DNA of 38,691 nucleotides, taken from Sinorhizobium fredii USDA 257. Lineage in GTDB: Bacteria > Pseudomonadota > Alphaproteobacteria > Rhizobiales > Rhizobiaceae. Below are positions 1 to 38,691 of this stretch, in pieces. How positions within the stretch are numbered: position 1 is the stretch's first letter; every line of letters begins with the position of its first letter. The notes under the pieces were generated by a model, which did no database searches, had not been told where the DNA came from, and saw only the letters and a list, made by a program, of their open reading frames with translations. The translations under genes were made by a program, and so were the position numbers. Location: assembly GCF_000265205.3 (NCBI RefSeq), contig NT_187152.1, forward strand, positions 1 through 38,691, given 5' to 3'.

Positions 1-1
1 A

Positions 2-73
2 CCCGACCGGCTCACTGGGCATCTGAGAGCCCAGCTCGCGCCGGAAGATGCCCAGGCCTTCCTGCCCACCTGA
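2..73 (+). CDS. C-terminal end of an unidentified protein (cut by window edge)
   Basis: The first 71 bases read openly as the last 23 residues of a protein ending ...EDAQAFLPT, with a TGA stop at 71-73. Only the tail is visible, so no family can be assigned. In related rhizobial plasmids the gene before a DUF2493 gene is often a large ParB-like or helicase-like protein, but that is only context. The frame could be open by chance over so short a stretch. Confidence 0.35.
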   Translation, partial: PDRLTGHLRAQLAPEDAQAFLPT

Positions 74-262
74 TGCTGCTGGACGGAAAGGCGGGAGAGG
101 GCGCGCCGTGGCAGGGAAGGCCGGTCCATGCTGGTCGCCGTTCGGGTAGGCGCGCGCCCGCGGGCCTGCCGAGAGGCGACCCTTACCAGACGGCTGTCGG
201 GCCTTCAGCGGGTCGGTCGGGTTTCTTCCCCGCGCCGGCACTTCCTTGGCGCATCGGCTGTT

Positions 263-288
263 CCGAAAACCGGTTCCCACTTTTCGGG
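263..288. repeat. Dispersed Rhizobiales-type intergenic repeat core
   Basis: The stretch centred on AAAACCGGTTCCCACTTTTC resembles, from memory, a short motif scattered through intergenic DNA of many Rhizobiales genomes. It lies in the 380-base gap before the DUF2493 gene, where I see no protein gene. Copy number cannot be judged from one window. Confidence 0.4.
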
Positions 289-356
289 CCGATGCTGAAG
301 CCGGCGCTCCTCGCGGGCCAAGAAACCCTCCCTCAGCCGCCCGGCGCTTCGCTGGG

Positions 357-379
357 CCGCGGCGTGAGGCACGCCGCGG
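357..379. terminator. Strong GC hairpin upstream of the DUF2493 gene
   Basis: A perfect 10-bp stem, CCGCGGCGTG and CACGCCGCGG, closes on a three-base AGG loop. No T-run follows, so it is either a factor-dependent terminator for upstream transcription or a leader structure of the gene starting at 455. Confidence 0.45.
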
Positions 380-454
380 TTCCGGTCTGCCCGCCGCATG
401 GAAGGGATCGCCGTCAGGCCGCGAGAGGCGCGGCCCAAACCGACGGAGACCATC

Positions 455-1396
455 ATGAACCTGTCCCTTCCCATCGACGACGCCTTCGAACCCCACCACG
501 CCTCTTCCCCGACCGACCGCTTCATCTACGAGATGCAGATCTATGGCCATCGCCCCTTCCATGACGAACCAGACCCGCGGCCGTTGCCCGAGGAGCCAGT
601 GGTCCAGTCGGCGCTGGCCGCGATGTTCGACGCCATGTTCGAGATGCTCGGCGACACGCGGTTGGAGCCCGATCTCGAAGATCTGCTCTGGTCGACGGTC
701 AACCTCTTCCACCGCGCCGGCGAGCGCATTCAGCGCGAGCTTCAGCGCAATGAGGATGCGCAGCGAAGCGGACAGAGCGAGCAGGACGGCTCGGAGGTGA
801 AAAGCGTCGAGCTCGAGCGTCACATCGCCGAGGGGATCACGCTCCTCGAGCGCCGCAATGCCTTCGAGTTCATGCGTGACTATGCCGCCGATCTCTTCGA
901 AGCCCAGACCGGATCGGCATGGCGCCCGCGCACCGGCTCGAAGGTCAGCCATGCCAATATGACCGCGGCGATGATCGACTCCAGAGATTTCCTGTCCGCC
1001 CGCCGCCGCGCCGAGACCGAGGTGCTGATCCCGGCCGGCACCAAGATCGCCTTCGGCGGCGGCATCGATTACAACGATCACGAACGGATCTGGGCGAAAC
1101 TCGATCAGGCTCTCGCCAAATATCCCGATATGGTGCTGTTGCATGGCGGCTCGCCGAAGGGAGCCGAACGTATCGCCGCCTGCTGGGCCGAGGCGCGAAA
1201 GGTGACGCAGATCGCCTTCAAGCCGAACTGGACGAAGCACGCCAAGGCGGCACCTTTCCGCCGCAACGACGACATGGTGTCGGTCATGCCATCAGGCGTC
1301 ATCATCTTCCCCGGCTCCGGCATCACCGGCAATCTCGCTGACAAAGCTCGCCGACTCGGCATCCCGGTCTGGCAGGCTGCGGGGGATGGCGCTTAA
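455..1396 (+). CDS. DUF2493 (SLOG-like) domain protein
   Basis: A 313-residue protein whose C-terminal half, from about residue 190, has the DUF2493 pattern: a beta strand with a Gly-rich turn (KIAFGGGIDYNDHERIW), then LLHGGSPKGAERIAACWA and a closing FPGSGITGNLADKARRLGIPVW. This resembles the SLOG nucleotide-binding fold, so it may bind a nucleotide or nucleotide-derived ligand; no reaction is known to me for this plasmid family. The N-terminal 190 residues are acidic and helical without a recognised domain. I chose the ATG at 455 because GGAG lies just upstream (about 444-448); an in-frame ATG at 398 has no good ribosome site. Such genes are common in the maintenance region of rhizobial and Agrobacterium plasmids. 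Confidence 0.8.
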   Translation: MNLSLPIDDAFEPHHASSPTDRFIYEMQIYGHRPFHDEPDPRPLPEEPVVQSALAAMFDAMFEMLGDTRLEPDLEDLLWSTVNLFHRAGERIQRELQRNEDAQRSGQSEQDGSEVKSVELERHIAEGITLLERRNAFEFMRDYAADLFEAQTGSAWRPRTGSKVSHANMTAAMIDSRDFLSARRRAETEVLIPAGTKIAFGGGIDYNDHERIWAKLDQALAKYPDMVLLHGGSPKGAERIAACWAEARKVTQIAFKPNWTKHAKAAPFRRNDDMVSVMPSGVIIFPGSGITGNLADKARRLGIPVWQAAGDGA

Positions 1397-1445
1397 GGCG
1401 CCATTTCCCCACATGGCTAAGGCGATGCTTGCATTTCTTGAAAAT

Positions 1446-1455
1446 TGTGTACACA
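1446..1455. promoter_or_regulatory. Palindrome TGTGTACACA, likely antitoxin operator
   Basis: A perfect 10-bp palindrome sits 25 bases upstream of the antitoxin ATG in an AT-rich patch (TTGAAAAT precedes it). Phd/YefM antitoxins typically bind short palindromes overlapping their own promoter, so autoregulation here is a reasonable inference. A -10 element is not obvious. Confidence 0.5.
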
Positions 1456-1480
1456 TTTCCCACTGAAACGGAGCCTCGCC

Positions 1481-1747
1481 ATGCCTCAATCCCGGCAGCA
1501 GACATCAACTCCCCGCCGCGTCGGCGTGCGGGAATTTCGCGGCAACCTGACGTCCTTCCTCAAGCAGGTCGAAGACGGGCAGAGGTTCGTCCTGACGTCC
1601 CATCATAAGGTCGTTGCGGAAATCGGACCGCCGTCGTCAGACGTCGTCATACGGAAACCAGGTGCATTGCGCGGAAAGATCAAAGTTGCCGATGACTTCG
1701 ACAGCCTGCCGGAGGATGTTCTAAAGTCCATGGAAGATGGGACGTGA
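1481..1747 (+). CDS. Type II antitoxin, Phd/YefM family
   Basis: An 88-residue protein with the Phd/YefM signature near the N-terminus, VGVREFRGNLTSFLKQVEDG, followed by a strand carrying FVLTSHHKVVAEIGP. In this family the N-terminal part dimerises and binds the operator and the C-terminal tail wraps the toxin. ACGGAG lies 6-11 bases upstream of the ATG. The stop overlaps the toxin start by four bases, so the two are translationally coupled. It probably neutralises the PIN toxin that follows and represses the pair. Confidence 0.88.
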   Translation: MPQSRQQTSTPRRVGVREFRGNLTSFLKQVEDGQRFVLTSHHKVVAEIGPPSSDVVIRKPGALRGKIKVADDFDSLPEDVLKSMEDGT

Positions 1748-2142
1748 GGCTGCTGCTCGATACGCATGCCTTGTTGTGGTGGCTGAACGACGACGAGAAG
1801 CTGGGGAATCATGCGCGAGGCCTTATCGGCGATCCTGAGAACGACGTCCTCGTCAGTGCCGTCTCCCTTTGGGAAATCACCGTGAAGCTGCGGATTGGCA
1901 AACTTGATGCCGATATAGAAGAGATTCTTGCGATCTTGCCGGGTCAGGGATTCGACCGGCTGGATATTACAAATGCGCATCTTATCGCTCTTACGGCTCT
2001 TCCGCTTCATCACCGCGATCCCTTCGATCATCTTCTCGTGGCGCAGGCCATGGCGGAGGGAGCGCATTTCGTTTCCCAGGATCAGAATGTCGCACTCTAT
2101 GGCATTCCGTTCGTCACTTGCTCGGATCCAGTTGTCTCGTGA
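1744..2142 (+). CDS. vapC: PIN-domain toxin, VapC-like ribonuclease
   Basis: A 132-residue PIN domain opening with RLLLDTHALLWWL (first acidic residue Asp6), then Glu44 in SLWEITVKLRIGK and Asp92/Asp95 in RDPFDHLLVAQA. These are the usual metal-binding acids, so the enzyme should be an active RNase; VapC family members cleave tRNA or rRNA. It starts with GTG inside the antitoxin stop (GTGA overlap). The pair probably stabilises the plasmid by killing or arresting cells that lose it. The length is normal for the subfamily and the gene looks intact. Confidence 0.88.
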   Translation: MRLLLDTHALLWWLNDDEKLGNHARGLIGDPENDVLVSAVSLWEITVKLRIGKLDADIEEILAILPGQGFDRLDITNAHLIALTALPLHHRDPFDHLLVAQAMAEGAHFVSQDQNVALYGIPFVTCSDPVVS

Positions 2143-2603
2143 TCTCCGACGGGCTTGGTTCCGCTGACCAAGCCGGCTCCGATCGCTCGGATGGCGCGCT
2201 TGCCCGTGGCGATGTGCCTGGCGAACACCGACGGCTCAGATGGCCGGGCGCGGACGGACGAGTGGGGGAAAGATCACTCATCTGATGCCCACGCGATCAG
2301 CTTCACCCGGTATTGCCGCACGGTCTGCAGGCGGCATACCGTCCCCGTGTCCACCTCTCGGATCAACAAAGGGATGATATCGACAGGGGACGTGTGCCTG
2401 CTGTAGTTGGGAGCGGGCGAGGGTACCCGATTGACTGGCTTGGAGGCAAAACGTTCAAGGGATGCGCGGCCGATACCCCGCAGCGCTGGGCCGGGCGGCT
2501 ATGATGGTTTGTCGCGTCCTTCAGTTGCCCCGAACCATTCCCGTTTTATGTCGCTCGTATAGACGACCGCCTGCTTTTGCGGCCAACCCCTAAAGGGGTA
2601 AGA
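2143..2603. other. Gap without a convincing gene
   Basis: No reading frame has a good start and a recognisable product. On the minus strand a run ending in a stop at about 2273 reads VDIIPLLIREVDTG... and looks protein-like, so a decayed gene may be present. A small palindrome, ACCCC-TAA-AGGGGT, lies near 2586-2599. Confidence 0.4.
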
Positions 2604-2684
2604 CTCGGCCGAAATTTTTGCAAAATTCGATTTCGGTTCTTTTCTCTCGGCGGAAAATAGAATTTTGCAAAAATTTCGGCCGAG
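2604..2684. repeat. Perfect 25-bp inverted repeat, 31-base spacer
   Basis: The left arm 2604-2628 (starting CTCGGCCGAAATTTTTGC) is the exact reverse complement of the right arm 2660-2684; the centre of each arm is AT-rich (TTTTGCAAAA) in otherwise GC-rich DNA. It lies 73 bases before the DUF736 start. It could be a stem-loop in the leader mRNA, a site for a plasmid protein, or the ends of a small mobile repeat. I do not recognise the sequence. Confidence 0.9.
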
Positions 2685-2757
2685 CTGACCGCAGCAGGTC
2701 GGCCGTCTCTTCGCGCGCCATCGGGAATGGTCCCGAGCAACCGAAGGAGACAGTACC

Positions 2758-3081
2758 ATGGCCACCACGATCGCAACCCTGACGCAGAAGACCGACGGCA
2801 TCCTCGAAGGCGTCTTCGCCACCATCCGGGTCAACGCCCCGATCGCCATCGTCCCGAACGCAAGCAAGTCGAGCGAAGAAGCCCCCGATTACCGCGTCAT
2901 CCACCGCAAGACCGGCTTCGAGATCGGCGCGGGTTGGAACCGCATCGCCCGCCAGACCGGCGAGGAATACCTCTCGGTGAAGCTGGAGGCCCCCGAGATC
3001 GGCGTGATCTTCGGCAACCTGGCACCGGCACCCGGCGGCGATCCGAGCAAGAAGGTGATCCTCTGGAACAATCCGAACTGA
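2758..3081 (+). CDS. DUF736 family protein
   Basis: A 107-residue protein starting MATTIATLTQKTDGILEG and ending in the VILWNNPN-type tail usual for DUF736, a small family abundant on rhizobial and Agrobacterium plasmids. The middle carries PDYRVIHRKTGFEIGAGWNR, the family's best-kept part. No enzymatic role is known to me. A strong GAAGGAG ribosome site lies 8 bases before the ATG. The gene looks intact and is followed by strong hairpins. Confidence 0.9.
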   Translation: MATTIATLTQKTDGILEGVFATIRVNAPIAIVPNASKSSEEAPDYRVIHRKTGFEIGAGWNRIARQTGEEYLSVKLEAPEIGVIFGNLAPAPGGDPSKKVILWNNPN

Positions 3082-3094
3082 CGAGCCAAGCGAG

Positions 3095-3116
3095 CGGCCC
3101 CGAGCAATCGGGGCCG
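3095..3116. terminator. Hairpin just after the DUF736 gene
   Basis: A 9-bp stem (CGGCCCCGA / TCGGGGCCG) with a GCAA tetraloop begins 14 bases after the stop codon. Only a weak T-rich tail follows, but the position suits transcription termination. Confidence 0.6.
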
Positions 3117-3140
3117 GCTTCATCGTTTCGCGCAGCATCG

Positions 3141-3175
3141 GGAGCAAAAACGGGCATCGAGCCCGCTTTTGCTCC
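3141..3175. terminator. Second hairpin, long interrupted stem
   Basis: GGAGCAAAA-A-CGGGC pairs with GCCCG-C-TTTTGCTCC around an ATCGA loop, giving 14 pairs with one mismatch. The symmetric A- and T-runs would allow action in both directions. Confidence 0.6.
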
Positions 3176-3278
3176 TCCTGCCGTGCCACATGAGAGGAAA
3201 GCCTGTCTGCTCAGATAGCCAAGTCTGCCGTGAGCATCGCGCCGCCTCAAGGACATCGCGGCCCCTCCAATTTTCAGC

Positions 3279-3298
3279 CGGTGCCCTGAAGGGCACCG
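3279..3298. terminator. Third hairpin in the same gap, function unclear
   Basis: A perfect 8-bp stem CGGTGCCC / GGGCACCG with a TGAA loop. It lies about 110 bases before the small gene at 3416 and may be a leader structure and not a terminator. The rest of 3082-3400 holds no gene that I can see. Confidence 0.4.
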
Positions 3299-3415
3299 TC
3301 AGAAAATCGGTTCCTCCGCTCGCCGCCTCCGGCGGTCGCTCACGCGATCCTTGACCCGGCCCGATCCTCACGACCCCGGGCGTCATCTTTCACACTATCC
3401 AAGGAGATGACGACG

Positions 3416-3583
3416 ATGACGATTGCACTCGAAATTCAGGTTGAAGAACTGCGCGCCGAGCTCAGGAACGCGGACCCCGCCGAACGCCGCCAGATCGAAG
3501 TGGAGCTGGAACTGGCTGGGGCCGAACTGGCGGCGGCGATCGCCGAACAGGAGGGCGCCATCGACGCCGCTCCGCCCTTCTGA
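3416..3583 (+). CDS. Small acidic helical protein, 55 residues
   Basis: A short frame reading MTIALEIQVEELRAELRNAD and then an acidic, Ala/Glu-rich helix ending AAPPF. AAGGAG at 3401-3406 sits 9 bases before this ATG; the in-frame ATG at 3407 directly abuts the ribosome site and is a worse start. The heptad-like Leu/Glu spacing suggests a coiled coil. I recall similar small hypothetical proteins on rhizobial plasmids, but no function is known to me. Confidence 0.65.
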   Translation: MTIALEIQVEELRAELRNADPAERRQIEVELELAGAELAAAIAEQEGAIDAAPPF

Positions 3584-3664
3584 GGGGGGCGTTTGCCCTC
3601 GCGCCTGGGCCGGCACGCCGGATCGACCGGCGCGTCGACCCGGGGCTCCGCTTCGTACCAGTGA

Positions 3665-3973
3665 TCACCGGTAGGGATCCGGTACGCTCGCCGCGGGCAA
3701 CCCGCGGGCCATGTGTTCACGCCGAACACGTGTGTTCGGTCGATAGCCGCGCGCCCGTTTGGTCCGCAGCAGATCGAGGAACAAGCGGACAGCATCCTCT
3801 TCCTTGTCGAAGTGATGCACCATGGCCTGTCCGACTGTCCCGATGCGTCCCCAACGCCGCGTGAGGCAGGGCGTACCGAACAGCGTCGGTTCGATCGCGA
3901 GCGCGTAGAAGCGCGCCATGTTTTTCGTCGCATCCGTGCGTTCGATGTAGAGCTGATAGGGCTGAGTGAGCAT
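3665..3973 (-). CDS. WGR domain protein
   Basis: A protein of about 102 residues starting MLTQPYQLYIERTDATKN. The hallmark is RRWGRIGTVGQ, the WGR triplet, followed by FDKEEDAVRLFLDLLRTKRARGY. WGR domains occur in PARP-like and plasmid proteins and are thought to bind nucleic acid. I use the ATG at 3973; a GTG at 4015 would add 14 residues (SLDAKAGTGDSYA), with GGAGG about 17 bases upstream, and cannot be excluded. Many rhizobial plasmids carry a free-standing copy like this near the transfer genes. Confidence 0.85.
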   Translation of the reverse strand: MLTQPYQLYIERTDATKNMARFYALAIEPTLFGTPCLTRRWGRIGTVGQAMVHHFDKEEDAVRLFLDLLRTKRARGYRPNTRVRREHMARGLPAASVPDPYR

Positions 3974-4018
3974 GGCGTAAGAATCGCCCGTCCCGGCTTT
4001 CGCGTCCAACGACACTTA

Positions 4019-4228
4019 TGAATCGGTCGGCCTCCTCCGATTCATTTTCGTGATCGATCGTCGAGGCTGAAGATCGTTGTTTGGGCGAGCCGGCCGACGG
4101 CCGACCGGGTGCTATTCGCTTCGCTCACGGAGCCCGCAAAAAGGTCTCCGCCTCCGGTCACGCCCCCTCTCGCGGAATAATCCGGCCGGATCGACCGGCC
4201 GCCTCATAGCAAAGGGAATACCCTTTGC
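4019..4228. other. Intergenic region with two palindromes
   Basis: Two perfect 8-bp inverted repeats are visible: TGAATCGG (4019-4026) with CCGATTCA (4037-4044), just upstream of the WGR gene and a possible operator, and GCAAAGGG (4209-4216) with CCCTTTGC (4221-4228) around AATA, which may terminate transcription. No gene is seen between 4016 and 4332. Confidence 0.5.
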
Positions 4229-4332
4229 GCTCCCCGTCGGTTGCGTGAATGACATCGATCATGTTCTTGCTTTGATCCCACGGTGCGAATAGACTCTCAG
4301 GAACCTGACAGTCTCTCGCCGAGGAGCCCGTC

Positions 4333-4728
4333 ATGTCGATAGAGCCTCAAAGCGCTCAACGCGAAACCGGCGCGACGATCCGAAGCGGAACTTTCCGCGC
4401 GCTTCGGTTCATCGTCAGGCTTCCGTTCGCGATCGCCTTCGGCGTCGTCAGGGCGGCGGTTTACAGCGCGTGGTATCTCGCCTTCTATATCCTTTGCATG
4501 TTCCGCCCGTTCACAGGTTTCATGATGCTCACGGCGATCGTCATGGTGCCGATGTCGATCGTCGTCTACGCCCATCCCGAAGCGGCGAACGGCATGCCCT
4601 TCTGGGCGTTCGGTCTGATGGCGCTCGGGCTCGTTGCCTTTGCGATCGGCTATACGATTTTCCTCGACTGGTTCACGCCGCCTGGCGCGGAGGACCCGTT
4701 CGCCCGGTATCGCCGTTCCGATCGATAG
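4333..4728 (+). CDS. Small inner-membrane protein, unknown function
   Basis: A 131-residue protein with about three hydrophobic spans (residues 30-57, 62-80 and 90-112) and a hydrophilic, Arg-rich N-terminus and C-terminus. GAGGAG lies 10 bases before the ATG. It is convergent with traG, the two stops being 30 bases apart. I recognise no domain; similar proteins sit beside traG on other rhizobial plasmids, but a role in transfer is unproven. Confidence 0.7.
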   Translation: MSIEPQSAQRETGATIRSGTFRALRFIVRLPFAIAFGVVRAAVYSAWYLAFYILCMFRPFTGFMMLTAIVMVPMSIVVYAHPEAANGMPFWAFGLMALGLVAFAIGYTIFLDWFTPPGAEDPFARYRRSDR

Positions 4729-4758
4729 GGCTTCTCCCAATGTGAGGCTGGCGGCTCA

Positions 4759-6678
4759 TCACGGGATCGGCTTGACGAAGCGATTGGCCTTCGCGGCCTC
4801 GTTCATGTCCTTCCGCCGGAAGTAGATTGCCCGACCGCAGCGGATCGGGCTGTGGCCCTGAACGATGATGATCTGCTCGTCTTTTCGCATCGATTGGGTG
4901 ATCTCGTGCGGCATGATCAGCGGCCGGCGTTGGAAGTTGACGCTCTCGGATTTGCGCGATGCGCTGTTCTTCGTGTCCCAGCCGATGTTGCGGGAGCTTC
5001 CCTTCACCTCCACCGTCATCTCGCCGCACTGCGCCGAAACATTGCGCGCCGTGTCGAGCGCCTTGATCGCGGCATAGGAGGCGAAGGCGCAGCCGTCGAT
5101 CCACGACGTCGCGCCATCCTTCCCGAAATGCCGCTCCAACTGGCCGACCGACTGGTACATCAGCATCATGGAAATGCCGTACTTGCGGCCGCGATCGCGC
5201 GCCTCCTCGAGTACCCGCATGTAGCCGAGGAGATCGACCTCATCGAGCATGAACAGCGCCCGGCGCTTGAAGCCGCCATCGGCCTGGACCATGGCGTTGA
5301 TCAGCGAGCCGATGATGACGCGGCCGATCCCCGGATAGGAGCGCAGGATCGATGCCGGGATGTTGAGGAACACGTCCTTGTTGCCCGAGACGATATCGCT
5401 CGACTTGAACGCATTACCGCAGACGAGCGCGGCGTAGCTGTCGAGCGAGAGCCATTGTGTGTCTTTCGACGCCGTCGAATAGACGCCGGAGAAGGTCTGC
5501 TCGGTCATGTTGGTGAAGACGCCGAGCGTCTCGCGGATGAACGCGGACGCGGAATGCTCCTGAATGTCGCGCAGCATCGCCAGCACCGAGGGCTCCGGCT
5601 CGGACACGATCTGCCGGAGACTGCGTAAGTTTCGCCGGCCGGCATATTCGGGCGACAGCATCACATGGGTGAGCAGGCCGGTCAGGAGATTGTGCGCCTG
5701 GTTTTGGAAATAGGAGCCGGTCGAGCTTTCGAAGCGTATACTTTCCGACAAAAGCATGTGGGCAATGCCGACGATGTCCTCTTCCTTTTGCCGTGAGTGC
5801 TCGATGCCATCGAGCACGTTGAAGCCCATGATCGGGTTCGTCGGATCAAGCACCATCACCTCGCGGCCGAGCACGCGGGTTCGGTGCTCGACCACCATGG
5901 GCGCGACCTCGGTGGAAGGATCGAGGCAGATCAGCGGCCCGGTATAACGCAGCGCCGTCGGCACCACATTGCTCGTCGTCTTGTATCCACCCGACCCGGC
6001 AAAGAAGAGCATATGCGTGGAATCGAAGTCTTGGCGGTAGGTCAGCAACGGGGTCTTGCCGCCTTTCCCCCATGCGGCAGGATCGTTCGGATCGAAGGGC
6101 AGTTCATGGACGATGTCCTTGTCGACGCGGTAGCGCTCGCCGACCACGATCTCGCCGTCCGGCGGAAACAGCTTTCCCGCCGCCGACATCGGCAGCCAGT
6201 CCGCGTCCCCGAAGGTTCCGAGCTTGGCGCGCTTCACCGGTTCGGACACGACGGTGGAAATACGCGCGGCGATCGCCACCGCGATGAAGCCTACGACCGC
6301 GCCGACGACAGCGACCATGTCGAGATAGGACAGTGCCCGGTCCCATGATAGCGCGCCGCTCTCCACGGATGGGGCGAGCCGGCCGAATTCACGGACCGCG
6401 TAGAAGCCGGCGACCGTCAGAAAACAGGCGAGGCCTGCCATCGCGACCGGCCTTCGCCGGTGCAATGGCAAGGCCCAAACGGCCAAGAGGCCGGCGAGCG
6501 GCCCGAACAAAAGCGCCGGCACCGGCGAGACCCGCAGGAACCAGTATTGCGTTTTCCCCGACATGCCTTCGGCAAGAGCCTGCCAGCGCCAGCCGACGAC
6601 ATAGACGGCAAAGGCGGTGACGGCGACGGGCACCAGAACGAGCAACAGGCTCGGATGCGGTTTTGCCTTCAGTGCCAT
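4759..6678 (-). CDS. traG: Type IV coupling protein TraG (VirD4 family)
   Basis: A 639-residue coupling protein, normal for Ti-type TraG. Four hydrophobic spans in residues 10-145 anchor it in the inner membrane. The cytoplasmic ATPase shows Walker A GSGGYKT (228-234) and Walker B FMLDE (476-480), followed by the family's RGRKYGISMMLMYQS stretch. It recruits the TraA-DNA complex to the mating pore and drives DNA export by ATP hydrolysis. Its start overlaps the traD stop by ten bases, so traC-traD-traG form one operon divergent from traA, as on Ti plasmids. No mating-pore genes are in this window, so the pore must be encoded elsewhere. Confidence 0.95.
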   Translation of the reverse strand: MALKAKPHPSLLLVLVPVAVTAFAVYVVGWRWQALAEGMSGKTQYWFLRVSPVPALLFGPLAGLLAVWALPLHRRRPVAMAGLACFLTVAGFYAVREFGRLAPSVESGALSWDRALSYLDMVAVVGAVVGFIAVAIAARISTVVSEPVKRAKLGTFGDADWLPMSAAGKLFPPDGEIVVGERYRVDKDIVHELPFDPNDPAAWGKGGKTPLLTYRQDFDSTHMLFFAGSGGYKTTSNVVPTALRYTGPLICLDPSTEVAPMVVEHRTRVLGREVMVLDPTNPIMGFNVLDGIEHSRQKEEDIVGIAHMLLSESIRFESSTGSYFQNQAHNLLTGLLTHVMLSPEYAGRRNLRSLRQIVSEPEPSVLAMLRDIQEHSASAFIRETLGVFTNMTEQTFSGVYSTASKDTQWLSLDSYAALVCGNAFKSSDIVSGNKDVFLNIPASILRSYPGIGRVIIGSLINAMVQADGGFKRRALFMLDEVDLLGYMRVLEEARDRGRKYGISMMLMYQSVGQLERHFGKDGATSWIDGCAFASYAAIKALDTARNVSAQCGEMTVEVKGSSRNIGWDTKNSASRKSESVNFQRRPLIMPHEITQSMRKDEQIIIVQGHSPIRCGRAIYFRRKDMNEAAKANRFVKPIP

Positions 6679-6908
6679 TCCGGCGCCTCCGCGATGCCGG
6701 ATGATCCCGCATCCAGCGCGGGAGCCTTGAAGGCTTCCTCGCCGATATCGCGCAGCCGCCGATGCTCGGCAGAGCCGGGCGCGACGCTTGCCAGTTCGAT
6801 GAGGCCGCCGAGCAGAAACGCCCGGTCGGCGTTCGACAGTCCCGCCCTGACGACGATGCCGCCAAGCAGGAATTTCTCGCGGGCCTCCTTTTTGCGATCA
6901 GCCGTCAT
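6669..6908 (-). CDS. traD: Conjugal transfer protein TraD
   Basis: A 79-residue protein, MTADRKKEAREKFLLGG..., with the central motif LSNADRAFLLGGLIELA that marks Ti-type TraD. It overlaps traC by 11 bases and traG by 10. TraD is a small accessory protein of the relaxosome region whose exact role is not settled. The start at 6908 was chosen because it matches the usual TraD length; a longer frame exists upstream but lies inside traC. Confidence 0.85.
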   Translation of the reverse strand: MTADRKKEAREKFLLGGIVVRAGLSNADRAFLLGGLIELASVAPGSAEHRRLRDIGEEAFKAPALDAGSSGIAEAPEWH

Positions 6909-7185
6909 GAGAAACCTCCGCCGTCGTTCCAGACCCGCCATTTGGCGGTCGACGCGGCGAAGCAGTTGCGCCAGCAGTCCCCTTCTTTTCCCCTTTGCGA
7001 AATCGCGCGGCGATCTCTTCGAAGACCGCGTCGAGCTCCTCGTCGGCGATCTCCATCTCCGCCAAACCTGATTTTGTCGCGGCGCGTGCAAACCGTTCGG
7101 CGGATTTTACTATCAGCGTTCGTCTGCGCTCGCGCAGCTTTTCGATCTGGGCGTCGATATCGGAAATCGATGATTTTGCGGCCAT
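6898..7185 (-). CDS. traC: Conjugal transfer protein TraC
   Basis: A 95-residue protein beginning MAAKSSISDIDAQIEKLRERRRTL, a basic coiled-coil-like helix typical of Ti-type TraC, which helps assemble the relaxosome at oriT. It is the first gene of the traC-traD-traG operon; the oriT lies in the 224-base gap between it and traA. AGGA lies about 7 bases before the start. The C-terminus is low-complexity. Confidence 0.88.
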   Translation of the reverse strand: MAAKSSISDIDAQIEKLRERRRTLIVKSAERFARAATKSGLAEMEIADEELDAVFEEIAARFRKGEKKGTAGATASPRRPPNGGSGTTAEVSHDG

Positions 7186-7231
7186 TCGGGTATGTCCTTT
7201 CCTGTTCGAGCAATCTGATCGGCGTCGATTA

Positions 7232-7253
7232 TACTATCTGGAAAATGATAGTA
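7232..7253. promoter_or_regulatory. AT-rich inverted repeat between traC and traA
   Basis: TACTATC (7232-7238) is repeated inverted as GATAGTA (7247-7253) around TGGAAAAT, in the only AT-rich patch of the divergent tra promoter region. It is a plausible operator for a transfer regulator. It does not look like the 18-bp tra box bound by TraR. Confidence 0.5.
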
Positions 7254-7354
7254 AACTAGGCTAGTGTGTATCATCCCGAAAACGTCGCAGCCGGAAAGCC
7301 GGCCGATGGCCGTCTTCCGGAGAAGCGGTATCGGCCCTTCGGTCCGATCGGTTT

Positions 7355-7385
7355 GAGGGCGCAATATACGTCGCTGGCGCGACGT
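7355..7385. other. oriT: Origin of transfer (oriT), Ti/RSF1010-like
   Basis: GAGGGCGCAATATACG (7355-7370) is followed by the inverted repeat ACGTCGC (7368-7374) / GCGACGT (7379-7385). From memory this closely matches the Ti-plasmid oriT core, whose GGGCGCA nick region also resembles RSF1010. It lies 25 bases before the traA start and in the traC-traA gap, exactly where Ti-type oriTs sit. TraA would nick within or beside GGGCGCA; the exact base is not shown here. Confidence 0.9.
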
Positions 7386-7409
7386 GCTCGGAGAGGTCTG
7401 GAGACGGTC

Positions 7410-8855
7410 GTGGCGATCATGTTCGTCAGAGCGCAGGTGATCAGCAGGGGAGCGGGGCGAAGCATCGTCTCGGCCGCCGCCTATCGCCATCGCGCCCGGA
7501 TGATGGACGAGCAAGCCGGCACGTCCTTCAGCTACAGGGGTGGGGCCTCTGAACTGGTGCATGAGGAACTGGCGCTGCCGGACCAGATCCCGGGCTGGCT
7601 GAAGGCGGCGATCGACCGACAATCCGTCGCCAAGGCGAGCGAGGCGCTCTGGAATGCGGTGGAGTCTCACGAGACACGAGCGGACGCGCAGCTTGCCCGG
7701 GAGCTGATCATCGCGCTGCCCGAAGAACTGACCCGGGCGGAGAACATCGCCCTGGTGCGCGAGTTCATCCGGGACAATTTGACGTCCAAAGGCATGGTCG
7801 CGGACTGGGTCTATCACGACAAGGACGGCAATCCGCATATCCATTTGATGACGACGCTCAGGCCCCTGACGGAGGAGGGGTTCGGGCCGAAGAAGGTGGC
7901 GGTGCTTGGCGAAGACGGCGAGCCGTTGCGTGTCGTCACGCCGGACCGGCCGAACGGAAAGATCGTCTACCAGCTCTGGGCCGGCGATAAGGAAACCATG
8001 AAGGCATGGAAGATCGCCTGGGCGGAAACCGCCAATCGGCATCTTGCGCTTGCCGGGCATGAGATCCGGCTCGACGGCCGCTCCTATGCCGAGCAGGGCC
8101 TTCACGGCATCGCACAGAAACATCTCGGGCCGGAGAAGGCGGCGCTCGCGCGCAAGGGCGTCGAAATGTATTTCGCGCCGGCCGATCTTGCGCGCCGACA
8201 GGAGATGGCCGACCGGCTGATCGCCGATCCCGAGCTTCTGCTGAAGCAGCTCGGCAGCGAACGCTCCACCTTCGAAGAGAGGGATATCGCCAAGGCGCTG
8301 CATCGCTACGTCGACGATCCAGTGGACTTCGTCAATATCCGCGCGCGGCTTATGGCCTCGGACGATCTGGTGCTGCTGAAGCCGCAGGAGGTTGACGCGC
8401 AGACTGGCAGGGCGTCGGAGCCGGCGGTCTTCACCACGCGAGAGATCCTGCGCATCGAATATGACATGGCGCAGTCGGCGCAGGCCCTGTCGGAGCGCAA
8501 GGGCTTTGGCGTCTCCACGAAACAAGTTGCGGCTGCAATCCGAAACGTCGAAACGGCCGATCCGGAAGAGCCATTCAAGCTTCACGCGGAACAGGTCGAT
8601 GCCGTCCGTCACGTCACCGGCGACAGTGGCATGGCCGCTGTGGTCGGTCTTGCCGGCGCGGGTAAGTCGACCCTGCTTGCTGCCGCGCGCGTCGCCTGGG
8701 AAAGCGAGGACCGGCGGGTGATCGGTGCGGCGCTTGCCGGCAAGGCGGCCGAAGGGTTGGAGGACAGTTCCGGCATCAGGTCGCGCACGCTGGCTTCCTG
8801 GGAACTGGCGTGGGCCGGGGGCGTGAACAGCTCGATCGGGGCGATGTGCTGGTGA
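7410..8855 (+). CDS. traA: TraA relaxase, N-terminal part (frameshifted gene)
   Basis: Relaxase part of Ti-type TraA. The GTG at 7410 starts VAIMFVRAQVISRGAGRS, as in this family, with GGAG 6-9 bases before it. Tyr25 (SAAAYRH) is the likely catalytic tyrosine, and His136, His143 and His145 in HDKDGNPHIHLM form the metal site. Walker A GLAGAGKST (about 413-421) begins the helicase domain. The frame is lost at the five-G run 8817-8821 and ends at 8855; one more G would join it to the frame that continues to 12028, giving 1540 codons in all, a normal full length. Either TraA is inactive, or this is a sequencing error or a -1 slip. Confidence 0.92.
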   Translation: MAIMFVRAQVISRGAGRSIVSAAAYRHRARMMDEQAGTSFSYRGGASELVHEELALPDQIPGWLKAAIDRQSVAKASEALWNAVESHETRADAQLARELIIALPEELTRAENIALVREFIRDNLTSKGMVADWVYHDKDGNPHIHLMTTLRPLTEEGFGPKKVAVLGEDGEPLRVVTPDRPNGKIVYQLWAGDKETMKAWKIAWAETANRHLALAGHEIRLDGRSYAEQGLHGIAQKHLGPEKAALARKGVEMYFAPADLARRQEMADRLIADPELLLKQLGSERSTFEERDIAKALHRYVDDPVDFVNIRARLMASDDLVLLKPQEVDAQTGRASEPAVFTTREILRIEYDMAQSAQALSERKGFGVSTKQVAAAIRNVETADPEEPFKLHAEQVDAVRHVTGDSGMAAVVGLAGAGKSTLLAAARVAWESEDRRVIGAALAGKAAEGLEDSSGIRSRTLASWELAWAGGVNSSIGAMCW

Positions 8856-11800
8856 TCGACGAGGCCGGCATGATCTCCTCCCAGCAGATGGCCCGCGTCC
8901 TGAAGATCGCCCAAGAGGCGCAGGCGAAGGTTGTTCTGGTCGGTGACGCCATGCAGCTGCAGCCTATCCAGGCGGGCGCGGCCTTCCGGGCGATCACCGA
9001 GCGGATCGGGTTCGCGGAACTTGCCGGTGTGCGCCGCCAGCGCGAGCAGTGGGCGCGCGATGCATCCCGTCTCTTCGCCCGCGGCAAAGTCGAAGAGGGC
9101 CTTGATGCCTACGCGCAGCAGGGCCACATTGTAGAGACCGAAACCCGTGCCGAGATCGTCGACCGCATCGTTTCCGATTGGACCGATGCCCGCCGTGACC
9201 TGCTTCAGAAATCCGCCGCGGGCGAACATCCGGGCCGGCTTCGCGGCGAAGAGCTGCTTGTTCTCGCCCACACCAACCAGGATGTTCGGAAGCTCAACGA
9301 ATCCCTGCGCAAGGTCATGATCGACGAGGGCGCACTGACTGCTGCGCGGGAATTCCAGACGGCGCGTGGGTCTCGTGAGTTCGCCGCCGGCGACCGGATC
9401 ATCTTCCTCGAAAACGCCCGCTTCATCGAACCGCGGGCACGGCGGCTTGGGCCCCAATACGTCAAGAATGGCATGCTCGGCACGGTCGTTTCGACCGGCG
9501 ACAAACGCGGCTGTGCGCTGCTGACGGTGCGCCTTGACAACGGCCGGGATGTTGTCATCAGCGAGGACAGCTATCGCAATATCGATCATGGCTATGCTGC
9601 GACCATCCATAAGTCTCAAGGGTCGACCGTCGACCGGACCTTCGTGCTCGCCACCGGCATGATGGATCAGCATCTGACCTATGTGGCGATGACCCGCCAT
9701 CGCCACCGCGCCGATCTCTATGTGGCGAAAGAGGACTTCGAGGTGAGGCCGGAGTGGGGGAGGAAGCCGCGCGTCGATCATGCCGCCGGCGTCATCGGGG
9801 AGTTGGTTGAAACTGGTGAGGCGAAATTCCGGCCCCAGGAGAGGCAAGCGAAGGAAAGCCCCTACGCCGATGTGAGGACCGACGACGGAACCGTCCATCG
9901 ACTTTGGGGCGTGAGTCTGCCGAAGGCGCTTGAGGAGGGCAGCGTCTCGACGGGCGATACCGTCACGCTCCGCAAGGACGGTGTCGAGAAGGTCATTGTG
10001 AAGATTCCCGTCACCGACGAGGAAACAGGCGAGAAGCGTCTCGAGGAACGTGAGGTCGAGCGCAATGTCTGGACCGCGAACCGAGTCGAAACCGCCGATG
10101 CGCGCCAGGAGAGGATCAAGCGGGAAAGGCATCGGCTGGAACTGTTCAAGCAGCTTGTCGAGCGCCTTGGGCGATCCGGCGCCAAGACGACGACGCTCGA
10201 TTTCGCGAGCGAGGAAGTCTATCAAGCGCACGCCCGCGATTTCGCGCGGCGGCGTGGTATCGACACGCTCGCCGAGGTCGCGGCCGGGATGGAGGAGGGT
10301 GTTTCCCGGCGGCTGGCGTGGATTGCGGAAAAGCGTGGGCAGGTGGCGAAGCTTTGGGAGCGGGCGAGCGTTGCGCTCGGCTTTGCGATCGAGCGCGAAC
10401 GGCGTGTCTCGTATAACGAGGAACGGACCGCATCCTTTTCGGCGGGAATCCCGTTGGTTGGGAAATATCTGATGCCGCCCACCACGAAATTCTCCCGCAG
10501 TGTCGAGGAGGATGCACGTCTTGCTCAGCTCTCCTCGGAGCGGTGGAAGGAGCGAGAGGCCGTCCTGCGCCCAGTGCTGGCGAAAATCTATCTCGACCCA
10601 GATGGCGCGCTGTCGGCGCTGAATGCACTGGCATCGGACACCGCCATCGAGCCACGCAAGCTCGCCGAAAATCTCGGGTCTGTGCCAGACCGCCTGGGCC
10701 GTCTGCGGGGATCCAACCTGATGGTCGATGGCCGCGCCGCGCGTGACGACCGCACCGCGGCCACGGCTGCGGTGTCGGAATTGCTACCTCTGGCGCGCGC
10801 TCATTCGACCGAGTTCCGCAGGCAGGCGGAGCGCTTCGGTATCCGCGAGCAGCAGCGGCGCGCGCATATGTCATTGTCGGTTCCCGCGCTCTCGAAAACG
10901 GCGATGGCGCGTCTGGTCGAAATCGAGGCGGTCTGCGACCGCGGCGGGGCCGATGCCTACAAGACGGCCTTCGCCTATGCCGTCGAGGACCGCTTGCTGG
11001 TCCAGGAGGTCAAGGCCGTCAATGAGGCGCTGACCGCACGCTTCGGCTGGAGCGCCTTCACCGCGAAAGCGGATGTAGTCGCCGAGCGCAATATGTTCGA
11101 ACGCATGCCGGAGGATATTCCCCCCGAGCGCCGCGAGAAGCTCGCCCGCCTGTTCGCCGTCATCAGGCGCTTTGTCGAGGAACAGCATCTTGCCGAAAGA
11201 CAGGATCGGTCGAAGATCGTTGCCGGCGCCAGTGTCGAGTGGGGGAAGGAGACGATGGCCGTGCTTCCAATGCTTCCAGCTGTCACGGAGTTCAAGACGA
11301 CGGTCGCCGATGAAGCGAAGGAGCGAGCGCTCGCCGCTCCTCACTACGGACACCACCGCGCCGCCCTCGTTGAGACGGCAACACGCGTCTGGCGAGATCC
11401 AGCAGACGCGATCGGCAACATCGAGGAGCTGGTCGTGAAGGGCTTTGCCAGTGAGCGGATCGCGGCGGCCGTTAGCAACGATCCCGCCGCCTACGGTGCG
11501 CTACGCGGCTCCGACCGCATCATGGACAAGCTGCTTACCACAGGACGCGAGCGAAAAGAGGCATTGCAGGCGGTGCCGGAAGTGGCAAGCCGTGTCCGCT
11601 CGCTCGGCGCGTCTTATGCCAGTGCCGTCGATGCCGAGACCCAGGCCATCGCGGAAGAGCGACGGCGGATGGCGATCGCCATTCCCGGGCTGTCGCAAGC
11701 GGCCGAGGACGCGCTCAAGCGACTGGCGGCGGAGATAAAGAAGAAGGACGGGAAGCTCGACGTCGCCGCGGGCTCGCTCGATGCGCGCATCCGCCAGGAA

Positions 11801-12028
11801 TTCGCCGGGGTCAGCCGGGCGCTTGATGAGCGCTTCGGCAGAAACGCCATCCTGCGCGGTGAGAAGGACGTCATCAATCGCGTGTCGCCGGCCCAGCGCC
11901 GCGCCTTCGAGGCGATGCGAGATCGGCTGCAGGTCTTGCAGCAGACGGTTCGCCTGCAGAGCAGTCAGGAGATCATTTCGGAGCGTCAGCGGCGCGTCAT
12001 TGATCGCGCCCGCGGTGTCACCCGATGA
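8810..12028 (+). CDS. traA: TraA helicase and C-terminal part (frameshifted gene)
   Basis: Continuation of TraA in the -1 frame. It resumes at GREQLDRGDVLVIDEAGM, which holds helicase Walker B (VLVIDEAGM), followed by VLVGDAMQLQPI and the RecD-type motif HGYAATIHKSQGSTVDRTFV with THRHR-like arginines. The last 600 residues are helical. The stretch DPAAYGALRGSDRIMDKL looks like the BID-type secretion domain known in alphaproteobacterial relaxases; this is my pattern reading, not a profile match. TraA nicks oriT, stays covalently on the strand and unwinds it. As a separate frame it lacks the relaxase and helicase Walker A. Confidence 0.9.
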   Translation: MGRGREQLDRGDVLVIDEAGMISSQQMARVLKIAQEAQAKVVLVGDAMQLQPIQAGAAFRAITERIGFAELAGVRRQREQWARDASRLFARGKVEEGLDAYAQQGHIVETETRAEIVDRIVSDWTDARRDLLQKSAAGEHPGRLRGEELLVLAHTNQDVRKLNESLRKVMIDEGALTAAREFQTARGSREFAAGDRIIFLENARFIEPRARRLGPQYVKNGMLGTVVSTGDKRGCALLTVRLDNGRDVVISEDSYRNIDHGYAATIHKSQGSTVDRTFVLATGMMDQHLTYVAMTRHRHRADLYVAKEDFEVRPEWGRKPRVDHAAGVIGELVETGEAKFRPQERQAKESPYADVRTDDGTVHRLWGVSLPKALEEGSVSTGDTVTLRKDGVEKVIVKIPVTDEETGEKRLEEREVERNVWTANRVETADARQERIKRERHRLELFKQLVERLGRSGAKTTTLDFASEEVYQAHARDFARRRGIDTLAEVAAGMEEGVSRRLAWIAEKRGQVAKLWERASVALGFAIERERRVSYNEERTASFSAGIPLVGKYLMPPTTKFSRSVEEDARLAQLSSERWKEREAVLRPVLAKIYLDPDGALSALNALASDTAIEPRKLAENLGSVPDRLGRLRGSNLMVDGRAARDDRTAATAAVSELLPLARAHSTEFRRQAERFGIREQQRRAHMSLSVPALSKTAMARLVEIEAVCDRGGADAYKTAFAYAVEDRLLVQEVKAVNEALTARFGWSAFTAKADVVAERNMFERMPEDIPPERREKLARLFAVIRRFVEEQHLAERQDRSKIVAGASVEWGKETMAVLPMLPAVTEFKTTVADEAKERALAAPHYGHHRAALVETATRVWRDPADAIGNIEELVVKGFASERIAAAVSNDPAAYGALRGSDRIMDKLLTTGRERKEALQAVPEVASRVRSLGASYASAVDAETQAIAEERRRMAIAIPGLSQAAEDALKRLAAEIKKKDGKLDVAAGSLDARIRQEFAGVSRALDERFGRNAILRGEKDVINRVSPAQRRAFEAMRDRLQVLQQTVRLQSSQEIISERQRRVIDRARGVTR

Positions 12029-12058
12029 GGATATTCAAGAAAGCAGAAGGAGAAACAA

Positions 12059-12328
12059 ATGCCTGAACCGGAAACCTCCTACGACGCGATCGTCCGCGCC
12101 GAGATCGCCATCGAGATCGTCAACCAGGCGCGCGCCATCGTCACGGCCCGCGTCTACGAGCTTGAAGACAAGGAGCCCGGCGCGGCAGAGGAACTGCGCC
12201 GGCGCCGGCGGGAGCTCATTGAACTGCAGCAGAGCATCCGCGCCGGCGACCGCGATGCAATCGAAAACCTCATCGCGCTCTGGGGTCCGCGCGTCCAGGA
12301 CGAGGCCCGCTTCTGGGCGGAATTCTGA
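12059..12328 (+). CDS. Small protein preceding the zeta toxin (putative antitoxin)
   Basis: An 89-residue, strongly charged, helical protein beginning MPEPETSYDAIVRAEIAIEI and rich in Arg/Glu in the middle. AGAAGGAG precedes the ATG by 6 bases. It lies 30 bases after traA and two bases before the zeta-toxin start, so all three are probably one transcript. Position and size suit an antitoxin, but I see no known epsilon-antitoxin motif; it could equally be a chaperone for a secreted protein, like VbhA-type partners. Confidence 0.75.
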   Translation: MPEPETSYDAIVRAEIAIEIVNQARAIVTARVYELEDKEPGAAEELRRRRRELIELQQSIRAGDRDAIENLIALWGPRVQDEARFWAEF

Positions 12329-12330
12329 CA

Positions 12331-14805
12331 ATGGTGGCGGAGGCATCCGGCCCGCTCTCGCCGGAGAGGAACGAGAGTATTTTCCGCAACGACATTCTGC
12401 CCGATTATCTGCCGGAGACGATGCGGCCAGCAGAGCGCCCGCGGCTCATCCTGCTCGGCGGACAGCCGGGCGCGGGCAAGACGGCGGTCCTGATCGCGAG
12501 CCATGCGGAGCTCGAGCAATACGGATCGACAATCCGCATCGTCGGCGACGATCTGCGCTCCTATCACCCGCAGTTCCTTGCCTTCCAGCGGCAAGATCCC
12601 GAGACAGCGTCACAGTTTACTCAAGGTGATGCTGGTCGCTGGACGGAGAAGCTGCTGGCCGCCGCCGCGGAGCGAAAGGTCAACATCGTCTTCGAGACCA
12701 CGATGCGGACCCCGGAGAACGTCACCCGCGTGATCGGGGTGGCGCGTGATGCCGGCTATGACGTCGAAGCCCGTGCCGTCGCGGTCAACCCGCGCCTCAG
12801 CTGGCAGGGCAATAACTATCGGTTCGAGGAGATGTTGCGTTTGGGCGACGCGGCGCGAATTCCGCCGCAGCACGTCCATGACGCCGCCGTCACCGGGCTT
12901 CGGGTCAGCCTGGACAAGCTGGAGAGCGAGCGCCTGGTGGATCGCGTGGAAGTGCGGACACGCGGCGGCAGGATCCTCTACGACAATGAGATGCGGGACG
13001 GGGATTGGTCGCGCGCGGTCGGTGCGAGGCAGGCGCTGGAAGCGGAGCAGTCTCGACCGATGACACGTCCTGAGCTCCAAAGCTTTGCCGACGACTGGGA
13101 CTATGTGGTCAGCCGGATGGAAGAGCGAAACGCCCCGGACGATCGGATTGCCGCGGTGAGGACCCGCGCCGTCGAGGATGTGAACTATCTGCTCACGCAA
13201 CGCCGCGCCGCCGACGGCGACGAGGGTTCTCGGCGGGGGCGGACGATTTTCCAGAGCCAGGCCGATGGGCTGGGTCTGTTCGTGGAACTCTATGACAACG
13301 CGGTGCGCGACGCCGAGCGCCGGCCCGCTGGAAACATCGAAGCCCATGCGTCCGGCCGTCTTGCGCAGACCTACATGGCTTTGAAGCTGGTCGAGGCTGC
13401 TCGCGATCTCGGCCTTCTGCCGGAGGACGGGAAATTCGTCGCGACGCGCGCCATGGTCCAGGACAAGCGCGGAACCCAAGAGTTTCCGGCGGCGCACCGT
13501 CTGCCGGCCGATCTTGCCGTGGAAACGCCGGACGGCGCGCGTCGGCGGCTCACGGATCATTTTGCAGTCGTGCTCAATCGTGTCGCCGTCGATCGCGAGG
13601 TGTTCAGCCGAACAGATCGCTTATCGCGTATGGCCAATGTCATGGACTCCTGGCTCGAAGCCGCCGGAATGCGCAAAACGCTCGATCGAGCTGCCAACGC
13701 GGTCGCGACCGGCGGAATGTCGGCCGACGCCGCGATGACAGGGGTCATTGAACCGGGTTATGCGGCGGCAATTGCGCTGGCCCGGCGCCGCCTTGACCGG
13801 AACTTCGCAATCGCCGAGCGCGCCGTCATCGCCACCGCGATCATCGATGAGAAGGGGGAGCCGTTTCGCGCCATGCGGGACGATCTTCGGCTACGAACGG
13901 CCGATCTCGCCAACCGGGCGCGAGCGAAAGCCATGATGAAGGCGGTTCTGGCGGAGACGGCGCGGCATGGTCATCTTGATCCGGAACAGCGCCGAGCAGC
14001 AGATGAGTTTGTCCGCGGGATTGCCGAGAACGAACGCAGTCACGGTGTGCGTCGTGCGCCGTTGCAGGATCCGACTGCCACGCAATCCGGTGCCCTCGTG
14101 CCAGCGCGGCAACTGCCCGACCTAACCGAGCCGGAGGTCGCCGATCGCCTGCGCGCGTCGTCACGCCTGGCCGACAAGCGCGCCGAGATCGAGAACCTGT
14201 CGCGGCTGGTGTTCGGCAGCAGCCAAGCGGTTTCCGCAGCTGTCGACCGGATCACCGATGCGCGAAGCGGTGCGGCCGCCGGCACTGATGTTCGTGCGGG
14301 CGGCCTTGGCGACATGGCCGGGGAGGGGCGGAAACGGTTGCGGGGTCCGAGCCCTGAGCGCCAGACGGCGGAGGCACATGCGCCGCGGCTTGCGACAGCC
14401 CTTGCCGATTATGGTCTGGCGGTGGATTTCGAGCGGCACCAGATCGTGACACAGCATCGCGAGGAGCAAGCGCGGCAACGGATGGAAATTCCACGACCGT
14501 CAGAAGGGCTATCGAAAGTGCTGAACGCCGAAGGTCACGAGCAGGTCCGTCGACTGAATGCCGAGCCAACGCTGCGCCGCGAGCTTGAGACCGTGACGCT
14601 CGCGATCACCAAACGGCTCTCTCCAGCAGAGAAAGCAGACCTGAAGGGAGGCAATGTCGTCGGCCTCGCGTCGTCGCTTGGAGTAAGCCATGAGCAGGCC
14701 GCTTCGCTCCGGCTTGTCCACGAGCGCGCCAGGGCGCTGCAGGGCAGGTCGCTGCGACAGAGCCGGGAAATCGCACGGGCAAACCAGCTGGATATTCGAT
14801 CCTGA
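12331..14805 (+). CDS. Large zeta-toxin family protein with long C-terminal extension
   Basis: An 824-residue protein, about three times the size of a classic zeta toxin. The kinase domain is in the first 250 residues: Walker A GGQPGAGKT (43-51), then RIVGDDLRSYHPQF and VFETTMRTPENV, the usual substrate-site acids and loop. Zeta kinases phosphorylate UDP-N-acetylglucosamine and block wall synthesis. The remaining 570 residues are helical; near 600-680 a stretch (LVFGSSQAVSAAVDRITDA) could be a BID-like secretion domain, comparable to the TraA tail. The gene follows traA and its small partner. It may serve plasmid addiction, or be sent to the recipient through the conjugation channel. The first role is conventional, the second is inference. 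Confidence 0.88.
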   Translation: MVAEASGPLSPERNESIFRNDILPDYLPETMRPAERPRLILLGGQPGAGKTAVLIASHAELEQYGSTIRIVGDDLRSYHPQFLAFQRQDPETASQFTQGDAGRWTEKLLAAAAERKVNIVFETTMRTPENVTRVIGVARDAGYDVEARAVAVNPRLSWQGNNYRFEEMLRLGDAARIPPQHVHDAAVTGLRVSLDKLESERLVDRVEVRTRGGRILYDNEMRDGDWSRAVGARQALEAEQSRPMTRPELQSFADDWDYVVSRMEERNAPDDRIAAVRTRAVEDVNYLLTQRRAADGDEGSRRGRTIFQSQADGLGLFVELYDNAVRDAERRPAGNIEAHASGRLAQTYMALKLVEAARDLGLLPEDGKFVATRAMVQDKRGTQEFPAAHRLPADLAVETPDGARRRLTDHFAVVLNRVAVDREVFSRTDRLSRMANVMDSWLEAAGMRKTLDRAANAVATGGMSADAAMTGVIEPGYAAAIALARRRLDRNFAIAERAVIATAIIDEKGEPFRAMRDDLRLRTADLANRARAKAMMKAVLAETARHGHLDPEQRRAADEFVRGIAENERSHGVRRAPLQDPTATQSGALVPARQLPDLTEPEVADRLRASSRLADKRAEIENLSRLVFGSSQAVSAAVDRITDARSGAAAGTDVRAGGLGDMAGEGRKRLRGPSPERQTAEAHAPRLATALADYGLAVDFERHQIVTQHREEQARQRMEIPRPSEGLSKVLNAEGHEQVRRLNAEPTLRRELETVTLAITKRLSPAEKADLKGGNVVGLASSLGVSHEQAASLRLVHERARALQGRSLRQSREIARANQLDIRS

Positions 14806-14839
14806 CGGTCTGAAGGCTGGCTCGACAAGGTCGGCCGGG

Positions 14840-15172
14840 CTATCGTCCGCCCGGCCAGTTTTGCCGATTTTCAAGGCGCTCGCGGATCGCTCTGAAGGGC
14901 ACGCTGCCAGCGGGCTGCCACTCGACGGCTGCATCCGGAACTGTCGTGATGGTCGCCAGGCTTCCTTGCAACAGCGTCCGGATGCTGGAGAAGATGACGA
15001 AGTCCTCAGCTTCCACCCGGAAGTGCAGCGCTTCATCGGTCGCTCTCAGGATTGCGCGTGCGGCGCCAAAGTCGAGAAGCTTGTCGGTGCTGTGGGCGCC
15101 GATCGACCGGCAATAGGCGCTAGATCGGGCGCAGACGTTCTCAGCGAGGCACTCTGCGTGTGGGGTCCGCAC
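14840..15172 (-). CDS. Conserved hypothetical protein, DUF2218-like
   Basis: A 110-residue protein starting (GTG) MRTPHAECLAENVCARS and containing GAARAILRATDEALHFRVEAED. This pattern resembles DUF2218, small proteins of unknown function. GAGGGG precedes the GTG by 3-8 bases. It is convergent with the zeta-toxin gene, the stops being 35 bases apart. I am fairly sure the frame is coding because its codon use is balanced and the family-like core is clear, but the assignment is tentative. Confidence 0.5.
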   Translation of the reverse strand: MRTPHAECLAENVCARSSAYCRSIGAHSTDKLLDFGAARAILRATDEALHFRVEAEDFVIFSSIRTLLQGSLATITTVPDAAVEWQPAGSVPFRAIRERLENRQNWPGGR

Positions 15173-15251
15173 GAACCCCTCAGCGATATGTCTGTACAGG
15201 AGCCACCTCCATGACCTGGGTTCCTATTGGGATACGACTGTTCGGTTTGGT

Positions 15252-15416
15252 TCACACCGACAGCGGTGCGGGTGCGCGCGCGCGCCGGTTGAGCGGCTCG
15301 GCCACCTTGATCTTGCGGCGCATAGGCGACGCTCGTAACCTCTCCCGTCGCCCTGCATTGATCCCACGCACGACTGCATCCGCAGTCGCCAGTTGCGCCG
15401 CGATATGAGGATCCAT
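15252..15416 (-). CDS. Possible small protein or C-terminal remnant
   Basis: A 54-residue frame, MDPHIAAQLATADAVVRGINAGRRERLRASPMRRKIKVAEPL and on to a Pro/Arg-rich tail. Upstream in the same frame SAAEPAVSLGEL also looks coding, and a stop lies just before it, so this may be the end of a decayed longer gene. No family is recognised. The rest of 15173-15810 shows no convincing gene. Confidence 0.3.
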   Translation of the reverse strand: MDPHIAAQLATADAVVRGINAGRRERLRASPMRRKIKVAEPLNRRARAPAPLSV

Positions 15417-15810
15417 CAACTCACCAAGGGAAACCGCAGGTTCCGCCGCACTTTCTTCTTTGTGTCCTGTCCCAACCGAAGGTCACGCGATTTCTGTATA
15501 AGAAATACCGTCGGAGGCTAACGCACTCAGAGCCGTGCGCAGTCTTGAAGAATTGAATCCCCTGCTATGCGACCGCACCGAAGTTGATAAGCTGTCGGTC
15601 TCTACAGGACGCCGAAGCGCTGACGATGACAAAGTTGGCATGGTTGAGTGCCTCACCGATCGCAAAAGAATCCCTCCTTCCAGCAGTTGCACGCTTCATC
15701 TTGGAAGCGCCACAAAGTTGCGTTCAACAGAAATGGCGGTAGATTGACGGCAGAGGCACGATAGGAAACGAACTCTAGCGAAGCGAAACGAAATCAGGGC
15801 CCGTAAGCCG

Positions 15811-16122
15811 TTGATAAAGAATGGAAAGTTTTTTCTTCCTCCGTCGAAAGACGGGAGCGATTTCAAAGAGCTGTTCAAACAACTAGCTGCGGCGGGGGCG
15901 GGTCGGCCGTTGGGAAGTGATGGGTTTCCCGCAGGCCCATGGACGCCCGAGCTTCTTGCAGAGGCGATTTCACAGATCGATTCCAACCGGATCGGGGTCG
16001 ATCTGCGAACGGTGCAGCTTTGGTTTCAAGAGAACGACAAGGGAATTAGCACCGCCAACATTCGTTGGCTGGCAAGGATTTTGGGTGCGATGATCCGGCG
16101 GCCACAAGCGAATGGCAGATAG
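15811..16122 (+). CDS. rcgA: RcgA N-terminal part (frameshifted gene)
   Basis: N-terminal piece of RcgA. From a TTG start it reads MIKNGKFFLPPSKDGSDFK, then a small helix-turn-helix-like domain with GVDLRTVQLWFQENDKGIS and NIRWLARILG. At the T-run 16079-16082 the frame is lost and stops at 16122. One extra T would give LARIFGCDDPAATSEWQ and join the frame that runs to 17423, for 538 codons in all. Sequence error and true inactivation cannot be told apart here. An ATG or GTG start was not found upstream in frame. Confidence 0.7.
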   Translation: MIKNGKFFLPPSKDGSDFKELFKQLAAAGAGRPLGSDGFPAGPWTPELLAEAISQIDSNRIGVDLRTVQLWFQENDKGISTANIRWLARILGAMIRRPQANGR

Positions 16123-17423
16123 AACTTAGCGCGGCGCAATCTCGGTTAACCGCCAAGAGGCGAGATTCAAAGAAAGCGGAAAACAGCGATGCGCAGTACG
16201 CTCCAGATCTGGAGCGTACTGCGACCGCCGATGATGAGACGGAGTCTCCGTCGGAGCTGACACAGGATACGCACGCCCAGGAGCCGCGTCGGCCTTTCAG
16301 CTTGGCGAGGAGATCAGAGGCGCTTTTTAGTCGCGGATCTCCCTTGGATTTACCGGCGTCGGTATTTGCCGGTGCCACCGCTCTTGGGTTTTTGTCTTAT
16401 ATTACGGGGATTCACAACGCTACTTACGGCCGTGCGGATGGCATTGTTAAGCAGGTCGGATTTCTTTGGGCACCAAATTGGACATTCGTCTTCATGGTGC
16501 TCCTCCCACTGTTTTTTGCGTTCGCAATTGAGCTGCTGGTCTTCTGGAAATATGAAGGGCGCTTAAAGCTTGTAGCGCAGGCCGACCGGATGGAAAGCGA
16601 CGACGCTTGGGAGCGCAACGTTGAAGCTTCGTCGTACACATATTGGGCGGTCTTTTTCATCTGTGTATTGTTCGCCGGTCTATTTCAATGGGTCGGCGTC
16701 TGCTTGCTCCCGTTGATCAACGGCGGTGGCAACTATGCGGTCGATTGGGGCAAGCTGGCACTTGTGCGCCCTGAAGTCATATCAGTGCCGACGTCGATTG
16801 TATTCACGGGACTCGCTTACCTCTACATGTGTCTGTGCTTCTATCTGTTCTTCGCAGGCCTCATTTTGCTTCATACGTTGGTTCACGACCTTTGGAAAAT
16901 TGGTGAGGCATCGAAGAACTGGGCGGGAGTGGATTATCCATACGAAGTCAATGAAGTCAGCCTGCGGGTGATGCGCGGAATTTTTCGATGCACTGTTTTG
17001 GGGATTCTGATCGCCATATGCATGAAGGCCCAAAGCTCTTACCTAACGTCGAATGGAAAGAATATTGTGGCTTGGTTGGTCGGCGATATGTTTTCAGCCT
17101 TCCAGGTACGCAACAATGTGAGCGACGGGGTTCGCTATAGAATGCCGACGCATTACAGCAGCCTACTTATCGCTATCTCGACCTGTGTTGTTTTTCTGTA
17201 CGGTTCCATCCGTTTAGGTGTCGGACGTCGGTGTCATTTTCCTTTGTGGAGGATGTCGGCGGTCGTAGCGTTACTCTTTGCTAGCTACCTGCTGATCGAC
17301 GTATTCGCTGGCTTTTCAATCCTTATGGGCGTTGGAGTGCTGCTTGCGATGTACGGCCTGTTTGATCCAGGGGTTGGGCAATGGCGAGCGAGTGAGTTAG
17401 GAAACAATCAGAGTGTATCATAG
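16065..17423 (+). CDS. rcgA: RcgA membrane part, putative transporter (frameshifted gene)
   Basis: The main part of RcgA, with a soluble stretch (about 100 residues) and then seven or eight membrane spans, including FVFMVLLPLFFAFAIELLVF, YWAVFFICVLFAGLFQWVG and a final pair around VVALLFASYLLIDVFAGFS. RcgA and RcgR are reported to affect conjugative transfer of rhizobial plasmids and RcgA is annotated as a putative transporter. The TTG at 16065 is only the first possible start in this frame; the real protein most likely begins at 15811 with a frameshift at 16079-16082. Its stop overlaps the rcgR start by 11 bases. Confidence 0.8.
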   Translation: MAGKDFGCDDPAATSEWQIELSAAQSRLTAKRRDSKKAENSDAQYAPDLERTATADDETESPSELTQDTHAQEPRRPFSLARRSEALFSRGSPLDLPASVFAGATALGFLSYITGIHNATYGRADGIVKQVGFLWAPNWTFVFMVLLPLFFAFAIELLVFWKYEGRLKLVAQADRMESDDAWERNVEASSYTYWAVFFICVLFAGLFQWVGVCLLPLINGGGNYAVDWGKLALVRPEVISVPTSIVFTGLAYLYMCLCFYLFFAGLILLHTLVHDLWKIGEASKNWAGVDYPYEVNEVSLRVMRGIFRCTVLGILIAICMKAQSSYLTSNGKNIVAWLVGDMFSAFQVRNNVSDGVRYRMPTHYSSLLIAISTCVVFLYGSIRLGVGRRCHFPLWRMSAVVALLFASYLLIDVFAGFSILMGVGVLLAMYGLFDPGVGQWRASELGNNQSVS

Positions 17424-18438
17424 TTGGCTTGACCGTTGGGATGAGAGGCGGGCGCGACGCGGCGAGGAAGGGAAGCGAAGAACGGGTCTCATCCTTGACG
17501 CGGAACGCGCGTTTCCAGACGCGAAGAACGTAGCGACGATCGAGGAGTTTTGTGTTCTTGCGGACCAGGCCGTGACTGATCCGGCCTATTTCGATGAGCC
17601 GGGCGGGAGTAACCAGGGTTTTGAAAGGCAAGACGGGTGGCTCAAATTTCCATCTGACATTTCCACTGACGTCGAAGACAACAACGTCGTCTGGGCAAAA
17701 ATCACAGAAAGCGGGTCGCTTGAACAGGCATTGGTGATTTTTCACCATTGGAATGCAGCCGTGCGAAATCGTCAGATTGCCAAATTTTTCTCACGGCGTG
17801 GCATCACGGTTGTTGAGATTGCTATGCCTTATCATTTCGAGCGCCGACGTCCGGGCTCCTCGCACGCCGATTATATGCTCAGTGCGAATCTCGGTCGAAC
17901 GATCCAAGCTGTAAGGCAGGCAGTATGGGATGGGCGAAAACTCATACGTTGGTTGAAGAGCGAAGGCTATCGAGAGATTTCGGTTCTCGGTATGAGCTTG
18001 GGCTCCTGGGTCGCGGGGATCATTGCGGCGCACGACTCGGCTGTGTCTAAAGCCTCGCTGTTTCTGACCGCGGGGAGTCTTGCGGATATGGTTTGGACGG
18101 GTCGCGCGACACGATTGATACGCGATAGCCTTGAGCCTGAGATTGAGCTGAGCAATCTAAGAAGGGCTTGGGGTCCACTTAACATGGAGAATTACGCGCA
18201 TCGTTTGGCACAGCGTGATCTCGACCTTCAGGTTGTGTTGGCTAAGAGAGACAAAGTGGTCTTGCCAGAGCTGTCGGAGAGATTCATGCAGAGGCTGAAG
18301 GACGCCGGAGCTAAGCCAAATATTTTAGAATTAAACTGTGGCCACTATTCGCTTGCCATGCCGCCTTACATTTTACTGGCCGGTTTGAGCTTGAAGCGGT
18401 TTCTATCGTGTGCTGACAAACCGGCCCCTGAACATTAA
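17413..18438 (+). CDS. rcgR: RcgR family alpha/beta hydrolase, putative lactone hydrolase
   Basis: A 341-residue alpha/beta hydrolase. The nucleophile elbow is GMSLG (Ser195), with Asp280 in AKRDKVV and His311 in NCGHYSLAMPP completing a plausible triad; HHWNAAVRNRQI (about 111-122) fits the oxyanion region. The family is named for rhizobial plasmid transfer and is annotated as a putative quorum-lactone hydrolase, so it may degrade acyl-homoserine lactones that control transfer; activity is not proven by the sequence. The GTG start overlaps rcgA by 11 bases, showing co-translation. The stop lies one base before a GGGGCACC sequence that may be a Tn3-type end, so the extreme C-terminus could be altered. 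Confidence 0.85.
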   Translation: MYHSWLDRWDERRARRGEEGKRRTGLILDAERAFPDAKNVATIEEFCVLADQAVTDPAYFDEPGGSNQGFERQDGWLKFPSDISTDVEDNNVVWAKITESGSLEQALVIFHHWNAAVRNRQIAKFFSRRGITVVEIAMPYHFERRRPGSSHADYMLSANLGRTIQAVRQAVWDGRKLIRWLKSEGYREISVLGMSLGSWVAGIIAAHDSAVSKASLFLTAGSLADMVWTGRATRLIRDSLEPEIELSNLRRAWGPLNMENYAHRLAQRDLDLQVVLAKRDKVVLPELSERFMQRLKDAGAKPNILELNCGHYSLAMPPYILLAGLSLKRFLSCADKPAPEH

Positions 18439-18521
18439 AGGGGCACCGATATACGATAGGCGGATCGAAGGGCGAACGGGATGGCGCCGAGGCCGGTTTT
18501 GTCAAGAGCAGGCTTGTCTTC

Positions 18522-18670
18522 CTAATCGCCGGTCAGGTTCACCTGCTCCCAGGTGAGCGGGCGACAGGCTGGAAAGCAGGTGCTCGGGTACAGCTTTGCC
18601 CGTTCGCGCAGGGCATCGACCACGCGGCCGGTATCGATCGTGTTCCAGTGAAGGTAGCTCCTTGGGCTGC
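18522..18670 (-). pseudogene. tnpA: Tn3-family transposase, C-terminal remnant
   Basis: On the minus strand WNTIDTGRVVDALRER (frame 1), KAVPEHLLSSLSPAH (frame 2) and TWEQVNLTGD (frame 1) together spell the typical C-terminus of Tn3-family TnpA, ending at the TAG 18522-18524. Two compensating frameshifts and the loss of everything upstream show it is dead. A GGGGCACCGATA sequence at 18440 could be the left terminal repeat. The rest of the transposon was lost or replaced by the element that starts at 18737. Confidence 0.75.
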
Positions 18671-18811
18671 AATTTGATCGACGTGTGTAATGATATAACT
18701 GTCACAGCTATTTAAAGATGAGACAAAGTAGTCAACTTAGAAATGCGACACCATCTTATTCCTTAGTACTGCGTTTGCAAGTTGCTATATTTACCAAGTA
18801 CGAAGGCGCAA

Positions 18812-18860
18812 GCCGCCGACCGGGTGGAGCTGGTCAGGGTTGCATAGCCCGGTCGGCGGC
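18812..18860. terminator. 13-bp perfect inverted repeat downstream of the ISNCY transposase
   Basis: GCCGCCGACCGGG (18812-18824) pairs perfectly with CCCGGTCGGCGGC (18848-18860) around a 23-base loop, just past the transposase stop, and could end its transcript. Confidence 0.5.
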
Positions 18861-18904
18861 GGATGGCTCCAGCTGCAAGATAAACTTTAGCTTGGACATC
18901 CCGA

Positions 18905-20332
18905 TCACTCCGCCGCTTTCAGCTGCGCAAGGGCTTGCTGGCGTCGGGCGATGACCACCGGATCCTTGGTAAAATCCGTCTTGCGGCCAGGCTTCGTGCC
19001 GCGCTTTTGGTAGCCATTGCTCTGACTGCCGTCGCGAATGCCGAACATATGGTCCGTCTGGCCGGTGCGACGCGGCCCGCCCTTGCTGCGCTGTTGCTCT
19101 CGTCCGGCCTGCATCCCGGCCACCAGCGCCAGCATGTCATCAAGGCGCTTGTTCTCAACCACCTCGGAGCGGTGCACCGAGCGCAGCGTGTCGAAGGTTC
19201 TGTAGGGCAGGGACGTCCCCTCATGGGTGATCTCGAGGCGACCATCGGGATAGTCGCAGACAATGACCTTCTGGCCGGCCAGCGCCGTGGCGAAATCCGT
19301 CGGATCGAGGATGAACATCACCTTGTCATAGCGCAGCGTCAGCGACTGCGACAGCTTGCGGATCTCCTTGCGGCACATGGCGCCATCGAGGTTCTCATGC
19401 GCGGCAAACGGCCGATGCATGTCCTTCGGATTGCGCGGCGCCTTGCCAAAGCGACGATTGAAGTCGGCCATGAACGCCGGCGCATAGGCATTGGCCGCCG
19501 CGATCGTGTCGATGCCGCGCAGCCGCAGTTCCTTGACGAGGCGATCCTGCAGCGTCTGGTTGGCGCGCTCGACGCGGCCTTTGGCCTGCGGGGTATTGGC
19601 GCAGATGATGTCGATGTTGAGTTCATAAAGGGCCCGGCCGAACTGCGTCAGGCCACTGGTTCTGTCCTTCTTGGAAGCATGGGTGGTGCGGAAGATGCCA
19701 TGCTTGTCGCTGTAGAAGGCGATCGGCTTGCCCCATTGCTGCAGGTAGGCCTTCGTCGCGTGCAGATAGTCGAAGGTGCTCTCCGAGGCAGCAAAGCGTA
19801 AGTGCAACAGCTTGCCGGTGGCATCGTCGATGTAGACGAGCAGGGCGCATTTGGGACCGCGGTTCTCGAACCACCAATGAAGCGAGCCATCGATCTGGAC
19901 CAGTTCGCCGAAACAATCGCGCCGGCCGCGCGGCTGGAAAACCCGCTTCTTGCGCTCGCGTCGCGACACCCAGATGCCGGCTTCCATCATCCACTGACGC
20001 AGCGTCTCCTTGCTGACGGAAATCCGGTGGCGTTCGAGCAGCTTCTCGGCGGCCAACGTCGGTCCGAAATCCACGTAATGCTCACGCACCAGGTCGAGCA
20101 CCAGGTTGCGGAAATCCTCGCTGTGGCACCGGTTGCTCGGCCGGCCGCGCTTCTTCGAGACGAGACCGTCGGCGCCGACCAGGTCATAGGCCTGCAACAG
20201 CCGATGCACCTGACTGCGACTGAGACGAAGCAACTCGGCCGCCTGGACGACGCTCAGGCTACCACCGCGAATCCGCTGGATCAGTTCAAGACGATGCAAT
20301 TCCTTCTGCGACATGGTGATCAAACAAGACAT
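18905..20332 (-). CDS. ISNCY family transposase
   Basis: A 475-residue transposase. An N-terminal helix-turn-helix (LSVVQAAELLRLSRSQVHRLLQAY) is followed by an rve-type DDE core: ELVQIDGSLHWWFENRG, then YSDKHGIFR and ICANTPQAKGRVERANQTLQ, which hold the catalytic Asp, Asp and Glu. The C-terminal 100 residues are basic and low-complexity. The frame is complete, so the element may still move. Placement in the ISNCY group is from overall pattern recognition. Confidence 0.85.
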   Translation of the reverse strand: MSCLITMSQKELHRLELIQRIRGGSLSVVQAAELLRLSRSQVHRLLQAYDLVGADGLVSKKRGRPSNRCHSEDFRNLVLDLVREHYVDFGPTLAAEKLLERHRISVSKETLRQWMMEAGIWVSRRERKKRVFQPRGRRDCFGELVQIDGSLHWWFENRGPKCALLVYIDDATGKLLHLRFAASESTFDYLHATKAYLQQWGKPIAFYSDKHGIFRTTHASKKDRTSGLTQFGRALYELNIDIICANTPQAKGRVERANQTLQDRLVKELRLRGIDTIAAANAYAPAFMADFNRRFGKAPRNPKDMHRPFAAHENLDGAMCRKEIRKLSQSLTLRYDKVMFILDPTDFATALAGQKVIVCDYPDGRLEITHEGTSLPYRTFDTLRSVHRSEVVENKRLDDMLALVAGMQAGREQQRSKGGPRRTGQTDHMFGIRDGSQSNGYQKRGTKPGRKTDFTKDPVVIARRQQALAQLKAAE

Positions 20333-20710
20333 GACGACTCCGAACGCTCATGGTCTCAACCACGCTTCACGTCGCCAGTCTTCCTTCCAAACGTTGACGT
20401 TTGACCAGCCTCCCAAGAGGCGACGACTGTCGCATCTCTAACTGGCTCATATGTCGCATCTCTAAAATGCCGCTACAATAACATATCGCATAAGCTAAAT
20501 TATGGAACACCGGCGTTCCACGCACCGGCGACCGGCACGGAGTGATCGGCCTTTACGAACCAAGGCCCGCGCGGTGCTGGCTCGAACCCGGTTACGGGCA
20601 GCAGTGGAGACCAGATGGGCGAACGCCCGGTTTCCGGAAGATCGAAGAGTTTACACATCAAGCGCTCAGCTCGACGGAGCCGGTCGCGCGCTCCGGTGAT
20701 CCGCGCGGTG

Positions 20711-21556
20711 ATGGGCCAGATTGAGCCAGAAAAGCGACGCGGCCGCGAAGGCGGGTCAGCACCTCTTCCGAAATGTTTACGTCCACCATCATGCGTCCTT
20801 TCGCGGCCGATGGCGGAGGGGCGGCGGCTGGTCGCATGCAAGAAGGATGGCACGGAAGTGACCGTCCATATCGCCATGAACCCCGTGGTGCTCGAAACAT
20901 CGGAGGTCGCGGTCATTCTAACCGTAATCGACATATCGGCCCGCGAACTGGCGGAGCGAACAGAGTTTTTCGTCAAGGAACTGACACATCGCGCTCGCAA
21001 TGTATTCGCTATCATTTGCGCCATTTCTCGGCAGCTTGGTAAGCACAGCGATTCTGTTTCGAATTTCCAGGACGCATTGGAAGATCGTCTCGCGGCACTT
21101 TCCGCGTCCTATCGAGTTTTTGAGAAAGAACGCTGGCAAGCAGCACCTGTCCGCGATCTTGTCCAGTCCCAGATCGCATTCCTCACGACGGAGGGCATGT
21201 CCCAGATTGACATTCAAGGACCGGAGGTTTGCCTGGAACCGGCTCCAGCGGAATACCTTGGCATGGCGGTTCACGAGCTTGCGACCAACGCCGTCAAGCA
21301 CGGCGCACTTTCCGTGCCCACCGGCATCGTCGATGTTCGATGGTCATTTGATCCGAGGGCGCAGCTTTTCGAGTTTCAATGGACGGAGCGCAAGGGACCA
21401 CCCGCTCAGCCTCCAGAACGTCAAGGCTTCGGGTCAGTCATTCTTAAGTCGATTGTTCCGGCCGCTTTCGGTGGCACGGCGGATCTGACAGTCGCTCCAA
21501 AGGACGTGTCGTGGACCCTGAAAGCTCCCTTGGCCACGGGAGTGATCCAGAAGTGA
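20711..21556 (+). CDS. HWE-type sensor histidine kinase, 5'-truncated
   Basis: The C-terminal two thirds form a complete HWE/HisKA_2 kinase: phosphoacceptor region ELTHRARNVFAIICAISRQL, the N-box HELATNAVKHGALSVPTGIVDVRW and the G-box GFGSVILKSIVPAAFGG. Before it lies the end of a PAS domain (RPMAEGRRLVACKKDGTEV), but the preceding residues are Arg-rich and unlike any PAS domain, so the sensor's front has been lost, perhaps when the insertion sequence ending at 20465 came in. Starts at 20615, 20711 or 20810 are all possible. No response regulator is nearby. Probably a pseudogene. Confidence 0.7.
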   Translation: MGQIEPEKRRGREGGSAPLPKCLRPPSCVLSRPMAEGRRLVACKKDGTEVTVHIAMNPVVLETSEVAVILTVIDISARELAERTEFFVKELTHRARNVFAIICAISRQLGKHSDSVSNFQDALEDRLAALSASYRVFEKERWQAAPVRDLVQSQIAFLTTEGMSQIDIQGPEVCLEPAPAEYLGMAVHELATNAVKHGALSVPTGIVDVRWSFDPRAQLFEFQWTERKGPPAQPPERQGFGSVILKSIVPAAFGGTADLTVAPKDVSWTLKAPLATGVIQK

Positions 21557-21863
21557 CAGGCGGCGGCCGGGCGGCACAATGCGGCCCGGCGTGTCAACAG
21601 GGCGCCGGCGCTTTCAGTATCAGCTGCCGTCCGGAACACGAGACCGCCGGCGAGGAAGGGCTCGCGACTTCGGCGACGTTCCGCCTTGGCAGCGCCTGGA
21701 CCGACCTCACTTATCGCGGGCGAGATTTCGGTCGAGCCGGAGAGAACGGTCGCGCGGGAATCCCGCCGACAGAAGACTGCGGAGGGCGTGGGGACGGGGT
21801 TATCGCAGTCCTCCGTCTGGTCGTCGTTGCATCTCGAACAACTGATGCACATAGGATGGATCA
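21557..21863. other. Gap without a gene
   Basis: GC-rich DNA following the kinase stop. Frames exist on both strands but none has a ribosome site or a family-like product. Confidence 0.4.
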
Positions 21864-22085
21864 TCAAGATCTTGATAGCGCCTTCCAGAAGAGCGGCTTC
21901 ATCCTTGTTCCGAACCGGAATTCATCAGTGATGAACTTTGCTAGTCGGTCGGCGTCTCGATTGCGACGGGGAGTGCGAGTTTTGGAGCAGGCCGCTTCGA
22001 AGTCCCTCCGTATTAAAGCGAGATCACGCGGACCAAGATGTTGGACTGCATTTGGGCGGTTGGCGTGCGATTGCGCCGCCTTCAT
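21864..22085 (-). pseudogene. Degenerate copy of module gene B
   Basis: It reads QHLGPRDLALIRRDFEAACSK and ADRLAKFITDEFRFG, closely matching the intact gene at 25007-25342, but after EFRFG the frame is lost; adding one base would restore NKDEAALLEGAI, as in the intact copy. It is therefore a decayed paralogue. The family is a small rhizobial protein of unknown function. Confidence 0.65.
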
Positions 22086-22284
22086 TCTCCCATCGATTGA
22101 TGTTTTGCATTTTTGTTTGTGCTGAAGTCTGATTTTGTCCGCCTGGCGCGTCGCCTCGTTTACGAAGAGCGGCGGTTAGCTGCGCCCTGGTCAAGACGCT
22201 CCGCTGAATAGCATCGTTCAGGAAGCGCGCCGCAGCCAGCTTCGGCCCGCCCCCTTTCCCCGAGACAATCATCCGGTACGGCAC
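22024..22284 (-). pseudogene. Truncated copy of module gene A
   Basis: From PKLAAARFLNDAIQRSVLT through ALRKRGDAPGGQNQT to NRWENEGGAIAR it matches the intact gene at 25346-25696, but the first 35 or so residues are missing and replaced by unrelated sequence. It lies next to the degenerate gene B copy in the same order as at 25 kb, so the pair was duplicated together. Confidence 0.65.
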
Positions 22285-22311
22285 CTGCGGCCGCGTTAAT
22301 AACCAACCTCC

Positions 22312-22701
22312 TCAGATGCTTGCGACCGCCTCTTCAAGAAGAGACCGAACCTGCCCGGCGACCTTCTTGAGTTCCTGGTTGTCGATCGCCTGCATGGAGG
22401 CAACGGGATCGATGGCGCTGACCATGATTGTGCCACTTCCCAGCGATCGTACAATCACATTGCAGGGCAGCATGGCGCCGACCTTTGGTTCGATCTTCAT
22501 AGCCTCGAGAGCCATCTTCGGGTTGCACGCTCCCAGAATGAGATAGTCCGCAACATCGATGTCGAGCTTCTTCTTCATCGTCGCTCGGACGTCGATTTCA
22601 GTCAGCACACCGAACCCCTTGGCCAAGAGAGCCGTCTTTGTTGCCGCCACCACCTCGTCGAAGGGCATGTCGTTGGTCGTTTTGTCGAGCGTGTAGGTCA
22701 T
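22312..22701 (-). CDS. DUF302 domain protein
   Basis: A 129-residue protein beginning MTYTLDKTTNDMPFDEV with the DUF302 core: ALLAKGFGVLTEIDVRATMKK, LGACNPKMALEAM and a strand pair around LPCNVIVRS. The family binds small ligands in some members but its role is not established. GGAGACAG precedes the ATG. It is the last gene of an apparent three-gene minus-strand operon (OsmC-like, VIT-like, DUF302), a grouping that suggests metal or oxidative stress. Confidence 0.88.
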   Translation of the reverse strand: MTYTLDKTTNDMPFDEVVAATKTALLAKGFGVLTEIDVRATMKKKLDIDVADYLILGACNPKMALEAMKIEPKVGAMLPCNVIVRSLGSGTIMVSAIDPVASMQAIDNQELKKVAGQVRSLLEEAVASI

Positions 22702-22787
22702 TGTCTGTCTCCAATGCGACCGGCACCTGCCGATCCTTGTTGCCGGTGTGGGCCCACACCGAAGCACTTAATCTGTCCGCAGCGCGT

Positions 22788-23483
22788 CTAGACGGCGGTT
22801 CCGACCAAGGCGCCTATGCCTGCCGTCAGCGCCATGGCAAAGGCACCCCAGAAGGTGACACGGATCGTGGCTTTCAGCACGTTCGCTCCACCAGCCTTGG
22901 CACCGATTGCACCGAGCAGGGAGAGGAACAGCAGCGACGCTGCAGAGACGAGCAGCACGAGCTGGTTCGCCGGCGCCAGCCACACCATGGCGAGTGGCAT
23001 CATCGCACCGACAGCAAAAGTCAGAGCCGACGTCAGGGCGGCAACGATCGGTCTTGCGGTGGAAATTTCGGAAATGCCGAGCTCGTCGCGTGCATGCGCT
23101 TCGAGCGCGTCCTTCTGCATCAATTTCTCGGCGACGCGTCGGGCCAAGGCGATATCGACCCCGCGCTTGGCATAAAGCTGCGCCAGTTCCTCACGCTCCG
23201 CATCGGGCTGGCTCTCGAGCTCCCGCCGTTCGCGTGCGAGGTCGGCCTGCTCGGTATCCGCCTGCGAGCTGACCGAAACATATTCCCCCGCCGCCATCGA
23301 CATCGCACCGGCCACCAGCCCGGCAACACCGGCGATCAGGATCTCGGAACTTCCCGCCGCCGACGCGGCAACGCCGACGATCAGGCTCGCCGTCGAGACG
23401 ATGCCGTCATTCGCTCCGAGGACTGCGGCCCGCAGCCATCCGATCCGGGACACGAGATGAGTTTCGCGCTGAAGACTCCTCAT
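22788..23483 (-). CDS. VIT/CCC1 family iron-manganese transporter
   Basis: A 231-residue membrane protein. Its N-terminus, RAAVLGANDGIVSTASLIVG, is the diagnostic first span of the VIT1/CCC1/nodulin-21 family, and GAMSMAAGEYVSVSSQADTE the second. A charged helical insert (residues 85-140) would form the cytoplasmic metal-binding domain, followed by three more spans. Family members export or store Fe(II) and Mn(II). The start at 23483 overlaps the osmC stop by four bases (ATGA), so it is translationally coupled to it. Confidence 0.88.
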   Translation of the reverse strand: MRSLQRETHLVSRIGWLRAAVLGANDGIVSTASLIVGVAASAAGSSEILIAGVAGLVAGAMSMAAGEYVSVSSQADTEQADLARERRELESQPDAEREELAQLYAKRGVDIALARRVAEKLMQKDALEAHARDELGISEISTARPIVAALTSALTFAVGAMMPLAMVWLAPANQLVLLVSAASLLFLSLLGAIGAKAGGANVLKATIRVTFWGAFAMALTAGIGALVGTAV

Positions 23484-23873
23484 GACTTTCTCCGGATGAC
23501 GCCATCGAGGCGGGCGGTGAGAGCGACGTTCTTCGAGATCGTGCCGCATTTACGTACATTCTTGTGCAGCAGTTCAAGACGCTGGTCCGTTTCATCGGTA
23601 TCGACCGCGAGTTCGTAATCGACGGAGACGATACCCGGCGGTTCGTCTTGTCGAACGGCATGCAGGATCACGTCGACACCATCGAGAGAGGAAGCGAGGA
23701 TGGGCATGACACGTTCGATCCCCTTGATCATCCAGGTCGCGGTTGGCGCGAGCAGCAGCTCGGCCCGATTTAAGGCGCCGGTAGGGCGGGAAAGGCCGGT
23801 TCCCTGCCTGATCGCCGCGCGCCACACTTTTCCTGGGATCGATCCGTTGTGCCGAAACCCTGTATTCGGGCAT
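23480..23873 (-). pseudogene. OsmC-like protein, frameshifted
   Basis: The body, NRAELLLAPTATWMIKGIERV to HTDE-like VDTDETDQRLELLHKNVRK, is a typical OsmC/Ohr-type domain, usually reducing organic hydroperoxides with paired cysteines. The start MPEYRVSAQRIDPRKSVARG (from 23873) is in another frame; deleting one A near 23805 in GGGAACC gives GDQAGTGLSRPTGALNRAEL and restores a 130-residue protein. The first catalytic cysteine region is AAPTATW, where I see no Cys, so function was doubtful even before the shift. Confidence 0.75.
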
Positions 23874-24099
23874 CGCGAGTCCTCCCAACCGGATTAATCT
23901 GCCGGACATCCATGAAACATCCTATCACCTCACCAATCATCCCGTTTGACCAGCATCAAGGGAGAGCAGTGATCGCGTTGGGAGCCGTTCCGATCTGGGA
24001 GATCGCGAGCGAGAAATCGTTATGTAAAGCTATCCTGAGGCAATTTTGCTGAATACCCGCCTACGCGCGACGATTATCGGATTTGTTATCGCTCTTGGA

Positions 24100-24285
24100 T
24101 CGAAACGCAACTCGCCCCGAAATAAAAGCGAACGAGCCGAGGAACTGGTCAAAGCGCAGGGCGCGTGGCATTTGTTCCTGCCGCCCTATTCACCCGATCT
24201 CAACCCGATCGAAATGCCCTTCTCCAAACTCAAGACGTTACTGCGAAAGCGGGCCGCCCGAAGTTTCGACGCCAACGTCGCGGAG
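24100..24285 (+). pseudogene. IS630 family transposase fragment
   Basis: GAWHLFLPPYSPDLNPIEM followed by FSKLKTLLRKRAARSFDA is the standard IS630 transposase C-terminal region, containing the last catalytic acid (PDLNPIE). The upstream part is in shifted frames (SHK-like region near 24110) and the downstream part is replaced by an unrelated membrane segment, so only about 60 residues remain. Confidence 0.75.
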
Positions 24286-24432
24286 ATGAAGCCGGTGACC
24301 GATGACGTGAAACGGTGGAAGCTGATGGGAATCGGTGCGCTTGGTGTTACTGGCATTGCAGCTATGGCGCTCTGGGTAAGCTTCGCCGAGGTCATCAGGC
24401 GGATCGTGTTCGTGATCATTGGGAAGGGCTGA
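24286..24432 (+). CDS. Possible 48-residue membrane protein
   Basis: It reads MKPVTDDVKRWKLMGIGALG, one hydrophobic span (MGIGALGVTGIAAMALWV) and a C-terminal VFVIIGKG. It is in frame with the IS630 fragment, but GGAG lies within 4 bases of its ATG. It looks like a genuine small gene entered by IS DNA, or the 3' end of one. No family is recognised. Confidence 0.4.
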   Translation: MKPVTDDVKRWKLMGIGALGVTGIAAMALWVSFAEVIRRIVFVIIGKG

Positions 24433-24516
24433 ACAGGAGACTCAGCCGCCAACCAGCAGGAATGAGGAGCTAGTTCATGGATGAACGATACAACTCCATG
24501 CCGTGAAAAATGCAGC

Positions 24517-24624
24517 CTATGGCGCTAAGGCGAGGGCAATCAGCCAAGCTGTCAAGGCAATTAAAAGCCAGAGCCGTGCACTCTTATACCGCTGCCGTCG
24601 GCCTCCTTCCCAATCGTAAGACAT
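24517..24624 (-). CDS. Tiny single-span membrane protein, 35 residues
   Basis: A short frame reading MSYDWEGGRRQRYKSARLWL and then a hydrophobic helix ending LALAP. GAGAGGAGG lies 5-6 bases before the ATG and is one of the best ribosome sites in the window, so translation is credible. A positive patch followed by one hydrophobic span suggests an inner-membrane micropeptide with the N-terminus in the cytoplasm. I know no function. Confidence 0.55.
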   Translation of the reverse strand: MSYDWEGGRRQRYKSARLWLLIALTAWLIALALAP

Positions 24625-24728
24625 GAGTGCCTCCTCTCGGTGCGAACAATGCACGATTGCAGCCGCGAGGGAAAGACACTGTTCTAACGTATGCACAGGA
24701 GCGCGCCCGGATCTCCAGAGCAGGTAGC

Positions 24729-24902
24729 TTAGGCCTCATCAGCGGTCCCGGTTTGCGAAATTGCAATAAGGGCTGCAGCCAATTTGTCTTCTTCCCGTGT
24801 CAACAATTCCTTGAGTAAAGCTTTCTTCTCAGGATCGTTCTCCTTCGAAATCAGCTCATTGAACTTCTCGATGTTCGCCCTCGCTATAAAGACTTTGAAC
24901 AT
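24729..24902 (-). CDS. Small helical protein, 57 residues
   Basis: It reads MFKVFIARANIEKFNELISK, then ENDPEKKALLKELLTREEDK and an Ala/Ile helix. The charged, regularly spaced helices suggest a coiled coil. Start at 24902 with GGTGAAGAG just upstream. From memory similar small proteins, often repeated, occur in rhizobia, but no role is known to me. It lies downstream of the module A/B genes on the same strand. Confidence 0.6.
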   Translation of the reverse strand: MFKVFIARANIEKFNELISKENDPEKKALLKELLTREEDKLAAALIAISQTGTADEA

Positions 24903-25006
24903 TCTCTTCACCTGCGTGGTAAAGCTCGATCGCAGCGTCCTAAGCGGCGGTATCGCCAATCCGGCCGCTAGCTGGGTGGGGCGGTGGCGCATGTTCGAGC
25001 GCGTAT

Positions 25007-25342
25007 CTAGCCTTGGCTTTTGGGCACGCCGGTTTTCCGCAGGCCTGCCCGATCTCTGCCATGTCGTGTCGCTGCAACTTGGGTGTCGGCGATCGAAGCT
25101 TCCCCTAGTGCTGATGGAATGCGGGCGGTACCGAACCACAGAGCGCATTCGAGAAGGGAGGCTTCATCCGTGTTCCCAAACCGATACTCATCGGCGATGA
25201 AGCTTGCTAGTCGGTCGGCGTGTCTACTGAGACGTGGAATGCGAGCCTTGGCGCGGGCCGTTTCGAAGACCCTTCGTATCAAAGCAAGATCGTGGGGACC
25301 AAGATGTTGGATTGGGAGTTTGGGCGGTACGTGCACTGACAC
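25007..25342 (-). CDS. Module gene B: conserved rhizobial hypothetical protein
   Basis: A 111-residue protein with HLGPHDLALIRRVFETARAK and ADRLASFIADEYRFGNTDEA, a helical pattern kept in its decayed paralogue at 21864. It begins 3 bases after gene A ends, so the two are probably co-transcribed. The C-terminal 35 residues (TRHGRDRAGLRKTGVPK) are less conserved and may be altered. Function unknown. Confidence 0.6.
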   Translation of the reverse strand: MSVHVPPKLPIQHLGPHDLALIRRVFETARAKARIPRLSRHADRLASFIADEYRFGNTDEASLLECALWFGTARIPSALGEASIADTQVAATRHGRDRAGLRKTGVPKSQG

Positions 25343-25345
25343 CTC

Positions 25346-25696
25346 CTATGAAGAAAGCGGGGTGCGCGCCATATCGGGCTTCGAGGAATGCTCAAAAGGT
25401 GACCGTGCGATTGCGCCACCTTCATTCTCCCACCGATTGATGGCTTCCGTTTTGGTTTGGGCAGGAGTCTGATTTTGTCCGCCTGGCGCGTCGCCTCGCT
25501 TACGAAGAGCGGCGGTCAGTTGCGCCTTGGTCAGGACGCCCCGCTGAATAGCATCCGTCAGGAAACGCGCCGCAGCAAGCTTTTCGCCGCGTTCATCTTT
25601 CTCTTTTGCTTCGGAATAACCAGCGGCTTTTAGTATTTCCACCAAAAGGCTGATGTCTTCGGAGTCTAGATATTGATCTGGATTTCTGGAAGACAT
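25346..25696 (-). CDS. Module gene A: conserved rhizobial hypothetical protein
   Basis: A 116-residue protein, MSSRNPDQYLDSEDISLLVE, then LVEILKAAGYSEAKEKDERG and EKLAAARFLTDAIQRGVLTK, ending NRWENEGGAIAR and a variable tail. AAGGAGG precedes the ATG, an excellent ribosome site. It has no membrane span or catalytic motif that I recognise. A second, truncated copy lies at 22024-22284, with the DNA about 88% identical by eye over 150 bases. Confidence 0.65.
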   Translation of the reverse strand: MSSRNPDQYLDSEDISLLVEILKAAGYSEAKEKDERGEKLAAARFLTDAIQRGVLTKAQLTAALRKRGDAPGGQNQTPAQTKTEAINRWENEGGAIARSPFEHSSKPDMARTPLSS

Positions 25697-25871
25697 GCGG
25701 TCCTCCTTCGCATGGGGAGGCAGGCGCTAAAGCGCGGGCCAGCCTCCATGCAATCGCTGGCAATAATGCGCGCTATGTTTCCCATGTTCCATAGGCTCCC
25801 GGTAGTAGGTTGCCGGAGCTCGCAACTTTTCCGCAATGCCGACGCCGTGGCAACCAAGGGACTGAGCGCAT

Positions 25872-26694
25872 GGGAGCGGGAAAAAGGTGGGGGTAAGAAA
25901 TTTCGGGTAAGCAGGTGCCTTTTCTGAAGGACATCCGTTGGCGTCGCACTTATCTCGGTCGACCTTGTTGGCATTGACGGCGTGTCGCAGCGTTGCGAAA
26001 CTGCCAACGTCGGCCGGTCTCTCGATGGGGCCCGTCTCAACGATTTTGGCCTCTCCCTGGAAGGGGCCAAGGAGATCCAATTTCGAGAAGCAGCCCGTGT
26101 ACTTGATATCCTTGTGCCGGCAACGCGGCCTCATAATCATCGGTTGCCGATCAGATCGAAAAGTGGGACGTCGCAGGCCCCTATCGTATCAGTCGCGCCG
26201 GCAAGTCTCCCATTTCCGTTTTCATTGATAACGCCTATATTCGCGCGGTTCCCGGCTATCAAAGCCGGCATTCGAGATCGCGATGGGACGCGTTGTTGCG
26301 CAAGGCTGAGCACCGCGTCAGTTTGCCGGTGCGCCGAATATCGCTACCGGCAAACACGATATCGTTCGCGCAGCGATGCGCGCGCAATCAGACGAATATA
26401 CGAGCTGATCAACAATCTTGGCACCTACCTGGGGCAGAACGCAGCTTCGATCGTCAACTACTGTCGGCGATACTGGTCCGGTCAGCCGATATCCAGTTCA
26501 CCGGCCGAAAGTGCCGCCAACAGCCTCGTCAATGCCTGTATGAATAAGAAGCGGCAAATGCGTTGGACCAGAAGCGGCAAATGCGTTGGACCCGATCGGC
26601 GCTCATCGGGTTCTTCAAGTCCGAGCCGCCGTCGCGGACGGCCGTCTCAAACAGCTCGACCTCGCATACTAACCCCCAGCTTTTTCCCGCTTCC
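25872..26694 (+). mobile_element. Decayed ISKra4-like insertion sequence
   Basis: Imperfect terminal repeats GGGAGCGGGAAAAAGGTGGG (from 25872) and, inverted, GGAAGCGGGAAAAAGCTGGG (ending 26694) bound broken transposase coding: VADQIEKWDVAGPYRISRAG and VFIDNAYIRAVPGYQSRH (near 26140-26272), FEIAMGRVVAQG in the next frame, IYELINNLGTYLGQ, MNKKRQMRW and, one base shifted, GAHRVLQVRAAVADGRL with a TAA at 26670-26672. Several single-base shifts, an in-frame stop and a deletion near 26395 show it is dead. The ISKra4 assignment is from motif memory. Confidence 0.65.
26547..26592 (+). repeat. Perfect tandem duplication, 2 x 23 bp
   Basis: AGAAGCGGCAAATGCGTTGG plus ACC occurs at 26547-26569 and again directly at 26570-26592. 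It lies in the C-terminal coding part of the dead transposase (KKRQMRWT) and shifts its frame, so it looks like a recent slippage duplication. Confidence 0.9.
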
Positions 26695-26915
26695 GCGCAG
26701 AGAGCCAGACTTGGCCACGCTTGTGAGAATCGCCGATGCTTTGGGGACTTCGCCTAACTGGCTCTTAGGATTGACCGTCGGCACTTCGCATGATCCGCAT
26801 CTGGCCCGCCTTGGTCGAACGCTTCGCCAATGCAGCCAATGGCATGACGAAATAAGAAATCGAGCTCTGTGTGATACAGGCAGAGGCGATTGTCGCCGCC
26901 AAAAACCGCGCCTAG
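26695..26915 (+). pseudogene. XRE-type regulator, C-terminal remnant
   Basis: REPDLATLVRIADALGTSPNWLLGL is a classic XRE/Cro helix-turn-helix tail; further on, in another frame and after one stop, EIELCVIQAEAIVAAKNRA closes the protein at the TAG 26913-26915. The N-terminal part is absent on the right of the IS; the DNA left of 25872 may hold its other half (VATKGLSA reads into it), which I could not confirm. Confidence 0.6.
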
Positions 26916-27212
26916 CCTTTACCGTTCAGGGCATTCCACTCGATACATTATGCAATCTTCTGTAACGGGCTTTGCGTCAATCCCTTGTGAGCTTAATCCC
27001 TCGCCGAGTGCTTGCTTCTGTCCGCAGTCGGAGCTCAAGCCGCTGCTCTATGGGGTCTGCTGAGGACCGGTTGGCCAATCTTTAGAGGCGCAGTCACCGC
27101 GTGCTGCTGATCGCATAGCGGCCTAACCCATCCATCGTCCCGGCGAAGGGACCTTGCTGCGGAGGGCTGATGGCTGTGCCCGTCCGAAAGCCTGTCTTGT
27201 CGTCTCCTGCCA
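26916..27212. other. Gap without a recognised gene
   Basis: About 300 bases between the regulator remnant and the IS110 fragment. I see no coding pattern, palindrome or promoter worth naming. Confidence 0.4.
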
Positions 27213-27830
27213 TCAAGCCGTCAGGGCTGGCGCTACCTTACGAGGAACGAAGTTGGTTCTGTCCCTGAGCATGCAATGCAACACCACCGCCAGCTTGCGG
27301 GCCAGCGCGACACGCGCCTTTCTGGGACCGGCACGTCTGGCGACCGCCAACGCCCAGCCCTTCAGATCGGAACCTTTGACCGGTCGCGTCAGGATCACGT
27401 TGGCCGCCTCGTAGAGCCCGGTGCGCAAGCTCCCATCGCCGATCTTCGAAATGCGACCGCTATGATCGGTCTCGCCCGATTGATATTTCTTCGGCGTCAA
27501 TCCGAAGTGCGGCCCCACCGCGCGTGACGAGCGGAATCGCTCCGGCGCGTCGACGGCCGCCACAAACGTCAGCGCCACCAGGACGCCAACGCCTGGCGTC
27601 GTCATCAGCCGCCGTGCGTTGTCGTCCTGGCGGGCGATGGCCCGCAGCTTGCGCTCAAAACCTGCAAATTCATGCACAAGCGCGTCGCGCACCTTCGGCA
27701 GCGCCGTAGCGATCGCTTCCAAGGTCGAATAGCCTGCAATCAGCTCGCGGATGCGCCCCGCGTAAGTGCGCCGCGTCGTCGGCCCAGCCAGCCTCCGGCC
27801 CGCGCGGTACTTTAGGCATTTCCCAGCATG
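27213..27830 (-). pseudogene. IS110 family transposase, C-terminal fragment
   Basis: The stretch PGVGVLVALTFVAAVDAPERF, AVGPHFGLTPKKYQSGETD and ISKIGDGSLRTGLYEAANVIL is the Transposase_20 domain of IS110 enzymes. Upstream, TRRTYAGRIRELIAGYSTLE is still recognisable, but the N-terminal DEDD catalytic domain is gone; the frame runs on into unrelated sequence. The cut is near 27830, next to a methyltransferase fragment on the other strand. Confidence 0.8.
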
Positions 27831-27867
27831 TTGGGCGGTCATCCACCCGTGGAGAGTCGTAACGGCA

Positions 27868-28086
27868 GACGGCGAGGAACATTGGCAACTCGATGGGAGC
27901 GCGGCCGAGTTGTACGAGCGCAATCTCGTGCCCGCGATAACTTCCCTATGGGCCGCGGACCTCATTGCTCGTGCGCAGCCAAAATCAGGAGAAGCGGTGC
28001 TCGATGTCGCACGTGGTACAGAGGTCGTAACCCGTCTCGCTGCGCGAAATATGGCGCCGGGCCGAGTTGTCGATCGTGTCCCGTGA
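27868..28086 (+). pseudogene. SAM-dependent methyltransferase, N-terminal fragment
   Basis: The frame EEHWQLDGSAAELYERNLVP, ADLIARAQPKSGEAVLDVAR and VVTRLAARNMAPGRVV looks like the start of a class I methyltransferase, but the SAM-binding loop, usually DVACGTG, reads DVARGTE. The coding sequence breaks off at the left end of the IS256 element (28088). It probably never functions. Confidence 0.65.
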
Positions 28087-28140
28087 GGTGGTGTAGCAGA
28101 CGGCATTGGTCGCCGTGCTCTCCGGCATAGGCCGGGATGA

Positions 28141-28599
28141 TCAGCGCGCCACGGCGGGCAGGCTGATGAGCGGATCATCGCTCATCTGGCTGATGGTTTC
28201 CAGAGTCATGTATCTGGCGCGCTGGACGGCCCATTCGTCGTTTTGCTCGAGCAGGAGCGCGCCGACGAGGCGGAGAATGGCGTCATCGTTGGGGAAGATG
28301 CCGACGACCTCGGTCCGCCGCTTGATCTCACCGTTGAGCCGCTCGATCGGATTTGTCGAGTGCAGCTTGGCGCGATGCTCTCTGGGGAAGGTCATGTAGG
28401 CCAGCACGTCGGGCTCGGCGTCATCCATGATGGCGGCGAGCTTGGGCACCTTCGGCCGGATCTGATCGGCGACGGCGCGCCATTGTGTGCTCGCGGCTTG
28501 CGGCGTCTCCTGGGCGAAGGCGGTGGCGATGAAGGCGGAGACGACACGGCGGCCGCTCTTGCCGGCATGCGCCAGCACATTGCGCATGAAATGAACCCG
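28141..28599 (-). pseudogene. IS256 transposase, C-terminal half
   Basis: VHFMRNVLAHAGKSGRRVVS, AYMTFPREHRAKLHSTNPIE and RLNGEIKRRTEVVGIFPNDD are the conserved C-terminal blocks of IS256 (Transposase_mut), including the last catalytic Glu in NPIERLNGEIK. Joined to the N-terminal half at 30097, with the five duplicated bases counted once, the gene is exactly 400 codons, so the break is due only to the IS1182 insertion. Confidence 0.9.
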
Positions 28600-30096
28600 G
28601 GGGCTGTTGAAGAACCAATCGTCGGCGGAGCTATGCGGAAGCCACCGACAAGCCAATTCCAAAAACTTTCCTTTGCCTGAAGGGATGTCGGGCTGAACTG
28701 GTAGCTTCTTGGCTGTACACGAACAGCAAAATTGACAGAAAAGCACTCGCCAGTCGTTTCAAGTTGACTGCCGCAGCCGTCAGATAGGCTTGGATTTTCA
28801 TATTTATGAGGCCGCGCCGGATCGCTCTCGATAGCCCGTGCCAAGTCTTCGCTTCGCCGTGATATCCCTCTGAGCGCCAGCGGTGACGCTGGTACAAAGC
28901 TCGGTCCTCGTCCGACCATCGTTCTCTTCGGCGACGAGCTCGCAGGAGTGCCGGATAGTCATCGCCGAGCACTACCGCCTTGTTCACACGGCCATTGGAA
29001 AGGCAAAGTCGCGCCAGATCGCAGTGCCGACAGTCGGCCGCGCGAGATGTAAAGAAGCGCCCATGTTTAACGGCACGGCCCGCCTTCAGCATCTTGCCAC
29101 GCGGACATTTAAGGGTGTCGTGCTTGGCGTCATAACGAAAGCGGCGCATAGGCACAGGGCTACGGATTGGCTCTGCCTTTGCCGGAATAACCGCTTCGAT
29201 CGCGCGTTGCTCCATTCCTGCGAACACCTTAGCATACGCATAGCCGGCGTCGGCCGTTGCCGTTTTGATTATCGTGCCGGTCATCGCGGCGACCGCGTCG
29301 AGACGACTGAGTATGACTTGCCCCTCATTAATCTCGCCTGTGGTGACCTCCACATCTAAAATTACGCCGCAAGCATCATCCACCACGGCATGTTGCTTGT
29401 AGGCCGGCTCCAGTCTCCGATTACGCCCGTTGGTCGCCATGGACGCGTCAGGGTCGGTGACGCAGACTTTCTTGTATTTGCCTGTTTTGCGGCTTTTTCG
29501 TTCGCTCTCAGCGGCTTCGTTGGCGTCGGTGACCGCATCTATATGGCGGACCGCAAGACTTTCCCAACTGACGTCGGCCCGAATGAGTGAGGCGTCGACA
29601 TGAACGACCTCACCCTTGGCGACTTTGGCCGCTACGCAGACCTTTACCGTCCGCTCAAAGATAGTTCGGAAACGTTCTGCACCCCAGCGCTGACGGATAC
29701 GGGTCAACGACGAATGGTCCGGGAGAGCTTCGTGCAGACCGAAGCCGATAAACCAGCGAATAGCGATGTTTACCTGAGCCTCGCGCATCAGCCGACGGTC
29801 ATGGACAATTCCGAGAAGAAAGCCTGCAAGCATCAGCCGGACTGCTACTTCCGGGTCGATGCCGGGTCGGCCGAAGCCCGCCGCATAAAGCTCAGCCACC
29901 TCCTCGTGTAGCCAGGAGAGGTCGAGAACTCGATCGACCTTTACCAATACGTGATCGTCAGGGACCAGATCCCGAAGCGAGCCGCACATGTACAGTTCAA
30001 GCTGATCGCGTTCCTTACGGCCGAGCATCGTGGAGGCTCCAGAGAATCAACGACTGCTCAATTGAATCAGATACATAGCACTTCTTCAACAGCCCC
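28600..30096 (-). mobile_element. Complete IS1182 family element nested in IS256
   Basis: The 1497-bp element has perfect 15-bp terminal inverted repeats, GGGGCTGTTGAAGAA at 28600-28614 and its complement at 30082-30096. It is flanked by the direct repeat ACCCG (28595-28599 and 30097-30101), a clean 5-bp target duplication. The interruption is therefore a simple, fairly recent transposition. Confidence 0.92.
28631..30028 (-). CDS. IS1182 family transposase
   Basis: A complete 465-residue enzyme. The N-terminal part, [20 protein letters not shown] and [20 protein letters not shown], and the DDE core with [38 protein letters not shown] and the closing [20 protein letters not shown] are typical of IS1182. 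A Cys-rich patch, [10 protein letters not shown], lies before the last block. The intact frame, terminal repeats and target duplication suggest a working element. Confidence 0.92.
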
Positions 30097-30842
30097 ACCC
30101 GGCATCGTTGCCAGGTGGCGCTGAGAACCCTGGTAACGGCAGCCTTGAGTCCCTCATGGGCGTCGGAGACGACGAGCTTCACGCCGCGCAAACCTCGGCG
30201 CGTAAGCCTGCGCAGGAACTCCGTCCAGATCGGCTCGGCTTCGGATGTGCCAACTTCCATGCCCAGAACCTCGCGCCGGCCATCGGTGTTGACGCCAACG
30301 GCGATGATGACGGCAACGGAAACGATGCGGCCGCCACGGCGGACCTTCAGGTAAGTGGCATCGATCCACAGATACGGCCAGTCGCCTTCGATCGGTCTTT
30401 CGAGGAACGCTTTGACCTTGCCGTCGATCTCCTCGCACAGCCGGCTGACCTGGCTCTTCGAAATACCGCTCATGCCCATGGCCTTAACCAGGTCGTCGAC
30501 CGAGCGGGTCGAGATGCCCTGCACATAGGCTTCCTGGATGACCGCCGTCAGCGCCTTCTCGGCCATGCGCCGCGGCTCCAGGAACGAGGGGAAGTAGGAG
30601 CCTTTCCGGAGCTTCGGAATGCGCAGCTCGACCGTGCCGGCCCGCGTCTCCCAGTCGCGCTCGCGGTAGCCGTTGCGCTGGGCCAGCCGCAGCGGGGTCT
30701 TCTCGCCAAAGGCGGCGCCGGTGGCGGCCCCCACCTCAAGCTCCATCAGGCGCTCGGCGGCGAAGCCGATCATCTCGCGCAGGAGATCGCAATCCGGGGT
30801 CTTCTCCACGAGCGCGCGCAGGCTCATCATGTCGTCGGTCAT
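30097..30842 (-). pseudogene. IS256 transposase, N-terminal half
   Basis: From [20 protein letters not shown] through [20 protein letters not shown] and [20 protein letters not shown] (first catalytic Asp) to [20 protein letters not shown] (second) and TWQRCRV, where the IS1182 insertion begins. The frame runs about 27 residues into the insert before stopping. It would be in frame with the C-terminal half if the insert were removed. Confidence 0.9.
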
Positions 30843-30986
30843 CGATGGTTCCTTCGAATCAGGTTGGTGTCAGCAAACCCGACCCTACCGGGGAACTTCG
30901 ATGACCACCGCTACGCCGCTCGCTCGCTACGGCGCAATCGAGGGCGCGCTCGCGAGCGGCTTGGCTACAGCCCAGCTACACCACTG

Positions 30987-31109
30987 GTGGGGACGCGACC
31001 TTCACCAGCCATCGGATCTCGCTCGGAGTCCATTCGATGGCATACCGATGCTCACCCTTCGACGCATCGAATCCCAATTCGATATAGCTCGGAGAACATC
31101 GGTAGCCGT
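30987..31109 (-). pseudogene. GH16 beta-glucanase fragment (ExoK-like)
   Basis: On the minus strand SYIELGFDASKGEHRYAIEW and WTPSEIRWLV match the central part of family 16 glycosyl hydrolases such as rhizobial ExoK, enzymes that trim exopolysaccharide. Only about 35 residues survive, cut by the IS256 end on one side and by the TniABQ transposon on the other. Confidence 0.55.
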
Positions 31110-31166
31110 TGTCGTTTTGCATTTAATCGTAAGATTCTGCCCACAACGGTTTCAACAAGATAGCGT

Positions 31167-31233
31167 GGCACTTAATTTGAGACTTAGCACTTAATTTGAG
31201 ATTTTCCCTTGGATTTTGGCACTTATTGTGAGA
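31167..31233 (+). repeat. Three left-end transposase-binding-like repeats
   Basis: GGCACTTAATTTGAGA (31167-31182), AGCACTTAATTTGAGA (31186-31201) and GGCACTTATTGTGAGA (31218-31233) are direct repeats in the AT-rich left end, between the terminal repeat and tniA. They fit multiple TniA/TnsB sites and may also overlap the tniA promoter. Confidence 0.8.
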
Positions 31234-31267
31234 TTCAGTCGTCGGCGAAGTCGACGGTGTTTCTGCA

Positions 31268-32107
31268 ATGAATGATCCATTTCCCAACGAGGTTGACGAA
31301 GTGCTTTGGGATGAGGCGTGTCGACGAGCCGAGGCCATCCGAGGATTTCTGATACGTCAGTCTGGCAAGGTAATAGCGGGGGATATGGCGCTGCTAGCTG
31401 CCGAACTAGACGTCAGTCGGGCAACTGCATTCCGCCTCATCAAGCTATTTCGAGCTGGAGGAACGGTGATGTCGCTGGTGGAGCGCAAACCCGGCCGGCC
31501 TGACGGCCGCAGGATGCTCGACAACAGGCGAGAGGAAATCATCCGCATCAGCATCAAACGATGCTACCTGAATAAGAACCGCCCGGGCGTTTCTCAATTA
31601 GTTCGGGATATACAGACGAACTGCGTCTCAGCCGGGCTCAAGCCGCCACATCGCCGGACGATCGAAGCACGTCTCGAGGACATCGACCTTCAGAAGCGCG
31701 CCAAACGACGGGGCGAAGCCGAAGTCGTGAAGCGGACAACAGCTGTTCCAGGAGCGCTCGCTGCCTCACGTCCACTCCAGATTGTCCAAGTCGATCATAC
31801 CAAAGCAGATATCTTTGTCGTCGACGAGGAAACTCGCCTGCCTATCGGGAGACCGTGGCTAACTCTTGCGATGTACGTTTGCAGCCGGATGGTGACCGGG
31901 TTCTACCTCACGATGGAAGCCCCTTCCCGGCTCTCGACCAGTTTATGCTTGCTACACTCCGTCTTTGACAAATCGCCTTGGTTACGCGAGAGCGCGAGAT
32001 CATCGAACCGTGGCCGGTTGCCGGTCTGCCTGAGACATTGCATGTCGATAACGGCAGCGACTTTAGGAGTCGTGCTTTCCAGAGGGGGTGTGAGGATGCC
32101 GGCATAG
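31268..32107 (+). CDS. tniA: TniA-like transposase, N-terminal part (frameshifted)
   Basis: N-terminal portion of a Mu/TnsB-type DDE transposase: DVSRATAFRLIKLFRAG forms a DNA-binding helix-turn-helix, and RPLQIVQVDHTKADIFVVDE begins the catalytic core with its first Asp. The frame is lost near 31987-31995 in GCGAGAGCGCGAG and ends at 32107. Removing the extra AG would give WLREREIIEPWPV and join the frame ending at 32883, for 538 codons, a normal TniA size. Confidence 0.85.
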   Translation: MNDPFPNEVDEVLWDEACRRAEAIRGFLIRQSGKVIAGDMALLAAELDVSRATAFRLIKLFRAGGTVMSLVERKPGRPDGRRMLDNRREEIIRISIKRCYLNKNRPGVSQLVRDIQTNCVSAGLKPPHRRTIEARLEDIDLQKRAKRRGEAEVVKRTTAVPGALAASRPLQIVQVDHTKADIFVVDEETRLPIGRPWLTLAMYVCSRMVTGFYLTMEAPSRLSTSLCLLHSVFDKSPWLRESARSSNRGRLPVCLRHCMSITAATLGVVLSRGGVRMPA

Positions 32108-32883
32108 CGATCAACTGGCGCCCACCCGGCGAACCGCGCTTTGGTGGCCATATCGAACGGTTGATCGGCACCCAGATGGGAAAACTCCACTTACTACCCG
32201 GCACGACCTTCAGCAATGCCCAGGAGCTTGGCGAATACGATTCAAAGCGGCATTCGGCGCTGATATTGCGCGAACTTGAGCGATACATCGCCCTCGACAT
32301 TGTCGGTAACTACCATCAGTCGATCCACGGCACTTTGGGCCGCCCGCCAATCGCGGTCTGGCGCGAGCACGAGGGTGAAATTCCACTCCGATTGCCCAAG
32401 GATCGCATGCGTTTTTGGCTGACATTCCTGCCCGAGCAGGAGCGCACGCTGCAACCAACCGGGATCCATCTCTTTGGACTGCGCTATTGGTCGGCAGCCC
32501 TAAGTGCCGATGTCGGGAGTGCAAATCGCCGGCTGCTCGTCAAATACGATCCTCGGGACATGTCTCGTGTCTTCGTGCGGCGACCATCGGGCAATTTCGT
32601 GGAGGCCCGCTACGCGGATCTTACCTTGCCTTCGATAACACTGCACGAAGCCTTGGCAGCGCGCCGTGCGCTTCTGGCGAAAGGGCGACGAGAGGTGAAC
32701 ATTCGCACGATCGTTGGTACAGCTATTGAGCAGCGCAAACTGGTGGATGCAGCGATCAAGGCAACAGCGACTGCGCGACGTGGCCGCCTTGCCAGCGCGA
32801 AAACGAAAGTGGATGACGGCAGTTGGGGCTCGCTTCGGGGGATCGACTCCAGCAAACCTGTTGCTTTCGAGGACACAGAATGA
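31978..32883 (+). CDS. tniA: TniA-like transposase, C-terminal part (frameshifted)
   Basis: This part continues the catalytic core: GLPETLHVDNGSDFRSRAFQ holds the second Asp and RPPGEPRFGGHIERLIGTQM the Glu of the DDE triad. The Mu-type C-terminal domain follows, with RYADLTLPSITLHEALAARR. The shown TTG start lies inside the gene, so this is not an independent protein. Without repair of the frame near 31990 the transposon cannot supply its own transposase. Confidence 0.85.
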   Translation: MVTREREIIEPWPVAGLPETLHVDNGSDFRSRAFQRGCEDAGIAINWRPPGEPRFGGHIERLIGTQMGKLHLLPGTTFSNAQELGEYDSKRHSALILRELERYIALDIVGNYHQSIHGTLGRPPIAVWREHEGEIPLRLPKDRMRFWLTFLPEQERTLQPTGIHLFGLRYWSAALSADVGSANRRLLVKYDPRDMSRVFVRRPSGNFVEARYADLTLPSITLHEALAARRALLAKGRREVNIRTIVGTAIEQRKLVDAAIKATATARRGRLASAKTKVDDGSWGSLRGIDSSKPVAFEDTE

Positions 32884-32889
32884 GCTTGC

Positions 32890-33771
32890 ATGAACACAGA
32901 AATCTCTCACCTGACTGCGAATGCCGCGGCACTGCTCGGTGAAGCAGACAAACAGTGCATCCGCGAGATAAGATCACGTCGCTGGCTCGTTTATCCGCGT
33001 GCCAAGCAGGTACTCGATCGCCTCAACCTCCTGGTCGATCATCCACGCGGGACGCGAATGCCTTCCATCGCCATATACGGTGACAGTGGAATGGGCAAAA
33101 CAATGATCATGAAGCGTTTCCGTGACCAGCATCCGCCAAGCTTCAATTCGCTCACCGGCAGGCTGAAAACGCCGGTTCTCGCAATGGAGATGACCAGCCG
33201 GCCTGGCGAGAGACGGTTTTATGCCGAACTTCTGACCCTCCTCGGAGCACCACAGCGGCCCCGTGCCGATATCGCACAAATGGAGCAAGCTGCGTTACGC
33301 ATCATGGAAGCAATCGGCGTGCAGGTGCTGGTAATCGACGAGGTGCACAACATTCTCGCTGGAACATATCGCGAGCAACGCATCGTCCTCAACACATTGC
33401 GCTTTCTGAGCAACCGCCTTCAGATCTCGCTCGTCTGCTTCGGGGTCAATGACGCCCGTGAGGCCATTGGTGGCGATGTACAATTGGCGCGCCGCTTCGA
33501 ACAGTTCACGCTGAGCCGCTGGGTTGCAAATGAGCCGTTCGAAATCTTGGTCGCCTTGATCCTGCGCAACACGCCACTGCGTCACCCATCGGTGTTAACC
33601 GCAAAATCATTGCGGCGGATACTGCAGATCACCGAGGGCATCACTGCCAACATCTTCCACATAATCAACTCACTGGCTATCGAGGCAATCGAAAGCGGAA
33701 GAGAGCGGATTACCGATGAAGCCATTGAGAAATGGGAGCCGGAATTTGACGCCGAAGCAGCGTTCGCATGA
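32890..33771 (+). CDS. tniB: TniB AAA+ ATPase
   Basis: A 293-residue ATPase with Walker A GDSGMGKT (64-71) and Walker B VQVLVIDEVHNIL. The arrangement, with RPGERRFYAELLTLLGAP before Walker B and RRFEQFTLSRW after the sensor region, is typical of TniB/TnsC. It would hold target DNA and activate TniA. It starts 6 bases after the tniA stop and ends one base before the tniQ start, so the three genes form one operon. Confidence 0.92.
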   Translation: MNTEISHLTANAAALLGEADKQCIREIRSRRWLVYPRAKQVLDRLNLLVDHPRGTRMPSIAIYGDSGMGKTMIMKRFRDQHPPSFNSLTGRLKTPVLAMEMTSRPGERRFYAELLTLLGAPQRPRADIAQMEQAALRIMEAIGVQVLVIDEVHNILAGTYREQRIVLNTLRFLSNRLQISLVCFGVNDAREAIGGDVQLARRFEQFTLSRWVANEPFEILVALILRNTPLRHPSVLTAKSLRRILQITEGITANIFHIINSLAIEAIESGRERITDEAIEKWEPEFDAEAAFA

Positions 33772-33772
33772 G

Positions 33773-34633
33773 ATGGGAATATCCGCACGGCAATTGCCGG
33801 TAAGGCTGGCTCCCTACCCCGATGAACTTCTGTCGTCGTGGATCATCCGGCATGCCGCGTTCTATGAGGTCCCTCCCTTGGCTATGCTTCAGCATTGCCT
33901 TCCCGAGGTACAATCTTTGCGCACGTCGGATCTAGACATGACCGAAAGTCAGGTTGCCCGCATCGCCCGTATGTTCTCTGCTGATCCCGCTAGGGTCCTG
34001 CGCATGACGTTCTCGAACATCGCGCGGTCGTCGCGGCGCCTGATTGCCAGCGAGCCCCGGCAATTATGTTGCAGCTGTAGTCCGATCACTAACGAGTTGC
34101 AGCCCGTTCTTCGTAGCCAGTTTCTCGGCTGGCGCATCACCTGTCCGCTTTGTGGTAACGTCATTCAGAACACTGACGGGGGTGCCCGCCCCTCTCCCTT
34201 CAGTCGCTATCACAATAGTGCCCTTATAGGAGAACAGCTTCTCGACGACGAGGCCGAGCGCGGTATGCAAAACTGGATGGCACCAAGCGAGATTGCCGGC
34301 CTCCTGCTGATGCGACGCGTTCCGAAGGCTTTCCCCGCTTATTACGAACGGTCCGGCTATAGAGTGCTCGGCGTGATCATTCCTGATCTCGATGACGTTC
34401 TCAGGATGGAAACAAGCAAACTTCCGTCGCGAGCAAGTACGCTCTTGCCGCTGCACTTGAGGCCAGCTCTTTTAGCTGGTGTGGCCATCGTCCAGCGCGC
34501 CGGGCCGGAGATGCTTCACATGCTGCGTAGCCATATGATGGGCGAGAACAAAGCTCGCTTCGGCAGCGCTATAGACGAGATCTTGGACTGCGCACGTCAG
34601 TCGCGGACGTCTTCGCAGTTGCACTTAATTTGA
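33773..34633 (+). CDS. tniQ: TniQ target-selection protein
   Basis: A 286-residue TniQ: the N-terminus RLAPYPDELLSSWIIRHAAF is the family hallmark, and LCCSCSPI with CPLCGNVI forms a zinc-finger pair. TniQ proteins recognise the insertion site or a partner and recruit TniB. The ATG at 33773 follows the tniB stop by one base. The stop codon lies within a right-end repeat (TTAATTTGA), so coding runs into the transposon end. Confidence 0.9.
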   Translation: MGISARQLPVRLAPYPDELLSSWIIRHAAFYEVPPLAMLQHCLPEVQSLRTSDLDMTESQVARIARMFSADPARVLRMTFSNIARSSRRLIASEPRQLCCSCSPITNELQPVLRSQFLGWRITCPLCGNVIQNTDGGARPSPFSRYHNSALIGEQLLDDEAERGMQNWMAPSEIAGLLLMRRVPKAFPAYYERSGYRVLGVIIPDLDDVLRMETSKLPSRASTLLPLHLRPALLAGVAIVQRAGPEMLHMLRSHMMGENKARFGSAIDEILDCARQSRTSSQLHLI

Positions 34634-34666
34634 GATTATCGGCGCATAAAATCTCAAATTAAGTGC
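34621..34666. repeat. Right-end repeats, perfect 16-bp inverted pair
   Basis: GCACTTAATTTGAGAT (34621-34636) and ATCTCAAATTAAGTGC (34651-34666) are exact complements. They are copies of the end repeat in opposite orientation and can fold into a stem-loop that could also end the tni transcript. Confidence 0.8.
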
Positions 34667-35144
34667 CAACCAAGAAAGAAGCGGCCGCATTCTTACGTTT
34701 AAGTGCCAAACGACAGCCCACGATCGCGGTGATCTGATCGGGAGTGGGGATCCCCGTGAAGGAGGTGAAGGCGAGGCCGCCCGCCTTTTTGGCAACTTTG
34801 AGCCAGTCGATGCGTCGGAAGACGTCCTCTACGGCTTCTCCCGCCCTCGTCAGCGCGGGCCGCTTCTCGATCAACCCCGTGACGATGCCCTCGATCACCG
34901 CAATCTTGGCGTCTTCGAAGCCCTGGAAGCGCCATCCGTTGAATTTGAGGCAGAGGACCTTGGATTCCTTTTCGAAGCCGGCCTCGATCATCTCGAGGAC
35001 ACTGGATTTGCCGGCACCCCAATCGCCATGCACGCCGATCGTTACCGGTTGATCTGGCCGGTCCCGCAGGAGCTTTATGATCGTCGTCGCGATCGCCTCG
35101 TTGTTGAGGAGATCGACCTTGGTTTCGTTATCGGTCAGGATCAT
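34659..35144 (-). pseudogene. KAP-type P-loop NTPase, N-terminal fragment
   Basis: It starts MILTDNETKVDLLNNEAIAT and shows Walker A GDWGAGKSS and FNGWRFQGFEDAKIAVIEGI, the KAP family signature. Only about 140 residues are native; the transposon's right end (34715) then replaces the rest, and the last 19 residues are transposon-derived. A full KAP protein has 450 residues or more. KAP NTPases occur in several phage-defence systems such as Qat. Its start overlaps the nuclease stop by four bases (ATGA). Confidence 0.8.
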
Positions 35145-35641
35145 CGGCTGCCCCCGTGTTGATCGAAAAGTTCCCGCGCCGGGATGAAGGGGCGACCCGT
35201 TTCAGCAGCCCTGCGCACTTTGCGTTCGAGGACCGCCTTCAGCGGGATCTGACGATCGAGTGCGTCGTAGATGTCGCGGCCATCCATGCAGATGAGCCGC
35301 TTGCCCGAACCGAACGCCGCCAGGCCCTCGGTCGTGAAACCGTTGTAGCTCACGAATAGACCGCGGGCCCACGCGGCCTTCTGGTCGAGCTTACCGTGGA
35401 AGACATGGAGGTCGGCGACACCCGTCGGCTGTGAATGCCATTTTGCCTCGAGGAGGTAGGTTTCCTCGCCGAGCAGGAAACTGCCGTCGATCTGCTCGCC
35501 GGTGTTGCGGAACGGCTCACGCGCCGTCAGGCCCGCCATGTCGAAGCACCGCCTCAGGAAGGCCTCGAAGGCATAGCCTCGCTCATGGGCTTGCAGCGGC
35601 ACCGTAAAGTTAACCGACGGCTGAGGAAGATGTGCGTACAT
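35141..35641 (-). pseudogene. PD-(D/E)XK (Mrr-like) nuclease, 5'-truncated
   Basis: GYAFEAFLRRCFDMAGLTAR, then EQIDGSFLLGEETYLLEAKW with the catalytic Asp and Glu-x-Lys, and ARGLFVSYNGFTTEGLAAFG are typical of the restriction endonuclease-like (Mrr catalytic) fold. The first 15 residues come from the IS6 end (35598-35641), so the native N-terminus is missing. It is co-directional and overlapping with the KAP NTPase gene, suggesting a two-gene defence module that is now broken at both ends. Confidence 0.75.
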
Positions 35642-36413
35642 GGGCCATGTCAGAAGTTGCTCGTGATCCGCTTTATCGTCGCCACCGCTATCCCGCTGAG
35701 ATCATTGCGCACGCGGTATGGCTCTACTTTCGCTTTCCGCTCAGCCTGCGCATGGTTGAGGACATGCTGGCGTCCCGCGGCATCATCGTCACGCATCAGA
35801 CCATTCGAAGCTGGGCGGAGAAATTCGGACGGCATTTCGCCCGGGAGATCAAGCGACGGTCAGCCGGCTGCCTGGGCGACAAATGGCATCTCGACGAATG
35901 TGTGGTGGCCATCAATGGCAAGAAGCAGTGGCTCTGGCGTGCCGTCGATCAGGACGGCTTCGTCCTCGAAGTGCTGGTGCAAAGCCGCCGAAATGCCAAG
36001 GCGGCAAAGCGCCTGATGCGCAAGTTGCTGAAGGCTCAAGGGCGGACACCACGGGTCATGATCACCGACAAGCTCCGGTCCTATGATGCCGCCAGGCGCG
36101 ACCTCATGCCCGGTGTCGAACACCGGTCGCACAAAGGCCTAAATAATCGAGCGGAAAATTCGCACCAGCCGACCCGACGACGCGAAAGGACCATGAAACG
36201 CTTCAAGTCGGCACGCCAGCTTCAGCGGTTCGTTTCCATGATCCGATTGCCAACCTGTTCCACTTTCCCCGCAATACGCTGTCATCGGCTCAACATCAAG
36301 ACCTGCGTAACGCCGCCATGCAAATCTGGAGCAAAATCGCGTGTGTCGCCGCAGCCTGACAGCCGTCCCCGCCAGCTATCGCTGCATCAATCCGCTGATA
36401 ACTTTACAGTGCC
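35598..36413 (+). mobile_element. IS6 family element
   Basis: The terminal repeats GGCACCGTAAAGTTA (35598-35612) and, inverted, TAACTTTACAGTGCC (36399-36413) match at 14 of 15 positions. The 816-bp length is typical of IS6/IS26 elements. The neighbouring 8-mers (CTTGCAGC and ATCTCACC) differ, so there is no target duplication; this fits recombination between two IS copies or cointegrate formation. Confidence 0.88.
35647..36359 (+). pseudogene. IS6 family transposase, frameshifted near the C-terminus
   Basis: It reads DPLYRRHRYPAEIIAHAVWL, DKWHLDECVVAINGKKQWLW (first Asp), PRVMITDKLRSYDAARRDL (second) and NRAENSHQPTRRRERTMKRF (Glu), so the catalytic core is complete. At 36236-36245 the frame shifts: SMIRLPTCS should be SIHDPIANLFHFPRNTLSSA, which is present one frame over and ends at the TGA 36357-36359. 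As read, the frame runs on to 36444. The final 40 residues are probably lost from the product. Confidence 0.8.
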
Positions 36414-36600
36414 ATCTCACCGGCATCTATTCCTGGGAGGATGAACAGAAAATACCGGAGGGCTTCAGACCTTTGCGACTTCCCGCACGAATCCTGCGCG
36501 CCGCGTGATGCTTACACTCTGTTCGGCCTTATATTAGCGTACGATTTCGCGCAGTTCTTGTTTCGACCCCATGATGCCATGCTCGTCAATGCTCGAAACT
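36414..36600. other. Gap without a gene
   Basis: No credible frame between the IS6 right end and the nopM terminator. The sequence may include remnants of an older element but I recognise none. Confidence 0.4.
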
Positions 36601-36629
36601 GTCAATCGGCGTTGCCAACGCCGATTGAC
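36601..36629 (-). terminator. Strong hairpin terminator of nopM
   Basis: GTCAATCGGCGTT and AACGCCGATTGAC form a perfect 13-bp stem with a GCC loop, 15 bases beyond the nopM stop on the minus strand. A short T-run (AGTTTCG) follows in the direction of transcription. Confidence 0.8.
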
Positions 36630-36643
36630 ACTCTTGGGAAGTC

Positions 36644-38389
36644 TCATTGTTCTAGGCCACGCTCTGAGAGCAGCCGGTTCATGACCTCGCCTTTGATCTC
36701 GCCTGCGATTTGGTTTCGGACTTGGGCTCCGAGCACCCGCTCGGCATCGACATCGCCTACCAGACCATGTTCGGCCAGTCGCTGATCCAGACGGCTCTGA
36801 AACTCTTCGCCCATGGCTTCGACGAGCCGGTCCTGCATCGCTGCATGTTCGTCCGGTGCGATGCGCCTCAGCACCGTCTCCCAAGGTTGCCAGCGGGTTG
36901 CCATGTAGTCGGTGAATTGGTTCGCTTCCCGCTCCCGGATCAGGTCCAGCGCCTCCGTCGCATCATCCTCGCTTACGTGAGAGACCGCCAGGAAGCGCAT
37001 GTCAGGGGCGACGTGACTGAGCTCCAGCGGCTCGCGCAGCCGATGTTGATAGGCCAAGTAGACTTCGACGTCGTCTATGTTCGGGTCGAGGCTGAGGAGC
37101 GAGTTGACCCTGTCGCGCGCGATCTCGTCGAGCGCCTCTAAGCGGAACGCAACACGGCCGCGCTGGATCAGTTCGCCAAGACGATCGTCATAGACGCCGC
37201 CCTCGACATCAGCGTTGAGGCGCGCGGTCTGCATACCGTTCCAGTGCAAGGTAACTCGATCCTCGCAGCTCGCGTTGGCGTCGGAAGCCTGTGCAAAAAA
37301 CTGCTCGCGCAATCTCGGATTGGCCGCCGTCTGCCGCAGATCATCAGCCACTCTCTGCCGAAACTCGTCATTGCCATAATTCACGGTCCCTCGTAGCCTC
37401 TCCAGGAACTGCGCGTAGTCCTGGGCGCCTGGCTCATCCGCAAAGTGCTGCCATTCGGCCAGCGTCGCCGGGTCGTCTGCGAGCCAGTGCGCGGCAGCCT
37501 CATATAGAGATTGCTGCGCAAGCTGCGGTGGCGCTTCAGCCGCCGCCAGATTAGCGAGGACGTCGTCCGGCAGCGGGTTATCCCCGAACTCGAGGTTCTC
37601 CAAATGCGGGTAGCTGAGACTAAGATTCGGTACACGACCCTCAAGAAGATCCTCAGGCAGGCCGGTCAGCCGGTTACCGCTGAGATTGAGCGATTGGAGC
37701 GTGCTCGGAAGGGGGTCGGGGAGGTTGGCCAATTGATTGCTGCTGACATCGAGTTCAATAAGCCCCGATGGGAGGGAGTCGGGGAGGTCGGTCAGCTGAT
37801 TGCCACTAACCGCGAGCGAGGTGAGCCTGCTCGGGAGAGCGTCCGGCAGGCTAGTTAGTCGGTTGTCGCTTGCGTTCAGGATCTCGAGCCCAGCCGGAAG
37901 GTTGGCCGGCAGACTGGTCAAGCTGTTATCGGCCACCTCCAGCCGAGAGAGGGTCGCCGGAAGAGCGTCCGGCAAACTGGTCAACCGGTTATGGCTAATG
38001 AGAAGATGCTGAAGACCGGGGGGGAAGCTAGCGGGCAGGCTGCTTAGTTCGTTGTGCCTGGCGCGCAGTTCCAGCAATCTTGGCGGCAGGGCGGCGGGCA
38101 AAGCGGTCAGGGAGAGGGAGGACAAATCCAGCGAGTGCGAGCCCGTGTTGTCCGAACCCCTAATTCGTGTGCGCCCCTGTCGCCGATTCTCGGCTTCGCC
38201 CTGCCCCTCTTCGGCAACCCAGTTGTCCAGGATCTGCGCGCGCGCGGAGGCCGGGGTCCGATATCCTGTCATGGCTTCGACCAAATCCGCCACGGCTCGG
38301 GCGAAGCCGCTGAGGTAACTTTCCTGCTCCCCCTCTTCAGAAGTGGCCGGGGAAGAACCTGCACTCTGCTGTGCGTCTCCTATGTTCAT
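36644..38389 (-). CDS. nopM: NopM, LRR-NEL ubiquitin ligase, type III effector
   Basis: A 581-residue effector. Residues 1-85 are the polar secretion region; about eight leucine-rich repeats of 20 residues follow (94-250), each of the form LTSLPDALPSRLTSLAVSGN; the rest is the NEL E3 ubiquitin ligase domain with the catalytic Cys375 in ASCEDRVTLHWNGMQ. It is the counterpart of NopM of Sinorhizobium fredii NGR234 and of IpaH/SspH proteins: injected into legume cells, it ubiquitinates host proteins and affects nodulation. All key residues are present, so it should be active. The ribosome site (GAAGAAAG) is modest. It stands alone, with a tts-box-like site upstream and a terminator downstream. 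Confidence 0.95.
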   Translation of the reverse strand: MNIGDAQQSAGSSPATSEEGEQESYLSGFARAVADLVEAMTGYRTPASARAQILDNWVAEEGQGEAENRRQGRTRIRGSDNTGSHSLDLSSLSLTALPAALPPRLLELRARHNELSSLPASFPPGLQHLLISHNRLTSLPDALPATLSRLEVADNSLTSLPANLPAGLEILNASDNRLTSLPDALPSRLTSLAVSGNQLTDLPDSLPSGLIELDVSSNQLANLPDPLPSTLQSLNLSGNRLTGLPEDLLEGRVPNLSLSYPHLENLEFGDNPLPDDVLANLAAAEAPPQLAQQSLYEAAAHWLADDPATLAEWQHFADEPGAQDYAQFLERLRGTVNYGNDEFRQRVADDLRQTAANPRLREQFFAQASDANASCEDRVTLHWNGMQTARLNADVEGGVYDDRLGELIQRGRVAFRLEALDEIARDRVNSLLSLDPNIDDVEVYLAYQHRLREPLELSHVAPDMRFLAVSHVSEDDATEALDLIREREANQFTDYMATRWQPWETVLRRIAPDEHAAMQDRLVEAMGEEFQSRLDQRLAEHGLVGDVDAERVLGAQVRNQIAGEIKGEVMNRLLSERGLEQ

Positions 38390-38635
38390 CGATATCTTTC
38401 TTCGTCGTTAGAACAAATAGCACGCCCGCCGCTTCTCAAGGCCGCGAGGCAGGTGGTTGCGCAGCGCAATTGATCATTCGAGAGCAAGTGCAAGTGCGCT
38501 GCGGCTCCTGCCCCGAGCCGGGACAGGTTCACACGACTCCCGCCGCAGCAAATAAAGCGATACTGCTGCGAGGAGTCCTGCCATTTCGTTGGCCAGATAA
38601 GCCTGGAGGACCCGTCAACGTGGCAGCGTGCTGCC

Positions 38636-38667
38636 CTTAGCAGGCCTTCCTGTCGATCAGCTGACGA
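38636..38667 (-). promoter_or_regulatory. tts-box-like site upstream of nopM
   Basis: On the minus strand TCGTCAGCTGATCGACAGG followed by AAGGCCTGCTAAG resembles the rhizobial tts box (TCGTCAGNTTNTCGAAAGCT..., from memory), bound by TtsI when flavonoids are sensed. It lies about 247 bases before the nopM start and points towards it. The second half matches less well. The 38390-38635 leader holds no gene. Confidence 0.65.
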
Positions 38668-38691
38668 GTGTCGCTGCAGAACCCCGGGTGG

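Follow-up and report, generated by a model that had tools for sequence, protein, structure and literature searches.

The closest described relatives of the locus analysed here are toxins that carry a BID domain and are encoded on conjugative plasmids. For one of them, the Bartonella toxin VbhT, transfer has been demonstrated with a Cre reporter (PMC5675462). A class named tBIDalpha (PezT/Zeta-BID), proposed between 2017 and 2019, has been listed from Agrobacterium, Chelativorans, Ochrobactrum and Sinorhizobium, with a Shinella protein appearing in a figure legend, as far as the accessible text of the two sources goes (PMC5675462; PMC6509941). Addiction of recipients from the moment of transfer has already been proposed for such toxins (PMC5675462), and a passage of the 2019 review calls their translocation "not clear" (PMC6509941). 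The same review describes Beps as proteins that mostly combine BID domains with FIC or with further BIDs, and whose targets are animal cells (PMC6509941).

The window, by which we mean the whole 38,691 nt stretch of Sinorhizobium fredii USDA 257 DNA that was analysed, corresponds to positions 1-38691 of contig C3 in a 7.03 Mb genome of 20 contigs. Positions 57-18699 are 99.98% identical to the Sinorhizobium fredii plasmid pSF45436d, which is conjugative by typing (MOBQ/MPF_T) and encodes a toxin 100% identical to that of the window. The plus strand carries traA, an 89 aa partner gene (12059-12328) and, after a gap of 2 bases, the toxin gene (12331-14805; 824 aa), both lying 3' of the traA stop at 12028. 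The initial annotation had placed a zeta kinase with a long tail directly behind traA; the ORFs are as it described, with ~600 residues following the zeta domain. On the minus strand are traG, encoding a Ti-type coupling protein (T4CP; 4759-6678; NCBIfam TIGR02767, E 0), and traC (6898-7185; PF07820, E 5.6e-41). The reading of traA as a single frame did not hold: a 5' ORF (7266-8855), with the MobA/MobL relaxase domain and the start of the helicase, and a 3' ORF (8810-12028), with the remaining helicase and a BID-bearing tail, overlap in different frames at 8810-8855, reflecting either an assembly error or a real frame shift. When start coordinates were compared for the 21 relatives that have both traA pieces, the pieces joined in one frame; in one of these relatives, the frame shifts at another position of traA. 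Further along the window, a stretch of ~1.8 kb (18700-20477) is missing from pSF45436d at the same site and contains an ORF (18905-20332) with transposase-type helix-turn-helix domains. An ORF on the minus strand (36644-38389) has leucine-rich repeats and an NEL E3-ligase domain (PF14496, E 1.2e-71), a domain combination that we associate with NopM-like type III effectors of rhizobia.

Toxin residues 31-220 (12421-12990, plus strand) form a zeta/PezT kinase domain (PF06414 at residues 32-220, E 4.7e-48) that matches the PDB entries 2p5t (E 8.4e-24) and 1gvn (E 8.6e-17). The Walker A lysine and the Asp, Glu and Arg positions of a zeta P-loop kinase are all present in alignments to these two structures; K50, D73, E106, E122, T124, R164 and R176 of the toxin align with K46, D67, E100, E116, T118, R158 and R171 of 1gvn, which we take to be the catalytic residues of zeta. 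We describe the protein as a predicted zeta/PezT-class kinase toxin, whose toxic activity would be that of its family. Pfam and NCBIfam scans of the toxin gave no FIC family at E <= 1. PADLOC offered only PbeC (E 0.034) as a defence-system link, a match that is not meaningful.

The initial annotation also noted a small charged partner gene, and the 89 aa product fits that description, with 36% K/R/D/E and a net charge of -6. It has 148 homologs, and nearly all of the 120 listed are 89 aa long. In 19 of 19 genome loci the partner lies directly 5' of the toxin (the toxin match is shortened in some) and the toxin adjoins traA. Plasmids give a similar picture: 20 records have the partner, all of them among the 21 zeta-BID records and all with the toxin directly 3' by coordinates, and the remaining zeta-BID record has a diverged partner (38%). 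Among 297 genomes of the family, with up to three candidates scored per genome in the toxin search, nine have the partner and 14 match at least part of the toxin; seven of the 14 have both zeta and BID pieces, and all seven have the partner, while the other seven match one toxin part only. Two genomes have a partner without a toxin match, one copy being directly 3' of traA and the other a 37-residue fragment. The copy 3' of traA is at L049:4466-4735 (genome G169), an orphan partner that possibly gives immunity.

Relatives of the partner also occur beside other zeta genes. At the four such zeta loci examined, the partner profile, with E-values for a search of 357 sequences, matched the gene directly 5' of zeta in Lichenicola (E 2e-14), Burkholderia (E 1e-4) and Aeromonas (E 6e-4), and weakly in Sphingobium (E 0.023; the best of 350 shuffles reached 0.14). 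The partner is thus likely to be an antitoxin, given its linkage to the toxin and the position of its relatives 5' of other zeta genes. Structure prediction gives a helical bundle (pLDDT 93), for which Foldseek returned no match at E <= 0.001 and a profile search of the PDB no meaningful match; no epsilon-fold chain is among the fold matches listed, which excludes nothing. We considered a role for the partner as a chaperone. One specific to BID or MID (the toxin's middle domain, described below) is less likely, since the partner accompanies toxins that lack MID and related genes lie 5' of zeta genes in records without a toxin-tail match.

A putative T4SS signal, a BID domain, occupies toxin residues about 598-722 (14122-14496, plus strand), followed by a Bep-like post-BID extension with a basic C-terminal end (residues 723-824; 14497-14802, plus strand). 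The scores against curated models are low: the protein matches PF17841 (BID) with E 7.6e-5 and 23.4 bits, under the curated cut-off of 29.5, and NF033856 with E 4.2e-10 and 39.6 bits, under the cut-off of 45, and its frame in the genome-wide profile search scored 29.6 against the cut-off of 29.5. Nonetheless, the assignment of BID is firm, because sequence matches to the PDB (phmmer E 1.2e-15 against BID sequences; E 1.1e-23 for the tail profile against the Bep 4nps) agree with a predicted fold that matches BID structures, including 7zbr. BID and extension together align over ~230 residues with Beps 4nps and 7zbr, reaching residue 559 of 566 in 4nps and residue 554 in 7zbr; BID is the toxin's final recognised domain, and the ~100 residues after it are also present in Beps. 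The last 12 residues have a net charge of at least +1 in 88 of 93 homologs longer than 800 aa. In one relative, at L018:10001-12372 (Aureimonas sp. Leaf427), the tail shifts frame near residue 706.

If the locus were a plain plasmid-addiction pair, with the toxin acting only in the cell that produces it, the BID tail would be a leftover of recombination with other BID genes, or a regulatory or localisation element. Zeta genes without the tail, each with a small 5' gene, do exist on other plasmids, and in the four loci examined this gene is partner-like, clearly in three and weakly in one. Other observations speak against this reading. Against 11 relatives, mean pN/pS is 0.19 for zeta, 0.25 for MID, 0.235 for BID and 0.355 for the post-BID extension, compared with 0.57 for the linker at residues 573-596, with synonymous change close to saturation in many pairs. 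BID is retained in 111 of 114 zeta-bearing homologs among the matches listed, for a query that included the tail and so favours retention. Together with the constant position of the toxin beside traA, these observations make simple addiction an unlikely account of the locus.

TraA itself has two BID domains in profile searches of the genome contigs, at 10547-10783 and 11333-11608 (both plus strand); the second matches the NCBIfam VbhT model with E 1.9e-25, and a whole-protein scan gave E 4.1e-19. The claim that both tails contain BID-like signals is thus borne out by profile search, and the initial annotation correctly recognised both layout and signal from the sequence alone. It had also likened the toxin to VbhT, a comparison that stands for the layout, a toxin of TA type with a BID beside a relaxase gene, and fails for the origin of the domain. 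VbhT has a BID virtually identical to that of its own relaxase (PMC5675462, in the text accessible). Here, the toxin-tail profile that matches 4nps so well hardly matches TraA (hhalign probability 7% and E 0.0051 for the terminal region; 0.6% and E 0.1 for the first-BID region), and the best blastp match between the toxin tail and the TraA 3' ORF has E 0.25, so we rejected a copy of the relaxase BID as its source. A profile of the TraA terminus (the last 372 residues, with the second BID only) gave one unrelated PDB match, at E 0.17. By profile and blastp scores, then, the toxin BID is nearer to Bep BIDs than to those of the neighbouring TraA, in agreement with the published view of tBIDalpha in the part of PMC6509941 that treats the class.

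This affinity, and the plant association of many toxin carriers, could be taken to mean that the toxin is an effector aimed at plant cells, in the way that Beps target animal cells. We regard this as highly improbable: a dedicated partner and linkage to a relaxase gene indicate bacterial recipients, and among the carriers are isolates of activated charcoal, soil and sediment.

Several observations connect the toxin to conjugation. Distances among traA tails, partners and toxins correlate closely (r 0.81-0.92 over 13 loci; 0.90-0.96 over 16), and those of traG with the same three less so (0.30-0.34 and 0.63-0.71, respectively). A VirB/VirD4-like T4SS and a coupling protein are both encoded on pSF45436d, where virB1-6 and virB8-11 are annotated or could be placed and virB7 is unnamed; in the USDA 257 genome, traG is in the window and a virB operon of pSF45436d type (protein identity 96.6-100%) is on contig C14. 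C3 and C14 are likely to be one plasmid. Contig C1 has a second such operon (62-96%) with a second BID-bearing TraA, and contig C15 a third VirB4 locus. The TraA tail is matched in 342 plasmid records and zeta-BID is found in 21; hence the toxin is an accessory of plasmids with this TraA tail. In Ancylobacter pratisalsi pLGM, a 236-aa protein is encoded directly 3' of traA (L057:8983-9693), with BID as its sole Pfam domain (PF17841, E 1.6e-8).

A toxin that is transferred might also serve conjugation rather than addiction, by arresting the recipient while the plasmid establishes itself or by suppressing defences. According to the accessible text of PMC5675462, co-transferred toxins might play a supporting part, with which the tight coupling of toxin to traA would fit; most plasmids that share the relaxase tail manage without the toxin, and we consider this reading less probable even than simple addiction.

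We propose instead, with reasonable confidence, that toxin and partner form a toxin-antitoxin pair coupled to conjugation, and that recipients become addicted as soon as the toxin reaches them by means of its BID. Passage of the toxin into recipient cells through the T4SS is probable; we infer the transfer, toxic and antitoxin steps from the protein families involved. In the donor, the partner would act as antitoxin and hold the kinase inactive. Like the relaxase, the toxin would dock, here by its BID, on the coupling protein TraG and on the VirB channel, and it would pass into the recipient in an unfolded state. There, without antitoxin, it would phosphorylate UDP-N-acetylglucosamine, as PezT does, or a comparable sugar nucleotide; growth would be arrested until the incoming plasmid expressed the partner, such that addiction would start at transfer. 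If so, recipients would be poisoned or addicted ahead of plasmid gene expression, which could give the plasmid a lead over restriction and other defence systems. A convenient test system is a single circular Sinorhizobium plasmid that encodes the virB operon together with traG, traA, the partner and the toxin.

Between zeta and BID lies MID, a middle domain of ~270 residues (toxin residues about 301-572; 13231-14046, plus strand), which the initial annotation had not noted as a separate part of the tail. The pN/pS of the linker that follows it marks that linker as a domain border. In a search with toxin residues 290-824 (domains assigned by BLAST at 60% coverage), 111 of the 120 homologs listed have zeta and BID, 94 of these with MID and 17 without; six of the 120 lack a zeta match and three lack BID, perhaps through truncation. 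MID is present in 17 of the 21 plasmid zeta-BID records and absent from four. It matched no Pfam family at E <= 1 and no PDB sequence at E <= 10; a joint toxin model that includes MID gave PDB fold matches nearly all on the BID part and no match to viral structures at E <= 0.001. MID is not widespread in the genomes sampled, USDA 257 being the only match in both the class sample (1 of 385) and the order sample (1 of 397), where up to six candidates were scored per genome and copies may be missed. We found no description of such a domain in open-access full text, which is weak evidence of absence for a domain without a name.

MID also occurs outside these toxins. In three other plasmid records, a Dot/Icm-type locus that includes DotI, DotH and DotG also encodes a MID protein of 715-915 aa (L022:5179-7326, L023:4549-7296 and L058:7149-9296), followed each time by a ~90-aa gene and a ~1000-aa gene with a weak FtsK/TraG P-loop match. 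Two of the records share one accession, and the two distinct proteins are 45% identical to the toxin over ~270 residues, with no zeta or BID by Pfam at E <= 1; MID thus stands without zeta or BID in the Dot/Icm loci of rhizobial plasmids. On linear plasmids of Rhizobiaceae, a gene close to icmL has been labelled "Zeta/BID" from partial homology (accessible text of PMC13293297), and we infer that the shared part behind this label is MID, which is neither. Used as a query, a Dot/Icm-locus MID protein retrieved 35 proteins: eight toxins and 27 others in which MID is the sole match among the toxin's four domains. Pfam searches of six of these 27 found DUF6036 (nucleotidyltransferase) in three, which are metagenomic; one also has DUF3991 and Toprim_2, above cut-offs. 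We raise, as a tentative possibility on which we would not rely, that MID is an undescribed T4SS-cargo domain common to VirB/VirD4 plasmid toxins, Dot/Icm-locus proteins and metagenomic DUF6036 proteins. As to its role, our guess is either an additional activity brought into recipients or a cargo adaptor common to two unrelated secretion channels.

This kind of system is already in print, and the locus is a well-supported further member. Epsilon-zeta and PezAT share with it the kinase domain, the mapped residues and a small gene 5' of the toxin, and to our knowledge have neither a BID tail nor linkage to a relaxase gene. VbhT, from Bartonella pVbh, is likewise a TA toxin with a terminal BID, and its gene neighbours that of the relaxase on a conjugative plasmid of VirB type; it differs in being a FIC AMP-transferase rather than a zeta kinase, and in the resemblance of its BID to that of its own relaxase. 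Beps have the same combination of BID and C-terminal extension and enter animal cells, whereas here the extension follows a zeta kinase on the conjugative plasmid of a plant symbiont. The nearest match is tBIDalpha, as described in the accessible text of PMC5675462 and PMC6509941: a zeta-type toxin with a C-terminal, Bep-like BID, whose gene adjoins traA on conjugative plasmids of Alphaproteobacteria. Those descriptions mention no domain between zeta and BID, where the toxin described here has MID. What we add is MID, with its occurrence in Dot/Icm loci, together with the distribution of the partner family; MID raises a new question that ties the cargo of VirB conjugation to Dot/Icm plasmid loci.
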